Assembly: GCA_017303555.1 (NCBI GenBank)
Contig: JAFLCN010000009.1
Coordinates: 62,001 to 126,000 of the forward strand
DNA length: 64,000 nucleotides
Reading direction: 5' to 3'
Source: Planctomycetota bacterium
Lineage (GTDB): Bacteria > Planctomycetota > Phycisphaerae > Phycisphaerales > UBA1924
This document shows positions 1-64,000 of the stretch, piece by piece; within the stretch, counting starts at the first letter, position 1, and every line of letters begins with the position of its first letter. Below the pieces are notes generated by a model. That model was not told the DNA's origin. It did not search any database and saw only the letters and a program-made list of their open reading frames with translations. Both the position numbers and the translations under genes were made by a program.

Positions 1-1099
1 CGCCCGCCACGTGCGCGAGCCAGGGTGGGCCGATCACGTCGCCTATGGCGTAAACGCCCGGCAAGTTGGTCTTGTAATCGATGGCACGCGGCTCGGGCTT
101 GCTCGCGTCGTAGTCGGTCTTGATGTGGTCCTTGAAGGTTTCGAGTCCAAGCGCAGGATCAAAGAGACCGTCGTAGCGACCCTTCACGCCGATCGCGAGC
201 AGCACCTTCTCGGCTTCGAGCGTTTCCTTCTTAGATTCATCCGGCTTGCCATTCAGCATCGGGGCGACCGTGACCTTCACGCCAGTGGCGGTCTTCTCGA
301 TGTTCGTCACACCGGTATTGGTCTTGATCTCCATCCCGTGCTTTTTGTACAGCCGCTCCATCGCGGTGCAGACATCATCGTCTTCGACCGGCAGAATGCG
401 AGGCAGCATCTCCACGACCGTCACCTTCGTGCCGAAGGTGTGATAGAGATAGCCAAACTCGATACCGATCGCGCCCGCGCCGACCACAATCAGGCTCTTG
501 GGCTGTGCCTTGTTGAACATCGCTTCGCGTGCGCCCCAGATCTTGTCGCCATCAAATTTGGCGAAGGGCAGATCGCGGGCCACCGAGCCGGTCGCCACGA
601 TGACGTGCGTTGCGGTGATCGTCTCTTTCACCGCGCCCGGCGTGGCCGGGGCGCTCGTCAGCTCCGACTGTACCTTGCATTCCTGGATCTGAATCTTGAT
701 CGGGTTGTTCGGGCCGGGAGCCGAACCCGGCTTGCCCGTGCTCACGATCTTCGCGTTGGCATTGAAGAATTCGATCTTGTTCTTCTTCATCAGGAACTCA
801 ACACCCTTGTTGAGCTTCCCCGCCACCTCGCGGCTGCGCGAGATCGTCTTGCCCCAATCGACGCCCACATCGCCGTTGATCTTGAGGCCCCAGGTCTCGC
901 GCTCCATCAGCTTCTCGAAGATCTCGGCATTGGCCAGGAGAGCCTTCGACGGGATGCAGCCCCAGTTGAGGCAGACGCCACCCAGCTTGTCGCGTTCGAT
1001 GATCGCGGTCTTGTAGCCGAGCTGTGCCGCCCGGATCGCTCCGACATACCCGCCCGGCCCGCCCCCGATCACAACAACATCAAAGTGCCGCTCGGCCAC
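1..1099 (-). CDS. lpdA: Dihydrolipoyl dehydrogenase (E3), C-terminus cut off by window edge
   Basis: This FAD/NAD-dependent disulfide oxidoreductase re-oxidises the lipoyl groups of 2-oxoacid dehydrogenase complexes or the glycine cleavage system in the cytoplasm. Reading the minus strand from a GTG at 1099 gives an N-terminal FAD-binding GGGPGG at residues 12-17. The redox disulfide pair follows as CLNWGC (Cys43, Cys48) in GGVCLNWGCIPSK, and a second nucleotide-binding motif VGAGAIGIEFG lies near the middle. About 366 of the usual roughly 470 residues are present; the dimerisation domain with the His-Glu dyad lies beyond position 1. GTG is chosen because AAAGGA sits 7 nt upstream and the reading opens directly into the conserved N-terminus. 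It is a housekeeping gene, read divergently from the dockerin cluster. Confidence 0.95.
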   Translation of the reverse strand, partial: MAERHFDVVVIGGGPGGYVGAIRAAQLGYKTAIIERDKLGGVCLNWGCIPSKALLANAEIFEKLMERETWGLKINGDVGVDWGKTISRSREVAGKLNKGVEFLMKKNKIEFFNANAKIVSTGKPGSAPGPNNPIKIQIQECKVQSELTSAPATPGAVKETITATHVIVATGSVARDLPFAKFDGDKIWGAREAMFNKAQPKSLIVVGAGAIGIEFGYLYHTFGTKVTVVEMLPRILPVEDDDVCTAMERLYKKHGMEIKTNTGVTNIEKTATGVKVTVAPMLNGKPDESKKETLEAEKVLLAIGVKGRYDGLFDPALGLETFKDHIKTDYDASKPEPRAIDYKTNLPGVYAIGDVIGPPWLAHVAG

Positions 1100-1324
1100 T
1101 GGTGCATCCTTTCTATACGCGCCGCCAAAGCCCACAAACAGCTTTTAGAGGCGCGGGGAGCACTATAGGAAACAGCAATGCGAACTGGCGGCCCGCAAAA
1201 GTCTCCGTCTCAAGCGTTTTGCCGACCATAAGCTCAGGTCTGGCAAAAGGTTGAGCGGGATTGCCGCGGCAAGGACTTCGTGCGTGCCTTGCTTTCGGCG
1301 ACCACGTTTGGAAGGAATCGACCC

Positions 1325-2134
1325 ATGCAAAAGTCGTTGCTGTGTTGGTCTGCCGTCGCGGTCGGGTTCGCCTCGATCGCTCGCGGCCAGGTTTTCGATG
1401 GCCGCGCTCAGTTTTCGACGACGACAAACCCGGCTGGCGCCTGGTCCTACGGCTGGCAACCGGCGGTCGATGCGGGGTTTACGCTCTTGACGCACCAGAC
1501 CGTTGTTGGTGGGGGCGCTTGCTTCTGGGATCTGCCCGGTTCGCCGCCTTCGATTGGCAAGAACATCAGCGACCATCCGATCCTGATCGCCGACAACCCG
1601 GTCGTGCCGGCGGGCGTGACCATGTTCCACCCCGGACCGAACAACCAGCGGGGCGTGGTGCGGTGGACTGCGCCCGGAGCGGGCTCGGCGGATGTATTCA
1701 TTCATGTCGGCGGCGTCGCCATCGACCCGGAGTTTGCCAGCACCGATGTGGCGATTCTTCTGAATGGCTCCATTCTCGCGGCAAGCTCCAACTACAACAA
1801 CGCGTTCACGTACTCGTTCTACCAGCGCGTCGAAGTTCTGCCGGGAAGCACGATCGATCTGTCGCAGGGCTTTGGCACGAACGGCTCGTACCTCAACGAT
1901 TCGACGGCCTTTCGCTTCACGGTGGTTCTGAATCAGTGCATCGCGGATCTCAACGCCGACGGCGTCGTGGATGACTCCGATTTCGCCGTCTTTGCTCCCG
2001 CGTACAACATCCTCGATTGTGCCGACCCGGCGATGAGCCCGGGCTGTCCGGCCGACATCAACCACGATGGCGTGGTCGATGATGTTGACTTCGGGTTCTT
2101 CGTGCCGCAGTACAACGCGCTCGTGTGCCCCTGA
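1325..2134 (+). CDS. Secreted GC-type dockerin protein, jelly-roll-like N-terminal domain
   Basis: The protein has 269 residues. The signal peptide (MQKSLLCW..., cleavage near ARGQ) is followed by about 180 residues of unknown function and a canonical dockerin at 205-269. The middle region (WSYGW near residue 40, then a RGVVRWTAP strand) resembles the corresponding part of the protein at 62800-63618, which has GGWYYGFYE and similar strands; both look like the same beta-sandwich type. ATG 1325 is preferred over the upstream GTG 1280 because GAAGGA lies 8 nt before it and it begins the signal peptide. A carbohydrate- or ligand-binding role is only a guess. Confidence 0.88.
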   Translation: MQKSLLCWSAVAVGFASIARGQVFDGRAQFSTTTNPAGAWSYGWQPAVDAGFTLLTHQTVVGGGACFWDLPGSPPSIGKNISDHPILIADNPVVPAGVTMFHPGPNNQRGVVRWTAPGAGSADVFIHVGGVAIDPEFASTDVAILLNGSILAASSNYNNAFTYSFYQRVEVLPGSTIDLSQGFGTNGSYLNDSTAFRFTVVLNQCIADLNADGVVDDSDFAVFAPAYNILDCADPAMSPGCPADINHDGVVDDVDFGFFVPQYNALVCP

Positions 2135-2218
2135 ACGCAAGGGGTGGGTTGACGCGGAATATACAATCGGTCGCCCTTCCGGACGGTGCGTCCGGCGCGG
2201 CAGGAGGTTCGTGGGGAC

Positions 2219-3193
2219 ATGCGCAATCCGTCTTTGATTCGTTGTGCCGGTGCGATCGGCACGAGTTTGTTCTCTTTGTGCGCGCTCGCGCAGCAGCCGC
2301 AGGTCTATCTGACGGCCTCGACCGCCGCGAACGAGGCGCTGATTCCGCCTTCGCCGCCCCAGGACATCCAGTCGCTCACATTGAACACGATGCCCGCACT
2401 GCTTGCGGGCGCGACGCTGAACAGCTCAAACTCCGTGCACACCGGTGGCTACGGCAACAGCCGGGCGAGCGGCGCGATCGGTTCGGTGGGTGTGCGTGCG
2501 TTCGCGTACGAGCCGTACGGATATGACGAGTTTGGACACGAGATTCTTCTGGGGGGCGTCGCGGCGACCGCCCAGGCGCAGTTCACCGAGCGCATTCCCA
2601 TCACGCACCCCACACTGCCGATCGCGACAGTGGTCACCGTGACGCTTACCTTCACGATTACCGGCTCCCGTACGATTCCGGATCAGGGCGACTTCGGCGC
2701 GTTCAGCACCTACGGCGGCGCGCAGGCCTCGCTCGGCGACGGGGTCGGTCTTGCAACGAGTCCAACGTGGGTCAGCGCGGGCCCCGCGAACGCCGGCAAG
2801 ACGATCACCCTCAATCTTTCGACGCTCATTGGCCGCACGCTGGAGGTGACTTGCGTGCTCCTCGGCTCTGCCTCGGTCAACTCGAGCGCGGTGACGCTGC
2901 GGTCCGTCGAGTGTGACTACGTGGGGCGTGCGAGTCTTTCTTCGTCCACGGCCGGCGTGCGCTTCATCAGCCAGAACGGATACAACTTCGGCGCATGCCC
3001 CGGCGATCTCAACGGCGATCAACAGGTCGATGATGCCGACTTTGTCGTGTTCGTTGTCGGCTACAACATTCTTGATTGCGCCGATCCGGCAATGCCCGCC
3101 GGATGCCCGGCCGACCTGAACGGCGATCGCGTTGTGGACGATGCGGACTTTGTGGGCTTTGTCACCGCGTACAACAACCTGCTCTGCCCCTGA
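2219..3193 (+). CDS. Secreted GC-type dockerin protein, unknown beta-rich domain
   Basis: The protein has 324 residues. The signal peptide ends around LCALAQQ, a beta-rich region with no recognised motif follows, and a canonical dockerin occupies 260-324. The central region has alternating Thr/Val strands (residues about 145-165) and is reminiscent of choice-of-anchor extracellular domains, but no family can be named. ATG 2219 is preferred over an in-frame start at 2186: AGGAGG stands 11 nt upstream and the hydrophobic signal begins right after it. The previous gene ends 84 bp upstream on the same strand. Confidence 0.87.
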   Translation: MRNPSLIRCAGAIGTSLFSLCALAQQPQVYLTASTAANEALIPPSPPQDIQSLTLNTMPALLAGATLNSSNSVHTGGYGNSRASGAIGSVGVRAFAYEPYGYDEFGHEILLGGVAATAQAQFTERIPITHPTLPIATVVTVTLTFTITGSRTIPDQGDFGAFSTYGGAQASLGDGVGLATSPTWVSAGPANAGKTITLNLSTLIGRTLEVTCVLLGSASVNSSAVTLRSVECDYVGRASLSSSTAGVRFISQNGYNFGACPGDLNGDQQVDDADFVVFVVGYNILDCADPAMPAGCPADLNGDRVVDDADFVGFVTAYNNLLCP

Positions 3194-3342
3194 ATCGGCG
3201 GGCGATTTGCTTTTCATTGGCCGCGGCACACACAATCGCGCACTCGCCTGCAATAGCAAGCGAGCCATCGCGTTGAACCGGTGTGCGAAGCTCGGTTCTC
3301 GGTTCGAAGCTCAGCCGCGTGCATTGCGCGGAGGAATTTCCC

Positions 3343-4614
3343 ATGTCCATCACTTCACCATTTCACTGTTCCCTTCTCGCGCCGTGCTTCGCGGCATTTG
3401 TCGTGGCGGCGACAATCGCCTCCGGCGGACCCTCGTACGACTTCTCCGCCGTCACCGCACTCGCAACCGGCGCGCTCTCGGGCCAGAATGTGAACTCGCC
3501 CGTTCCGGGTTTCGATCTCCTGCTGATGAAAGACGGTGTTGTGGTGTATCACCGTTCGTTCGGCGCCTGGTCGCTGGATCGGCCCGCAAACGCCGATTCG
3601 GCGACCAAGACGCTGTCGGGTGCGCTCATCATGTCGCTGACGGATTCAAGCACGCTTCCATTCTCGCTCGACACAAAGCTGAGCACGTACATCCCCGCGT
3701 TCTCGGGTGACAAGGCAAACATCAACATCCGGCAATCGTTCAGCCACACATCCGGGCTTGGGGATTCGGCCTTCGTCGGCAGCAACACGCTGACGCTTCA
3801 ACAGGTCGCGCAGCGCATCGCGATGGTTCCGCTCGAGTTCAGTCCTCCCAATTCCGCGTTCTCGTACGGTGGTACCTCGATGCACGCGGCCGGCGCTGTT
3901 GCCGAGATCGTCGGGCAGAAACCCTGGAACACCTTGTTTGCCGAGCGCATACTCGGGCCGATCGGCATGATGCACACCAGTTTCGTGCTGACCACTCCCT
4001 CCAACCCGCGCATCGCCGGCGGCTGTGAATCGAATGCCTCCGACTTTGCGATCTTTATGGAGATGCTCCGCCGGGGCGGAGTTGCTCTGAACGGTCGTCG
4101 TGTTCTCTCGCAGAGCGCGGTGAATCAGATCTTTATGCGCCAAACCGCGAGCCCGATCACCATCTTGAACACGCCGGTGCAGAGCCCGTACACCGATGGA
4201 GCCGATTACGGCGTGGGCATCTGGCTTGATGAGCGCGATGCAAACGGGAAGCTCATCGGCGCGCTGGCCGCGGGCGCGCGGGGCTTCTCAAGCTGGATCG
4301 ATTTCGACGACGGCATGGTGGGGGTCTTCGCGACCGACTTGTCTGCCGCCGGAAACGTGCAGGGCCTGCTCTATCTCTTCCGTGCCGCGGCACAGACGGC
4401 CGCGCAGCACCCGCTGTGTCCGCCCGATCTTGATCACAACGGAGTCGTCGCCGATTCGGACTTTGAATTGTTCATGGCCGCGTACAACGTCAACGCCTGC
4501 GCAAGCACCGATATGACGCCGGGATGTCAGGCGGATCTCAATAAGGACGGCTTTGTGGACGATGCCGATCTCGGTGTCTTTGTCGCCGCATACGAAACTC
4601 TGGCGTGTCCGTGA
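3343..4614 (+). CDS. Secreted beta-lactamase-family serine hydrolase with GC-type dockerin
   Basis: The protein has 423 residues and is exported. The body is a class C beta-lactamase/DD-peptidase/EstB-like fold. The nucleophile motif SATK has its Ser at 86, HTSGLGD at 135-141 is a family hallmark, and the second active-site motif is FSYGGT with Tyr175. The third motif (KTG or HxG in relatives) is not clearly present; the region reads AGARGFSSW. A canonical dockerin fills 359-423. Known relatives are esterases, peptidases or beta-lactamases acting outside the cytoplasm; the substrate cannot be read from sequence. ATG 3343 is chosen because GGAGGA sits 7 nt upstream and it begins the signal peptide. 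Confidence 0.9.
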   Translation: MSITSPFHCSLLAPCFAAFVVAATIASGGPSYDFSAVTALATGALSGQNVNSPVPGFDLLLMKDGVVVYHRSFGAWSLDRPANADSATKTLSGALIMSLTDSSTLPFSLDTKLSTYIPAFSGDKANINIRQSFSHTSGLGDSAFVGSNTLTLQQVAQRIAMVPLEFSPPNSAFSYGGTSMHAAGAVAEIVGQKPWNTLFAERILGPIGMMHTSFVLTTPSNPRIAGGCESNASDFAIFMEMLRRGGVALNGRRVLSQSAVNQIFMRQTASPITILNTPVQSPYTDGADYGVGIWLDERDANGKLIGALAAGARGFSSWIDFDDGMVGVFATDLSAAGNVQGLLYLFRAAAQTAAQHPLCPPDLDHNGVVADSDFELFMAAYNVNACASTDMTPGCQADLNKDGFVDDADLGVFVAAYETLACP

Positions 4615-4639
4615 TGCGTTTTCGTGTACGAGTTTTGCT

Positions 4640-4667
4640 TTGAATTTTCCCTGGCCTCTGGCATACT
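4640..4667 (+). promoter_or_regulatory. Sigma70-like promoter placing the start site at the ATG (leaderless mRNA)
   Basis: TTGAAT (4640-4645), a 16 bp spacer and CATACT (4662-4667) match the housekeeping consensus. The ATG of the next gene is at 4674, exactly seven bases after the -10 box, so transcription would begin at or near the A of the start codon. That gene also lacks a Shine-Dalgarno sequence, unlike most of its neighbours. Confidence 0.45.
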
Positions 4668-4673
4668 GGCTTC

Positions 4674-7028
4674 ATGCCGAGCGTCCATTATCAATGCACC
4701 GCGTTACTCGGATTGCTGGTTTCAACCGGCGCTGCTCTCGCGGACCCGTCGCCCAACATCGAGATCGATAGCTTCGAGTTTCTCCCGGCATTCAACGAGC
4801 AAGGTGCCGTTCAGGTCTTGGCGGTGAACAACAACGGCGATTTCTGTGGCCATCGGGGCGGCCTCCCGCCTCAGGACTTTCGGTTCATCAACAACACGCC
4901 GATGCTTGGCAGCTTCGGCATGACATACGGCGACATCAACGATTCCGGAGTTTGCATCGGAAACTCATTCCAGATTTTCCCCCCCTTTGGTGTGCGCACG
5001 GACGGGTTCAACACGACCTTCTCAACCAATCGCGGCTTCAACTCGATCAACAACAAGGGCTGGATTGTCGGGATCATCCACCAATCGCAAGGAGCGGAAC
5101 CCCGTATCCGGATTGACGACCTCGGCGAAACGATCATTTCCGGCGGCGCTTACTGGTCCCACATCGATGATGAGGGTCGGATCTGGGGTACCAGCTTCTC
5201 AGGTGACAATGAACGAGCGGTCATGAGAACGCGCTTCGGCGACGAGCAGGATCTCGGCTCTTTCGGCGCGGCAGGGGTCAAGCTTCTGTGCGTGAATCAG
5301 AAGGGGGATTTCGGTGGGCTGACGTACGAGGCGACCGGAGAAGCGCCAACCGTCGCATTCGCCGTCGTCGACGGTGTCGAGCATTTCATCCCCACCCAAA
5401 CGGGCAACAACGCTCAGACTCTTGCGATCACCCCGGATGGACAGATCATCGGAACCGATCGCGGCCTGTGCTCGCCCGAATGCGACGGCATGCTCTGGGT
5501 CGTGAAGAACGGTGTCCGTCACAATATTGATAACGAGATCAGCGCCTTTCTCGGGTTCTTCCCCACGATTTGGAATGCTTCGGCCGCGAGCGAAACCGGC
5601 TGGATTATCGGCCAGGCGACCGATCCGCGCAACAACTCGTTCCATTTCTATCGCATGAAGATCCGCGTTGACATCGATACCGACGGCGACGGCCTGCTGG
5701 ATTTCTGGGAATCCGAGAACGGCGGCATCGATATCAACCAGGACAACGTCATCGACTTCAAGCCGTACGACTTCGGCGCGCGGCCGGACCACAAAGATCT
5801 CTTTGTCGAAGTCGATGCAGGCACGATTCCACTCGGCGACAATGAAGTGTCAAAGGTCGTATTCGCGTTCGACAACGCGCCGGTGGACAACCCCGACGGC
5901 ACCACGGGCATCCGCCTTCACATTCAGCGGGATGAAACCAATCTTCCGCTGCCCTCTGCTGAGATAGCAGCCTCGGGACAGTTTCCTCTGGGCTTTGCTT
6001 CCACCAAAGAGCAGAGATTCGGTACGCCGGACGAGCGGGCCGACGCGAACGCCGCGAACATTCTGCACGCCAAAGCAATGGTGTACCGCTATTGCCTGCT
6101 CTACGACGGCCTGCAATCGCTCGGCAACGCCTCGCGCTACAACGGAATTGGCGAAATCGGCGGCAACGATTTCGCTGTCGACTACGCCGCGCCATCGTTC
6201 AATGACGGCTTCCGCGACGAGGACGATCGTGCCGCGACCTTCATGCACGAGTTGGGGCACACGCTTGGCCTGCATCACGGAGGCAAGCCGGACGACGTTC
6301 TGGGCAACTCGATGCAGGGCAAAGTGAACTATCCGAGCATCATGAATTACGCGCTCGCACACCCGGCGCGCTGGAATACACGCTTCTGGACGTTGGACTA
6401 TTGCCGCGAGGAGCTCGCTCCGGTTTTCGAGGCGTTCGTGAGCGAAAGCTCCGGAGTCTCCTCTTCGCTCTACCGCAACTACTCGATGCCCTACGGCGTG
6501 GGTTCGCCCGGAAATCGCAGCTTCCGCCTCGCCCGCCTCGACGGCCGCCGGGTCGATTTCAATGCCAGCGGCACGATCAGCGGCAGCGTCGTTGCCGATC
6601 TGAACTTCCTCGGCGCGAACTCGCCGATTGTCGGCACGACCGCGCCAACTCCAGATCAGATCATGAAGGGCCACAATGACTGGAAGAACATCCAGTACAA
6701 GGTCGTGATCGATTCCCGCCAATCGGCGCACGACATCACGAATGCCGACGGCTGTCCATCAAGCGAATCCGTGGCATATCTCGAGGCAAACATCCTGCCG
6801 CCGTGCGATGCCGATTTCAACGGCGACGGACTTGTTGAGGATTCTGACTTCCAGTTCTTCGTTCTTCCCTACAACGAGCTTCTCTGTGAAGAAGATCCTG
6901 GCGGCGGGGGACCCGCCGCGCGAACCTCTGCGCCCGATTGCCCCTGCGATCTGAACGGCGACCGGTTCGTTGACGATTCCGACTTCGTCCTCTTCGTTGC
7001 TTCGTACAACGAGCTGTTGTGTCCGTGA
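4674..7028 (+). CDS. Secreted zinc metalloprotease (HExxHxxGxxH) with split GC-type dockerin
   Basis: The protein has 784 residues and a signal peptide ending near GAALADP. The N-terminal 330 residues contain repeated short segments (NNxG, DDxGRIWG) reminiscent of HAF-type propeller repeats. A Ca-binding thrombospondin-3-like stretch (DTDGDGLLDFWE) lies near 340. The catalytic zinc motif is HELGHTLGLHH at 525-535, followed by PSIMNY as a likely Met-turn, which makes this a metzincin-type endopeptidase. The dockerin at 711-784 is unusual: a Gly/Pro-rich 18-residue linker replaces the normal DP-MP-GCP link. No Shine-Dalgarno precedes ATG 4674 and the promoter suggests a leaderless transcript. 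Confidence 0.9.
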   Translation: MPSVHYQCTALLGLLVSTGAALADPSPNIEIDSFEFLPAFNEQGAVQVLAVNNNGDFCGHRGGLPPQDFRFINNTPMLGSFGMTYGDINDSGVCIGNSFQIFPPFGVRTDGFNTTFSTNRGFNSINNKGWIVGIIHQSQGAEPRIRIDDLGETIISGGAYWSHIDDEGRIWGTSFSGDNERAVMRTRFGDEQDLGSFGAAGVKLLCVNQKGDFGGLTYEATGEAPTVAFAVVDGVEHFIPTQTGNNAQTLAITPDGQIIGTDRGLCSPECDGMLWVVKNGVRHNIDNEISAFLGFFPTIWNASAASETGWIIGQATDPRNNSFHFYRMKIRVDIDTDGDGLLDFWESENGGIDINQDNVIDFKPYDFGARPDHKDLFVEVDAGTIPLGDNEVSKVVFAFDNAPVDNPDGTTGIRLHIQRDETNLPLPSAEIAASGQFPLGFASTKEQRFGTPDERADANAANILHAKAMVYRYCLLYDGLQSLGNASRYNGIGEIGGNDFAVDYAAPSFNDGFRDEDDRAATFMHELGHTLGLHHGGKPDDVLGNSMQGKVNYPSIMNYALAHPARWNTRFWTLDYCREELAPVFEAFVSESSGVSSSLYRNYSMPYGVGSPGNRSFRLARLDGRRVDFNASGTISGSVVADLNFLGANSPIVGTTAPTPDQIMKGHNDWKNIQYKVVIDSRQSAHDITNADGCPSSESVAYLEANILPPCDADFNGDGLVEDSDFQFFVLPYNELLCEEDPGGGGPAARTSAPDCPCDLNGDRFVDDSDFVLFVASYNELLCP

Positions 7029-7353
7029 GGAGAACTGGCACAATGCCTCGACCCGCCTGCCGATGGATCGAGCCCGTCAGCAGCGATTCTCGAAGACCAC
7101 GCTTGCACCCCGGCCGGCCGCTGTTTCCGGCCAGTCGGTGCGTCCTACCCCACTCCGCCCTACTTCGCCCGATTGCAACGCGATATGAAGGAAGCGGGCC
7201 TTTCGGGCAAAAAGTGCGATTTGACTGTCAAACTCTGTAAATGTTTGGGTAGACGCCAAAATTGGGCTTGGCAGGGCGGCGTTCGGCCACTAGTTTAGTG
7301 GATAGGAGCCGTCGTTGGCACCTTCTCGTGGGGTCCGAGTTGGAGCCGCATCC
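7029..7353 (+). other. Non-coding spacer of 325 bases
   Basis: No gene can be supported here. The distal part carries the promoter described at 7268-7296 and the ribosome-binding site of the next gene. The proximal part shows no convincing hairpin terminator. Confidence 0.5.
7268..7296 (+). promoter_or_regulatory. Candidate sigma70-like promoter for the beta-propeller gene
   Basis: TTGGCA (7268-7273), a 17 bp spacer and TAGTTT (7291-7296), with the ATG about 58 bases further on. The spacing matches several other promoters in the cluster. Confidence 0.35.
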
Positions 7354-10086
7354 ATGGTTCGCACACACAATCTCGTTCGGTCGTTCGCGCTCGCATCGTT
7401 TTCGACGGGCCTGGTATCGATCGCAACGCTCGCATCCGGCGCGGATTGCACGCCGCAGTGGCTGCCGGGGATGGGTGTGCCCGGGATCGATGGCGAAGTT
7501 CGCGCCGTGACGATGTGGGATCCGGATGGTCCCGGACCGCTGGAAGGCCGGATCGCCGTCGGAGGCAAGCTGGGTTTCCCGGACGGCACGTTTTCCGGCG
7601 TCGCGTACTGGAACGGGACCGAATGGGTGCGCATCCCGGGCGTCTTTGGGGGCGATGTTGATTCGCTCTACGCGATGCCCGACGGGCGTCTGCTTGCGGG
7701 CGGCTCGTTCAGCGTGGTCAGTGGTCAGAGCAACCTTCCGCCCGTCGTTTCGTGGGACGGAACGAGCTGGTCCGCAGTCGGAACCCGTGACGAGCTTCAT
7801 ATCGGCCGCGTCCGAGTCATCAATCGTTTCCCGAACGGAGATGTTGTTGCTGGCGGCGACTCAACGCCGAACGTCACACACACCGGGCGCGGATTAGCCC
7901 GGTGGAATGGCTCGGCCTGGGTACCCATCGGCGGCGCCGGAATTTCCTTCTTTGATTACGTCAACCTGCTGACGTTCCTCCCGAATGGCGACCTGGTCAT
8001 CGGCGGAACGTTTGAATCGATCGACGGCCTCGCGGCGCGGGGGATCGCGCGATGGAACGGCTCGGCATGGTCCTCTATGGGAGGCGGATTCACCAATAAC
8101 GGGGGCGCAACCGGCTTCGTGTTTGCCTCCAACGGCGATCTGCTCGTCGGCGGAAACTTCAGCTCGATCAGCGGAATCTCGATCTCAAACCTCGCCCGCT
8201 GGAATGGAGCCGCATGGTCGCAGTTCAGTCCCGCGCCGCCCACCGGAATCAGCGCGATGGCCGGGCTTCCGGGAGGACAGTTCGTCATGCGGGGCGGATT
8301 CAACCAGCGAATCGCGTCGAAATGGGACGGCACGGCGTACTCCCCGATCGCGACCAAGTTTGCGGGATCGGCGGTCACGGTCCGGACAATGGTGGCGCTC
8401 CCCGACGGTCGCGTCGTCATGGGGGGCGCGTTTGAAGGATTCGACGGTTTGGGTGCTGTGAACGTTGCCGCGTTCGAGGCCGGCAGTTGGTCCGCATTCG
8501 GCAGCGGCACGGACAGTGCTCCTCTGGTCTTCCACAAGCTTTCGGACGGCCGACTTGTTGCCGCGGGAACGTTTCGCACGATCGCGGGCGTTTCGGCAAG
8601 CGGCATTGCCATCTTCAACGGTGCGACATGGAGCCCGCTGGGCACCGGTATTCAGGGAGGCGCGGTGAAGGCGCTCGCCGCACTGCCCGACGGCCGCCTG
8701 GTTGTCGGCGGCAATTTCACTTCTGCCGGAGGCGTTGCCGTGGGCGGGCTGGCGACTTGGAATGGTTCGACCTGGGCTGCGCTCGGAACGGGAATCGCAG
8801 TCACTCCCTTCACGGCCGTTGAAACACTTTTGTACGCCCCGAACAACAAACTCTACATTGGCGGCGGATTCACCGCCATCGGAGGCGTGACCGCTTCCCG
8901 AATTGCAAGTTGGGACGGCACCAATTTCGCGCCGCTTGGCGCCGGTTGCAGCAGCATCGTTCTTGCGCTCGCTTGGCACTCCGACAAATTGATCGTCGGC
9001 GGCGAATTTGATACAGCCGGAGGCCTTTCGAGTGCACGACGAATTGCCGCGTGGAATGGGGCCTCGTGGTCCGGCCTCGGCGGCGGCATCACCGGGGTCC
9101 AGTTCGGCCCGCAGATTGTGTACAGCCTGCTCTCTGCATCGGACGGCATCTTGTATGTCGGCGGGAGCTTTGATCAGACCAACATCAGCTACGGTCTGGG
9201 AAGATGGGACGGTACGAGTTGGAGCTCGGAGTGGTCCTCCAGCTTGGTCGCCACAGTCCCGTCTGTTGCGGCCTTGATTGAACTGCCAAACGGCGACATT
9301 GTTGCCGGCGGCTATCTGACAAGCGCCGGAACGGTCCCGGTCAAGGGCATCGCCCGGCGCGATCACTCAACCGGTACGTGGTCGGCACTCGCGGGCGGCG
9401 TGACCGGCACGACCACAACCACGGGTGTGGTCGGTGCGCTTGGACACTTCGGAAACAGCTTCGTCGCCGGCGGCGCCTTCGTCCGGGCCGGCGCGGTTTC
9501 GAGCGCGCGCGTCGCGTTCTTCACCGACGATGCGGCGCCCCAGATCGCGTTCCCGCCCGAAGATGTCAACGCCGACAAGGGCGACACCGTGGTTCTCTCG
9601 GCTGTCGCGGCGCCCGGCTATTCCGCTTCGGCGTTCCAGTGGGAGCGTGAAACCGCGCCGCTCAGCGGCGTCTACGCACCGATCGCAAACGGCCCGGGCG
9701 GTTCGAGCCCGTCCGGCGGCGAAGTCTTCGGCGCATCCGGCTCACTCGCTTCGCCCACAACCAACGCGCCGATCGTGCTCACGATCGCCGATGCGCAGCC
9801 CGCCGATTCGGCCCGCTACCGCCTTGTCGTCACCGGCGATTGCGGTTCGGGAGCGAGCGCGCCCGCGCTCGTGACCGTGACCGACTCGTGCCCCGGCGAC
9901 ATCAACAACGACGGCCAGGTGGACGATGCCGACTTCACCATCTTCGCGATGGCGTACGACGTGCTCGATTGCTCCGATCCGAACATGCCGTCCGGTTGCC
10001 CGGCCGACCTGAACGCGGACACGTTCGTGGACGACGCCGATTTCACGATCTTCGCCTCGGCGTACGACCAGTTGCTCTGCCCCTGA
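7354..10086 (+). CDS. Secreted WNG-repeat beta-propeller with Ig-like domain and GC-type dockerin
   Basis: The protein has 910 residues. After the signal peptide come about fifteen repeats of 40-50 residues with the pattern LPNGDLVxGGxFxxxxGxxxxxIARWNGSxWSxxGxG, a kelch-like or delta-60-like propeller. An Ig-like domain follows (around 740-820, FQWERET) and a canonical dockerin occupies 846-910. Such propellers usually act as binding scaffolds; no catalytic residues are recognised. It is paralogous to the disrupted gene at 35809-38558: both open with WDPDG(P/N)GPL. ATG 7354 is used because TTGGAG lies about 10 nt upstream; an in-frame start at 7315 would place charged residues before the signal. 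Confidence 0.9.
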   Translation: MVRTHNLVRSFALASFSTGLVSIATLASGADCTPQWLPGMGVPGIDGEVRAVTMWDPDGPGPLEGRIAVGGKLGFPDGTFSGVAYWNGTEWVRIPGVFGGDVDSLYAMPDGRLLAGGSFSVVSGQSNLPPVVSWDGTSWSAVGTRDELHIGRVRVINRFPNGDVVAGGDSTPNVTHTGRGLARWNGSAWVPIGGAGISFFDYVNLLTFLPNGDLVIGGTFESIDGLAARGIARWNGSAWSSMGGGFTNNGGATGFVFASNGDLLVGGNFSSISGISISNLARWNGAAWSQFSPAPPTGISAMAGLPGGQFVMRGGFNQRIASKWDGTAYSPIATKFAGSAVTVRTMVALPDGRVVMGGAFEGFDGLGAVNVAAFEAGSWSAFGSGTDSAPLVFHKLSDGRLVAAGTFRTIAGVSASGIAIFNGATWSPLGTGIQGGAVKALAALPDGRLVVGGNFTSAGGVAVGGLATWNGSTWAALGTGIAVTPFTAVETLLYAPNNKLYIGGGFTAIGGVTASRIASWDGTNFAPLGAGCSSIVLALAWHSDKLIVGGEFDTAGGLSSARRIAAWNGASWSGLGGGITGVQFGPQIVYSLLSASDGILYVGGSFDQTNISYGLGRWDGTSWSSEWSSSLVATVPSVAALIELPNGDIVAGGYLTSAGTVPVKGIARRDHSTGTWSALAGGVTGTTTTTGVVGALGHFGNSFVAGGAFVRAGAVSSARVAFFTDDAAPQIAFPPEDVNADKGDTVVLSAVAAPGYSASAFQWERETAPLSGVYAPIANGPGGSSPSGGEVFGASGSLASPTTNAPIVLTIADAQPADSARYRLVVTGDCGSGASAPALVTVTDSCPGDINNDGQVDDADFTIFAMAYDVLDCSDPNMPSGCPADLNADTFVDDADFTIFASAYDQLLCP

Positions 10087-10212
10087 ACCCGCCCGTTTTC
10101 GTTTCGATCGGGTTTGAAGCTGCGTTTCGAAAGCGGCTTTCCGTTCTTTGGAAGTCGCCTCCACGTGCTATTCTGCGCCGGTCGGTGCCGAATCTCGTGG
10201 AGGAGTCGAGTC

Positions 10213-12396
10213 ATGCCGCGTTCATCTGTTGCGTTGGTCATCGGTCTGGTGTTGGCCGTCCTGGTCGCTGCGCCCGAGGCGCTCGCCGGCCCGCGCAAAC
10301 CCAGGGTGATCTACATCCATTCCGAAGCGAGCGCCGCCAGAGTCAATGACGTCCGGAACAAGCTCACGGGCAGCGGGCTGTTCGAGACGGTGGACCCGTT
10401 TGATGCTCGCGGCGCGACGCCAACCATCGGGCAACTCCGTCAATACGACGCGGCGCTGGTCGGCAACAACGCCGCGTGGCTCAACTCGGTCGCTCTGGGC
10501 AACGTCTGCAAGCAGTACATTGACGAGGGCTACGGGCTTGTTCAAACCGTCTTCACCACCGGCGGCGTGCCCGGCAGCAACCTGGGCGGCACCTGGACGC
10601 CCGATGACAACTGCATCGTCTTCGGTCCTTCGCTCCAGAACTCTGCCGCGAGCCTGGGGGCGATCGCCCTTCCCAACCATCCGATCGTGAACGGCGTCTC
10701 CGTGTTCAGCGGCGGCACCCGCAGCGCACGCCCCGATGGAACCGCGCTCACCGCCGGCGCAACGCTCGTCGCCAGTTGGAGCGACGGCAAGCCGCTCGTC
10801 GCCGTCGGCCCCAAGATCAACCGCGCCGATCTTGGCATGTACGCCCCCTCCTCCGATGCCGAAAGCAACCTCTGGGCCTCCAACACCGACGGTGCCAAGC
10901 TCCTCGCCAACGCCCTGGTCTACGTCATGCGGCCCAAGGTTCTCGTCGTCGAGAGCTTTGTTTCCGCGCTCAACGCGACCGACGTGCAGACCAAGCTCCG
11001 CTCGACCGGCTTCTTCAGCGTCGTTGACACGTTCGACGGCGAGGTGGACACTCCCACACTCGATCAACTCAAGCAGTACGACGCCATTCTGGTTGCCAAC
11101 AGCAATTTCTGGAACAATCGCGTCGCTCTGGGCAACGTCATCGCCGACTACACCGACTGGGGCGGGGGCGTGGTGCAGTCGGTTTTCACCACCGGCGGCA
11201 TTCCGAACAGCGACTTGGGCGGCCGTTTCACCGGCGACTACCGCATTATCAGTTTCGGCCCATCGACCACCGGCACCGCCAACCTCGGCGCCATCGCGTA
11301 CGCCGAGCACCCGATCGTTTCCGGCGTTGCCTCCTTCTCGGGCGGCTCTATCGGTTACCGCCCCGCCTCGACCGGTGTTGAGCCCGGCGGCCTCATCGTC
11401 GCCCGTTGGTCCGACGGCAAGACGCTCGCCGCCGTCTCCACCAAGCGACACAACCGCGCCGATCTCGGCATGTTCCCGCCTTCCAGCGCCGTCACAAGCG
11501 GGTACTGGGACGCCGCGACCGACGGCGCAAAGCTCATGGGCAACGCTCTTATCTACACCATCAGACCCTATGTGGGAATCGCCGATTCCGATTTTTCGGC
11601 CGCGCCCGCGAACACCCGCACCCGCCTGCTCGCGTCTCGCCGATTCAGCGGAGTCTCCATCCTTCCGAAACTCAACAGCGCGACTCCAGCGCTCGATGCG
11701 CTCCGCCCCTTCGGCGTGCTGTTCTCCTTTAGCGACGGCATCTTTGTGAACGCCGACGCCGTTGGAAACGTCTTCGCCGACTATGTCGATGCCGGCGGTT
11801 CCGTGGTCCAGGCCGTCTTCAGCATCACCGGCAACCCGGGCCTCGAGAATTCCCGCCCCCGCGGGCGCTGGATCACCCAGGGCTACGACATCACGCCCGA
11901 AGGTTCCACGGGCTCAAGCATCTCTTCCCCGGCTTCGCTCGGTGCCTTTGTCGGACCGGCCCACCCGATCCAGACGTTCGTCCGTCGCTTCGACAGCGGC
12001 GCCAGTTCGTACCGGCAGGGAAACGACCCGCTTCTGCGCGGCCGCCGGTTGATCCAGTGGTCCGATGGCAGGATGCTCGCCAGCCTGCATTCCTTCCGCC
12101 GCCGCGCCGACCTGGGCTTCCGCCCCGCCAGTTCGGCGGAGAGCGGTAACGGTTGGAATGTCCGCACCGACGGCACCACCATCATCGCCAACGCGCTGCA
12201 CTTCGCGGCATTCATGAAGCCCTGCCCCGGCGACTTCAACGGCGACGGCCAGGTTGACGACGGCGATTTCGTCATCTTCCTCGGCTACTACAACACGCTG
12301 GTCGATCCGCGTGGCGATCTGACCGGCGACGGCAACACCGAAGATGCAGACTTCGCCGTCTTCGTCCAGAGTTACAACGACCTTGTCTGTCCGTGA
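10213..12396 (+). CDS. Secreted ThuA/GATase-like triple-repeat protein with short-linker dockerin (paralogue A1)
   Basis: The protein has 727 residues and its signal peptide ends near ALAGPRKP. It has three tandem repeats of about 215 residues, each with a KVLxxxS strand, a TPTxxQLxxYDA segment, ALGNVxADYxDxGGGVV, an HPI motif, a WSDGKxLxAV strand and an NRADLGMxPPSS segment. The YDAxLV...DY-DAGGGVV...HPI order recalls ThuA/class I glutamine-amidotransferase folds (inference). No catalytic Cys is obvious. The dockerin (671-727) is the short form with YYNTLVDPRGDL in place of the Cys-containing linker. GGAGGA lies 9 nt before ATG 10213, and TATTCT at 10169-10174 may be its -10 box. Confidence 0.9.
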   Translation: MPRSSVALVIGLVLAVLVAAPEALAGPRKPRVIYIHSEASAARVNDVRNKLTGSGLFETVDPFDARGATPTIGQLRQYDAALVGNNAAWLNSVALGNVCKQYIDEGYGLVQTVFTTGGVPGSNLGGTWTPDDNCIVFGPSLQNSAASLGAIALPNHPIVNGVSVFSGGTRSARPDGTALTAGATLVASWSDGKPLVAVGPKINRADLGMYAPSSDAESNLWASNTDGAKLLANALVYVMRPKVLVVESFVSALNATDVQTKLRSTGFFSVVDTFDGEVDTPTLDQLKQYDAILVANSNFWNNRVALGNVIADYTDWGGGVVQSVFTTGGIPNSDLGGRFTGDYRIISFGPSTTGTANLGAIAYAEHPIVSGVASFSGGSIGYRPASTGVEPGGLIVARWSDGKTLAAVSTKRHNRADLGMFPPSSAVTSGYWDAATDGAKLMGNALIYTIRPYVGIADSDFSAAPANTRTRLLASRRFSGVSILPKLNSATPALDALRPFGVLFSFSDGIFVNADAVGNVFADYVDAGGSVVQAVFSITGNPGLENSRPRGRWITQGYDITPEGSTGSSISSPASLGAFVGPAHPIQTFVRRFDSGASSYRQGNDPLLRGRRLIQWSDGRMLASLHSFRRRADLGFRPASSAESGNGWNVRTDGTTIIANALHFAAFMKPCPGDFNGDGQVDDGDFVIFLGYYNTLVDPRGDLTGDGNTEDADFAVFVQSYNDLVCP

Positions 12397-12637
12397 ACCA
12401 CGACGGGTTCCCAGGTTGGTCGGTACGGCGAAATCGCGGCACGAGCGCCCGGGGCTTTGCGCGCGTCCCGATGTGTCCACGCTTCGATGGGGAAGCAACC
12501 CCACAATGACAGCGTCCGAAAACGCGACGCTCGATTATCGGAACTTTTTCCGAAGGCTTCTCTCTTTCCTTTTCCGTATCTTCCTTTAGACTTCGCTGTG
12601 ACTGCGCGTGCCGGTCCGGGACGGCGGAGGTCTCATT

Positions 12638-14848
12638 ATGTCGGTGAGAATCCTGATCTCCATTGCGATGTGCTTCGCCTTGTCGGGCATCGCCTTTGCC
12701 GGGCCTCGAAAGCCGCGGGTGGTGTACATCCACACCGAAACGGCAACGCCGGGGCACGCCGCGGACGTTGCGGGAAAGATCAATAGTTCGGGTCGCTTTG
12801 CCGCCGTCGATCTGTACAACGCCAACCTGGTCACTCCCACGCTCGAGCAGCTCAAGTCGTACGACGCGGCGCTGGTGGCGAATCGGAACGGGTGGTTCGA
12901 CCGCGATGCGCTCGGAAACGTGCTCGCCGACTATGTGGATGCCGGATACGGGGTGGTGCTCGCGCCGTTCACCAACGCGGGCGCGGCGAACATGAGCCTG
13001 GGCGGCCGCTGGACCGGTTCGTACAACAGCATCCTCTTTGGTAACAACATCACCGGCACGGCGACACTCGGCACGTTCAGCCTGCCCGATCACCAGCCCA
13101 GCACCGGCGTGCAGACGTTCAACGGTGGCTCGTTCTCGTACCGACCTTCGGGCACCGCGCTCCAGCCCGGCGCGGCACTCGCGATCTCGTGGTCCGATGG
13201 CAAGCCGCTCTCGGTGATCGGCCCGCTGCAGAACCGCGTGGACATCGGGTTCTATCCGACCTCGAGCGACGTAAACCCGGGCTATTGGAGCACCGCGACC
13301 AACGGCACGCAGATCATGGTGAACGCCCTGCTCTTCACCATCCGTCCGAAGGTGCTGATCTGTGCCGCGGCCGCCATCGAGGGCACCGGCGGATTGACCA
13401 ACCCGCGATTCACCGACCCGAGGAACAAGCTCGGCGGGACCGGGTATTTCGGCGCGATCGATCTGTTCGATGCCGCCATCGCGACACCCACGCTCGCCGA
13501 ACTCCAGAAATACGACATCGTGTTTTCCTGGAACAACGTGGACTACGACGACCCGGTTGCGATGGGCAACGTGCTGGCCGACTACACCGACTGGGGCGGG
13601 GGCGTCGTTCTCGCGGCGTTCGCCACAACCGGCGGCGGCGGTCTGGTTCAGCCCCTGCAGGGCCGATGGGAAACCGGCGGCTACCGCCTGATGGACCCGC
13701 TCGCCGGGATGACAAGCAACTCGCCCGCGACGCTCGGCACGGTGCAGTACCCGAACCACGCGATCATGAACATGGTCGCGTCGTTCGACGGCGGAGCCCT
13801 GAGCTTTCGCCCCACTTCGACCGCGCTGCCCGCGAACGCCGTGCTGGTGGCGCAGTGGTCGGATGGCAAGCCGCTGATCGTCACTTCGGTCACGCGCCAC
13901 AACCGCTGCGACCTGGGCATGTATCCGCCGTCTTCCTTTGTGGTCAGCGGTTTCTGGCAGGAGAACACCGACGGTGCTCGCATCATGGCCAACGCGCTGC
14001 TGTACACGGCGCGACCCTACATCGGCATCCTCCACTCCGAAACCACCACGCAGACAGCGCCGATGAGGAGCCGCCTCCAGCTCCAGCGCCGGTTCAGCGG
14101 GGTCGATCTGCTCACGCCCCTCCAGACCGCAACGCCCACGCTCGCAACACTCCGCCCGTACAGCGCGCTGCTCGTCTGGGGCAACAACAACTTCGCCGAC
14201 GCCGCGGGCTTCGGCAACGCGCTCGCTGATTACGTTGACGCCGGCGGGGGCGTTGTCATGGGCCTGTACGCCAACACCGCCAACCCCGCGCCGCTGAACA
14301 ACCGTCCGAAGGGACGCTGGATTACCGGCGGATATGACATCACGCCCGAAAGCGCGCTCCAGCCCACAATCTCCGGCACAAACGCAACGCTCGGCACCAA
14401 TCTCGCCGCGACAAGCCCCGTCACCACCTTCGTACGCAAGTTCGACGGCGGAACCGCGAGCATCCGTCAGAGCGGCAACCCGAACATCCGCGGGCGGCGC
14501 CTTTTGCAATGGTCGGACGGCCGGATGCTCACCAGCCAGCACAATTTTCTTCGGCGCTTTGACCTGGGCTTCTATCCCCCGGCGATCGCCGAGTTCCCGT
14601 CCGGCTGGCTGAGCCGCACCGACGGCACGGTTCTCATCTCCAACGCGCTCGACTTCGCGTCGTCCATGAGGCCGTGCTCCGGCGATTTCAACGGCGACCG
14701 CATCGTCGACGACATCGACTTTGTGCTCTTCGCGGATTACTACCAGCTTTTCAACGATCCGCGAGGCGACCTCAACGGCGACGGCCTGACCGATGACTCC
14801 GACTTCGTTTTCTTCGCCTCCGGGTACGACCAGCTCGGATGTCCGTAA
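12638..14848 (+). CDS. Secreted ThuA/GATase-like triple-repeat protein with short-linker dockerin (paralogue A2)
   Basis: The protein has 736 residues and is the tandem paralogue of the preceding gene; the mature protein starts GPRKPRVVYIHTE, almost the same as A1. It has the same three repeats and ends in a short-linker dockerin (680-736) with YYQLFNDPRGDL. ATG 12638 follows GGAGG by 7 nt. A TAGACT at 12587-12592 matches -10 boxes found elsewhere, but its -35 is poor. The close resemblance of A1 and A2, head to tail with 241 bp between, indicates a tandem duplication. Confidence 0.9.
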   Translation: MSVRILISIAMCFALSGIAFAGPRKPRVVYIHTETATPGHAADVAGKINSSGRFAAVDLYNANLVTPTLEQLKSYDAALVANRNGWFDRDALGNVLADYVDAGYGVVLAPFTNAGAANMSLGGRWTGSYNSILFGNNITGTATLGTFSLPDHQPSTGVQTFNGGSFSYRPSGTALQPGAALAISWSDGKPLSVIGPLQNRVDIGFYPTSSDVNPGYWSTATNGTQIMVNALLFTIRPKVLICAAAAIEGTGGLTNPRFTDPRNKLGGTGYFGAIDLFDAAIATPTLAELQKYDIVFSWNNVDYDDPVAMGNVLADYTDWGGGVVLAAFATTGGGGLVQPLQGRWETGGYRLMDPLAGMTSNSPATLGTVQYPNHAIMNMVASFDGGALSFRPTSTALPANAVLVAQWSDGKPLIVTSVTRHNRCDLGMYPPSSFVVSGFWQENTDGARIMANALLYTARPYIGILHSETTTQTAPMRSRLQLQRRFSGVDLLTPLQTATPTLATLRPYSALLVWGNNNFADAAGFGNALADYVDAGGGVVMGLYANTANPAPLNNRPKGRWITGGYDITPESALQPTISGTNATLGTNLAATSPVTTFVRKFDGGTASIRQSGNPNIRGRRLLQWSDGRMLTSQHNFLRRFDLGFYPPAIAEFPSGWLSRTDGTVLISNALDFASSMRPCSGDFNGDRIVDDIDFVLFADYYQLFNDPRGDLNGDGLTDDSDFVFFASGYDQLGCP

Positions 14849-14959
14849 GAACCCCCAGAAAACGGGGAGGATCTCCGCTGGAGACAGGGGGATCGTCGAG
14901 TTTGGTTACGGGACTTTGCCGGGTTTGGGGGCTCAACCCGACAAACGGCCGAATTTGGC

Positions 14960-14988
14960 TTGAGCAGGCGACAAAATTCCCGTATTCT
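14960..14988 (+). promoter_or_regulatory. Sigma70-like promoter for the M12-type metallopeptidase gene
   Basis: TTGAGC (14960-14965), a 17 bp spacer and TATTCT (14983-14988). The predicted start site leaves a leader of about 45 nt before ATG 15040. Confidence 0.5.
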
Positions 14989-15039
14989 GAACGCTTCCCG
15001 TCCGTGGATGGCCGGGCTTTTCTACCAGAGAGGGATCGC

Positions 15040-17796
15040 ATGCGCGGAAGCAATCGTTGTGGTGCCGACAGGAAATTCGACCTGTCCTGTGTAGCCGTTC
15101 TGCTGTCGGTTGGTTTGTGTGCGCCGGCCCTTGGCGCGCCCGCCGGCGACGGCCCCGTGAAGACCGACAAGGTCGGCATCTACGAGCCGTGGGAAGTGCT
15201 GCAGCAGAAGCTACCCGACGCCATGCTCGGCGACAAGCCGTTCATCCGCCCCGCCGGCGGACGCCAGGTCATGCTCGATATGAGCAAGATCACCCGCCAG
15301 CTCGCCGGTGCGCCGCTCGAGAGCGCACGCGCGATCGCGGTGCAGGCCGCGCCGGTCGTCATCGCGCTCCCGAAGCCCGACGGAACGTTCGAGCGCTTCG
15401 AGATCTACGAATCCCCCGTGTTCGAGCCCGGCTTCAGCGCCGAGTTCCCCAACATCAAGACGTACTGGGGCGAATCGCTCGATAGCCCGCAGTCGAACGT
15501 CCGCTGCGACGTCACCGACTTCGGCTTCCGCGCCCAGGTGCTCAGCTCCGAAGGCTCGTACTGGATCGATCCGGTTTCCTTCGGTGATACCAACCTCTAC
15601 ACGTCGTACGCCCGGAGCGATCTGCAGCGCACCGGCGCCTGGTCGTGCCTCGTGACGCCCGATGAAGCGATTCCGGGCGTTCCCCCCGCACAGAATCCCT
15701 TCGAAGATCGCGTCGCCACCGACGCGAACCGCAAGAACTACCGCGCCGCCGTCGCCGGCAACTTCGAGTACACCTCGTTCCACGGCGGCACCGTCGCCCT
15801 CGGCCAGGCCGCCATCGTCACCGCGATGAACCGCATCAACCAGGTCTACGAGAACGAACTCAACATCCACATGAACCTGGTGGCGAACAACTCCGCCATC
15901 GTGTGGGCGACGAGCGCCGACCCGTACACCAACGGCAACGGCTCGACGATGCTCGGCCAGAACCAAACCAGCCTCGACAGCCTCATCGGCACCGCCAACT
16001 ACGACATCGGCCACGTCTTCTCGACCGGCGGCGGCGGCGTCGCTGGCCTGGGCGTTGTCTGCACCGCGGGCAACAAGGCCCGGGGCGTCACCGGCCAGGG
16101 CTCGCCCACCGGCGATGCGTTCTGGATCGACTACGTCGCCCACGAAATGGGCCACCAGTTCGGCGGCAACCACACCTTCAACGGCGCCGACTCCAACTGC
16201 TCGGCCAACCGCGCCGCCAGCGCCGCGTACGAGCCGGGCTCGGGCTCGACCATCATGGCCTACGCCGGCATCTGCTCGCCGAACGATCTCCAGTCGAACT
16301 CCGACGCGTACTTCCACGCCAAGAGCTTCGAGGAAATCACCAACACGATGAACGCCAAGTCGTGCCAGACCACCAACAACACCGGCAACACGACGCCCAC
16401 GGTTTCGGCCGGCGCCGCGTACACGATTCCGATTCAGACCCCGTTCCTGCTCACCGCGTCCGGTTCGGACGGCGACGGTGACGCCCTTACCTACTGCTGG
16501 GAGCAGTACTTCCTGGGCAGCTCGCAGAGCGCCAGCGGCAGCCCGCTCAACTTCCCGGACACCGCCAGCCGCGGACCCTACCAGCGCTCCTGGACCCCGC
16601 TCGCCAGCCCGAGCCGCCAGTTGCCCCGCAACTCCAACCTTCTCTCCAACACCTTCGCGTTCGGCGAAACACTCCCGCTCATCACGCGTGCGATGACCTA
16701 CCGCGTCACCGTCCGCGACAACAAGGGCGGCGTCAACTCCGCGAACGTCAACATCACCTCTTCCAACACGGCCGGGCCCTTCCAGGTGACCAGCCCGAAC
16801 ACGGCTGTTTCCTGGGCCGGCGGCAGCACGCAGACCGTTACGTGGAACGTCGCGAGCACGACCAACGCGACGATCAACTGCCAGAACGTGGATGTGCTCC
16901 TCTCGACCGACAACGGCTCGACCTTCCCGACCGTCCTTGCTTCGAACGTTCCGAACAACGGTTCGGCAAGCGTGGTCATCCCCAACACCGCCGGCATCTT
17001 CAACCGCATCAAGGTGCGGGCCGTCGGCAACATCTTCTTCGATATCAGCAACGCCAACTTCACGATCACGGCCGCTGTGAATCCGTCGAACCCGACGAAT
17101 CCGCAGGCCAGCCCGTCTTCGGTCTGCGCCGGCGGCACGGTCACCCTCTCGGTGGATGCTCCTCCGGGCGGAATCGTCATCGACTGGTACTCCGGTTCCT
17201 GCGGCGGCACGTTCGTTGCCACCGGCACGTCCATCAACGTGAACCCGGCGGTCGCGACCTCGTACTTCGCTCGTGCACGGCGCACGTCCGACAGCGCGCT
17301 CTCGGCCGGCTGCGCCTCGGCCGCAGTCTCGATCCTGCCCAGCCCGGTTGCTCCGACCGGTGCTTCGTCTGATCGCGACAACCTGTGCATGTACGACGGC
17401 GGAAGCATCGTCCTGTCCGCCACCGGCGGTTCGGGCACCACGCTCCGCTGGTTCAGCGGTTCGTGCTCGGGCACCTTGCTCGGCACCGGCAACGGCCTGT
17501 CGATCGCGGCACCGACCACGACGACGACCTACTACGCCCGCTGGGAAACTTCCTGCGGCGTCAGCAACTGTGCCGCCGTGACCGTCAGTGTCCGCGGCTG
17601 CCCGGCCGACTTCAACTGCGACAATGTGGTTGAAGACGCCGACTTCGTGCTCTTCTCGACCTCGTACGACTTCTTTGACTGCACCGAGCCCGGCATGCCC
17701 CAGAACTGCGCCGCCGACGTGAACGACGACGGCTTCGTGGATGACGTTGACTTCGTGCTCTTCGCGACGGCCTACGACACGTTCGAGTGCCCGTAA
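15040..17796 (+). CDS. Secreted reprolysin-like (M12) metallopeptidase with GC-type dockerin
   Basis: The protein has 918 residues. A signal peptide and a propeptide-like N-terminal half precede the zinc site HEMGHQFGGNH, with His368, His372 and His378 as ligands and Glu369 as catalytic base; the following NHTFNG is typical of bacterial reprolysin-like peptidases. A cadherin/PKD-like region follows (about 450-560), then a domain with SPNTAVSWAGGSTQTVTWNV-like strands and two Cys-containing Ig-like repeats with RWFSGSC and DWYSGSC. The dockerin is at 854-918. ATG 15040 is preferred over an in-frame start at 14839, which would overlap the previous gene and lacks a signal sequence; AGAGAGGGA precedes 15040. 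Confidence 0.92.
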   Translation: MRGSNRCGADRKFDLSCVAVLLSVGLCAPALGAPAGDGPVKTDKVGIYEPWEVLQQKLPDAMLGDKPFIRPAGGRQVMLDMSKITRQLAGAPLESARAIAVQAAPVVIALPKPDGTFERFEIYESPVFEPGFSAEFPNIKTYWGESLDSPQSNVRCDVTDFGFRAQVLSSEGSYWIDPVSFGDTNLYTSYARSDLQRTGAWSCLVTPDEAIPGVPPAQNPFEDRVATDANRKNYRAAVAGNFEYTSFHGGTVALGQAAIVTAMNRINQVYENELNIHMNLVANNSAIVWATSADPYTNGNGSTMLGQNQTSLDSLIGTANYDIGHVFSTGGGGVAGLGVVCTAGNKARGVTGQGSPTGDAFWIDYVAHEMGHQFGGNHTFNGADSNCSANRAASAAYEPGSGSTIMAYAGICSPNDLQSNSDAYFHAKSFEEITNTMNAKSCQTTNNTGNTTPTVSAGAAYTIPIQTPFLLTASGSDGDGDALTYCWEQYFLGSSQSASGSPLNFPDTASRGPYQRSWTPLASPSRQLPRNSNLLSNTFAFGETLPLITRAMTYRVTVRDNKGGVNSANVNITSSNTAGPFQVTSPNTAVSWAGGSTQTVTWNVASTTNATINCQNVDVLLSTDNGSTFPTVLASNVPNNGSASVVIPNTAGIFNRIKVRAVGNIFFDISNANFTITAAVNPSNPTNPQASPSSVCAGGTVTLSVDAPPGGIVIDWYSGSCGGTFVATGTSINVNPAVATSYFARARRTSDSALSAGCASAAVSILPSPVAPTGASSDRDNLCMYDGGSIVLSATGGSGTTLRWFSGSCSGTLLGTGNGLSIAAPTTTTTYYARWETSCGVSNCAAVTVSVRGCPADFNCDNVVEDADFVLFSTSYDFFDCTEPGMPQNCAADVNDDGFVDDVDFVLFATAYDTFECP

Positions 17797-17822
17797 GCCC
17801 GATCGCCGACCGTTGAATCTCT

Positions 17823-17857
17823 GCCGCCCGGGCCTCCGCCCGGGCGGCTTTCTTTTT
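17823..17857 (+). terminator. Strong rho-independent terminator
   Basis: A perfect 11 bp stem GCCGCCCGGGC/GCCCGGGCGGC with a CTCC loop ends at 17848 and is followed by TTTCTTTTT. It lies 27 bp after the metallopeptidase stop codon and insulates it from the next gene. Confidence 0.9.
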
Positions 17858-18031
17858 GTAGCGGGGCGGCCCGTGCGCCCGGTTGGGGCGAAGGCGGACG
17901 GGTGGGGCCGGCACGTAGGCGACGCAGGGGCGGCATTTTTGGATGATTTTGGCCCCGAATCGAGAGATTGACGCACAGAGAGAGGAGCGGGGCGTCGAAT
18001 CGGACGGCCCGAAGCCCGGAGGATCACGACC

Positions 18032-19798
18032 ATGTTTACACGCGCAGCCCTTTGCCTGTCCGCCCTTGCCGGCCTTGCCGCTTCTACCGCGATCCACGGC
18101 CGTCCCGCCTCGGAGAACACCCGCTCGTTCAAGCCGGCGACACCGGTTTCGATCTGCCTGGCGGAAGGAACGAAGCTGACCCCGGAACTGCAGGCCAAGC
18201 TGCGGGCCGTGAACCAGGCGATCGGCGCGTACCTGGGCGTGGATCCGGAGGCGGACCCGAACGATCCGTTCGCCGACCGCTACAACCTCAACTCGCGATG
18301 GACCGGGTCGCAGGGCGCACCGCGCGTGATCACGTGGTCGTTTGTTCCTGATACGGTGAGCATCACCGGCGCTCCGGGCATCAGTGAGCCGACGAGCAAC
18401 AGCAGCCTCTTTGCAACGATGGATGCGGGCGTCGCGCGTGCGACGTGGGTCGCGCAGTTCCAGTCGTGCTTTGATCGCTGGGAAGCGCTCACCGGCATCG
18501 ACTTTCAGCGCATCACCTCGGGCGGCAACGACTGGGATGATGGAGCCTCGTGGACGTCGTCGGGCAGCGCGGCCCGCGGCGACATGCGCATCGGCATGCA
18601 CCCGATCGACGGGGGCAGCGGCATCCTGGCCTACTGCTACTTTCCGCAGAACGGCAACATGGTGCTCGACAAGAACGATTCAGGCAGCTTTTTGAGCGCC
18701 TCGAGCACGTACCGGTTCCTGCGCAACACGGTCGCGCACGAGATGGGCCACGGCATCGGCCTGAACCATGTTTGTTCAAGCAACAGCTCCCAGCTCATGG
18801 AGCCGTTCCTCAGCACCAGCTTCGACGGCCCGCGCCACGACGACGTCCGGGGCGTGCAGCGTCATTACGGCGACATCAACGAACCGGACAACGATGCCGC
18901 CAGCGCGGTCAGCTCCGGCGCCATCGCGCCGAGCGCCACCCGCACGCTCGGCACGATTCCCGGCGTCGCGATCCCGACATCCTCCACGCTCAGCATCGAT
19001 GCCGACGGCGAGATCGACTACCACTCGTTCAGCACCTCCCAGATCCTGCTGGCGACTTTCACGCTCACGCCCGTCGGCGCGCTGTACGACAGCTCCACGC
19101 AGAACGAGGACGGATCCTGCAACAGCGGCAACAACATCAACTCGCTGGGCACCGCGAACCTGGCCTTCGACATCCGCAACAGTGCCGACGCGCTGGTGAC
19201 GACCGTTAGTTCGGCCGCCGTTGGCGTGGCGGAAACAATCTCGGGCGTTCTGCTCTCGCCGCCCGGCACGCAGCTCGTGAAGGTGTACGAGGTCGATGCG
19301 CCGACGGCTTCGCAGATGTACACGCTGACGATCACCACCGCCGCAGCGCCGACCGTGACCGCGAGCGACACGCTTCCGAATTACGTCTCGCTCTCCTGGA
19401 CCAATATCCCGAACAACACCGGCTACACCGTGAAGCGCAACACCGTCAACAGCGAAGCGGGCGCGGCCACCGTCGGCACCCCGGGAACAAACTCGTTCAT
19501 GGACACCACGGCGCCCGACAACGCGACGCTCTTCTATTTCGTTTACGCGACGCAGTTCGGCTCGTCGAAGCTCGTCGGTTCCGACAGCGGCTTCGCCAAG
19601 TGCTCTGGCGATCTCAACAACGACGGCCAGGTCAACGACGCCGATTTCGTGATCTTTGTCACCGCGTACAACATGCTGCTCTGCTCCGACCCCAGCATGC
19701 CCAGCGGCTGCCCGGCGGATCTCAACCGCGATACGTTCGTGGACGACTCCGACTTCAGCATCTTCGTCGGCGCGTACGACAACCTGATCTGCCCGTAA
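18032..19798 (+). CDS. Secreted matrixin-like metalloprotease with GC-type dockerin
   Basis: The protein has 588 residues and a signal peptide. The catalytic domain runs to about residue 280 and carries HEMGHGIGLNH with His236, His240, His246 and Glu237, as in M10A matrixins. A later LMEPF may supply the Met-turn. After it come a possible prepeptidase-like beta domain with Ca-type Asp residues (about 300-440), a fibronectin-like domain (LSWTNIPNNTGY) and a canonical dockerin at 524-588. It is paralogous to the protein at 59266-61899: both share the FDRW...G...YFP order and a YGDxNEPxD segment. GGAGGAT is 7 nt before ATG 18032. Confidence 0.92.
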   Translation: MFTRAALCLSALAGLAASTAIHGRPASENTRSFKPATPVSICLAEGTKLTPELQAKLRAVNQAIGAYLGVDPEADPNDPFADRYNLNSRWTGSQGAPRVITWSFVPDTVSITGAPGISEPTSNSSLFATMDAGVARATWVAQFQSCFDRWEALTGIDFQRITSGGNDWDDGASWTSSGSAARGDMRIGMHPIDGGSGILAYCYFPQNGNMVLDKNDSGSFLSASSTYRFLRNTVAHEMGHGIGLNHVCSSNSSQLMEPFLSTSFDGPRHDDVRGVQRHYGDINEPDNDAASAVSSGAIAPSATRTLGTIPGVAIPTSSTLSIDADGEIDYHSFSTSQILLATFTLTPVGALYDSSTQNEDGSCNSGNNINSLGTANLAFDIRNSADALVTTVSSAAVGVAETISGVLLSPPGTQLVKVYEVDAPTASQMYTLTITTAAAPTVTASDTLPNYVSLSWTNIPNNTGYTVKRNTVNSEAGAATVGTPGTNSFMDTTAPDNATLFYFVYATQFGSSKLVGSDSGFAKCSGDLNNDGQVNDADFVIFVTAYNMLLCSDPSMPSGCPADLNRDTFVDDSDFSIFVGAYDNLICP

Positions 19799-19936
19799 GT
19801 CCCCGGTTGCGGAACGGTTCCCGGCTGGCACCCCCTCCAGCCCATCTATCGGACCGCACTTGTGGGAGGACCGTTCCGCGGCCGACTCGAGAGCGACAAA
19901 AGGCCGAACCGCGCGCCCCGCGCGATGGAAATCGCT

Positions 19937-19964
19937 TTGCCCTTCCCGCGCATCCGGTTATTCT
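19937..19964 (+). promoter_or_regulatory. Candidate sigma70-like promoter for paralogue B1
   Basis: TTGCCC (19937-19942), a 16 bp spacer and TATTCT (19959-19964). The distance to the GTG start is about 70 bases. Confidence 0.4.
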
Positions 19965-20035
19965 GATTCCGGAGCGAATGGCGCCCGGAGTGTCGCCGGT
20001 AGACCGGTGCGCTTCGGGCCGTGGGAGATTCAAAG

Positions 20036-22204
20036 GTGAAGTACTTTTGTCGATTGTGTGTGATTGCTCTCGCGGTTGTCGCGCTCGCCGCGACCGCACA
20101 CGCCGGCGCGAAGCGCCCGCCGAAAGTGCTGATCATCCACGCGATACCCGCCGCGTTCTCGAGCTGGTACGCCGATGTCCAGTCGAAGATCGCCTCGTGC
20201 AACCTGTACAGCGGCGTCAGCCTCTTCGACGCCCGCGTCGCCACGCCTCCGCTCTCAATCCTGATGGCTCACGATGCGGTGCTGGTCTTCAGCGACGCCC
20301 CATTCTTCGATGACGTCGCGCTCGGAAACACGCTGGCCGACTACGTTGACGCGGGCGGCGGCGTCGTCTCCTGCACCTTCGCCAACGCCTCGATTCCAAT
20401 CGGCGGTCGATGGGCGCCCGACTACCTCGTCATCAACCCGCTGGGACAGGCCCAGCCCGCCGCCTCGCTCGGCACAATCGCCGACCAGAACCACCCGATC
20501 ATGATCGGCGTGACCGCGCTCAGCGCGACCCAGGCATTCCAGAGCACCGGCGCCGTGCTCCCGGGCAACACCCCGGTCGCATACTGGAACAACAACAGCC
20601 CGCTGGTCGCCGTTTCCAACTCGCGACCCGGTCGGGCGGACCTCAACTTCTATCCACCGTCCAGCAACGTGCGCCCGGACTTGTGGGATACCTCGGGCGA
20701 CGGCACCAAGCTCATGGTCAACGCCCTCAACTACGTCATGCGCCCGCGCGTCCTGATCGCCGCATCACCCACCACCGCCAGTTGGATCAATGACGTCAAA
20801 GCCAAGGTGCGCGCCACCGGCCTCGTCGGCATCACGGATACATTCAACATCGCGACCGGCACGCCCTCTCTCTTCCAGCTCCAGGCCTACGACGCGGTGC
20901 TCGCCTTCACCGATTTGAACCCGCTGAACCCCGTGGCGCTCGGCAGCGTCCTGGCCGATTACGTCGATGTCGGCGGCGGCGTCGTCACGGCGTGCTTCTC
21001 ACAGCACAGCCTTTTCCGCATCACTGGCAGGTGGGCGAACACCTACGAACTCATCACTCCCAGCAACACCATCACCGGGGCGGCGTCGCTCGGCGCGGTC
21101 TCGTACTCCGCCCATCCGACGATGGCGGGGGTCGCCTCGTTCTCCGGCGGCACGTCGTCCTTCCGCCCGTCGGCTGCGGTCCTCAACCCCGGAGCTTTCA
21201 ACATCGCGCAGTGGTCCGATGGTCGCCCGCTTGTCGTTGCCTCGACCAAGTTCCACAACCGCGCGGAACTGTGCTTCTATCCAGTCTCCAGCACCGTGCG
21301 ATCCGATTTCTGGAACGCCGCGACCGATGGCGGGAAGCTGATGGCCAATGCACTGGTCTACACCGCCAAGCCCTATATCCTCGTCGCCGCGGCCGATGAA
21401 CCCACCTTTCAGTCGGATCCAGTCGCCAAGCTGATCGCGACCAGGCGATTCAGTGGTGTCGGAACATTCAACCTGGGCACGTCCACTCCCGCATTGAGCG
21501 TTTTTACGCCATACAACGGAGTCATCAGTTGGTCGAACACCGCATACCAGAATTCCGACGCCGTGGGCAACACGCTCGCCGACTACGTTGATGCCGGCGG
21601 AGGTGTGGTTGTCTCCGCGTTTGCGAACCTCAACACCGGATTCAACGCGACCATCCGCGGCCGCTGGCCCACAGGCGGCTACGACATCTGCCCAACCGCA
21701 ACCCTCCCGGGTTACACCACCGCCGGTCCGACGACAGGCCTGGGCGCCTTGCTCGAACCCAACCATCCGATCGCGCGTTTCGTCCGGAGATTCGACGGCG
21801 GCAGCGCCAGCTACCGCGCCACTTCCAATCCGCTGCTGAGAGGCCGGGACATCATGAACTGGTCGGACGGTATTACGCTCGCGTCGGCACATAATTTCCG
21901 CAAGCGTGCGGATCTCGGCTTTTATCCGGGCTCCAGTGCCACAGTGCTCGCCGGATCCGCCTGGAACCAGCGGACCGACGGGACATGGATCATGGCCAAC
22001 GCCCTCGAGTTTGTCGTGCGCGCCAAGCCGTGTCCGGGTGACTTCAACGGCGACGGACAAGTGGACGATGCGGACTTTGTTCTCTTCGCGGTTTACTACG
22101 ACACCCTTGTCGATCCGCGGGGCGACCTGAACGGCGACGGGCTCACAGAGGACAACGACTTTGTGATTTTCGCGAGCAGTTACGATGCGCTGGTGTGTCC
22201 ATGA
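20036..22204 (+). CDS. Secreted ThuA/GATase-like triple-repeat protein with short-linker dockerin (paralogue B1)
   Basis: The protein has 722 residues and belongs to the same three-repeat family as the genes at 10213 and 12638, but to a distinct subgroup whose mature protein begins GAKRPPKVLIIH. Each repeat keeps ADYVDxGGGVV, HP(I/T)MxGV and WSDGxPL. The dockerin (666-722) is the short form with YYDTLVDPRGDL. GTG 20036 is chosen over GTG 20021 because GGGAG stands 8 nt before it and alignment with the next gene starts the signal peptide there. Confidence 0.88.
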   Translation: MKYFCRLCVIALAVVALAATAHAGAKRPPKVLIIHAIPAAFSSWYADVQSKIASCNLYSGVSLFDARVATPPLSILMAHDAVLVFSDAPFFDDVALGNTLADYVDAGGGVVSCTFANASIPIGGRWAPDYLVINPLGQAQPAASLGTIADQNHPIMIGVTALSATQAFQSTGAVLPGNTPVAYWNNNSPLVAVSNSRPGRADLNFYPPSSNVRPDLWDTSGDGTKLMVNALNYVMRPRVLIAASPTTASWINDVKAKVRATGLVGITDTFNIATGTPSLFQLQAYDAVLAFTDLNPLNPVALGSVLADYVDVGGGVVTACFSQHSLFRITGRWANTYELITPSNTITGAASLGAVSYSAHPTMAGVASFSGGTSSFRPSAAVLNPGAFNIAQWSDGRPLVVASTKFHNRAELCFYPVSSTVRSDFWNAATDGGKLMANALVYTAKPYILVAAADEPTFQSDPVAKLIATRRFSGVGTFNLGTSTPALSVFTPYNGVISWSNTAYQNSDAVGNTLADYVDAGGGVVVSAFANLNTGFNATIRGRWPTGGYDICPTATLPGYTTAGPTTGLGALLEPNHPIARFVRRFDGGSASYRATSNPLLRGRDIMNWSDGITLASAHNFRKRADLGFYPGSSATVLAGSAWNQRTDGTWIMANALEFVVRAKPCPGDFNGDGQVDDADFVLFAVYYDTLVDPRGDLNGDGLTEDNDFVIFASSYDALVCP

Positions 22205-22320
22205 TGCACCGCGACGCCGCGAATGTGCCTTCGCCGAGGTGACTGTCCAGCCGCCGGACTCGATAGGCCCCATAAAAGCTGGCTCATGGGGCGCCAGAGT
22301 CGATTTGCGATTTTCATTTC

Positions 22321-22348
22321 TTGAACCACGTCCGATTTTGGTTACGCT
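22321..22348 (+). promoter_or_regulatory. Candidate sigma70-like promoter for paralogue B2
   Basis: TTGAAC (22321-22326), a 16 bp spacer and TACGCT (22343-22348), with ATG 22418 about 70 bases downstream, the same geometry as for B1. Confidence 0.4.
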
Positions 22349-22417
22349 GGGTTCAGACGCTCGGGGCCGGCGCGCACCCGGCGGGTCGGGTTGCGCGCGG
22401 CTTGTGGAGGATCGAAC

Positions 22418-24586
22418 ATGAATTGGCTGACACGTTTGTTGGTGTGCGGGCTGGCCGTGCTCGCCTTTGTCTCGGTGGCCGACGCCGGCGCCAAGCGCCC
22501 TCCCAAGGTCTTGATTCTCCACGCCACGCCTTCGGGTTTCCCCACCTGGCCGGACGATGTGCAGAACAAGATCGCGAGCTCCAGCCTGTTCACCACCGTC
22601 GACCGCATGGATGTCCGCGTGGCAACCCCGTCGCTCGCCACGCTCCTCTCTTACGACGCTGTGCTGGTCTTCAGCGATGCAGGTTTCTTTGATCCCACCG
22701 CCCTGGGCAACGTGCTCGCCGACTACGTCGATGCCGGCGGCGGCGTGGTTTCATCCACGTTCACCAACGCCTCGGTACCGCTCGGCGGACGCTGGGCACC
22801 GGGCTATCTGGTCATCAACCCCGCCGGACAAGCCGCGCCCAATGCCTCTCTCGGCACGATCGCCAACCAGAACCACCCGATCATGATCGGCGTCACCGCG
22901 CTCGCCGCGACGCAGGCCTATCAGGGCACCGGCGCTGTGCTCGCGGGCAACACACTCGTGGCGTCGTGGAGCACGGGCGGCCCCCTGGTCGCAACCTCCA
23001 ACACGCTCCCCGGCCGTGCCGACCTCAACTTCTACCCGGTTTCGAGCGACGCGCGCGCGGACTTCTGGAACACCGCGGGCGACGGAGCCAAGCTGATGGT
23101 CAACGCGCTCCTCTACGTCATGCGGCCGCGCGTGCTCATCGCGGGCGTCGAATCGACGTCCACAAACTGGGTCGGCGATGTCAAGAGCAAGGTCCGCGCG
23201 ACCGGTCTCATCGGCATCACCGATACCCTCAATCTGGCCGTCTCCACGCCCACCCTCGCACAACTTCAGTCGTACGACGCCACCCTCGTCTGGACCGACG
23301 CTTTTTCCTTCAATTCCTCCGCCCTCGGCAACGTCCTGGCCGATTACGTTGATTCCGGCGGCGGCGTGGTCACCTCCATGTTCGCCTCCGCCGGACTTGC
23401 AATCGGCGGTCGCTGGTCCACGGGCTACCAACTGATCGCCCCTTCCAGCCAAACCAGCGGTGCCAGTTCGCTCGGCGCGATCACGTATGGCTCCCACCCC
23501 GCGATGCTCGGGGTCGCCGCCTTCAACGGCGGCACATCCTCCTATCGCCCGTCCACCGGCGCGCTCAATCCGGGCGCGTTCGCCATCGCCAAGTGGGCCG
23601 ACAGCCGCCCGCTCGTCGTCGCCTCCACCAAGCTCCACAACCGGCTCGACCTGGGCTTCTTCCCCCCATCAAGCACCGTGCGCGCCGATTTGTGGACCGC
23701 CGCCACCGACGGCGGCAAGCTGATGGCCAATGCACTGGTCTACACCGCCAAGCCCTACATCTTGGTCGGTGCCGCGGACAACGCCCCGTTCCAGGCTGAT
23801 ACCGTCGCCAAACTCAACGCCACCAAACGCTTCAGCGGCGTCGGCACGGTTGATCTGGGGATGTCCTCGCCCACCATCGATGTCTACACGCCGTACAACG
23901 CCGTCCTGACCTGGTCCGACGCGCCTTACTTCAGTCCGGTCACCATCGGCAACACCCTCGCCGATTACGTCGATGCCGGCGGCGGCGTGGTCGTCGGTGT
24001 CTTCGCCAACACCAACGCGGGCGGCAACTTGGCGCTCCAGGGCCGCTGGCCCACCGGTGGGTACGACATCTGCCCGACCGCGTCGGTCCCCAACTACACC
24101 AACACCGGTCCGGCCGCTTCGCTCGGCTTGCTCGTCGAACCCTTCCATCCCATCGCCAGCTTTGTCCGGCGGTTCGATGGTGGCTCGGCCAGTTACCGCG
24201 GCATCACCAGCCCGCTTCTGCGCGGACGCACCATCATGAAGTGGTCCGACGGCAACATGCTCGCCGCCGTTCACAACTTCCGCAAGCGCGCGGATCTTGG
24301 CTACTTCACCCCCTCCAGCGGCACAACGCTCGGCACCCTTGCATGGAACCAGCGCACCGACGGCACCTGGATGACGGCCAACGCGATCGAGTTCGTTGTC
24401 CGGGCGAAGCCTTGCCCCGGTGACTTCAATGGCGACGGACAGGTCGACGATTTCGACTTCGTCCTGTTTGCGAGTTACTACGACGCGCTCGTCGATCCGC
24501 GCGGCGATCTCAACGGCGACGGACTCACCGAAGACAGCGATTTCGTGATCTTCGCCAGCGGATACAACGAACTGGTCTGCCCGTAA
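22418..24586 (+). CDS. Secreted ThuA/GATase-like triple-repeat protein with short-linker dockerin (paralogue B2)
   Basis: The protein has 722 residues, identical in length to B1 and strongly similar throughout, so B1 and B2 are a recent tandem duplicate. It has the same three repeats and a short-linker dockerin at 666-722 (YYDALVDPRGDL). TGGAGGAT precedes ATG 22418 by 6 nt, and the signal peptide ends near SVADAGAK. A terminator follows, closing the pair. Confidence 0.9.
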   Translation: MNWLTRLLVCGLAVLAFVSVADAGAKRPPKVLILHATPSGFPTWPDDVQNKIASSSLFTTVDRMDVRVATPSLATLLSYDAVLVFSDAGFFDPTALGNVLADYVDAGGGVVSSTFTNASVPLGGRWAPGYLVINPAGQAAPNASLGTIANQNHPIMIGVTALAATQAYQGTGAVLAGNTLVASWSTGGPLVATSNTLPGRADLNFYPVSSDARADFWNTAGDGAKLMVNALLYVMRPRVLIAGVESTSTNWVGDVKSKVRATGLIGITDTLNLAVSTPTLAQLQSYDATLVWTDAFSFNSSALGNVLADYVDSGGGVVTSMFASAGLAIGGRWSTGYQLIAPSSQTSGASSLGAITYGSHPAMLGVAAFNGGTSSYRPSTGALNPGAFAIAKWADSRPLVVASTKLHNRLDLGFFPPSSTVRADLWTAATDGGKLMANALVYTAKPYILVGAADNAPFQADTVAKLNATKRFSGVGTVDLGMSSPTIDVYTPYNAVLTWSDAPYFSPVTIGNTLADYVDAGGGVVVGVFANTNAGGNLALQGRWPTGGYDICPTASVPNYTNTGPAASLGLLVEPFHPIASFVRRFDGGSASYRGITSPLLRGRTIMKWSDGNMLAAVHNFRKRADLGYFTPSSGTTLGTLAWNQRTDGTWMTANAIEFVVRAKPCPGDFNGDGQVDDFDFVLFASYYDALVDPRGDLNGDGLTEDSDFVIFASGYNELVCP

Positions 24587-24611
24587 GGAATCGCATTGCA
24601 TCATCGTTCCG

Positions 24612-24645
24612 CGCGGGGCCGCCTCGGCCCCGCGTTTGCTTTTTT
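24612..24645 (+). terminator. Rho-independent terminator
   Basis: A perfect 10 bp stem CGCGGGGCCG/CGGCCCCGCG with a CCT loop (24612-24634) is followed by TTTGCTTTTTT. It sits 25 bp beyond the stop codon of paralogue B2. Confidence 0.9.
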
Positions 24646-24775
24646 GATGTCCCGTTGCCCGCGCCGAAGCGCCTTCAAGAACAACCTTTCTGAAGAAGTC
24701 TTCACGCAGCCGAGGAACATCTCGCATTCCGCATTTCAACCGATGGTGTTTCATGCGTGAACCGGCGGATTGCGC

Positions 24776-24804
24776 TTGGGGTATTCGCGCGTCGCACGTA
24801 GACT
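24776..24804 (+). promoter_or_regulatory. Candidate sigma70-like promoter for the amylase gene
   Basis: TTGGGG (24776-24781), a 17 bp spacer and TAGACT (24799-24804). The predicted leader is about 24 nt. Confidence 0.4.
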
Positions 24805-24834
24805 GCGCTTCCCCCTTTTCGGAGCCCGCATCGA

Positions 24835-27447
24835 ATGACTTTCGCCCGCTGTTCCCTTGCGCTCACGCTTGCCGCCGGTATCGCCTCGTCCTCGCGGGCT
24901 CAGGCTCCGCTCGACGTCTCCGACGACATCTTCTATCACTTCATGCCCATCAGTTGGCGCGATAGCGATAACGATCAGTATCGCTTCGGTGATTTCAACG
25001 GCATGACGGCGAGTCTTGATTACCTCCAGTCGCTCGGCGTCACCGGCGTGTGGATGAACCCGATTTTTCCGTCCGCCGCGTATCACGGCTACCAGCACGG
25101 CGATGCGAGTCAGATCAACTCGCGCTTCGGCACCGAAGGCCAATTCCTCGCCTTCATCAACGCGGCACACGCCCGGGGAATCAAGGTCTATCTCGACTTC
25201 GTCGCCTACGGCATCAGCCACAACTCCATCTGGTACAACAGCGCCCGCAACAACCCGAGCAGCCCGTACGACCAGTGGCTCGCATTCACCAACGGCGCGA
25301 ACACGCAGTACACCGGCTACACCTTCAACACGTGGGACGGCGCGGGCGTCGGTTTCATCCATTGGAATCTGAACAACGCGAGCGCGGTTAATCTCAACAT
25401 CCAGTGGGCGCGCAAGTGGCTCGACCCCAACAACGACGGCGACACCTCCGACGGCGTCGATGGCTACCGCCTCGACCACGCGTACGCAAACGCGCCCGAG
25501 GGCTGGGGCGCGACGATCGATTTCTGGAGCACCTGGAAGCAGGCGCTCCAGGTCACCAAGCCCAACGTGTTCACCTTCGCCGAACAGGGCGACTGGGGCA
25601 GCTACGGGACCGACCTGCTCCCCGCGTTCGATGCCACGTTCACCAAGCCCTTTGAGTTTGCCGCCCGCAGCGCGCTCGCAAGCGAATCCGCCTCGGGCCT
25701 CTATAGCTCGATGGCCGGCACGCTTGCCGCGCTCCCGGGCGGTAAGCCGCAACCCGGCAAGCTTGCGCTCGCGATCATCGGCGATCACGATGTTTCGCGC
25801 CTCGCTTCCGAGATCGGCGCGAGCGGCGCAACCTCCGGACGTGCGAAGGCCGCCGCGGCCGTGCATCTGCTCCAGCCACTTCCGCCCATCATCTATTACG
25901 GTGATGAACTGGGCATGACCGGCACCAAGCAGTCGTACGGCAGCGACGCCGACGACATCCCTATGCGCGAGCCCATGAAATGGAACGCCGTCGCCGGTGC
26001 GCCCATGTCCAATTACTGGCTCAAGGCGACCAACTCCCTGGTCCGCACCAATTCCTTCTCGAAGAACAACGATGGCAAAAGCGTGCAGGAGCAATCCGGC
26101 GTTGCCGGTTCATTGCTCGAGACGTATCGCACGCTCGGCATGCTCCGCAAGAACAACGCCGCGCTCCGGCGCGGCATCTACAACGCCGTTCCGGCTTCCG
26201 GCGGCAAGGTCTGGGCGTTTACGCGCGATCACAACCCGGTGGGGGGGCCGCGTCAGACCCTTCTTGTCGCCATCAATCTCGCCAACGCCGCGCAGAACAC
26301 AAACCTCAACTTCGCGGGATACACCGTCCCCGGTGGCGGTTCGCCCGTGACCGACATTGTCACATCTCAGAATCTCGCGACGATCACCAACGCGAACGCC
26401 GCGACGTACCCGCTCACCATCCCCGCGTATTCCTATCGCGTTCTCAGTGTCGGCATCACGCCTCCGGCCCAGCCCGTGCAGCCGGCCGTGCTCGTCGATG
26501 GCTTGAGCGTCCCCAGCGATCTCGGCGCTCCCGCTTCCGGGCCCGGCACGCTCCTCGCAACCCAGGCGTGTGCCACTTCCTTCGGCGACAACACCGCCGA
26601 ACTCAACCAGATGTTCGCTCGCGCCACGCCCGAAGGTCTCTTCGTCGGCATCACCGCGAACCTGCCTGCCGACGGCACGGCGCTCGCGCTCTTCATCGAC
26701 ACCGGCTCGCCCGGGCAGAACATCCTCAACACCGCGTCGCTCGGCTCGCCTCCCGGCGGCCTCTCCGATCTCAGCGGCACCCGCTTCGATGCCGGTTTCG
26801 CGCCCTCGTCCATGTTCTTCGTCAACGCCGCGGGCTCGCTGTATGTGGATTACGTCGCATTACCGAACGGCGCGCCCGCATCAAAGACGTATCTCGGCCA
26901 GGGCTCCACCAATTCCGGCACGGGCCTGCTCTCCGGAGGCAGCAACTCCTTCGGCGTGCACGTCGCCCTCGATCGCTCCAACACCGCCGGCGTCACCGGC
27001 TCTTCGGCAGCCAGCGCGGCCACGGCGACCAAGGGATTCGAGTTCTTCATCCCCTTCGCGCAGATCGGCGTTTCATCTCCGCCGCCCAGTTGCACGCCCA
27101 TCCGCCTCGCGGCATTCATCGTCCGCTCCGACGGAACACTCGGAAATCAGGTCCTTCCCGCTCTGCCCGCCGGTTCGGGCGAACTCGGCGAAGCTCCTGA
27201 TTTCACCGCGATCTCCGGCACGCAGCACGCAACCCTCATCCTCCCTCCCGCGGCAGACCTCACCGGCGATTCCGTTGTCGACGATGCCGACTTCGTCCAA
27301 TTCGCCGGCGCGTACAACCTGCTCGACTGCGCCGACTCTGCCATGCCCGCCAATTGCCCCGCCGATCTCACGGCGGACGGCTTCGTCGATGATGCAGACT
27401 TCGTGCTCTTCGTCGCCGCCTACGACGCGCTCGTCTGCCCCGCTTGA
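24835..27447 (+). CDS. Secreted GH13 alpha-amylase-family glycosidase with GC-type dockerin
   Basis: The protein has 870 residues. The TIM-barrel carries the GH13 conserved regions: VYLDFVAYGISHNS (region I), GYRLDH with nucleophile Asp214 (II), FTFAEQ with acid/base Glu250 (III) and GDHD with His318-Asp319 (IV). Asp214, Glu250 and Asp319 are all present, so the enzyme should be active on alpha-glucans; exact specificity cannot be read. A small beta C-domain follows, then a region with FALFIDTG-like strands (about 550-780) that may bind carbohydrate. The dockerin (about 806-870) lacks the usual first Cys (it reads AADLTGD) and ends CPA. The signal peptide ends SSSRAQA. It is the only clear glycosidase in the window. 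Confidence 0.93.
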   Translation: MTFARCSLALTLAAGIASSSRAQAPLDVSDDIFYHFMPISWRDSDNDQYRFGDFNGMTASLDYLQSLGVTGVWMNPIFPSAAYHGYQHGDASQINSRFGTEGQFLAFINAAHARGIKVYLDFVAYGISHNSIWYNSARNNPSSPYDQWLAFTNGANTQYTGYTFNTWDGAGVGFIHWNLNNASAVNLNIQWARKWLDPNNDGDTSDGVDGYRLDHAYANAPEGWGATIDFWSTWKQALQVTKPNVFTFAEQGDWGSYGTDLLPAFDATFTKPFEFAARSALASESASGLYSSMAGTLAALPGGKPQPGKLALAIIGDHDVSRLASEIGASGATSGRAKAAAAVHLLQPLPPIIYYGDELGMTGTKQSYGSDADDIPMREPMKWNAVAGAPMSNYWLKATNSLVRTNSFSKNNDGKSVQEQSGVAGSLLETYRTLGMLRKNNAALRRGIYNAVPASGGKVWAFTRDHNPVGGPRQTLLVAINLANAAQNTNLNFAGYTVPGGGSPVTDIVTSQNLATITNANAATYPLTIPAYSYRVLSVGITPPAQPVQPAVLVDGLSVPSDLGAPASGPGTLLATQACATSFGDNTAELNQMFARATPEGLFVGITANLPADGTALALFIDTGSPGQNILNTASLGSPPGGLSDLSGTRFDAGFAPSSMFFVNAAGSLYVDYVALPNGAPASKTYLGQGSTNSGTGLLSGGSNSFGVHVALDRSNTAGVTGSSAASAATATKGFEFFIPFAQIGVSSPPPSCTPIRLAAFIVRSDGTLGNQVLPALPAGSGELGEAPDFTAISGTQHATLILPPAADLTGDSVVDDADFVQFAGAYNLLDCADSAMPANCPADLTADGFVDDADFVLFVAAYDALVCPA

Positions 27448-27480
27448 CGCTCCGGCTACGCTGTTGGTGGAGGGTTTCAC

Positions 27481-28428
27481 ATGATCAAGCACGCGGGCAT
27501 TGTGGGCTGCGCAGGGGCGATGGTTCTTTTCGCCGGTGCCGCCTTCGCGCAGACCTGCGCCGTCAAGAATCACATGCGGCTCGTGAATCGGATCAACAGC
27601 GATCCGACACCCGAGCTTCGCATCGACACCGGCTGGCAGGCGATTGCCGCGGGCACATCGCTTGATACACCCGGCACTTCCACCGCCAGCGGCCCGCTCG
27701 GTTTTTCCACTGGCTCATGGCTTGCTTCCGCGGGATACGGCCGACTGGCGTTCTCAGGTTCCGGCAGCGGCACCAACGTCCCCGGCAACGGCATCTTCCT
27801 CTGGATCGACGAGTGGATCGGCGGCGAGCCCAAAGCCCAGTTCCGCGATCGGATGACCGTCGTCTCTTCAACGCTCGCGCCAAACTCACCCGTCACCATT
27901 CGCGCTGTCGCCAGCGTCAGCGGATACGCATCGTGCTCCGCTCCATCTCCGCAGGCAGAGCAGACCTTCGCCGCCGCTTTCGGCGGGTCTTCCGGTTTCA
28001 ACATGGCGTTCAACAACGCAGCGGGCCAGTCAACACAGGATTTCGTCGTGCCCGTCGGACAGTTTCGCGATATCTACGGCAGGCTCTACTGCACCATCCG
28101 TGATTACCGCATCCAAGGCGGCGCGGTGTATTCCGACACCATTCAGGCCAATCTGTCCGCGCAGGTCTCGTTCACCGTCCTCACGCCCGGCGCTTCGCTC
28201 CAATTCTGCAGCGAGTCGCTCTACGCGCCCTGCAAAGGCGATCTGAACGGCGACGCGATGGTGGACGATTCCGATTTCACCGTCTTCGTCGGCGCGTACA
28301 ACATTCTCGACTGCGCCGATCCGGCGATGCCCGCGGGATGTCCCGCCGATCTCAACGGTGACGGAGTCGTTGACGATCTCGACTTCATCGGCTTCGTCAC
28401 GGCCTACAACCAGCTCGTCTGTCCGTGA
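27481..28428 (+). CDS. Secreted GC-type dockerin protein of unknown function
   Basis: The protein has 315 residues: a signal peptide ending FAQTCAV, about 220 residues of beta-rich sequence with no recognised motif, and a canonical dockerin at 251-315. The start codon lies 33 bp after the amylase stop and is preceded by GGTGGAGGG, so the two genes are probably co-transcribed. Four Cys outside the dockerin could form disulfides, consistent with an exported protein. No function is proposed. Confidence 0.88.
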   Translation: MIKHAGIVGCAGAMVLFAGAAFAQTCAVKNHMRLVNRINSDPTPELRIDTGWQAIAAGTSLDTPGTSTASGPLGFSTGSWLASAGYGRLAFSGSGSGTNVPGNGIFLWIDEWIGGEPKAQFRDRMTVVSSTLAPNSPVTIRAVASVSGYASCSAPSPQAEQTFAAAFGGSSGFNMAFNNAAGQSTQDFVVPVGQFRDIYGRLYCTIRDYRIQGGAVYSDTIQANLSAQVSFTVLTPGASLQFCSESLYAPCKGDLNGDAMVDDSDFTVFVGAYNILDCADPAMPAGCPADLNGDGVVDDLDFIGFVTAYNQLVCP

Positions 28429-28534
28429 GCGACCCGCTGCGGATTCGCCCCGATCGGGCGTATCGCGTCAAAAATCGCGAACTTATCGGTCCATAGGCCG
28501 CCGATCGAGCGTGCTTCGTCACCCCCCTTTTTTG

Positions 28535-28563
28535 TTGTGGCTGCCCCTGCCGGGCGGTATCTT
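28535..28563 (+). promoter_or_regulatory. Candidate sigma70-like promoter
   Basis: TTGTGG (28535-28540), a 17 bp spacer and TATCTT (28558-28563), leaving a leader of about 25 nt before ATG 28595. Confidence 0.4.
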
Positions 28564-28594
28564 CGTGGTTCGGTAACTCGGAGGGAAAAGCCGT

Positions 28595-30178
28595 ATGAAA
28601 GCGATCTGGCCCCTGATCGTCCTCGCTGGCGTTGCGCCGCTTGCCGGTGCGCAGCAGGTGAACCGCGTCTCCGGAATCCCCGGCGAGAGCCACCGGGTCG
28701 AGGATTCGACCGTCCTTGCCAGTGGCGATGTCGCGCTTGCGGGCGAGCGGTACTACTTCAGCCCCTCGTTCAGCGTGCTGGCGACTCTGTCGCGCGCGCA
28801 ACCGGATGGAACACCGCTTTGGACCCTCTCGATGCAGGTCATCGGCGAAACCAACACCGCCTTCGGCGTGCGCGAGCTCGAAGATACTTCCATGCTCTTC
28901 GGGTTTCACTTTGGCTTTCAGGGCGATTCGCTCGCCCTCGCCCGCATCTCCGCGGCCGGCGTCCCAATCTGGGTTCGAAGCTATCCGGGCGACTCCGCCT
29001 ACGGCGCTGCCGGCATGGAGCGCGATCGCACCGTCGCCGGCGAGTTTGCCGTGATCGCAAACCGCGTCGCGCTCCCGATCGGCGGCGCGGGGCAGCTTCT
29101 GCGAATCGACACCTTTGGCGGCAACACCATCTTCAATCGCGCGTACGCGCCCGATGGAGTGTTGACAACCGCCGTCTACTTCAACGATCTGGATTTCGAG
29201 ATCGATTCGGGCGATTACTACGTCACCGGCGGGGTTACCCGCGTGATCGGCGAGAACGAGTACGAGAACGATCTGCTCGTCGCACGCATCCAGCGATTCA
29301 GTGGCGGGCTGGTCTGGTGCCGCGCCTACACGCTGCCGCCCCGCGAAGAAACCGGCCCTCGCGCCGAAGAGGGCTACAGCATCGAGCTCGATTCTGCGGG
29401 TGCTGTCCACGTCGTTGCCCGAGCCGAAACACCACTCGAAGAGTTCGGCCCGTCCGGCGCGCTTCACCTGAAGCTCGATCCCGCCAACGGCAACGTGCTC
29501 GCGACCAGTTTCCTTCCCGACGTTGAGCCCGCGTACTCGTCTCTCGACAGGCTCTCGTCCGGCAACCTGCTTGCCAGCGGCAGGCGCATCTTCGGCGACG
29601 GTCAGGGCCAGGCGCAGATGTGGGAAGTCAGTTCGGCCACCGCGCTCTCGCCCTGGCGCGCCGAGTACACCGACGGCACAAGCTCCGGCAACGATGCGGT
29701 CGAGCACATCACGCCCGAGGGAACATTCCTCACGCTCAGCGGCTGGAACTATCCGCAGTCGATCGCTCCGATCGGTTCGCCCGATCAGTTGTTCATCCAG
29801 ACCGACCTTTTCGGCAGCGACGGCTGCTCTTCGATCGTGTGGATCCCCGATCCGATTACTCCAGAAGTTGGCGTCAACAACGTGGCTCTTGCTGTCGTCA
29901 ATCTCGAACCCGGCCAGGCGCTCCAGACACAGAACTCCCTCACAACTCTCGAGACCGCGCTTGTGTGCCGCGCCGGCGCGTGCGTCGGCGATCTCAACAA
30001 CGATGGCGTCGTTGACGATTCCGACTTTGTGATCTTCGCCGAGGCGTACAACATCCTGGATTGCTTCGATCCCGCGATGCCCGCCGGGTGTCCGGCCGAT
30101 CTGAACGAAGATGGCATGGTGGATGATGCAGACTTCGTGATCTTTGTTCCGGCCTATGACCAACTGATCTGTCCCTGA
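28595..30178 (+). CDS. Secreted GC-type dockerin protein, probable beta-propeller
   Basis: The protein has 527 residues. The signal peptide ends PLAGAQQ. The body (about 25-455) has repeating blocks such as DGTPLWTLSM, AAGVPIWVRSYPGD and GGLVWCRAYTLPP, each a data-like phrase ending in a WxRxY strand, typical of six- or seven-bladed propellers that lack a catalytic site. A canonical dockerin follows at 463-527. GGAGGG is positioned about 10 nt before ATG 28595. No enzymatic role is visible. Confidence 0.87.
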   Translation: MKAIWPLIVLAGVAPLAGAQQVNRVSGIPGESHRVEDSTVLASGDVALAGERYYFSPSFSVLATLSRAQPDGTPLWTLSMQVIGETNTAFGVRELEDTSMLFGFHFGFQGDSLALARISAAGVPIWVRSYPGDSAYGAAGMERDRTVAGEFAVIANRVALPIGGAGQLLRIDTFGGNTIFNRAYAPDGVLTTAVYFNDLDFEIDSGDYYVTGGVTRVIGENEYENDLLVARIQRFSGGLVWCRAYTLPPREETGPRAEEGYSIELDSAGAVHVVARAETPLEEFGPSGALHLKLDPANGNVLATSFLPDVEPAYSSLDRLSSGNLLASGRRIFGDGQGQAQMWEVSSATALSPWRAEYTDGTSSGNDAVEHITPEGTFLTLSGWNYPQSIAPIGSPDQLFIQTDLFGSDGCSSIVWIPDPITPEVGVNNVALAVVNLEPGQALQTQNSLTTLETALVCRAGACVGDLNNDGVVDDSDFVIFAEAYNILDCFDPAMPAGCPADLNEDGMVDDADFVIFVPAYDQLICP

Positions 30179-30273
30179 TCGAATGGCAAGCATTGAAAAC
30201 AGCAGAGTTCACGCCAGTTTGGATATGCGGCGTGGGGGTGGAGGTTGGGGTGAGGGGCGCTAGGAGTGGGGCG

Positions 30274-32862
30274 ATGAAACCGCAGCGCACAACGTCTCGG
30301 AAGGCACTGTCACGGCTCGCGGGTTCGACTGCGGGCGCGCTAATGTTCTTCGCGATCGGGTGTCCGCCCGGCTTCTTTGGTGTGACGCCGAGTTCTCCGC
30401 TGCCCGCGGCCAAGGTACTCACCGATGACATCGTCGATGCCGCTTTCGCGCCGCCCGGCGGCGGGTACCAAGTTCAGGCGACCGCGAAAGAGGGCGTCAT
30501 CAGGTCCTCTGTCCTGGAGGAAAATCATCCCGATGCCATCAATACGCAGGCTGTGACACTTCCCGGCGTCACGATCGAGCGGCTCTACGTCCAGCCCATC
30601 ACGCCCGGAACAGTCGATCTCGTCATCAAGACTTCCAGCGGCATCATCTTCCTCGAAGGACAGCCCGATCGAACCTTCGGTGGACCGCCCCGCACGATCT
30701 TCACCGGCCAGCTTGATGCTGTCGATTCCAACGCGCTCGCGTTTCGGGATGTCGATGGCGACAACGACACCGACATCATCGCCGCTGGAAATCGTTCCAA
30801 CACCGTTCCACCCAACAGCGCAGAAGTGCGGCTCCTGATCAACGACGGGAGCGGCAACTTCACCAATCCGGATACGGAACAACTCCCCTCCGGCGCGGGA
30901 ATCGTCAAGAGTGTGAGCGCGGGCGATATCAACAACGATGGCTCGCCGGAGATCGCTGTCAGCGGCAACGTCACCCACCTGCTTACCGTCAGCAACACAA
31001 GTCTTCTCTACTTCGCCGCGGCGACCGGCCAGAATCAGCCGGGGCCCGCAACGCCGATCGAAGGAACATCCGGCGACAGCATCCTCGCCGATCTCAACAA
31101 CGACAACCGCTCCGATTTCGTCGCCACCCGATCTCCGAGCGGCATCAGCGTGCGCCTCGCTCAGCCCGGGAGCGGCCTCGGCCCAGTCGTGCCCTACGCC
31201 GGGGGCCTGCTTGATCGAATCATTGCGGGCGACTTCGACGCCGATGGCGATGTCGATGTTGCTGCGCATTTGTTCTCGATTGGCGGCCTCGCGGTTTACA
31301 GCGGCGATGGATCGGGCGCGCTCGCCCCGGCCAACGTCGTCGATGGCCCGAAAGTCGCCTTCCGCCTCGAATTCATGCCCAAGATTCCGGGCTCGATCTT
31401 CCCCGCCGGCTTCATCACCGTCGATCCCGCGTTCAACGCGATTCAGTCGTACGCCATCGGCCCGAACGGTCCCGTTTCGACCGATCGCCGACCCTACACG
31501 CGCGATGGTGGCGCTGTCTCGGTCAAGGACGCAGCGGTCGCCGATGTGAATGGCGACGGCTATCTCGATCTCATCGCGAGCGAAAGCGCCGTCTCCGAGT
31601 TCAACTTCGCGCTCAACGCGGGCGATGGCAGCGGGCAGTTCATTCAGAACAACCACGATCGCCTCGTGCTTCTCAACCGCATCGCGCCCATGCGACCGGT
31701 TGAAGGGCAGGCGGACAATCGTGCCGCGGTCGCCGTCACCCGAAACGACACAACCACCGCCGCGATCATGCGGCTCAACAGCACAACCGAGCCCACCGAC
31801 TGGATCGCGTACGCGTTCTTCGACCTTCCCGAAGTGCCAATTGACGTCGCAGCCGGCGATGTGAACGGCGATGGGCGGGACGATGCGGTCTTCAGCCACG
31901 CGGGGGGTAACCGGGCCATCACTGTCGTCTTCCAGAATGCCGGAGGTGTTTTCGCTGTCGGCCCGTCTTTCTCGGTCTCCGGCGGCGCGTGGAATCGCGT
32001 GGCGCTCGGCGATCTTGATGGCGATGGCGATCCCGAAGCGATCGTCCACGACACAGTGAGCGGCGAAGTCCGCACACTCAAGAACGACGGCTCAGGAAGT
32101 TTTGCTCCAGTTGCAGGCGGCGCGATTGCCTTCCCGCCGCCGCTCTCTGCGGATGTTGCGTTCGCAGACATCGATGCCGACGGAAAGGTTGATGTGATTC
32201 TCGGCGCCGGACCCGCATCGCTTGGCAACGGATCTGTTCAAGTCGCCCGAGGTGATGGGAATGGCGCCTTCCTTGGTTCGCTCTCCGTCGCGGCCCCGGC
32301 GCCCGTCGAATCCGTCGCCGCGGGAGATATCAACGGCGATGGCATCAGCGATGTCGTCTTCGGAGTCGCTTCGGGTTCCGCGTTCATCGACGGTTCGCTC
32401 GGCTGCCTGCTCGGCACACCAACCGGCTTCGCATCGGCCGCCTCGTATCACTACATCTGCGGCGATCCAAAGACCGTCTTTCTGGTTGACCTCAAGAATC
32501 CCGCATCATCGCCCCGATTCGCTCGCAGCGCGCCACCGAGCGTGCTGGTTGCCGCGTACATGAGCGTGCCTCCGTACGAGGGCATCTCCGTGCTCGAGCC
32601 GTTCCAGTCTGCTTCGTGCCCGGCCGATCTGAACGCCGACGGCTTTGTCGAAGACGCAGACTTCGTGATCTTCCTTGCCGCGTACAACATTCTCGACTGC
32701 GCGGATCCATCGATGCCGCCCGGCTGTCCCGCAGACTTCGATCAAAATTCCCTCGTCGATGATGCCGACTTCGTGCTCTTCGTCGGCGCCTACAACGCGC
32801 TCGTCTGCCCCCAGATAGTCGTTCCGGTTGCGCGGCACTTCTTGTATCCTGCTATTCGCTGA
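30274..32862 (+). CDS. Exported FG-GAP/VCBS-repeat propeller with GC-type dockerin and C-terminal tail
   Basis: The protein has 862 residues. The N-terminal hydrophobic segment ends FFAIGCPP, so it may be a lipoprotein, though the -3 residue is atypical. Nine FG-GAP-like Ca-binding repeats follow (for example DVNGDGYLDLIA, DLDGDGDPEAIV and DINGDGISDVVF), implying an integrin-alpha-like propeller. The dockerin (about 782-846) is canonical but is followed by 16 extra residues (QIVVPVARHFLYPAIR) instead of a stop after CP. ATG 30274 is preferred over an in-frame start at 30193 because TAGGAGTGG precedes it and a basic n-region leads into the hydrophobic stretch. Confidence 0.87.
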   Translation: MKPQRTTSRKALSRLAGSTAGALMFFAIGCPPGFFGVTPSSPLPAAKVLTDDIVDAAFAPPGGGYQVQATAKEGVIRSSVLEENHPDAINTQAVTLPGVTIERLYVQPITPGTVDLVIKTSSGIIFLEGQPDRTFGGPPRTIFTGQLDAVDSNALAFRDVDGDNDTDIIAAGNRSNTVPPNSAEVRLLINDGSGNFTNPDTEQLPSGAGIVKSVSAGDINNDGSPEIAVSGNVTHLLTVSNTSLLYFAAATGQNQPGPATPIEGTSGDSILADLNNDNRSDFVATRSPSGISVRLAQPGSGLGPVVPYAGGLLDRIIAGDFDADGDVDVAAHLFSIGGLAVYSGDGSGALAPANVVDGPKVAFRLEFMPKIPGSIFPAGFITVDPAFNAIQSYAIGPNGPVSTDRRPYTRDGGAVSVKDAAVADVNGDGYLDLIASESAVSEFNFALNAGDGSGQFIQNNHDRLVLLNRIAPMRPVEGQADNRAAVAVTRNDTTTAAIMRLNSTTEPTDWIAYAFFDLPEVPIDVAAGDVNGDGRDDAVFSHAGGNRAITVVFQNAGGVFAVGPSFSVSGGAWNRVALGDLDGDGDPEAIVHDTVSGEVRTLKNDGSGSFAPVAGGAIAFPPPLSADVAFADIDADGKVDVILGAGPASLGNGSVQVARGDGNGAFLGSLSVAAPAPVESVAAGDINGDGISDVVFGVASGSAFIDGSLGCLLGTPTGFASAASYHYICGDPKTVFLVDLKNPASSPRFARSAPPSVLVAAYMSVPPYEGISVLEPFQSASCPADLNADGFVEDADFVIFLAAYNILDCADPSMPPGCPADFDQNSLVDDADFVLFVGAYNALVCPQIVVPVARHFLYPAIR

Positions 32863-32945
32863 CTCTGAATTCGTGCCGAGTTCGTGTTCGATTTTCCCCG
32901 GCCGCGCCCTTCGGGCATCTCATCAGCTTCGAGAAGATCAATCCG

Positions 32946-34346
32946 ATGCAACAAGCTTCTTCACTCGTCCGCTCATCGTTTCTCAAATATCCCTCGCTCG
33001 TCGCGTGTGTTGCCGCGTCGTTCCTTCCTGTGGCCGTTCACGCGGATGATCTGGTCACCTGGGGCAGAAACGACAGCGGCAAGCTCGGCAACAACACGAT
33101 CTCCTTCGGCAGTTTCAGCAGCGCTCCGATCCCCGTGCTCAATTTCTCCGGTGGCGTCAGCGCGGTCGCAGTGGGAGAAAGTCACACCTTGGCGATTCGT
33201 GATGGCGGCCTCTTCGCATGGGGCTCGAACGGAAGCCGCCAACTTGGCAACACCAGCGTGAATTCGTCCACCGTCGTGCCCGTTCCGGTCGCAGGGCTCG
33301 GATCCGGCGTGACCGCGATCGCGGCGGGCCGCCTGTACTCGCTCGCAGTCGTCAACGGCGCTGCCTACGCCTGGGGCTACAACTGGAATGGCCAACTCGG
33401 CAACGGTGAAAGCGGACACAGCGTCAACAGCCCAGAGCCGGTCGCCGTCATCGGCCTCTCCAGCGGCGTGACAGCAGTCGCCGGGGGCGGGGCTCGCAGC
33501 CTGGCGATCCGAAACGGCGCGCTGTATGCGTGGGGCGACAACACCCAAGGCAGATTGGGCGACGGAACGCTCAACGACAGCACTATTCCCATCGCGATCA
33601 GCTCTCTCCCCGATGGCGTGACCGCGATCTCCGCTGCGTCCTTTCACTGCCTCGCGGTTCGCAACGGCGCCGCGTACGCTTGGGGCGATGATGCTCACGG
33701 CAAGCTCGGCAACGGCCCGGACTTCCGCGATTCCCGCGTGCCCATGGCAGTCTCCGGCCTCACGAGCGGCGTGACCGCCGTCGCCGCCGGCGACAACCAC
33801 AGTCTCGCGATCCGGCACGGAAATGTCTATGCCTGGGGCCTCAACACCAGCGGCCAACTCGGGAACGGAATCGTGTATTCCAGCGAGGTTCCGATTCTCG
33901 TCCTCGATTCGCCCATTCCCTTCATCGCCGTCGCCGCGGGAGGTGTCTGCAGTTTCGCGCTCTCGTCCGATGGCTCCATCTGGTCTTGGGGTTACAACAG
34001 CGACGGACGCCTCGGCCTTGGCTTCGCGGGCCCGGATCAGAGCACGCCGCAGCGCATCCTCCCGCCCGCCGGCTACAAGTTCGTCGCCATCAGCGCGCAC
34101 GGATACGGCGATCACGCCGCGGCAATCCTCCGCCCGCTCGCGCCGCCCTGCCCCGCCGACCTCAACGCCGACACCTTCGTCGATGATTCCGATTTCGTCC
34201 TCTTCCTTGCTTCGTACAACATCCTCGACTGTGCCGATCCATCGATGCCCTCCGCCTGCCCCGCCGACTTCGATCAGAGCGGCACCGTCGATGACACCGA
34301 CTTCGTGCTCTTCGTTCCGGCCTACAACGAGCTCGTCTGCCCCTAA
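32946..34346 (+). CDS. Secreted RCC1-repeat propeller with GC-type dockerin
   Basis: The protein has 466 residues and a signal peptide ending AVHADDL. Seven repeats of about 50 residues follow with the RCC1 signature, for example LYAWGDNTQGRLGDGT and SGVTAVAAGDNHSLAI, giving a seven-bladed RCC1/BLIP-II-type propeller. Known relatives bind proteins or act as inhibitors. A canonical dockerin occupies 402-466. A GAGAAG lies 11 nt upstream of ATG 32946. The leader region overlaps the aberrant tail of the preceding gene. Confidence 0.92.
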   Translation: MQQASSLVRSSFLKYPSLVACVAASFLPVAVHADDLVTWGRNDSGKLGNNTISFGSFSSAPIPVLNFSGGVSAVAVGESHTLAIRDGGLFAWGSNGSRQLGNTSVNSSTVVPVPVAGLGSGVTAIAAGRLYSLAVVNGAAYAWGYNWNGQLGNGESGHSVNSPEPVAVIGLSSGVTAVAGGGARSLAIRNGALYAWGDNTQGRLGDGTLNDSTIPIAISSLPDGVTAISAASFHCLAVRNGAAYAWGDDAHGKLGNGPDFRDSRVPMAVSGLTSGVTAVAAGDNHSLAIRHGNVYAWGLNTSGQLGNGIVYSSEVPILVLDSPIPFIAVAAGGVCSFALSSDGSIWSWGYNSDGRLGLGFAGPDQSTPQRILPPAGYKFVAISAHGYGDHAAAILRPLAPPCPADLNADTFVDDSDFVLFLASYNILDCADPSMPSACPADFDQSGTVDDTDFVLFVPAYNELVCP

Positions 34347-34438
34347 CGCAGGTGCGGATGTGCGTCGTCCGCTTGGTGGTTATTCGACGTCCCCGAACCC
34401 CCCAGAAGCGTTTTGGCCCCGCGTCCAATGGATTGTTC

Positions 34439-34467
34439 TTGACACGCCCCTCCGCCCTCTTTAGGGT
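34439..34467 (+). promoter_or_regulatory. Sigma70-like promoter, near-consensus -35
   Basis: TTGACA (34439-34444) is a perfect -35, followed by a 17 bp spacer and TAGGGT (34462-34467). A leader of about 95 nt separates it from ATG 34569. Confidence 0.55.
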
Positions 34468-34568
34468 GACTTGAACGCCTGTTTTCCTGCTGTTCACGCC
34501 GCGGCGTTTCGTTACGCATCGATTCTCATCCCGCGGCAACCCGGGCCGCCAACTTCGGAGTCTCTGCC

Positions 34569-35633
34569 ATGTCTCACATCCAATCGCGCGGTCCGAGCAG
34601 CTCCAGTCTCGCACGCCAGATCTCGCTCGGCGCATTCGCCGGACTTGCCATCGCCTCGGCCTCGTTCGCCGACGGTCCTATGTTCCGCCCCGACTCCGCA
34701 ACCGCGACCTCCCAGTTCAGCAGCGGCTACACCATCAACCACGCCATCAGCGGCGCGGGCCTCGCCGCCGGCTTCACGCCCCAAAGCCAGCACGCCATCT
34801 ACGTCTCCGGCAACCACTGGACCACCGCCAACAGCAAAACCATCGGCGAGTTCGCCACGTTCAACTTCGCGCAGCCAAAGACCGTCGGCGGGTTCTACAT
34901 GTGGTGCCATCAGTCCGCCCGCGGCGGCAACGGCCACGCCAACAACCCGTTCTACTGCGCCACCCGCTTCGATCTCGTCTTCTTCGACAGCGCAAACAAC
35001 ACGCTCGCCACGCTCACCAACCTGACCGCAACTCCCGATGTCCCCGTCGCGCAGATCTATGGCTTCGAAGCGATCTCCAATGTCAGCGCCATCCGCTTCA
35101 TCGTCCGCGCCACCGCCAACAACAACGTCTCGCCCTACACCGGCCTCGCCGAAGTGGCGTTCACCTCGTGCGTCTCGCCGATTGTCGCTCCCGTCGCCAA
35201 CGCCGGCATCTGCCCGGGCGGTTCCGTGCAGTTCACCGCCGCGGCCAGTGGCACGCCCCCGTTCTCGTATCAATGGCGCTTCAACGGCGAACCCATCGAC
35301 CCGTTGACCAACATCACCGCAACCAAGCCCACGCTCGAGATCGCCAACGTCGGCGACGAAGTCGAAGGCACGTACGACTGCGTTGTCACCGGCCCCTGCT
35401 CGAGCACCATCACACTTCCGGCAACGCTCGCCGTCTGCCTTTCCGACTTCGATTGCGATGCCCTCGTCAACGATTCCGACTTCGAGGTCTTCGCCTTCGC
35501 CTACAACGTGCTCGACTGCGCCGATCCATCCATGCCCGCGGGCTGCCCAGTTGATCTCAACGCTGACAACGTGGTGGACGACGCCGATTTCGTCCTCTTC
35601 CTTGCCGCGTACAACCAGCTTGTCTGCGAATAA
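34569..35633 (+). CDS. Secreted discoidin-like plus Ig-like protein with GC-type dockerin
   Basis: The protein has 354 residues. After a signal peptide ending ASASFADG comes a domain of about 170 residues resembling F5/8-type C (discoidin) modules: SSGYTINHAISG..., AxFNFAQPKTVGGFYMW and a GLAEVAF end strand, as in carbohydrate-binding CBM32-type modules. An Ig-like domain follows (about 205-285, FSYQWRFNGEPI and GTYDCVVTGPC). The dockerin (290-354) ends CE instead of CP. The role is inferred to be adhesion or glycan binding; no catalytic motif is present. Confidence 0.88.
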   Translation: MSHIQSRGPSSSSLARQISLGAFAGLAIASASFADGPMFRPDSATATSQFSSGYTINHAISGAGLAAGFTPQSQHAIYVSGNHWTTANSKTIGEFATFNFAQPKTVGGFYMWCHQSARGGNGHANNPFYCATRFDLVFFDSANNTLATLTNLTATPDVPVAQIYGFEAISNVSAIRFIVRATANNNVSPYTGLAEVAFTSCVSPIVAPVANAGICPGGSVQFTAAASGTPPFSYQWRFNGEPIDPLTNITATKPTLEIANVGDEVEGTYDCVVTGPCSSTITLPATLAVCLSDFDCDALVNDSDFEVFAFAYNVLDCADPSMPAGCPVDLNADNVVDDADFVLFLAAYNQLVCE

Positions 35634-35734
35634 CCGCTCCACACGCGGCACAACCGCCGCACAATCGCACGCGCCCTTCGCGCCCGTCACTCTCAGGGTT
35701 CCCGAATCGGCCCGATCTCACCCGCCGATTCTGC

Positions 35735-35763
35735 TTGTTCGCACCCCCCAGTTCTGGTAGCAT
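35735..35763 (+). promoter_or_regulatory. Candidate sigma70-like promoter for the broken propeller gene
   Basis: TTGTTC (35735-35740), a 17 bp spacer and TAGCAT (35758-35763). The promoter appears intact even though the gene behind it is disrupted. Confidence 0.4.
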
Positions 35764-35808
35764 CGGCGAGCGGAGGCATGCAGTCCTCTTGCGTGTGGGG
35801 GTAGAAAC

Positions 35809-38558
35809 ATGCGATTGTTTGCGTTGGTGTTGACCTGCTTGGTCGGGTTCCATGCATCCGCCCAAGTCTGTGGCGAATGGCTCAACGGCTCTCCGATGCC
35901 CGGCGTGACCGAGGGCGGCTCCGTCCGCGCCAGCATCACGTGGGACCCCGACGGCAACGGTCCGCTCGGCACCACCTCGTTGTCGCCGGCACCTTCACCG
36001 TCATCGCCAATGTCGTCGCTTCCAACATCGCCATGTGGAATCCCGCGACCGACCAGTGGTCCGCGCTCGGCACCGGAACCAACGGCGAGGTGCTCGCGCT
36101 CGCCGTCATGCCCGACAACACACTCATCGCGGGCGGACGCTTCACCGCCTGCGGCACAACCACCACCAGCCGCATCGCGGCATGGAACGGATCCACCTGA
36201 TCGCCTCTCACCGACACGCTCGGCGCCGAAGGCGTCACGGATGGAGTGACCCAGGCTTCCGTCGCAGCGCTCGCCCGTTTGAACGACGGGCGCCTCGCGG
36301 TCGGCGGGTTGTTCTCGAACGCGGGCGACGCCGCGCGCAGCCGCCTCGCCATCTGGACCGGCACCAGTTGGGCGAGTCTCTCTGTCGCGGATATCGCCAT
36401 GACCGGATCCGAGACCGTCGCAGCGCTGGCGGTCCGCCCCGATGGCCATCTCATCATCGGCGGTTCCTTCGACAACATCGGACCAACCGCTGCCAGCAAT
36501 ATCGGTCGCTGGGACGGAATAAGCTTCTTCGCGATGGCGAGCGGGCTCGCCGGCCCGGTTTTCGCCATCGGCATGCGGCCCGATTCCACCATGATTGTCG
36601 GCGGCAGTTTTCTAAGTTCCGGCGGGAACCCAATGTCCAATCTCGCGCGCTGGACCGGCACCTTCTGGGTTGGGATGGGCTCCGGCACCGACGGCCCTGT
36701 CCTGGCCGTCCACATCAACCCGCTCAACACAAGCCAGACTTTCATCGGCGGCTCGTTCGTATCCGCCGGAGGCGTCGTCTGCCGCAACATCGCCCGGACC
36801 AACCAGAACGGAAATGCATACTTCGCGCTGAGCGGCGGGGTTCACAACGAATTTTTGAGTCAAGGATCGACGCCCAGTGTGCGCACCATCGTGCAGTTCG
36901 CCCCCGGCGTCCTCTTCGCCGGCGGGTTCTTCACGTCCGTCCATACATCGCAGATGCGTTCCATCGCCAAGTGGAATGGCGGCGTGTGGTCCGCCATCAC
37001 GCCCGGTCTCAGCGCGTCGGTTCGCGCGATTGATGTTGATCCTTCCGGTGGCGTTCTACTCGGCGGCTCTTTCACCAACACGCCGTCGGGTGCCGCCAAC
37101 CGCGTCGCGACGTGGAGCGCCGCAGCAGGATTCGGCGCGCTGGGGCAGGGTGCCGACGACTCCGTTCACGCAGTCAAGCGACTCCACGACAACGATGTCG
37201 TTATCGCTGGCTCCTTTGATCACGCTGGAGGTGTGCCGGCGTTCAGCGTCGCCCGCTACAGCTCGGGCGCGTGGAGCCCACTCGGATCAGGCTTCTTGGT
37301 GGCCTACGAATTTCTGAACAAGACCATCGCGGAGTTGCCCGTCGGCGCCCCCAACCTCGGCGTGGGTGATCTCTTTGTCGGAGGCGACATCGACGGCTAC
37401 CCACCTGAGACCACGGTCTTCGGACTCAACGTCCTCTCGTTCAATGGCACATCGTGGTTCTTGCTCGAAGACGGCTGGGGCAAATCCAACTCGAGCGATC
37501 ACGGCTTCGTCGCCGCAACGCTTGTGCTTCCCGATGGCACCCTCATCCTCGGCGGCAGCTTCGACAACGTCGGCGGCTTCATGATTTCCCACTGCGTCGG
37601 CCGGTGGAACCCCGCCACGTACCAGTACGAGTCCCTCGGCAACACCTTCAACGCCGCAGTGCACCGGATCTACGCCCTCGCACGCATGCCAAACGGCGAC
37701 GTCATCGCCGCCGGACAATTCACGACTGCGAACGGCGGCCCCGGCAACGCGATCGCGCGCTGGAACGGTTCGGCATGGCTGCCCCTGGGCCCCGGCCTCA
37801 CCGGCACCGTCTACGCGCTCACCGTTGCTGCCAACGGCGATCTCATCGCCGGAGGCCAGATCACAATCGCGGGCTCCACGCCCGTCAACAACATCGCCCG
37901 CTGGAACGGCACGACCTGGTCCGCCATGGGCGACGGCGTTCGCAACACCGTCCGCGCACTCGCCACGCACTCAAACGGCAACATCCTCGTCGGCGGCGAT
38001 TTCGCCCGCGCCGGCGGCAAGGTCTCCGCCTACTTCGCCCGCTGGAGCGACAACGCCCTGCCCGCCATTCTCGAGCAGCCCCTCTCTCAATCCATCAACT
38101 GCAACGTCGAATCTCCGGATTTCACCATCGCAGTCGATCCCGGAACGAGCCCGACGTATCAGTGGTACTTCAACAACAACCCGATCAACAACGACGGCAA
38201 ATACGAAATCACCACCTACCCCGGCGGCAGCCGCCTCCGCTTCAACCTCCTCTATCTCTACGACACCGACGCCGGCGACTACCACGTCGTCGCCACCACA
38301 CCCTGCGGCTCGGTCACCAGCGACACCGCATCACTCATCATCACCGGCAACTGCCCAGCCCCCTGCCCCGGCGACCTGAACGACGACCGCACCGTCGACG
38401 ACACCGACTTCGTCCTCTTCGCGCAGGCCTACGACGAACTGCTCTGCTCCGAAGAACCCGAGACCGAATGCCCCGCCGATCTCAACGGCGATCAGATCAT
38501 CGACGACGCCGACTTCGTCCTCTTCGTGCAGGCCTACGACACACTGATCTGCCCCTGA
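35809..38558 (+). pseudogene. Disrupted WNG-repeat beta-propeller with Ig-like domain and GC-type dockerin
   Basis: A signal peptide (MRLFALVLTC...) and the opening WDPDGNGPLGT are in one frame. At about 35965-35978 the reading shifts (one base missing or two gained) into the frame encoding LVVAGTFTVI. That frame then meets TGA at 36198-36200, exactly where the repeat motif WNGSTWSPL requires Trp (TGG). From 36201 the same frame runs open to 38558 through more than a dozen propeller repeats, an Ig-like domain (TYQWYFNN) and an intact long-linker dockerin (LLCSEEPETECPADLN). The best intact relative is the protein at 7354-10086. It could be a real pseudogene or contain two sequence errors; the long intact remainder argues for recent damage. 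Confidence 0.85.
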
Positions 38559-38588
38559 TCACTCGGCCCAATTGCCGCGCCGGTTCGT

Positions 38589-41192
38589 CTACCTTTGCTC
38601 CTTCGGCTTCCACGGCGCGCGTTGCGTCTCCACGCTCTTTAGCATCGCAGTCTCCGTCGCGGGGATCGACCGACGCAAGTCCTCCATTGCCAGGTCCGCC
38701 GCCGCCTGCCTGCCCGCATACGTCAGACTTTGAATCACCCGAAGCTCGCTTCTGACGCGATCGCGCGGACTCTCCCGCGAAAGCCGCCGCGACAGTTCAA
38801 CCGCTTCATCGCACTCGGCCTGCGAAACATCCGGAAGATCCAACAGCAACTGGCACACAATCTCGTGTATCGGAACGCTCGCAAAAGTTGCCGCGGCCTG
38901 TCGCGCAGCGGGAAGTAGCGCCCGCCCCTTCACGCGCACCTCTTCCCAGCGGTCAAAGTCCTTCGCAATACGAATCGCCGCGTGCCGCGATCTCAATTGC
39001 GCGAGCACGCCTTCCTCGCAGCCGCTGCACCGCATGGCGAGCGCATCCGCCGCTGATCCCGCCTCGGCCATCGCCCGCGCCGACCCCCGCGAATCGCCCG
39101 CCCGCTCCAGCACCGAAGCCAGGTTGCACAGCGCCGCGGCATGCAACATCGCGGCATCCACATCAGTCGGATCCGACTCGGAGAACGTCTTCGAGAGCGA
39201 CGCCGCGTCACCCGCCATCGCCACGCTCGATTCCAAAGCCTCCGGCCTGTACCACGTCTGCATGTCCGAGGTCGCGACAAGACAGTTGATCAGCCGCCTT
39301 AGGGATGGCTTCGCGTGCGGGTCGCGCCGGTAAAGCTCGCGAAGAATCCCGATCTCTTCGCGTCCGATCTCCATTTTCTCGCGATCCATCCGCCGCCGGC
39401 CGGCGATCGACCCCTTCATGCCAAGCGCCGACGAGACGCCCCACATCGCAAGCGGCGATTCGGGCTCGAGCGCGAGCAGTTGGTTTGCCGCGCCAAGCTG
39501 CTTCTCGGAATAGCTTGCCGCCTCCTCGAGCGCATCGCGATCAAGCGCGTCCGCCGCGAGCCGCTCGTAACTGAAAGAGAGGTTGCTCAAAGCACCGGGC
39601 ATCGCCGGCCAGAGGTGCACCGCCCGCTCATCAATCGCAAGTGCCCGCAGATACATCTCCCGTTTCGCTTCAACGCCGCGCACGCGCGCGGACAAATCTC
39701 CCACACGCACAATCGCCGTCGAAAGATCGAACACCGCTTTCGGCTCATCGGGCGAACGCTCCCAAACCCACTCCCGCAGCGCCAGCGCCCGCTCCCACGA
39801 TTGCAGCGATTCCTCGTCATCACCCTCTTCCTGCCGCACATCGCCCATCGCGCCAAGCGCCTGCGCCCACGCCGCCTGCGCCTGAACGTCGCCGGGATTG
39901 TCCCTCGCGATCCGTTCGATTCCCGGCATCACCTTGAGTAGCAGCGCCTTCCTGTCCCTTGTTCCGCCCACCTTCCCCGCGTACCACTCGCCGACCCCCT
40001 CAAAGAGCAGGTTGTACGCAGCCCGTGTGTTCGCCATCTCCTTCTCGGCCCGCTGCCTCAGCAGCAGTTCACGCGCGAGCAGGCTCACGAGCGCTGCCGC
40101 TGCGATCACAATCGCGGCGCTCAGCGCCCCATTCCGTTTCACAAACATCCAAACGCTGTACCGCACCGTCGGCGCTCGCGCCTCGATCGGCCGATTCGCC
40201 AAGAGTCGCCTCAAGTCTCCCGAAAACGCCGCCATGCTCCGGTACCGATGCGAAAGGTCCTTCGCCGTCGCGGTCTTGATGATCAGTTCCAGATCCGGCG
40301 CAAGCCGCGCCGCCCCCGATGTCATTCCCGCGCCCGCCCTCAGCCCAAGCAACTCCCGCAGAATCGCCCCCGCCGCATACACATCCGTCCGCGTATCGAT
40401 CCCGTCCGGTCGCCCCGCTTCCTGCTCCGGGCTCATGTATCCCGGCGTTCCAAATACCTGCCCCGTAATCGTCATCCGATCGCCCGAATCCGCGATCCGC
40501 GCAATCCCAAAGTCAATCACCTTGATCCGCGGCCGCTCCGCATCGCTCACATCCACGAGCATGTTCGCCGGCTTCAAGTCCCGATGGATCACGCCCTGAA
40601 TATGCGCGTGCTCCACCGCATCGCACGCCTGAAGAAACAACTCGATGATCCGCGCCGCATCCCACCCTTGCCCGCGCACAAACTCCGTCACCGGCTTCCC
40701 GTCGATCAGTTCCAGCACAAAGTACGACCGCGCCGCGCCACCCGGCTCCGGCAGCGTCCCCGCGTCATAGATCCGCGCGATGTTCTCGTGCCGCAGCAGC
40801 GACAGCGCCTGCACTTCGTTGCGAAACCGCCCCAGCATCCCCTCCGACCACATCGTCGAGCGCAGAAGCTTGAGCGCAACCTCGCGCCGAGGATGCTCCT
40901 GCTGCACGCGATACACAATCCCCGAGCGCCCATCCCCCAGCACCCCAAGCACCCGATACCGCCCAATGTGCTCCGGCGTCGATTCCCGTTCAAGCTCGCG
41001 CGCCACCACGCCCGCAAACTCTTCCATACTCGTCGATGTTCCGCTCTCCGCCTCCAGCAAGAGCGCTGCCTCGCGCGCAATCTCCGGCCTCACTTCCCCC
41101 GCGGCACGCAAAAGCTCCGCTCGACCCTCGGGCCCACGCTCCGAAGCCTCCAGAAACAAATCCCGCACCGCTTGCCACTGCTCAGGGTTCAT
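38589..41192 (-). CDS. Transmembrane Ser/Thr protein kinase with TPR-like C-terminal region
   Basis: The protein has 867 residues. A short N-terminal segment precedes a Hanks-type kinase: Gly-rich loop LGDGRSGIVY (85-94), ATP-anchoring Lys108 in VALKLL, catalytic HRDLKPAN (His203, Asp205, Asn210), DFG at 227-229 and an activation-segment end GTPGYMSPEQ. All catalytic residues are intact. A membrane helix lies at about 354-377, followed by about 490 residues of helical, TPR-like repeats (for example WERALALREWVWERSPDEP), probably outside the cytoplasm. It lies directly downstream of the ECF sigma gene on the same strand, a pairing established for planctomycetes in which the kinase is thought to modulate the sigma factor. 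It converges with the broken propeller gene. Confidence 0.93.
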   Translation of the reverse strand: MNPEQWQAVRDLFLEASERGPEGRAELLRAAGEVRPEIAREAALLLEAESGTSTSMEEFAGVVARELERESTPEHIGRYRVLGVLGDGRSGIVYRVQQEHPRREVALKLLRSTMWSEGMLGRFRNEVQALSLLRHENIARIYDAGTLPEPGGAARSYFVLELIDGKPVTEFVRGQGWDAARIIELFLQACDAVEHAHIQGVIHRDLKPANMLVDVSDAERPRIKVIDFGIARIADSGDRMTITGQVFGTPGYMSPEQEAGRPDGIDTRTDVYAAGAILRELLGLRAGAGMTSGAARLAPDLELIIKTATAKDLSHRYRSMAAFSGDLRRLLANRPIEARAPTVRYSVWMFVKRNGALSAAIVIAAAALVSLLARELLLRQRAEKEMANTRAAYNLLFEGVGEWYAGKVGGTRDRKALLLKVMPGIERIARDNPGDVQAQAAWAQALGAMGDVRQEEGDDEESLQSWERALALREWVWERSPDEPKAVFDLSTAIVRVGDLSARVRGVEAKREMYLRALAIDERAVHLWPAMPGALSNLSFSYERLAADALDRDALEEAASYSEKQLGAANQLLALEPESPLAMWGVSSALGMKGSIAGRRRMDREKMEIGREEIGILRELYRRDPHAKPSLRRLINCLVATSDMQTWYRPEALESSVAMAGDAASLSKTFSESDPTDVDAAMLHAAALCNLASVLERAGDSRGSARAMAEAGSAADALAMRCSGCEEGVLAQLRSRHAAIRIAKDFDRWEEVRVKGRALLPAARQAAATFASVPIHEIVCQLLLDLPDVSQAECDEAVELSRRLSRESPRDRVRSELRVIQSLTYAGRQAAADLAMEDLRRSIPATETAMLKSVETQRAPWKPKEQR

Positions 41193-41274
41193 GCCACGCT
41201 CTTCTCAATGTCCATTCCCACTGCTACCAGCGCAGACCAGCACAAACCCCTTCGCATTCCTTGCCTTTCTCTGG

Positions 41275-41405
41275 CCCCCCTCCCCGAGGGAGGGGCAGGG
41301 GGTGGGAGTCGAACCCCGCGGCCAACAACAAACTCACCCAAACCATCCAATCGCAACTCCGACCCCCCTCCCCGATGGGAGCGAAGGTGGGGGGTGGGAG
41401 TCGAA
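41275..41405. repeat. G/C-skewed direct repeat pair
   Basis: Two imperfect copies, 41275-41313 and 41363-41405, share a run of C followed by TCCCCGA and end in GGGGGTGGGAGTCGAA. They lie in the 399-base spacer between kinase and sigma factor, where no gene is supported. Function unknown. Confidence 0.7.
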
Positions 41406-41474
41406 TCGCGCACCCAACTCGCAACCCACCAAACTCATCAATCCCGCAACTCCAAAGCTCCCGCACCCGCCTTT

Positions 41475-41574
41475 CAGCCCATCCGGGCTGACAGATTCAA
41501 GCCGAGGGTGGAGCGAGTTCTTCGAGCGACACCCTCGGTCCGCGGCAACGAATCCCCGCACGCTGAAAGCGTGC
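41475..41574. repeat. REP-like element with three palindromes
   Basis: Three perfect inverted repeats occur within 100 bases. CAGCCC/GGGCTG with an ATCC loop spans 41475-41490, CCGAGGGTG/CACCCTCGG spans 41502-41538, and GCACGCT/AGCGTGC with a GAA loop spans 41558-41574. The element lies just downstream of the sigma-factor stop codon and resembles intergenic palindromic repeats rather than a terminator, since no T-run follows on either strand. Confidence 0.65.
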
Positions 41575-41591
41575 CACTTCCAGCAACGCTC

Positions 41592-42200
41592 TCATCCTTC
41601 AACCAATCGATCCCCCGCCTCATCACTCCCCAGCCATCTCTTGAGCCAAGCCCGCGCCACCCGCCAGTCCTTCTCCACCGTCGATTCCGAAACGCCCATC
41701 ACCTCCGCAGTTTCCGTCGTCGTCAGCCCCATGTAAAACCGCAGCCGCACCGATTCCACCGCCCGCGGATCAAGCCGCGCCAGTTTCTCGAGCGCCTCTT
41801 CAATCTCCAGCACATCAAACCCGCTCTCGACCGCGCCGCCCGACACCAGCCCCGGCACATCCGCCCGCCCCGGCGCCGTCCTCCCCGGTGCGGTCCGCTT
41901 GATGGCCTTCTTCCGCCGCGCATGGTCAATCAACACCAGCCGCATGCAGTTCGCCGCCCGGGCAAAGAAGTCTGCTTTGGACAGCCCCGCCGCCGAAGTC
42001 CCATCCACCCCGATCACCCGCAAGAACGCCTCATGCACCAGCGCCGTCGGCTGTAACGTGCGCGCGTTGTTCTCGCGCCCCAGAAACACCGCCGCCATCC
42101 CCCGCAGTTCCTGATAAAGGTCCGCCGGCCCAACACCCGGGGGAAAGCTCGCCCCAGTGTGCTCAGGTGAAGGCGAGAAATTGAAAGTGCTTGCAATCAA
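41592..42200 (-). CDS. ECF-type RNA polymerase sigma factor (planctomycete Sigma70_ECF family)
   Basis: The protein has 202 residues. Region 2 carries TLQPTALVHEAFLRV (about 48-62) and ADFFARAANCMRLVLIDHAR, signatures of the Sigma70_ECF family that abounds in planctomycetes. Region 4 (about 140-190) contains an HTH with TTTETAEVMGVSESTVEKDW. It should direct RNA polymerase to a specific regulon, with the downstream kinase as probable signalling partner. The start is unsure: TTG 42200 gives the longest product but has no Shine-Dalgarno, and the family's usual N-terminal helix is shortened. It is divergent from the serine protease gene at 42401; whether it controls the dockerin genes is unknown. 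Confidence 0.88.
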   Translation of the reverse strand: MIASTFNFSPSPEHTGASFPPGVGPADLYQELRGMAAVFLGRENNARTLQPTALVHEAFLRVIGVDGTSAAGLSKADFFARAANCMRLVLIDHARRKKAIKRTAPGRTAPGRADVPGLVSGGAVESGFDVLEIEEALEKLARLDPRAVESVRLRFYMGLTTTETAEVMGVSESTVEKDWRVARAWLKRWLGSDEAGDRLVEG

Positions 42201-42400
42201 AGAAGTTGCGCCGTCGTGTGCTTCGCCGATCCGGAGATGACATCAATCTACCAGATTTTCGCGAGATTCTCACTAGGGAATGCAAGGCACTCCCATTCGG
42301 TCTGCGCTGGAAGAGTAACGGGCCACACGCGCCCTCTCGCAACGTAGCCGGGAATGCTGACAGTCGCGGCACAGTCCGAGCGCGGAAGAGGAGATCGATC

Positions 42401-45400
42401 ATGAGCCTTTCGACTTTAAAGTTGCTCCAACGGTCGGCAATTCTGATTGCTTCCGCTAGTGCAGCGCTCTTCCCACACGAATCACACGCGCAATCGCCTC
42501 CGCTCAAGATTGTCTCAACGAATGCACGAGATCTTCCGTCGAAGCACCTCGCCGGAAGCGATCGACTTCAATGGTGGTGGGATGCAGGTCACCGAGCGAG
42601 CCCCGAGAACCCAGGCCCGTTTGCCGATCGGGTAATTTATGGTGCCAACGACCGAAAGGAAGTATACGCCGAGACCGACGACCGCTTACGCACAGCTGCC
42701 GCGTCGACGTGCATCATGGTTCCAAGATGGCAGCTGTTTGACTTGCGGAACGGGTATTACTACATCATTGGGGTTGAGCGCTTCAATACCTTCTTTGGTG
42801 ATCCGGGCCTCTGCCCTGACGATCCGTTGTACTCGCAGCTTGGCTTCGTTGGCGGATGTTCGGCATTTCTGATCGGGCCGGATCACGTTGCAACTGCAGG
42901 TCACTGTCTCGACGGCGCGGACTTGACGGAATGGGCGTTTCTTTTCGGATACGATCAACGCGACGGAAACCAGGATCCCGAGTTGTTGGTTTCTGCGGAT
43001 CGGGTCTACTTCCCAGTTGAAAAGCTATGGTCGGCGCTCGACTCGCAATTTGATCATGGGGTTGTCCGAATTGACCGCCCAGTGATGGACCGCCGTCCGT
43101 TGGCCGTTCAAGATACGGGATTTGTTGCTGGAAATGCACAGTTGGCGATTATCGGAAACCCGTTTGTTCTCCCCACCAAAGTCGCAAACAATGGGCAGGT
43201 GTTGCGATCGCTTCCAGAGTACGAGAACTTTGAGACGAACCTCGATCATCTTCCGGGAAACTCCGGATCTCTCGTTATGAACGCTGCGACAGGATTAATC
43301 GAAGGGATATTGGTCGCTGGTCCTGCCGTCGACTACTGGGCAGTTATTCCGCCCGATTCGTGCTTTCATGAATTTGTCTGTCCGAACAATGGCGGGGATT
43401 GCGTCTCGGCGATTGTGAGCCGCGCCGGAGTGCTCAAGCTTCATCAAGCCGATTCTTTGCTTGCTTGCGGCGCAGATTTTGATGGCAATCGAGTTGTCGA
43501 CGATTCCGATTTTGTGGCGTTTGTTATCGCATACAACGAAGTAGTCGTTCCGCCTGCTTCACAGAGATGTGATCTGAACGGTGACGGTTTTGTGAACGAT
43601 GAAGACTTCCCCACTTTCCTCCGCTATTACGACGAGGGATTGTGCCCGGACCTGCCGTCATCTCCAGCAAACGTTTCCACAAGCCTGAGTTCCTCTACGA
43701 CAGCAGTAATTCGTTGGCAAGGGCGATCACCCTCGGACTCTCAGTACGAGATTCTTCGGAGCGGTGATGGGAAAAACTTTGCGGTCGTGTCCACCGCTCC
43801 AGCAAATGCTACCAGTGCTCCAGTATCGGGCCTCGCGCCCGCGACGCCTCACTGGTTCACCGTACGCGCTCTGAATGATCATGGGTTAGGGCCCGCGGGC
43901 GCGGTTGCAAAAGTGCGCAGCGACTGTCCGTTGCGTTCGCCACAGAATGCCACCATCACGCCGACCGGTCCCGACTCCGTACGAATTCAGTGGCAATCCC
44001 CGGTCGGGGCGGAGACATGGATTTATGTCGACGTGGATCCGGCCTTTTCCTTGCCCCAAGGGTGGGCCGTAGGTGTCGGTCAGTCATCGATCAATTTCAA
44101 AGGATTCGAGACGGGTACGACCTACTACTTCCAATTACAATCCGTCGATACCGACCTGTATCCGATGTGCAACTCGCCCTCTACAAGCTTGCAGTTCAAG
44201 ATTTGTCAAACAAATGCTCCGACAAACTTCCAGCGGACAACCGTCGGCCCGACAAGCATTGCTTTTGCCTGGAATGACAATTCCGACGACGAGATCCAGT
44301 TCAAGATCGAACGCCTGTCCGGATCTGTGTGGGTGCTGCAGGAGAATGTGCCTCCCAACGCGACGCGCGCTACCGTGACCGGCCTCTCACTTGGCCAAAC
44401 CTACACCTTTCGAATTGTTGCGGATGGCCCTTATTGCGATTCTCCTTCAAACTCAGTAACTGAAACAACGATCTGCAACGTAGCAGCTCCAACAGGAGTG
44501 CAAGTACTTAGCATTGGTGCTGCGAGCGCTGTGATCCGATGGGTCGACAACTCGGACAACGAGATTCAGTTCAAGATTCAGCGATGGAACGGATCGGCTT
44601 GGGTTCTTCAAGAGAACGTTCCTCCGTCCGTGACCCAAGCGACCGTCACCGGTCTCTCGCCCAGTGCGTCCTATCGAATGCGCGTCGTCGCCGATGGATT
44701 AGGCTGCGATGCGGTTGGTGGCGAAGTGGTGTTTTCCACGACCGATGGTTGCTTCCCTGCACCGACGAGTTTTCGACCGGCGAGCATCGCGGCAACCAGT
44801 GTCGTCTTTGCCTGGAGCGACAATTCTGGAGAAGAGCTGCAGTTCCGGATTGAGCGGCAATCAAGCGGGTCGTGGGTCCTGCAAGAGAATGTCCCTCCCA
44901 ACGCAACCAGTGCGACCGTGACCGGTCTTACGCTTGGTGCGACCTACAAATTCCGAATCGTCGCAGAAGGGCAGTACTGCGATGTGGCCAGCAATTCCGT
45001 CGACGTCACGACGGTTTGCGACACTGCGCCGCCGAGCAACTTCCGCGTAATTCAGGTTCTCGCAACAAGCGTGAAGGTTGCTTGGAACGACAACTCGAAC
45101 AACGAGATTCAGTTCCGCGTTCAGCGCCTGTCGGGTGGTACATGGGTCTTGCAGGAGAACGTGCCACCAAACGCGACAAGTGCAACGCTGACCGGCCTGA
45201 CCGTGAACACTAGCTATCGGTTCCGAGTTCTGGCTGACGGTCCGGCGTGCGACGGTGTTGGAAATGAACTGACGGTCACCACGCAGTGCGACACTGCCGC
45301 TCCGACTAGCTTTCGAGCCACCTCCGTCGGGAGGAACACCGTGAACGTGGCGTGGACCGACAATTCAACGAACGAAGTTCAGTTCAAGATTGAGCGTTGG

Positions 45401-45562
45401 AATGGTTCATCGTGGGTCTTGCAAGAGAACGTGCCCGCGAATCACCCGAGTGCGCAGCTCACCGGGCTGTCCGCAAATACGACGTATCGATTCAGGTGCG
45501 TTGCTGATGGTCCGTCGTGCAACTCCACCAGCAACGAAATTTCGGTCAGGACAAATCCGTGA
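42401..45562 (+). CDS. Secreted trypsin-like serine protease, internal dockerin, seven fibronectin III domains
   Basis: The protein has 1053 residues and a signal peptide ending SHAQSPP. The protease domain carries the triad His168 (TAGHC), Asp218 (FDHGVVRID) and Ser288 (PGNSGSLV). An atypical dockerin follows at about 356-417: the first loop is normal, but the linker is VVPPASQRCDLN and the module is not C-terminal. Seven fibronectin type III domains of about 90 residues make up the rest; the last five are near-identical, repeating WVLQENVPPNAT and YRFRVxADGPxCD. ATG 42401 is preferred over an in-frame start at 42191 because AGAGGAGAT precedes it. Base use looks less GC-rich than in neighbouring genes, hinting at transfer. 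Confidence 0.9.
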   Translation: MSLSTLKLLQRSAILIASASAALFPHESHAQSPPLKIVSTNARDLPSKHLAGSDRLQWWWDAGHRASPENPGPFADRVIYGANDRKEVYAETDDRLRTAAASTCIMVPRWQLFDLRNGYYYIIGVERFNTFFGDPGLCPDDPLYSQLGFVGGCSAFLIGPDHVATAGHCLDGADLTEWAFLFGYDQRDGNQDPELLVSADRVYFPVEKLWSALDSQFDHGVVRIDRPVMDRRPLAVQDTGFVAGNAQLAIIGNPFVLPTKVANNGQVLRSLPEYENFETNLDHLPGNSGSLVMNAATGLIEGILVAGPAVDYWAVIPPDSCFHEFVCPNNGGDCVSAIVSRAGVLKLHQADSLLACGADFDGNRVVDDSDFVAFVIAYNEVVVPPASQRCDLNGDGFVNDEDFPTFLRYYDEGLCPDLPSSPANVSTSLSSSTTAVIRWQGRSPSDSQYEILRSGDGKNFAVVSTAPANATSAPVSGLAPATPHWFTVRALNDHGLGPAGAVAKVRSDCPLRSPQNATITPTGPDSVRIQWQSPVGAETWIYVDVDPAFSLPQGWAVGVGQSSINFKGFETGTTYYFQLQSVDTDLYPMCNSPSTSLQFKICQTNAPTNFQRTTVGPTSIAFAWNDNSDDEIQFKIERLSGSVWVLQENVPPNATRATVTGLSLGQTYTFRIVADGPYCDSPSNSVTETTICNVAAPTGVQVLSIGAASAVIRWVDNSDNEIQFKIQRWNGSAWVLQENVPPSVTQATVTGLSPSASYRMRVVADGLGCDAVGGEVVFSTTDGCFPAPTSFRPASIAATSVVFAWSDNSGEELQFRIERQSSGSWVLQENVPPNATSATVTGLTLGATYKFRIVAEGQYCDVASNSVDVTTVCDTAPPSNFRVIQVLATSVKVAWNDNSNNEIQFRVQRLSGGTWVLQENVPPNATSATLTGLTVNTSYRFRVLADGPACDGVGNELTVTTQCDTAAPTSFRATSVGRNTVNVAWTDNSTNEVQFKIERWNGSSWVLQENVPANHPSAQLTGLSANTTYRFRCVADGPSCNSTSNEISVRTNP
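44210..45555 (+). repeat. Five tandem near-identical fibronectin III coding repeats
   Basis: Units of about 270 bases begin near 44215, 44485, 44755, 45025 and 45295. Each encodes an APTxF...W(N/S/T/V)DNS start, an EIQFKI/FR strand, WVLQENVP and an ADGPxCD end. The similarity between units suggests expansion by recombination. Confidence 0.85.
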
Positions 45563-45882
45563 ACTTGCGGCCTGCACCGAGTTCTTTTACCAGTCGCGAT
45601 ACGCGCCGTTACGCGGTATCGAATTCCGCCGCTCGCGTGGCCGGTTGGGGTTTACCCGAACGCGCGGTACCCGTGCTCGTTCTTCCGGCGCTTCGCCAAA
45701 TCCCTTCTCAGGGAGCCCCGCATCACATGGGGTTGAATTGTTCGCGTCACCCGTTCGCCCAACAACGGCCGCAGGGATCCCGCGGACGTGCTTTCAGAAG
45801 CGCCTCTAGAACCCACTCAAAATGCAATGCGGATGTGCCGTGCGAAAGTCTCAATCGGTAGGGAATTGTGGAATCAGCCTCC
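45563..45882 (+). other. Non-coding spacer of 320 bases
   Basis: No gene, hairpin terminator or consensus promoter is convincing here. Short GC palindromes occur but none is followed by a T-run. Confidence 0.4.
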
Positions 45883-46980
45883 ATGTCAAACCAAGTTCAG
45901 AAAGCCAACTCAAATCACCGTTCCTCTGCTCGACCTCGGTTGGTCGCAAGATGTGCGACTGCGGTCTCTGTCGTCTCCGGCCTACTCGGTAGCAGCCACG
46001 CATCGGGTGCCCTAATGCGTGACATGTCATACAACGCAGCCCACATCGCGCTCGGCACGCGGTACCTGGCGGGAAGCCCTGACCCGCTCAACCAAGGCGG
46101 TGGAGTGGCGATGTTTCAGACTTGGCTTCCGGACTTTGGCTTAAACTTACGTGCGTCCGCCGTCTTGCTGAACGAGTCGTGGGCAATCACCGCAGCCCAT
46201 GTAATGTCCACCGAAGAATTGCCAGCGTACGGCACTCTCGGACCTATGACTCTTTGGACGGGCGCAAACTACAAGACTGACCCCGGCACGGTGATCGCGG
46301 CAGACTACTTCGTCGATTGCCCATTCGGTTCAGCAAGCTTCCGGGAGCTGCCAGACCTCACGCTTATTCACCTGGAAACGCCTCAGAAATGGATCAAGCA
46401 AGTCAAGTACGGGACCTATCGATGGGATGAGCAACTCACAGGTGTCGGGTTCGGACGCTACGGAACACCCGCAATTGGCGAAGTGACAACCCGCGATGGC
46501 AACGTGCGTGCGTATCGCGGTCGAGCCAGCTCCACAACAATCTGGTTCAGCGAGACCTACTACGGAGACTCACGCGTCTACTCGCAGCCCTATTACCAAA
46601 CGGAGGGCCGCGGAATGAACGGCGATTCCGGTGGCGGATTCTTCAACTCTGCTGGCGAGTTGGTAGGGATCACCAAAGCCGCGACGCTGGGAACAGATAT
46701 CGCTGGCGGCACCACATTTACCCGACTCGACAATCCCCAAGTCCTCGCATGGATCCAATCAGTAACCGCTCTTCCGCCCGCGTGCCCTTCAGACATCACC
46801 GGCGATCGCGTGGTCGATGACAGCGACTTCGTTGGCTTTCTCCGAGGATACAACATTCTCGACTGCGCCGACCCCACCATGCCGCAAGGGTGCCTCGCCG
46901 ATCTCAACGCCGATTCCGTTGTCGACGATGCAGACTTTGTGCTCTTCATCGTCGCGTACGAACAGGTTCTCTGCCCCTGA
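45883..46980 (+). CDS. Secreted trypsin-like serine protease with GC-type dockerin
   Basis: The protein has 365 residues. A long basic n-region leads into the signal core (TAVSVVSGLLGSSHASGA). The catalytic triad is His106 (ITAAHVM), Asp158 (LPDLTLIHLE) and Ser249 (NGDSGGGFF), all intact. A canonical dockerin occupies 301-365. The start is ambiguous: ATG 45883 is listed, but GTG 45868 has a better-placed TAGGGA and would add five residues. Together with the protease at 42401 it gives two trypsin-fold enzymes in tandem. Base use also looks less GC-rich at the 5' end. Confidence 0.9.
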   Translation: MSNQVQKANSNHRSSARPRLVARCATAVSVVSGLLGSSHASGALMRDMSYNAAHIALGTRYLAGSPDPLNQGGGVAMFQTWLPDFGLNLRASAVLLNESWAITAAHVMSTEELPAYGTLGPMTLWTGANYKTDPGTVIAADYFVDCPFGSASFRELPDLTLIHLETPQKWIKQVKYGTYRWDEQLTGVGFGRYGTPAIGEVTTRDGNVRAYRGRASSTTIWFSETYYGDSRVYSQPYYQTEGRGMNGDSGGGFFNSAGELVGITKAATLGTDIAGGTTFTRLDNPQVLAWIQSVTALPPACPSDITGDRVVDDSDFVGFLRGYNILDCADPTMPQGCLADLNADSVVDDADFVLFIVAYEQVLCP

Positions 46981-47060
46981 ACCACACTTCCGCGTTCTGG
47001 CCGTCCCCCGCGCGCAGCCAATCTCCGCCCCTTCTTCTCTGTTCTCTTCCCCGCACTTCT

Positions 47061-47142
47061 ACTCCGTGGTCCTCCGCGTCCACTCCGCACCCAATCCATC
47101 CACTCTCTTCTCCGTGCCTCTGCGCCTCTGTGGTGAATCCCT
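47061..47142. repeat. Widespread CACAGAGG-type intergenic repeat
   Basis: On the minus strand, 47142-47104 reads GGGATTCACCACAGAGGCGCAGAGGCACGG and on, with a second degenerate copy at 47088-47061 (GCGGAGTGGACGCGGAGGACC...). From memory, this sequence family occurs in intergenic regions of unrelated bacteria and gives spurious HHRGAEARRRE-like peptides. It lies between two convergent genes. Confidence 0.6.
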
Positions 47143-47170
47143 TCTAATTTGGCCCCTTTGGCCACTTCCC

Positions 47171-48304
47171 TCACGAACACACCAGCGCGTCATACGCCGC
47201 GGCGAAGATCACAAAGTCCGCATCGTCCACGAACCCATCCAAATTGAAATCCGCCGGGCAGCCGATCGGCATCGTCGGGTCCGCGCAGTCCAGCAGGTTG
47301 TACGCGCCCGCGAAGATCACAAAGTCCGCATCCTCGACAAATCCCTCGCCCGTCAGGTCCGCCGGGCAGATCGCGGGAACGTATGCCGCGATGCATCCCA
47401 TCGAAGGCGTTGCCTCCGTCGAGGCGAACGTCCAACTGTTGCTCCCGCTGTTGAAAGTGAACCGATCGATCCCGCCGCTGTTGTGGCGCGCCACGTACAT
47501 CTCGTTGCCATCGGGGCTGAAGGCGCAGTCGATCGACTGCGTCGAATTGATCGATTGCAGCACCGTGAACGAACCAGTGGTCGGATTGGTCACCAGCCGG
47601 AACACCTTGTTCGAGCCGTAGTCGCACACATAGATCTCGCCCTCCACCGTGCCGAGCGAGAAGAAGTGCAGGTTCGATGCGCCCGGGATGTTCTGCGACG
47701 GCAACTCCGTCACCGTCCCGTTGCTGTTCAGGCGGAAGATGTACACCGTCCCGCTCGCTGCCGACGCGTACAGGTACGAGCCCGTCGGCTCGATGCACAC
47801 CCCGCGCCACGCGCGGCCGAGCGCGAAATTCCCGTTCGCCGTCACCACGCCCTGCGGATTGATCGTCCACCGCCAGATGCCGTTCGATACCGTCGCCGCG
47901 AACAGCTCGCGGTTCAGCGGGTTGAACGCGATCTCGTGCGGACCCACCAGGCCAGGCTGCCCGAACTCATCGATCTTCGTTGCCGTCGCTCCGCCGTTGC
48001 TCAGCGTGAACCGCGAGATCGTCCCCGCCTGAAACCCGTTGCCCGCGCGGTTCGATACGAACAGGTCCGTCGGCGTCCGGAACGCCACGCCGATCGGATC
48101 GTGTACCTGCCCGTCCGGGATGCTGGACAGCGGCGAGAACACGCCGGTCGAACCCGGGAGCGACCACCGGGTAACACTCTTCCACTGATCCGGCGGGATG
48201 CTGAACGGCGGCGTCTGCGTCGCGACGATCTGGAACGGCTGCGCATTCGCAAGCCCCGCCGACAGCATCACCGCACCCACAAACACCTGTGTTCGCTTGT
48301 TCAT
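47171..48304 (-). CDS. Secreted beta-propeller (lactonase/NHL-like) with GC-type dockerin
   Basis: The protein has 377 residues. The signal peptide ends AGLANAQP. Blades follow with motifs such as DPIGVAFRTPTDLFVSN, GPHEIAFNPLNRELFAA, GVCIEPTGSYLYAS and DCAFSPDGNEMYVAR, the alternating pattern of NHL or lactonase-like propellers. No lactonase active site can be confirmed. The dockerin is at 313-377 and ends CS. ATG 48304 is chosen because GGGAGAAG lies 4 nt before it and it opens the signal peptide; an in-frame start at 48352 lacks both features. Confidence 0.9.
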   Translation of the reverse strand: MNKRTQVFVGAVMLSAGLANAQPFQIVATQTPPFSIPPDQWKSVTRWSLPGSTGVFSPLSSIPDGQVHDPIGVAFRTPTDLFVSNRAGNGFQAGTISRFTLSNGGATATKIDEFGQPGLVGPHEIAFNPLNRELFAATVSNGIWRWTINPQGVVTANGNFALGRAWRGVCIEPTGSYLYASAASGTVYIFRLNSNGTVTELPSQNIPGASNLHFFSLGTVEGEIYVCDYGSNKVFRLVTNPTTGSFTVLQSINSTQSIDCAFSPDGNEMYVARHNSGGIDRFTFNSGSNSWTFASTEATPSMGCIAAYVPAICPADLTGEGFVEDADFVIFAGAYNLLDCADPTMPIGCPADFNLDGFVDDADFVIFAAAYDALVCS

Positions 48305-48352
48305 GTCTTCTCCCAATTCCGTGGGCAAACGCACCGCGTTCGCCGCTCCCAT

Positions 48353-48380
48353 ATTTTACGGGCTTTTGCCTGTTTTCCAA
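48353..48380 (-). promoter_or_regulatory. Sigma70-like promoter on the minus strand
   Basis: Read on the minus strand, TTGGAA (48380-48375), a 16 bp spacer and TAAAAT (48358-48353) precede ATG 48304 by about 50 bases. Confidence 0.45.
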
Positions 48381-48509
48381 ATGAAATCGAGCGAAGCCGG
48401 CGGGAGTTGTAACCCGCAATCGGACCTCGCCGCCCGACTCGCCGATAATCCCTCGTTCGTGGGAAAGCGCCGCCAGGCCCACCGACACCGAGCCAGCCGC
48501 GGCACTTCC

Positions 48510-50720
48510 TTACGGACAGATAAACGCGTCGTACGCCGCCGCGAACGAGGCAAAGTCCGAATCATCAACGAAACCGTCCCGATCCATGTCCGCCGGACAA
48601 CCCTGCGCCATCTCGGGCACGCCGCAATCCAGCAGGTCGTACGCGCTGGCAAAGGCAACGAAGTCGGCATCATCAACAACGCCGTCGCCGTTCTGATCGG
48701 CCGGGCACGCCGGCTCCGGCGCGGGCAGCTCAAGAAACAAGACTTCGTTGAGGAAGATCGAATCGTTCAGGCGGGAAACCGTCGTCACGCCGCTGGTACA
48801 CGTCGCCGAGAGATTCGAAAGCTCATCGAACGGCCCGGCCGTCAGCGTGGCGTACACAGAATCCGCGGCCAAATCGGTGAGCGCCGTCGGCCCAAGCCCG
48901 CCGAAGCGCGCGTCTTTAGCGTAGCCGAACTGCTTGAGCGCGACCAGGTGATCCGCCGCGCCCGCGCCGATCCGGACATTGCGCAGCGGCGCGCCCGAGA
49001 GGTTCAACGCGAGCAGCGCGGTGTAGTTGGCTGTGTTGTAGTGCAAGGGCGGAAAGTCGATGATCGTGAACACGATCGCGCCGACCGCGCGCTCCGGAAT
49101 CTCAAGCCCCTCGAGCATACCCGTCGCGCTCAAGCCCGGCACAATCCCGCCGATCGCGGCGCCGTTCAGCAGATTCGCGATGTACGGTGTCTGAGGCGAA
49201 CCCGCAAAGTACGGGTTCGCATCCGTCGGCCCATTCAGAATCGCAACAACACCGTTCACCGCACCCGGCTCGTACGCGCTCGCCGTGTGCGCGCCGACCT
49301 GCAATCGCCCGTTGGGCGCACCCGATGTTCCATCCGAACTCGTGCCTCCCCGCACATCGATCGAAGCGCGCAGATCAAACTCGGTCCCCACGATGCGGAT
49401 CGTGCCCCCCGCGCCCCCGCCAGCGTTGCCGCCCTGCGCACCCGGCCCCCCCGCGCCGCCATTTCCGCCCGCACCAGAATTTCCGCCCGAGCCGCCTTTT
49501 CCAGAGCCCGCAGTCCCGAACGAGCCCGCAAGCCCGAATCCCGAACCGCCGCCCTCAAAGCGCGTCGGACCGCCGGCCGTTCCGGCACCCGGCGCGCCCG
49601 CATCGCCCCCGCGCGCCGACCATGTTCCCTTGATGCTCAAACTCCCCAACACAAGAACATCGAGCGCACCCCCTCCTCCGCCGCCCCGCGCACCCTGACC
49701 GCCATTCCCGCCATTTGAAGCGAGCGAGCCCGAGCCACCTTGCGCACCATTTCCGCCTTTTCCACCTGCGTTGCACGATGTGCCGCCACCTCCACCACCT
49801 GAGCCACCCGAGCCGCCTCCTGAACCTGACCCGCCCGAGCCACCTCCTCCGCCACCTCCTGCACCTGCGCCTCCATTTCCTGCGATGAAGAGGTACTCGT
49901 TGCCGGATGATGTTGGAGTTGTTGCGTTGTTGCCGCTGATGCCGGGGTTGCCTGCGGAGCCTGCGGTTCCGTGATTGCCGGGCCAGCCGGTGCTTCCGTT
50001 AGTTCCGTTCCCGGCGAAGGACATGGAGCCGAAACCGCCGGAGCCCGCGGAGCCGCCGAGGCCGGGGTTTCCGCCCGAGCCTGCAAAGCCGCCGCTGCCT
50101 CCGAGGCCTTGAAATGCGCCGAGGCCGGAGTTGCCGTAGCCGAGTCCTCCGGCAGTACCAGGTGAACCGAGGCCGCCGGTGTTTCCGTCGAAGCCGCGCT
50201 GGCCGCTGGAGCCGGATTGTCCGTTCGAGCCCGAGAATCCGGCGAAGGTGTTGCAGGTTCCTTTGTTGCCTCCGCTGCCGCCGAGAGTGGAATTGCCTCC
50301 AAGAGGAATCAGAAAGGAAGCGATGCCGGCTGAGCCGCCCTGGCCACCCAGCCCTCCCGCGCCCGCGCCCGGGCCTGGGAGCGGAATTGGGATGGTGGCG
50401 AGTGTTGCAGACGCATTGAAGACTGCGCCGTTGTTGACGATGAGGTTGTTGCCGACGAGGATGCGGCACGGGCGCGAGCCGGTGATGGTGATGATCTGGT
50501 TTTGCGGGATGATGAGATCGCCCTTGATGGCGAAGACGGCGATGCCGTTGTCGAGATAGGTGCGGAAGGGCGTGCCGTTGAAGGAAGAAGAAGAGAAATC
50601 GGTGTCGCCGGTGATGGATTGATTGGTTGTGTTGATGGTGACCTGGGCGCGCGCGGTGAGCGCGAGCGCGGCACACAGCAGCGCGGCAGCGGGATTGCTT
50701 GCGCGGGGCATCCTGGGCAT
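48510..50720 (-). CDS. Secreted giant glycine-rich (PGRS-like) protein with GC-type dockerin
   Basis: The protein has 736 residues. After the signal peptide (ALALTARAQ) a short beta-helix-like region (FAIKGDLIIPQNQIITITG) leads into about 350 residues dominated by Gly, Ser, Ala and Asn in GGxGGxGG runs, resembling mycobacterial PGRS segments or polyglycine-II helices. A globular region and a canonical dockerin (672-736) follow. Such Gly-rich regions can form Ca-dependent beta-rolls or elastic spacers; the exact role is unknown. GGGAG precedes ATG 50720; ATG 50711 is an alternative. It is divergent from the gene at 50981. Confidence 0.9.
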   Translation of the reverse strand: MPRMPRASNPAAALLCAALALTARAQVTINTTNQSITGDTDFSSSSFNGTPFRTYLDNGIAVFAIKGDLIIPQNQIITITGSRPCRILVGNNLIVNNGAVFNASATLATIPIPLPGPGAGAGGLGGQGGSAGIASFLIPLGGNSTLGGSGGNKGTCNTFAGFSGSNGQSGSSGQRGFDGNTGGLGSPGTAGGLGYGNSGLGAFQGLGGSGGFAGSGGNPGLGGSAGSGGFGSMSFAGNGTNGSTGWPGNHGTAGSAGNPGISGNNATTPTSSGNEYLFIAGNGGAGAGGGGGGGSGGSGSGGGSGGSGGGGGGTSCNAGGKGGNGAQGGSGSLASNGGNGGQGARGGGGGGALDVLVLGSLSIKGTWSARGGDAGAPGAGTAGGPTRFEGGGSGFGLAGSFGTAGSGKGGSGGNSGAGGNGGAGGPGAQGGNAGGGAGGTIRIVGTEFDLRASIDVRGGTSSDGTSGAPNGRLQVGAHTASAYEPGAVNGVVAILNGPTDANPYFAGSPQTPYIANLLNGAAIGGIVPGLSATGMLEGLEIPERAVGAIVFTIIDFPPLHYNTANYTALLALNLSGAPLRNVRIGAGAADHLVALKQFGYAKDARFGGLGPTALTDLAADSVYATLTAGPFDELSNLSATCTSGVTTVSRLNDSIFLNEVLFLELPAPEPACPADQNGDGVVDDADFVAFASAYDLLDCGVPEMAQGCPADMDRDGFVDDSDFASFAAAYDAFICP

Positions 50721-50980
50721 AAGGGGCCTACTCCCAACGTACCACGCGATTTCGCAGAGCCAAAGGCGGGATGCTGTTGGTCGGAGCGAATCGTTGTGTT
50801 CGGGCGGGTCGGCGAGAGTTATCGGCGGGTCGGGAGCGGCCGAAAGGGGCGGCGAACTCAGCGGTGTGGGGATGGAAAGGCCGCGCTTTCTTTGGTGGGC
50901 GCGCCGGCAAAAACAACGTTGCGGATCACGAGATCGCCGGTAGTCTTTGGGAACCCCGAATCGGGGTGAAGGGACTCACC

Positions 50981-53614
50981 ATGCGCACCAAGATTGCTGT
51001 GTTTGCTAGCGCGGCGTTGACGGCGGGTTGCGCGTGGGCGCAGATGACCGCGGTGATCCCGCCGGCGGCCGAGGGTGTGGCCGGGAACTCGGGCATCTCG
51101 ATCCCGATCGGGAACTTCGGCTCGGGGACGTTCCAGGTGATGTACTCGCCGGATCAGTTGGCGGCCATCCCGCGGGGGAGCACGATCTCGGGGATGCAGC
51201 TTCGGCTGTTCAATGTGGCGACGGCGGCGTATCCGCCGACGTCGCGCACGCTTTCGAAGTTCGAGGTGCGGTTTGCGACTTCGACGCTGACTCCGGCGAC
51301 GATGAGCACGACGTTCGCTTCGAACATGAGCGGGGTGGTGGTGGTGCGTTCGGGCGGGACGACGATCAATGCGGGCGATTGCCCGGCGGGGAACAGCGGG
51401 ACGGTGCCGGAAGATTGGAGCTCGGTCATTCCGTTCTCGGTGGCGTACGTGTACAACGGCGGGCCGCTGGTGGTCGAGTTCCGCACGCAATCGCCGACCA
51501 CGACGGATCACTACGCGGACATCCTCGCAGCGCCCGGAAAGGCGGCGTGGGCCACGGCGTCTTCGTCCACGGCGGCATCGAGTACTTCTCTGGTCCAGAA
51601 TGCGGGGCTGGTGATGCGGCTGACCTACACGCCTCCGGCGCATGAGCTGGCGCACGGCGTGACGAAAGTGACGGTGATCGACGAGGCGGTGACGAGCCCG
51701 ACGCTGGCCGGCTCGCCGACGCTCACGGCCAACACGCCCAAGACGCTCATGACCGTGGTGGAGGAAGAGCAGTTCGACACGCTGGCACCGGGCTCGCGCA
51801 TCGTGGGGATGACGTGGCGGAACCGGGCGGACGCGATCTGGCCTCCGGCGGCGGCGAACTACTCGGCGTTCAGCGTGCAGATGGGGCGATCGCTCAACAC
51901 GCCCGCGGCGGCGTCGCCGACGTTCGCGAGCAATTTCGCGCCGGGGTCGCGGATCACGCGGAGCGGCGGGCTGAGCTTCCCGGCGAACTCGTTCAAGCCG
52001 ATGGTGGGCTTCAACGTCGGATGGTTCGGCCACGAGGTGGCGTTCACGAATCCCGTGGAGTACGTGAACGGGCCGCTGGCGTGGGTGATCCGGCATTCGG
52101 GTCAGCCGCTCGATGAATGGTTGTTCGACTCGCAGCCGACGGACGGCCCGTTCTACGGCACGAGGTTCACCAGCTTCGTTGCGAACGGCAGCGGCGCGAC
52201 GGTTGCGGCGGGGCAGGCAAGCGCCGACATCACGCGCCTGAGCATCGATGCGGGCGCCGCTTCGCCTCTTGGATCGGCCGGGCCGGGCGCGGACACCGTG
52301 GGGGGCGATCTTTTCCCGGCGCTGCAGACGATCATCGCGGCGTCGGAACTGCGGCACATTCCGCCCGGGAGCGTGATCGATTCGCTCTGGCTGCGCCAGT
52401 GCCGATTCACGGTGAGCGAACCGGCAACGGATGTGACAGCGGCGGACATGGAAGTGACGCTCAGTACCGCGGCGCGCCGTCCGGATTCGATGAGCCAGAC
52501 GTTCGCGATCAACGAGGGTGCGGACAAGGTGCTGGTACACGACGGCCCGATGGTCCTTCCGGCGGGCACGCTGCCGGGCGATGCCGACGGGCGGTTCGGA
52601 AGGCTCGTGCAGTTCCGCAGAAACTTTGTGTATAAAGGGGGCGACCTCTGCATCCGTATCCGGCACACCGGGCTGAGCGGCTCGATCGGCCGTCTGGAAG
52701 GGCTCTTCGGTACGGAAGGGTTCAACCGCTGCGTGTACTCGCTCTCGTCGGGCTCGAGCACCGGGAACTTTTTCGTCAACGGATACTCGGGCTTGGCGAT
52801 GCGGGTTGGGTATATCCCGTCGGTGATGACGCCCAATGCGCTGGCGCTTTCAAACGGCGTGGGCGGCTGGACCACGCCGGGGCAGAGCGAGTACACCATC
52901 CAGGTGATCATCGCGGCGGATCAACTGCGGGCGATGACATACGGATCGGTGATCAACGGTTTGAGTTTGCGCCAGGGGAGCGTTTCGAATGCTGTTTCGT
53001 TCCCGTCGGCGACGACAACGCTGCCGCGGTTTGATGTGACGATTTCGGCAGCGGCGCGCACGCCACTGACGATGAGCGATACGTTTGCCACGAACATGGG
53101 GACACCCTCGAGGGAAGTGCGCTCCGGGCCGCTGGATGTGCCGCTGAACGCATTCCCGAGCTCGGGCGCGGCGGCGATCGGGAGCGAGAACGCGTGGTAC
53201 GTTTCGTTCGAGCGCGGGTTTGTGTATCGGGGAACGGATCTGTGCGTGACGATCCGGGGCGAGGGCGTGCTGGCGGCGTCGGGCATGCTCGATGGCGAGG
53301 GGAGCTTCCCCAGCATGAGCGGCGCGACACGGTACCGCTATGGCGATGCGGACGCGACGACCGGACTCTCGTGGGGTCCGCCGGCGATCCGACTCGCGTT
53401 CACGCCGCGCGCCTTCTGCCCGGCCGATCTGAACAACGACGGGCAGGTAGACGACGCGGACTTTGTGCTCTTCATCGCGGCGTACAACGTGCTGGATTGC
53501 GCGGACGGCGCGATGGCGTTTGGGTGCCCGTCGGACTTCAACTACAACCGCTTGGTGGATGATGCGGACTTTGTCGTTTTCGTGGCGGCGTACAACGCGC
53601 TGGTTTGTCCGTAA
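50981..53614 (+). CDS. Secreted protein with four tandem domains of unknown type and GC-type dockerin
   Basis: The protein has 877 residues; the signal peptide ends GCAWAQM. Four repeats of about 200 residues each contain a Q(V/T)(M/I)xxxxQLxxxxxGSxIxGLxLR strand, a central xFxVxxSxAxxTPxxMSxTFAxNM segment and a (F/V)xYxGxDLxxxIRxxG strand. Loop sequences vary, so duplication is old. No family is recognised. A canonical dockerin occupies 813-877. GAAGGGA precedes ATG 50981 by 7 nt, which is preferred over an in-frame start at 50771. The gene is divergent from the glycine-rich protein gene. Confidence 0.9.
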   Translation: MRTKIAVFASAALTAGCAWAQMTAVIPPAAEGVAGNSGISIPIGNFGSGTFQVMYSPDQLAAIPRGSTISGMQLRLFNVATAAYPPTSRTLSKFEVRFATSTLTPATMSTTFASNMSGVVVVRSGGTTINAGDCPAGNSGTVPEDWSSVIPFSVAYVYNGGPLVVEFRTQSPTTTDHYADILAAPGKAAWATASSSTAASSTSLVQNAGLVMRLTYTPPAHELAHGVTKVTVIDEAVTSPTLAGSPTLTANTPKTLMTVVEEEQFDTLAPGSRIVGMTWRNRADAIWPPAAANYSAFSVQMGRSLNTPAAASPTFASNFAPGSRITRSGGLSFPANSFKPMVGFNVGWFGHEVAFTNPVEYVNGPLAWVIRHSGQPLDEWLFDSQPTDGPFYGTRFTSFVANGSGATVAAGQASADITRLSIDAGAASPLGSAGPGADTVGGDLFPALQTIIAASELRHIPPGSVIDSLWLRQCRFTVSEPATDVTAADMEVTLSTAARRPDSMSQTFAINEGADKVLVHDGPMVLPAGTLPGDADGRFGRLVQFRRNFVYKGGDLCIRIRHTGLSGSIGRLEGLFGTEGFNRCVYSLSSGSSTGNFFVNGYSGLAMRVGYIPSVMTPNALALSNGVGGWTTPGQSEYTIQVIIAADQLRAMTYGSVINGLSLRQGSVSNAVSFPSATTTLPRFDVTISAAARTPLTMSDTFATNMGTPSREVRSGPLDVPLNAFPSSGAAAIGSENAWYVSFERGFVYRGTDLCVTIRGEGVLAASGMLDGEGSFPSMSGATRYRYGDADATTGLSWGPPAIRLAFTPRAFCPADLNNDGQVDDADFVLFIAAYNVLDCADGAMAFGCPSDFNYNRLVDDADFVVFVAAYNALVCP

Positions 53615-53828
53615 GAGAGAGGACCGAACAGACAATCTCCCGGTGCCGGGCAAGAGGTGTTTCGGTGGAGAGCCGGGAAGCCTGTTCGTCGGCCTGCTGT
53701 TGCGGGGGGGTTGAGGGCGGTGTGAAGGGATGCGTTCGGCGCGTGCGCCTGCCGGCGAGCGTGGGGTGCAGCGCAGACGCCGCGGACAGGTATGCTCTTG
53801 CGTGCGAGCGCCGACGGGACAGATCAGG

Positions 53829-54593
53829 GTGTGGGAGTGGTGCGCGATCGGCCTGGCAGCGGCATGCGCGGTCGCGTGGCTTGCGAGCATCTGGTGGACG
53901 GCGCGTTGGACTGATGACGTGCTGGAAGCGGGGATTGGCCGCGGACAGCTCTGGGTCTATGTCCGGCAGGAGAACTGGCCGCCGGCGCGGATCGGGTGGG
54001 AAGTAGCCCGGAGCGAAGCGTTCGCGTGGTTGATCGTGCCGGAGGCGAAGTACTTCCGATGCTTCTTTGTGCCGCTGTGGGGTCCGATCGCGGGCTTGAT
54101 CGGGCTTGTGATCTGGGGGCGGCTGCGCCGCCCGACGCGATCGGGAGTTTGCGGGCGAGGCTGGCGTCGGCTGAAGCGGTGCGCGTTCTTTGCCGCGGCG
54201 TCGCTGCTGCTGATTTCGGCGTTGTCGATCGGGCACAACTTTGCGATGATGGTGACAAAGACGCACAGCATCGAAGTGACATCGGGCGCGATCGTGGTGT
54301 GCAATTCGCAGGGGGCGCACCTGCCGCGGATCGCGCCGGGCTTGCAGTTGTTGCTGCCACGAAAGGACGCGAACGAGTGGTGGCTTTGCGCGCAGGGGGG
54401 CGGGTACGAGGTGTACATCGTGCGCATCGTGCTGGTCGCGGCGGCTCCGGCCCTGATCGGGTTGTGCGCCTGGGGCATGGAGCGTCGGGCGGTACGGAGA
54501 GCGCGCGGGGCGTGCGCGATGTGCGGCTATTCACGCGAGGGGCTCGAGGATGCCGCGAACTGTCCGGAGTGCGGACAGCCTCTGCTAGGTTGA
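53829..54593 (+). CDS. Membrane protein with C-terminal zinc ribbon
   Basis: The protein has about 254 residues from the GTG at 53829. Three to four hydrophobic helices are visible: N-terminal (WCAIGLAAACAVAWLASIWW), central (VPLWGPIAGLIGLVIW and FFAAASLLLISALSI) and near the C-terminus. The cytoplasmic tail has CAMCGYSREGLEDAANCPECG, a four-Cys zinc ribbon of a kind common in planctomycete membrane proteins. The start is uncertain: GTG 53802 and ATG 53730 are in frame, but 53829 opens directly into the first helix. It overlaps the convergent gene by 9 bp. Function unknown. Confidence 0.75.
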   Translation: MWEWCAIGLAAACAVAWLASIWWTARWTDDVLEAGIGRGQLWVYVRQENWPPARIGWEVARSEAFAWLIVPEAKYFRCFFVPLWGPIAGLIGLVIWGRLRRPTRSGVCGRGWRRLKRCAFFAAASLLLISALSIGHNFAMMVTKTHSIEVTSGAIVVCNSQGAHLPRIAPGLQLLLPRKDANEWWLCAQGGGYEVYIVRIVLVAAAPALIGLCAWGMERRAVRRARGACAMCGYSREGLEDAANCPECGQPLLG

Positions 54594-54878
54594 ACGCGAC
54601 TGGTCGTAAGCCCGGGCGATCAGGCGGCAGACCCGCTCGTCGGACACGTGCAGCAGACTGCATTGGCGCGGCAACTGCTCGGAGATGCGGGCGATGATGC
54701 TCGCGGGGGTGTCGTCGGTCACAACGAGGAGGTCGGTGTCGTCTTCGAGCGTGACGGCGCAGAAGCGATTGCGCCACGCCGAATCAACGTGCACGAGCGC
54801 GACGAAGTCGGCGCTGATCCGTGCGGCATCAAGATCGACTGCCGGATCGGATGCGGGGTTCGGATCGGAGTTGTTCAT
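54585..54878 (-). CDS. Stand-alone MshEN/GspE-N-like small protein
   Basis: The protein has 97 residues. Residues 16-92 match the layout of the N-terminal regulatory domain of type II secretion/MSHA ATPases: a helix (AARISADFVALVHV), an RFCAVTLEDDTDLLVVTDD strand-turn-strand and a helix with ARISEQLP, then HVSDERVCRLIARAYD. In those ATPases the domain can bind c-di-GMP; the ligand residues cannot be verified here. No ATPase is adjacent. GGAGATC lies 8 nt before ATG 54878. The extreme 3' end overlaps the zinc-ribbon gene. Confidence 0.7.
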   Translation of the reverse strand: MNNSDPNPASDPAVDLDAARISADFVALVHVDSAWRNRFCAVTLEDDTDLLVVTDDTPASIIARISEQLPRQCSLLHVSDERVCRLIARAYDQSRST

Positions 54879-55199
54879 GGGCTGATCTCCGCGTCGCGCC
54901 GAACGGGAGTTGTGGAAGGGTCTGGGCTTCCGAGCCCGCGGGCGCGCACCGATCACGCTACCGGAAAACCCGCCCACAAACCTGTGGAAAATGCGAGGCA
55001 AAACCCACAGAATTGGGTGTCCGGAGGGTGTTGGGTTGCCGGTCTCGGGCGGCTGCGCCCGACACTTCGTTCGGGCTCGTACGGCAAGCGTTCGAACGTT
55101 TCGAGGGGCCGACTCATCGTCGCGGCGCATGCATGCGGACCGTTCTAGTCTTTGGGGGCGGCGCCGTGGTCGGAAGGTGCGCGCGTTGGAGGCTTTGTG
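54879..55199. other. Spacer of 321 bases between divergent genes
   Basis: No gene is supported. It holds the 5' regions of the MshEN-like gene (minus strand) and the lipoprotein gene (plus strand; TTGGAGG at about 55186). A CCACA/TGTGG inverted repeat occurs at about 54974-54987. Confidence 0.4.
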
Positions 55200-55595
55200 A
55201 TGTTCAATCGGGTCGTTCGGAAAAGAGTGGCGGCGGCTTGCGGCGCGGGCGCGATGGTGCTGCTTTCGGGGTGTACGGTCGGCTATCAGGCGGATGTGCG
55301 GAACGACACGGCGCAGCCGATCGGGGTCGCGATCATCCGGGCGGATGCGAGCGGGCAATCGAACAACCTGGCGGTGACGCGGATCGCGCCCAAGAGCCGG
55401 GGGAAGCTGGTGCGGAACGGTGTGCCGCACGACACGAAGGTGTACCTGGAAGCGGATGCGATGGGGAACCCGGGCTATCCGGTGCAGTTGGACCTGCAGA
55501 CTGGCTTGACCGTCGTGCGGGTGACGCAAGAAGGCGATGTGCCGACGGGGAAGATGCGGATGGAAGTGGTGGAGCGGCCGGTGATGCAGCAGTGA
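55200..55595 (+). CDS. Small lipoprotein of unknown function
   Basis: The protein has 131 residues. An N-terminal basic segment (FNRVVRKR) and a hydrophobic core end in the lipobox LLSGC, so Cys at about position 25 should be acylated and the protein anchored to a membrane. The remainder (YQADVRNDTAQPIGVAIIRAD and later beta strands) suggests a small beta-sandwich; no family is recognised. ATG 55200 follows TTGGAGG by 8 nt. Confidence 0.85.
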   Translation: MFNRVVRKRVAAACGAGAMVLLSGCTVGYQADVRNDTAQPIGVAIIRADASGQSNNLAVTRIAPKSRGKLVRNGVPHDTKVYLEADAMGNPGYPVQLDLQTGLTVVRVTQEGDVPTGKMRMEVVERPVMQQ

Positions 55596-55654
55596 GGCGC
55601 GGAGGCCGAGACCGTGCCGCTTCATGCGGACCGATCTCGACGGGCGCATCAAAA

Positions 55655-55699
55655 GCAATCGGTCTGGGCAATCGGTCTGGGCAATCGGTCCGGGCGATC
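55655..55699. repeat. 13-bp tandem repeat, about 3.5 copies
   Basis: The unit GCAATCGGTCTGG is repeated three times (the third copy with one T-to-C change) plus a partial fourth. It lies between the lipoprotein stop codon and the 3' end of hipA. Confidence 0.85.
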
Positions 55700-55771
55700 G
55701 AGGCCGTGCCGTACGAGCCCGAACGAACTGAAGGGGAATCGCACGCGAGCGTGCTCTTCTCGCAGCCCTCG

Positions 55772-57088
55772 CTACCCGAAGTCGTCCTCGAGCAGATGGA
55801 GGCGGTGGGTGCGACCGATTGCTTCGGCTTGTCCTTCCGGAACCAACGCGGCGTGCGCGAAGCGGCTCCATTGCGAGACGGCGTCGGTGACTTCGCGGAG
55901 GATGGATTCGGCGCGGCCGCGCTTCATGCTGGCGGTGACGGCGACGGACTTGAGATCATCGAGAGTGAAACTGTGGCGTTTGCCCGCGATGGTCATCTGG
56001 TGGGTGGCGGTCCAGGCGCCCGACGGGTTGTATGAATAGCAGACATCGAACGCGGGGGAGAGGGACCACTCGCCCGCTTTGTTCATGAGGAACGCGATGT
56101 TCTTGACGTGGTCATCCTGGTTGCGGGCGACGACGTTGAAGACCATGCGACGGAACTGCTCTTCGATGTCGTCCATGGTCAGGCCCAGGCGGCGGATGAT
56201 GAGCAGGGCCTGTTCGTACGAGTACGCCCCGGGAATGTTGTAGTCGAAATGGGCGAGTGCCCCGAGGGATTGCATGTGGAGCTTGGCGCCGTCGTCGAGA
56301 CGATCGAAACGACGGGTCATGAAGTGGCGCCGGCCGTTCTCCTCGAAGAGGCGGCAGTCGGACATGCGGATCCCGGCGGCACGGGCCATGAGCGAATAGG
56401 CGTACTGGATCGCGCCGAAGCCCAGCGGATCGGAGAGGCCGTGATCGCCGCTGTTGGTGACGCCATCGAACGTGAGCAGCCAGTATTCAAAGCCGGGCGG
56501 GGCAGAAGCCTGACCGGAGCGGACCTGGTTGGTGGAGGGATTCCACGCGATGACCGCCTTGGCGCGGGCACCGCCGGCGGAGGCGCCGACGCGGAGGATT
56601 TCGCGCAGGGCGTGCTCTTTGGAGGAATCGGCGAACGAGGTGCGGAGGCTTTCGCGCCGGTTGAGCACTTCCGAGGCCAGATGCACGAGCGAATCGATCC
56701 GGATCGGGGTGGATGTCGAATCGCGCGGCCCCATCGCGGGGCGGAACTCGAGCGCGCCCATGGCGCGCGTGCCGGTGTAGCAGAGACGCTCGACCGGATC
56801 GATCTCGCCGGGGAGGCGGCCTTGTGAGGCGAGCCACGCATCGATGACGGCGTTGCCGAACTTGTCGGGGAGCGCATCGGCGAGCATGCCGGGCAGGCCG
56901 TGGAAGGCGGCGGGATCGAGAGTTGGAAAACGGAAGACCTGATCGGAGAGCGGCATCATCAGCGGCGCAAGCTGGATGTTGCTATCGCGGAAGGCGGGGG
57001 TGTATTCAAAGGATGCGATCTGGCCGGGGCCATCGACGGCGACCGCGCCGATGGTGCTGCCCCAGAGCTGAACTTCGGCGACGGTCAC
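55772..57088 (-). CDS. hipA: HipA-family serine/threonine kinase toxin
   Basis: The protein has 438 residues from GTG 57088. HipA toxins phosphorylate glutamyl-tRNA synthetase in Escherichia coli, inducing growth arrest; family members may differ in target. Visible motifs are the N-terminal HipA_N domain with FRFPTLDPAAFHGLPGMLADALPD, the Gly-rich ASAGGARAKAV (ATP region, about 169-179), catalytic NQDDHVKN with Asp325 or Asp326 and Asn330, and the metal-binding SPAFD with Asp348. GTG 57088 overlaps the hipB stop as GTGA and has CGGAG 7 nt upstream; an ATG at 57130 would overlap hipB by 46 bp. It is translationally coupled to hipB. Confidence 0.92.
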   Translation of the reverse strand: MTVAEVQLWGSTIGAVAVDGPGQIASFEYTPAFRDSNIQLAPLMMPLSDQVFRFPTLDPAAFHGLPGMLADALPDKFGNAVIDAWLASQGRLPGEIDPVERLCYTGTRAMGALEFRPAMGPRDSTSTPIRIDSLVHLASEVLNRRESLRTSFADSSKEHALREILRVGASAGGARAKAVIAWNPSTNQVRSGQASAPPGFEYWLLTFDGVTNSGDHGLSDPLGFGAIQYAYSLMARAAGIRMSDCRLFEENGRRHFMTRRFDRLDDGAKLHMQSLGALAHFDYNIPGAYSYEQALLIIRRLGLTMDDIEEQFRRMVFNVVARNQDDHVKNIAFLMNKAGEWSLSPAFDVCYSYNPSGAWTATHQMTIAGKRHSFTLDDLKSVAVTASMKRGRAESILREVTDAVSQWSRFAHAALVPEGQAEAIGRTHRLHLLEDDFG

Positions 57089-57510
57089 GGCTGGCTCCGG
57101 TCTTGGTTGCTCGGCTTTTCGTCGCCCCACATCCAGGTTCGTTTGGGCGGCGGTTTCGCGGGTGGATTGCCGGAGGGGTTGCGCGCGGATCTGGGCGGGT
57201 TGGGATTGGAGGATTTTTCGGATCTGCTTGGTCGCACGCGGACGCGCGTGCCGCGCAGTTGTTCGATGGGGCTGGGTTGCGGCTTGAGCGAATCGAGTGC
57301 GTGAAGGAGATTGAGGGTGCGCAGGATGCGGATGAGATTGGTGAGTTGGATGGATTCGCCCCGCTCGATTCGGAGCACGGTGCGCTTGGAGACCCCGGCT
57401 TCGCGGGCGAGCTGGTCTTGGGTCAGACGTTTGCGAAGACGGGATTGGGCCAGGCTTTCGCCGAGCTGGGCGAGGATGGCGTCATCGGTTTGGGATGGAA
57501 AGAATCGCAT
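57085..57510 (-). CDS. hipB: HipB-like XRE-family antitoxin/repressor with basic C-terminal extension
   Basis: The protein has 141 residues. The N-terminal helix-turn-helix (about 17-66) contains TQDQLAREAGVSKRTVLRIERGES, the classic XRE pattern that binds operators and, with HipA, represses the operon. Beyond residue 75 there is an unusual Pro/Arg/Lys-rich tail of about 65 residues (KPPPKRTWMWGDEKP); E. coli HipB is only 88 residues long. No Shine-Dalgarno precedes ATG 57510, so initiation may be leaderless or weak. Confidence 0.9.
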   Translation of the reverse strand: MRFFPSQTDDAILAQLGESLAQSRLRKRLTQDQLAREAGVSKRTVLRIERGESIQLTNLIRILRTLNLLHALDSLKPQPSPIEQLRGTRVRVRPSRSEKSSNPNPPRSARNPSGNPPAKPPPKRTWMWGDEKPSNQDRSQP

Positions 57511-57580
57511 AAAGTGACAGAATTGTCTATTCTATCTTCGTTTTCGTCTAAAAGTGACAAAAAATGCACCTTATGTCATT
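57511..57580 (-). promoter_or_regulatory. hipBA control region with two putative operators
   Basis: AT-rich in a GC-rich setting. The sequence AAAGTGACA occurs at 57511 and again exactly 40 bp on at 57551. Each starts an inverted repeat: GACA-GAAT-TGTC (57516-57527) and TGACA...TGTCA (57555-57578). A possible -10 TAGAAT on the minus strand lies between them. The arrangement suits autorepression by HipB. Confidence 0.5.
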
Positions 57581-57749
57581 CGAATGCGAGAGTGTTAGTC
57601 CGAGAAAAACAGGCCTGGAATGATCGAGCTGCGGTTGCATACCCCGGGGGGCACGCGGGATCGGGGCGCGCTGACTTCGGCCGCAGGCGGTTTCATCCGG
57701 GAGCGGGCGCGAATCCCAGGGCGAGAAGAGAGATTCGTGCGATCGGAAA

Positions 57750-59090
57750 TCAGCCCGGAGGGATTTGGATCGCGGGGATCACCCGGCTCACCAGCACCTT
57801 GTCGATGCGCTGGCGGTCCATGTCCACGACCTCGAAGCGCAGTCCAAAGCCTTCGACGGATTCGCCGGTTTTGGGCAGGTGCCCCAGGAGCGCGAGGACC
57901 AGGCCGGCGACGGTGTTGACGTCCACGCCGGATTCGCCCAGCTCGGCGCGGTCGAACTCTTCGATCTCGAGTTCGCGGCAGAGCGCATCGATCGGCAGGC
58001 GGGCGTCCACGAGGTAGCTCCCGTCGGCGCGCTGCACGATCTCGGCCTGGAGGCTGTCGGGGCGGACGACATCGCCGACGATGGCGCTGACGAGATCGTT
58101 GAGAGTGACAAGGCCTTCGGTGCCGCCGAATTCATCGACGACAATGGCGAGATGCTCGCGGGTTTCGCGGAAACGGTCGAGGAGTTTGAGGGCGAGCGTG
58201 TTCTCGGGAACGAAGAGCGGGGCGCGGGCGAGCTGGTCCATCGGGATCTTCTCGCCGGGCGAAGAAAGGCCGCTGACGAGCCCGAACTTGACGAGGTCCT
58301 TGACGTGGACCACGCCGACGAGGGTGTCGAGGCCGCCTTTGCAGACGGGGAAGTGCGAGTGGGGGCTGGTGGCAACGACGAGTCGGATGCGTTCGATGTT
58401 GTCTTCGGCTTCGATCCAGACGATCTCGCTGCGTGGGACCATGAGGCTCTTCACCTTGCGATCGGCGAGGTCGAAGACGCGATCGACGATCTCGCCCTCG
58501 TTCTCGGCGAAGATGCCGGTCTCGGTGCCTTTTTCGATGAGCCCGCGGACCTCGTCCTCGTTGACGGCTTCTTCGGGTGCGCTCTTGATGCCGATGGCGG
58601 CGAGGACGGCATCGGTCGCGTGGGTGAGGAGCCAGACGAGGGGAGAAGCGAGAGTGGCAAGCCAGGAGATGGGAGCGCCGAACCACCGGGCGATGCGCTC
58701 GGGGTTCGACATGGCGATGCGCTTGGGCAGGATCTCGCTCAGCCAGAGCGAGACAAGCGTGAGGCCGATGACGACGATGACGATGGCGAGGAGGTTGGAG
58801 TGACGCTGGAGCGCGGGAAACTGTGCATCGATCCAGTGCTGGAAGCGGTTGGCGAGCGAGGCTTCGCCCAGCGCGCCGAGGCTGAGGGCGATGACGGTGA
58901 TGCCGATCTGGATGGTCGAGATGTACCGGGTCGGGTGCTCCGACATGCGGAGCGCGCGACGGGCGCCCGCCTCGCCCCGGTCGGCGGCCTGTTCGAGTCG
59001 GACCCGGCGGGATGCGACGATGCCGATCTCTGCCGCGACGAGCAGGGAGTTGATAACCAGGAGCGCGGCGATGAGGATCAGTTCGATCAC
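57750..59090 (-). CDS. CNNM/CorC-type membrane protein (DUF21, CBS pair, CorC/HlyC domain)
   Basis: The protein has 446 residues. Three membrane helices lie in an N-terminal DUF21 region (about 1-190: LIAALLVINSLLVAAEIGIV, GITVIALSLGALGE and VIVVIGLTLVSLWLSEILPK). Two CBS modules follow (about 205-330, MVPRSEIVWIEAED and GVVHVKDLVKFG), then the CorC/HlyC domain (about 345-435, VVDEFGGTEGLVTLNDLV). Relatives regulate or transport Mg/Co; hemolysin in older names is historical. GTG 59090 starts the first helix but its Shine-Dalgarno is weak. It lies upstream of hipB on the same strand, 240 bp away, and probably is not co-regulated with it. Confidence 0.93.
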   Translation of the reverse strand: MIELILIAALLVINSLLVAAEIGIVASRRVRLEQAADRGEAGARRALRMSEHPTRYISTIQIGITVIALSLGALGEASLANRFQHWIDAQFPALQRHSNLLAIVIVVIGLTLVSLWLSEILPKRIAMSNPERIARWFGAPISWLATLASPLVWLLTHATDAVLAAIGIKSAPEEAVNEDEVRGLIEKGTETGIFAENEGEIVDRVFDLADRKVKSLMVPRSEIVWIEAEDNIERIRLVVATSPHSHFPVCKGGLDTLVGVVHVKDLVKFGLVSGLSSPGEKIPMDQLARAPLFVPENTLALKLLDRFRETREHLAIVVDEFGGTEGLVTLNDLVSAIVGDVVRPDSLQAEIVQRADGSYLVDARLPIDALCRELEIEEFDRAELGESGVDVNTVAGLVLALLGHLPKTGESVEGFGLRFEVVDMDRQRIDKVLVSRVIPAIQIPPG

Positions 59091-59161
59091 GGTGAGAGCG
59101 TAGCGGGACGCGGGCCGAGGGCTGTTTGTTCGGGGTTTGGATGCCGTTCGCGCGATTTTTC

Positions 59162-59190
59162 TTGGCGCGTCGGGGAGTGTCGGTTAGGGT
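59162..59190 (+). promoter_or_regulatory. Candidate sigma70-like promoter
   Basis: TTGGCG (59162-59167), a 17 bp spacer and TAGGGT (59185-59190). A leader of about 70 nt precedes ATG 59266. Confidence 0.4.
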
Positions 59191-59265
59191 GGTGTTGGAG
59201 TCGGAACTCGGAAGCCGCTTGCGATGGCGGCGAAAGACCTTGTCCATATAGAGGATGGAATTGCC

Positions 59266-61899
59266 ATGACGTTGACCGGCAGGAATCGGGCTGGCTGGGC
59301 TCATGTTTTCACTCTGGGCGCGCTGGCGGTGGTGAGTGCTGCCGGGGCGGTGATGGCCGAGCGGAGCGGTCGCGCGTGCGAAGGGAAGGCGCGAGCGGAT
59401 TCGTGTGCGGGCGGCGTGTGCGCTGCGCTTGGAGAGGCCGGCGCGGCACGAACCGGCGGGGGCGGCTCCGGGCTGATTCCGGGTCTGGCGGGGATGCTCG
59501 CGAAGCTTGATGGCACGCACCGCGCGATGCTGGAGAAGCGCATCGAGCAGAAGCTGGAAGCGCCGAATCAGGCGAGAATGAGCGCCTGCTTCGCGCCGGG
59601 AACATCGGACCAGGTGATGGAAGCGTTCCGAATGGCCGAAGCGCGGCTGAACCACTTTGACGATCGGTTCCAGATCGCGCCGCGCTGGGGCGGGACGGCG
59701 ATGACGCCGGGCGGTTCGCCGCTCGGGAAGCCGGTGACGCTGACGTGGTCGATCGTTCCGGACGGGACGTTTGTGCAGGGGTTCAACGGCGAGGCGGATG
59801 CGCCATCGAACCTGCGGGCGCGTTTGAACACGATCTACGGGAGCGAGGCGGTGTGGCTTCCGATCCTGCAGTCGATCTTCGATCGCTGGTCGCAGGTGAG
59901 CGGATTGAATTACGTGTACGAGCCTTTCGACGACGGCGCGGCGCTGCAATCGCCCGCCGGGCAGACAAGCCCGTTCTTCGGCGTGGTGGGCGTCCGGGGC
60001 GATGTGCGGATCTCGGGCCACACGATCGACGGGAACTCGGGCGTCCTGGCGTACAACTTCTATCCGGACAGCGCCGACGCGGTCGGCGGCGACATGGTGG
60101 TCGATACAGGGGACAATTTCTTCGACGACACGGCGAACGGCTCGGTGAAGCTGCGCAATGTGCTGAGTCACGAGCACGGGCACGGCATGGGGCAGGCGCA
60201 CGTGTGCCCGATCGAGACGACGAAGCTGATGGAGCCGTTCGTGACGACGGTTTTTGATGGGCCGCGGCAGGACGACATCCGCCATGCGCAGTACTCGTAC
60301 GGCGACGTGAACGAACCGAATGATTTCGCGGCGCAGGCGACGGATCTTGGCGTGCTGAACTGCGGCACGATCTCGGTGGGAGAGATGCCGGCGCCGGCGG
60401 GGCCGGTTGCGGGCGCGATCGCCGAGAATCCGATCGCATCGACCGTTTCGCTCTCGGATCTCGCGGACGACGACTTCTATGCGGTGACGTTCGATCGCGC
60501 GGCCGGGATAACGGTGACCGCTGTTGCGGTGGGCAGCGCGTACGACGATTCGGCGCAGGCGTGCTCGGGGCAGAGCGGTTCGTGCTGCTCGGGCAATGCG
60601 ACGGATTCGCTGACGGCGATCAAGCTCGCGGTGAACGTGCTGGATTCGGACGGGACGACGCTCTTGGCCACTTCGGCGGGCGGATCGGGTCAGTCGCAGA
60701 CGGTGACGGACGTGCTGTTGCCCCACGCGGGGACGTATTACGTGCAGGTGAAGCCGTCGGGCGCGACTTCGATCAGCCAGTTCTACAAGCTGAGCATCTC
60801 AACGGCCGATCGGGTGCTGCTGGCGGGGCTGACCGGTGATTCGGATATCGCGGTTCCGGCGGGAGAACTTGTTCCCGTGGGGCTGAAGATCAATGACGGG
60901 ACGGAAGCGTTCGATTTGGGCGCGAGTCACTTCTATTACAGCATCAACGGCGGCGCGACGATTGTGGAAGCGCCGATCTATGACCACGGCGGCGGCGGAT
61001 ACATCGCGGCGCTCGCGGATGTGCCGTGCGGCGCGACGGTTCCGTTTTATGCGGAGCTGCGGACAACCTCGGGGAGCGTGGTGCGCTTGCCTTGCAGCGG
61101 GACGTACACGCCCCGGAGCGGCGACGTGTTCAATATTTACAGCACGGACTTTGCGACGAGCACGGGTTGGACGGTCGGCCCGAACACCGCAACGGCCGGG
61201 CTGTGGGCGTTGGCGGCGCCGATCGGCACTGCATCTGCACCCGGCGCGGATCACACCGGCCCCGGCGGCAAGTGCTTCATCACGGGGCAGGGCGTGGTCG
61301 GCGGGCCGCTCGGAGCCGCGGATGTTGATGGCGGCTCGACGCTGCTTGTCAGCCCGGTGATGAACATGGCGGGGATGCAGGATGCGGAGATTTCGTACTG
61401 GCGCTGGTACGCAACGGGCGCGGGCGGCGCTCCGTATGCGGATACGTTCATCGTGCAGGCGTCGATCAACGGCGGCAGCAACTGGGTGAACGCCGAAGTC
61501 GTCGGACCGGGCGGTCTTGCCGATCCGAACGTGAACCCGGGCTGGCGGAAGGCGAGCTTCAAGCTCTCAGCTCTCGGTCTTGCGCCGACCGCGAACGTGC
61601 GGGTGCGCTTTAACGCGCAGGACACGGGAACGGGGAGCGTGGTGGAGGCCGGGCTGGATGACTTCTCGGCGCGGGCGTTTGCGTGCGCACCGGTGGCGTG
61701 GTGCCAGGGCGATCTGAATCTGGATGGGCTGGTGGAAGACACCGACTTCGTGGTCTTTGCCGAGGCGTACGGCGTGCTCGACTGCGCAGATCCGGTGATG
61801 TCGGTGGGGTGCCCGTCGGACCTGAACGGCGATGGCTTCGTGGATGACACGGACTTTGTGCAGTTCGCGGCGGCGTACAACGAGCTGGCGTGCGACTGA
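59266..61899 (+). CDS. Secreted matrixin-like metalloprotease with GC-type dockerin (second paralogue)
   Basis: The protein has 877 residues. The signal segment (HVFTLGALAVVSAAGAVMA) precedes a pro-region with a possible Cys. The catalytic site is HEHGHGMGQAH, with zinc ligands His302, His306, His312 and Glu303, followed by LMEPFVTT; this matches the enzyme at 18032. A beta domain with two Ca-type segments and a MAM/concanavalin-like module (TDFATSTGWTVGPN and WRWYATGAGG) extend it. The dockerin is at 813-877 and ends CD. ATG 59266 follows GAGGATGGA; an in-frame ATG at 59224 is less likely. Confidence 0.92.
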   Translation: MTLTGRNRAGWAHVFTLGALAVVSAAGAVMAERSGRACEGKARADSCAGGVCAALGEAGAARTGGGGSGLIPGLAGMLAKLDGTHRAMLEKRIEQKLEAPNQARMSACFAPGTSDQVMEAFRMAEARLNHFDDRFQIAPRWGGTAMTPGGSPLGKPVTLTWSIVPDGTFVQGFNGEADAPSNLRARLNTIYGSEAVWLPILQSIFDRWSQVSGLNYVYEPFDDGAALQSPAGQTSPFFGVVGVRGDVRISGHTIDGNSGVLAYNFYPDSADAVGGDMVVDTGDNFFDDTANGSVKLRNVLSHEHGHGMGQAHVCPIETTKLMEPFVTTVFDGPRQDDIRHAQYSYGDVNEPNDFAAQATDLGVLNCGTISVGEMPAPAGPVAGAIAENPIASTVSLSDLADDDFYAVTFDRAAGITVTAVAVGSAYDDSAQACSGQSGSCCSGNATDSLTAIKLAVNVLDSDGTTLLATSAGGSGQSQTVTDVLLPHAGTYYVQVKPSGATSISQFYKLSISTADRVLLAGLTGDSDIAVPAGELVPVGLKINDGTEAFDLGASHFYYSINGGATIVEAPIYDHGGGGYIAALADVPCGATVPFYAELRTTSGSVVRLPCSGTYTPRSGDVFNIYSTDFATSTGWTVGPNTATAGLWALAAPIGTASAPGADHTGPGGKCFITGQGVVGGPLGAADVDGGSTLLVSPVMNMAGMQDAEISYWRWYATGAGGAPYADTFIVQASINGGSNWVNAEVVGPGGLADPNVNPGWRKASFKLSALGLAPTANVRVRFNAQDTGTGSVVEAGLDDFSARAFACAPVAWCQGDLNLDGLVEDTDFVVFAEAYGVLDCADPVMSVGCPSDLNGDGFVDDTDFVQFAAAYNELACD

Positions 61900-61956
61900 C
61901 TGTCGGAGTGATGGTTCTGGAGTCCCGCACGATTGAGTTGTTCGGCGAGGTGAATC

Positions 61957-62772
61957 ATGCCTGGTGTTCGATTGGCGATTCAAACAGTGTGCGCTTGCGT
62001 GCTTGCATGGGCCGGCTGCGATCGCGCGATCGGCGCACCGGCGGATTGGGCCGCGTGGACTTCGGCATCGGGCGCGCCGGTGAATGCGGTCTCGGGCACG
62101 ATCGCATCGGCGGGGGGCGCTGTCTCTGTCAATTACACCGGCGAGGTGTTCTTTGCGAACATCAACAACACGGGACCGAACTACTACGCGCCCGCGACGC
62201 CGTTCCTGAGCACGTCGGTTCCCAACGCGCCGCCCCGGCGCGACATCATCGGGCTTCAGGGCGGGGCCGGTTCCGGCGTACACCGACTGGAGTTTTCACC
62301 ACCGGTGGACGACCCGATCATGGCGATCGTGAGTCTCGGACAGCCGAGCATTCAGGTCACGTACGACTTTGATACGCCGTTCACCATTCTGTCTTTCGGC
62401 CCCGGCTATTGGGGCGGCCCCGGCACACTCAACAACGTCGGAGGTCAGCGGCTCACCGGTGTTGAAGGTCACGGCACAATCCGCTTCATCGGGCGCGTGA
62501 GCGCGATCACCTGGACAATCCCGAACGCCGAAACCTGGCACGGTTTCACGGTCGGACTCGCCGGCCCGCCCTGCCCCTGCGACCTGAACGGCGACACCGT
62601 CGTGGATGACGCCGACTTCGTCGAGTTTGTCCAAGCCGTCAATGTCCTCGATTGCCTTGATCCAGAAATGCCCGCGCGATGCCCGTCGGATTTCAACGGC
62701 GATTCCGTGGTGGACGACCGCGATTTCGTGCTCTTCGTCGGCGCGTACAACGACCTGATTTGTCCGGAGTGA
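61957..62772 (+). CDS. Secreted GC-type dockerin protein, unknown beta-rich domain
   Basis: The protein has 271 residues. A signal peptide ending near AIGAPADW is followed by about 180 residues of beta-rich sequence resembling PEP-CTERM-associated or discoidin-like sandwiches (PIMAIVSLGQPSIQVTYDFD and GTIRFIGRVSAITWTIPNAE). No catalytic motif is seen. The dockerin (about 206-271) carries an Arg in its linker (MPARCPSDF) instead of Gly, so the Gly-Cys is lost, and ends CPE. GAGGTGA precedes ATG 61957. It lies 57 bp after the matrixin gene and 27 bp before the next gene, suggesting co-transcription of the last two. Confidence 0.88.
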   Translation: MPGVRLAIQTVCACVLAWAGCDRAIGAPADWAAWTSASGAPVNAVSGTIASAGGAVSVNYTGEVFFANINNTGPNYYAPATPFLSTSVPNAPPRRDIIGLQGGAGSGVHRLEFSPPVDDPIMAIVSLGQPSIQVTYDFDTPFTILSFGPGYWGGPGTLNNVGGQRLTGVEGHGTIRFIGRVSAITWTIPNAETWHGFTVGLAGPPCPCDLNGDTVVDDADFVEFVQAVNVLDCLDPEMPARCPSDFNGDSVVDDRDFVLFVGAYNDLICPE

Positions 62773-62799
62773 ACCGCTCCTTGCGAAAGGGAAGATGAA

Positions 62800-63618
62800 A
62801 TGAACACGGGATGTGGGTGTCAATCGGTCGTGCGCAGCGCCCTCGCGGCATGCGCGATCTTGTTCTGCTCCAGCGCAAACGCCACGGCCATCGCCGACTC
62901 CCAGGCTGATTACTCCGGCGTCCAGGGACAGGGAGGCTGGTACTACGGCTTCTACGAGGGCACCCTCAACCCCTCGGGCTTCCAGCAGTTCCCGCTCTTC
63001 GGCACCTTCGCGCCCAATGTCTGGTCCCGCTCCGCCAATGCGCCGGGCGGGTACTGGACATTCATCAACAACATGGGCGGCCACCCGAGCGGCATCCAGG
63101 GCGCATCGGGACGCATCGCCGTCATCAACTGGGCGGTGCGCCGGTTCGTGTTTGCCGCGGGAGGCAACGTGGTCGTCACCGGTCAACTGAAAAAAGCACA
63201 AGCCTGCGGCAGCGGCGTGATCGGCCGCATCTTTGTCAACGGCGCCGAGGTGTGGACCCAGACCATCCAGGGCAACGATCTGGTCGGCGTCACGTATTCG
63301 CTGCAACTCTGCCTGCCCCCCGGCAGCATCATCGACTGGGCGATCGACCCGCGCAACGGCGAAGAGACCTGCGATTCCTCGGTCTTCGATGCCACCCTCG
63401 TCGCCGACAACAGCGCGCCCTGCCCGGGCGACTTCACCTGCGACGGCGAGGTGGACGACGACGACTTCGCGGCGTTCGACCTGGCGTACAACCTTTTTGA
63501 CTGCGCCGACGCCGCGATGCCACCCGGCTGCCCGGCCGATCTGAACAACGACGGATTCGTGGACGATGCGGACTTTGTCCTGTTTGCCTTGGCATACGAC
63601 GCGCTGATCTGCCCGTAG
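62800..63618 (+). CDS. Secreted GC-type dockerin protein, jelly-roll-like domain
   Basis: The protein has 272 residues. The signal peptide ends SSANATAIAD. The domain has GQGGWYYGFYEG near 45-55 and later VNGAEVWTQTIQG and GSIIDWAIDPRNG strands, typical of a carbohydrate-binding-like beta-sandwich; it shares layout with the protein at 1325. A dockerin with the first loop written FTCDGEVDDDDF occupies 208-272. AAAGGGAAG is 6 nt before ATG 62800. Confidence 0.88.
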   Translation: MNTGCGCQSVVRSALAACAILFCSSANATAIADSQADYSGVQGQGGWYYGFYEGTLNPSGFQQFPLFGTFAPNVWSRSANAPGGYWTFINNMGGHPSGIQGASGRIAVINWAVRRFVFAAGGNVVVTGQLKKAQACGSGVIGRIFVNGAEVWTQTIQGNDLVGVTYSLQLCLPPGSIIDWAIDPRNGEETCDSSVFDATLVADNSAPCPGDFTCDGEVDDDDFAAFDLAYNLFDCADAAMPPGCPADLNNDGFVDDADFVLFALAYDALICP

Positions 63619-63748
63619 AGGCACCCAGGCGATGCGCCGGACGCAACCTCAGGCAGAGATCATCCGCGAGCCGCGGCTTGATGAGTTTGTTTTCATGTGT
63701 GACCGCACCCCTGCGGACACCCCCCTGTCCGTCGCCATCGGAGTTTGC

Positions 63749-63777
63749 TTGTGACGGGCGGGCGGTTCGGTTAGACT
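63749..63777 (+). promoter_or_regulatory. Candidate sigma70-like promoter
   Basis: TTGTGA (63749-63754), a 17 bp spacer and TAGACT (63772-63777), about 35 bases before ATG 63812. The -10 is identical to that of the amylase gene. Confidence 0.45.
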
Positions 63778-63811
63778 TGGGCCCTCGCGGGAGCTTTGGG
63801 GAGTCTATTGA

Positions 63812-64000
63812 ATGAGCAAGTGTGTGCGGCGCTGGAGCGCGGGATGCGCGTTCGCGGCAGCATTGGGTTTGGCGGGCATCGGCCCGGAAGCTCTCAGCGC
63901 CTGGGGCCTGAAGTTTGAGGTCCGCCTGAGCGAGTCCGATCCGTGGTCGTCGGCGGTGAATGTGCCGCCGGTCGAAGGGTCGGTCGTTCGCTTTCGTTTC
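63812..64000 (+). CDS. Exported protein, 3' end beyond the window
   Basis: Only 63 residues are visible. A typical signal peptide (basic MSKCVRRW, then CAFAAALGLAGIGPEALSAW) opens a mature region beginning GLKFEVRLSESDPW. GGGGAG precedes the ATG. Given its position it may be another dockerin carrier, but the C-terminus cannot be seen. Confidence 0.75.
   Translation, partial: MSKCVRRWSAGCAFAAALGLAGIGPEALSAWGLKFEVRLSESDPWSSAVNVPPVEGSVVRFRF

Follow-up and report, generated by a model that had tools for sequence, protein, structure and literature searches.

The stretch of 64,000 nucleotides analysed here, referred to as the window (positions 62001-126000 of contig C42), carries four paralogous genes for ThuA/DUF7408-like proteins, each ending in a short-linker dockerin module (Table 1). 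Every protein is made up of roughly three repeats, each some 210 residues long and most clearly visible in genes 2-4. The ThuA/DUF7408 matches of genes 2-4 are weak: these genes scored 23.3-28.4 bits against ThuA (PF06283), below its gathering score of 33.4 bits, and only gene 4 passed PF24157 (DUF7408), with 32.2 bits against a cut-off of 27. Gene 1 was assigned as ThuA-like via its homology to genes 2-4. The C-terminal ends of the proteins encoded by genes 1 to 4 are, in this order, YYNTLVDPRGDL, YYQLFNDPRGDL, YYDTLVDPRGDL and YYDALVDPRGDL.

Table 1. ThuA-like genes and selected dockerin features of the window (positions counted from its first nucleotide)
Feature	Position	Strand	Remarks
ThuA/DUF7408-like secreted protein 1	10213..12396	+	ORF opens with TTG at 10114; signal-peptide-like start at ATG 10213
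Short-linker two-Cys dockerin, protein 1	12220..12393	+	ends CP-stop
ThuA/DUF7408-like protein 2	12638..14848	+	ORF from GTG 12608, ATG 12638; tandem repeats of ~215 aa
Short-linker two-Cys dockerin, protein 2	14672..14845	+	
ThuA/DUF7408-like protein 3	20021..22204	+	three tandem repeats of ~207 aa
Short-linker two-Cys dockerin, protein 3	22028..22201	+	
ThuA/DUF7408-like protein 4	22418..24586	+	ORF from TTG 22391, ATG 22418
Short-linker two-Cys dockerin, protein 4	24410..24583	+	AlphaFold2 model, pLDDT 93
Short linker DALVDPRG, protein 4	24482..24505	+	module residues 25-32
Thr at loop-2 position 8, protein 4	24527..24529	+	marker residue of the unstapled type
Representative stapled four-Cys dockerin	2993..3190	+	linker C-ADPAMPAG-C; AlphaFold2 model, pLDDT 94
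Internal dockerin	43466..43639	+	single Cys just before loop 2; 1125-aa ORF 42185-45562

In total, 26 dockerin modules are found in the window, almost all of them at the extreme C-terminus. The module cysteines are numbered C1 to C4 from first to last, and modules with a Cys-free linker (F) are distinguished from those with a two-Cys or stapled linker (P). The description of the four ThuA-like modules given in the initial annotation could be reproduced: 15 residues separate loop 1 from loop 2 in place of the usual 23, exactly eight fewer, both linker cysteines are missing while the first and last are retained, and loop 2 contains T-E-D in genes 1, 3 and 4 and T-D-D in gene 2. Its linker consensus, YYxxL(V/F)xDPRGDL, is broadly right and slightly off for gene 2 (LFNDPRG). 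Also as annotated, all 22 other modules contain at least one linker Cys, 21 of them two or more and the internal module a single one. This module, situated some 650 residues from the end of its ORF, is the one complete module of the window found in a clearly internal position. In an alpha-amylase-like protein (3' end of 24835-27447) the module has no C1 and retains C4, and the same change is present in a relative (L139).

Own-profile searches and fetched stretches of the host genome (G000; 4.06 Mb, 42 contigs) yielded 191 distinct modules, which are under-counted by the Pfam dockerin and NF041540 searches (14 and 54 matches, respectively). About 190 secreted proteins of the host genome end in this tag, and the plain version is found on approximately one fifth of them. 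Both C2 and C3 are present in 146 modules and neither in 36; nine have a lone edge Cys, bordering loop 2, and C2 never occurs alone. The outer pair is complete in 188 modules, absent from two in which C2 and C3 are kept, and reduced by the loss of C1 in one. The two modules without C1 and C4 (L064:7237-10017 and L116:7180-7521) thus represent the reverse of the short type. Exactly one residue follows C4 in 159 of the 188 modules with this Cys, and D1, D10 and D12 are conserved in about 100% of modules. Since the calcium ligands and C1/C4 are kept in the short modules, these are not decaying, and a reading of them as degenerate dockerins was rejected. A third linker form, Cys-free, 20 residues long and marked by a PGG...TG motif, was seen in four related proteins (L128:13084-15120, L068:287-2326, L068:2333-4276 and L105:287-2113) and is kept by their relatives in other MAGs; the one of the four that was scanned singly is a PA-domain subtilase.

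The 36 Cys-free modules are spread over 22 upstream families, including S8 (subtilase), M1, M14 and M12B peptidases, a PAD-type deiminase, phytase-like and ThuA-like proteins and proteins without a Pfam match, and in four upstream families both tag types are mixed. The statement that the short modules are confined to one protein family is therefore true of the window only, and short modules do occur across unrelated domains, which is much of what had been named as speaking against a family-specific variant. The proposed tie to the ThuA-like domain holds in so far as all six ThuA-like copies of the genome are short and the type tracks the parent protein; it fails as an exclusive relation, given the 22 families and the four mixed ones. 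The short tag is a genuine genome-wide subclass that was misdescribed as family-specific.

The same two types could be found outside the host genome. The nearest named relatives in a public scan were MAGs labelled Phycisphaerales, Phycisphaeraceae or Planctomycetota. Six other MAGs, found by a separate scan, gave 143 modules, with both linker cysteines in 62, neither in 76, a lone edge Cys in five and C2 alone in none. The lone edge Cys varies between close relatives (DFRC versus DFRA), in the manner of an unpaired residue. When homologous proteins were paired across MAGs, the type agreed in 110 of 111 pairs (66 F-F, 44 P-P, one switch), and all 16 ThuA-like relatives in other MAGs are short and have Thr at loop-2 position 8.

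This position is the single core column outside the linker that sharply separates the two types. Thr is found there in 28 of 36 Cys-free and in one of 146 two-Cys modules of the genome (Fisher p about 1e-24), and in 67 of 76 versus none of 62 modules of the other MAGs, a match set that is Thr-enriched by the query pattern. F modules with a 15-residue linker have T in 95% and P modules have V in 97%, while position 8 of loop 1 is V in both. In the AlphaFold model of the stapled module a bridge joins the residue before C2 to loop-2 position 7, so that the linker and position 8 are neighbours. Thr8 may compensate for the missing staple. An explanation of Thr8 as a mere effect of the short linker was rejected: sister genera with 14-residue linkers mostly have V or I, and those with 12-13 residues have T.

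Both module types are predicted with confidence by AlphaFold (pLDDT 93.2 for the short and 93.9 for the stapled module), and for both the best PDB matches in Foldseek are dockerins, with modest E-values (2y3n_B, TM 0.73 and 0.69, respectively). For the short module this match (probability 1.00, E 8.5e-3) places the model within the dockerin fold.

The initial annotation took the short linker as a sign of a different partner or site on the scaffold. Loop positions 10 and 11 are recognition residues of cellulosomal dockerins, where a different partner of the short class should be visible. Both types carry D with A or S at these positions in the window's genus, and FN, DF, TL or Q with A or S are found in other genera. 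Core identity between F and P modules (0.59) is about the same as among P modules (0.60), compared with 0.39-0.46 towards other genera; F modules are slightly more similar to each other than a random split predicts. Because both forms share this genus-specific core, a different partner for the short tags is not supported, and the indirect evidence speaks against it. Within each genus the core is homogeneous over dozens of proteins, with identities of 0.60-0.76 within and 0.32-0.51 between genera (window and loci L224-L299), a concerted evolution of the tag that would be expected if one receptor per genus reads them all.

A distinct docking class, in which the short tag would direct mainly large proteases and ThuA-like proteins to another receptor or scaffold site, is nevertheless conceivable, if unlikely. 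It would fit the inheritance of the type with the parent protein and the co-occurrence of Thr8 with the linker change, and in Ruminococcus flavefaciens dockerin groups are linked with functional classes (PMC2930009). Inheritance alone is no proof of function, since an indel of eight residues and a Cys pair rarely changes anyway. The parent proteins of short tags are also longer (family medians 708 versus 341 residues, p 5e-7), and peptidases are more frequent among them, with 12 of 36 compared to about 9 of 144 for stapled tags (p 6e-5; the stapled counts are approximate, from tallies). On these grounds the unstapled tags might have a function of their own. Counted by family, however, the enrichment is weaker (6 of 22 versus 8 of 103, p 0.018), the two types are mixed on four upstream families, and the core surface, including positions 10 and 11, is the same in both and differs between genera. 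In R. flavefaciens, cohesin recognition did not follow the second-order dockerin subgroups (PMC5301203). The Pfam searches yielded no cohesin family that could bind either type: PF00963 had no match in the host genome and none in seven further genomes of the genus, a search in which diverged cohesins could be missed, as these can escape sequence profiles (PMC11557425). The 4.06 Mb genome encodes about 190 dockerin proteins, with no cohesin found by Pfam.

The direction of the change has to be considered separately, as the initial annotation described the linker as having been replaced, with removal of two cysteines. In the sister genera of the same family (G010, G011 and G013), 79 of 82 modules, sampled under guidance of the short-type profile, have C1 and C4 and a Cys-free linker region; the remaining three are likewise without the linker Cys pair, and a search of these genera with the stapled-type profile found no stapled module. 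The DPRAD linker of the short tags is common to many sister-genus modules, and the short form is also the rule in more distant families. At the DNA level, each of eight genomes of the window's genus (g1) had 52-101 matches to the stapled-linker pattern, but each of 21 from other genera had 0-2; the reversed-pattern control gave 0-1. As the sister genera are short and the stapled pattern is near-absent outside the genus, it is most likely that the long linker was gained at the level of the genus and that the short form is older, so that the direction stated earlier is probably reversed. Modules from another family of the order (L254 of G019 and L256 of G024) have linker Cys pairs of their own, at a different length, possibly an independent staple.

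The converse, in which the short type is derived by loss of the Cys pair and eight residues in several lineages under relaxed selection, is doubtful. Within the genus stapled tags predominate, and the nearest sister genera with 14-residue linkers rarely have Thr8. The module tree (189 modules), built with the linker and position 8 excluded, requires many changes of type (18-21 label changes, compared to 33 in shuffles), although it has only two well-supported branches and the modules are too short to decide between gain and loss. All of this would agree with loss. Against it stand the prevalence of the short form in sister genera and more distant families, the near-absence of the stapled linker outside the genus, the DPRAD linker shared with the sister genera, and the calcium ligands and C1/C4, whose retention is not that of a decaying module. 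Loss may still have occurred locally: the short modules of the genus differ from the sister form in linker length (15 versus 14 residues) and at position 8 (T versus V/I), and some of them may have reverted from the stapled state. Single lineages could be such cases, given the few well-supported branches of the module tree and the rarity of Thr8 among the nearest sisters.

The coupled presence of the cysteines, with C2 and C3 coming and going together and C1 and C4 kept, or in two modules jointly lost, suggests two disulfides: an N-C clasp between C1 and C4 and a linker staple between C2 and C3. Under the module's pseudo-twofold symmetry, the staple would probably be the symmetry mate of the clasp. 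In known dockerins the ends are joined, and end-to-end clasps stabilise them (PMC5934362). Pairing within each half (C1-C2 and C3-C4), with C1 and C4 of the short modules paired together or free, would suit the layout of the stapled module, in which each half is framed by its own cysteines. This arrangement is nonetheless quite improbable, since C2 and C3 vanish jointly while C1 and C4 stay, the reciprocal case exists in two modules, the sole cysteines of two-Cys modules in other genera are C1 and C4, and it departs from the joined ends of known dockerins. That the whole pattern is a by-product of the tandem duplication of one ThuA-like gene, without wider meaning, is scarcely tenable: the four genes are indeed paralogous (46-68% identity between the fourth and the others) and one contig carries five of the six copies, but the genome-wide count, which refutes this reading, places the same module type on 22 upstream families, and it recurs in other MAGs.

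The explanation that accounts best for these results, and that we hold to be probable, is that one genus-specific C-terminal docking tag exists in two structural forms, an older two-Cys and a genus-specific four-Cys form, which would share a receptor and differ in stability. The four short modules of the window would then be an older, GC-type-dockerin-like two-Cys tag kept beside the four-Cys form. Both forms would consist of two calcium loop-helix hands in a dockerin fold, with the domain ends probably joined by the C1-C4 clasp. Most tags of the genus would have gained eight linker residues together with C2 and C3, which probably form the second disulfide, and the unstapled tags would carry instead a Thr adjoining the packing site of the linker. 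Since both forms have the same genus-specific core surface and sit at the extreme C-terminus, they most likely dock to the same putative surface receptor or anchor, presumably not a Pfam cohesin, and would differ in stability rather than in partner. A more far-reaching possibility, speculative and rather unlikely, is a genus-wide, cohesin-free address system of two classes, in which about 190 secreted proteins per genome from many unrelated families share one concertedly evolving tag, and its stapled and unstapled versions direct proteins, large proteases for example, to separate destinations on the surface or withstand different redox or mechanical conditions.

What appeared as a local oddity thus points to a structural rule, a clasp with an optional staple, for a large and almost unstudied class of planctomycete C-terminal tags. 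In one genus a Cys-bearing linker is found on roughly a hundred upstream families with the docking core unchanged, and the putative receptor and the mode by which the tag spread therefore become directly testable.

Among known systems, the planctosome of Nemodlikiaceae (PMC6461901) also has planctomycete dockerins on peptidases; it includes cohesins, whereas none were detected by Pfam in the window's genus. Cellulosomal dockerins (PF00404) share with both types the fold, as judged by AlphaFold and Foldseek, and the pattern of loop ligands. They differ in that the listed window modules are below the gathering score of 22.9 bits (genes 1 and 4 reach 15.3 and 13.9, respectively; genes 2 and 3 were not listed) and that the Pfam search of the genome yielded no cohesin scaffold. 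Closer is the GC-type dockerin domain-anchored protein family NF041540, with two C-terminal calcium loop-helix repeats, a first and last Cys, a position at the extreme C-terminus and an occurrence on secreted proteins, all as found here. The four short modules remain below its cut-off of 29 bits (25.8 and 20.2 for genes 1 and 4, no match for genes 2 and 3), while other modules of the genome pass it with up to 32.5 bits. In a literature search no paper was found that uses the term GC-type dockerin or separates two-Cys from stapled forms. Ruminococcus flavefaciens FD-1 is similar in having about 200 dockerins per genome, with sequence groups that match the functional classes of the parent proteins (PMC2930009, PMC5301203); there the cohesin receptors are known and the groups were tested by binding, whereas the grouping presented here is based on the Cys pair and the length of the linker.
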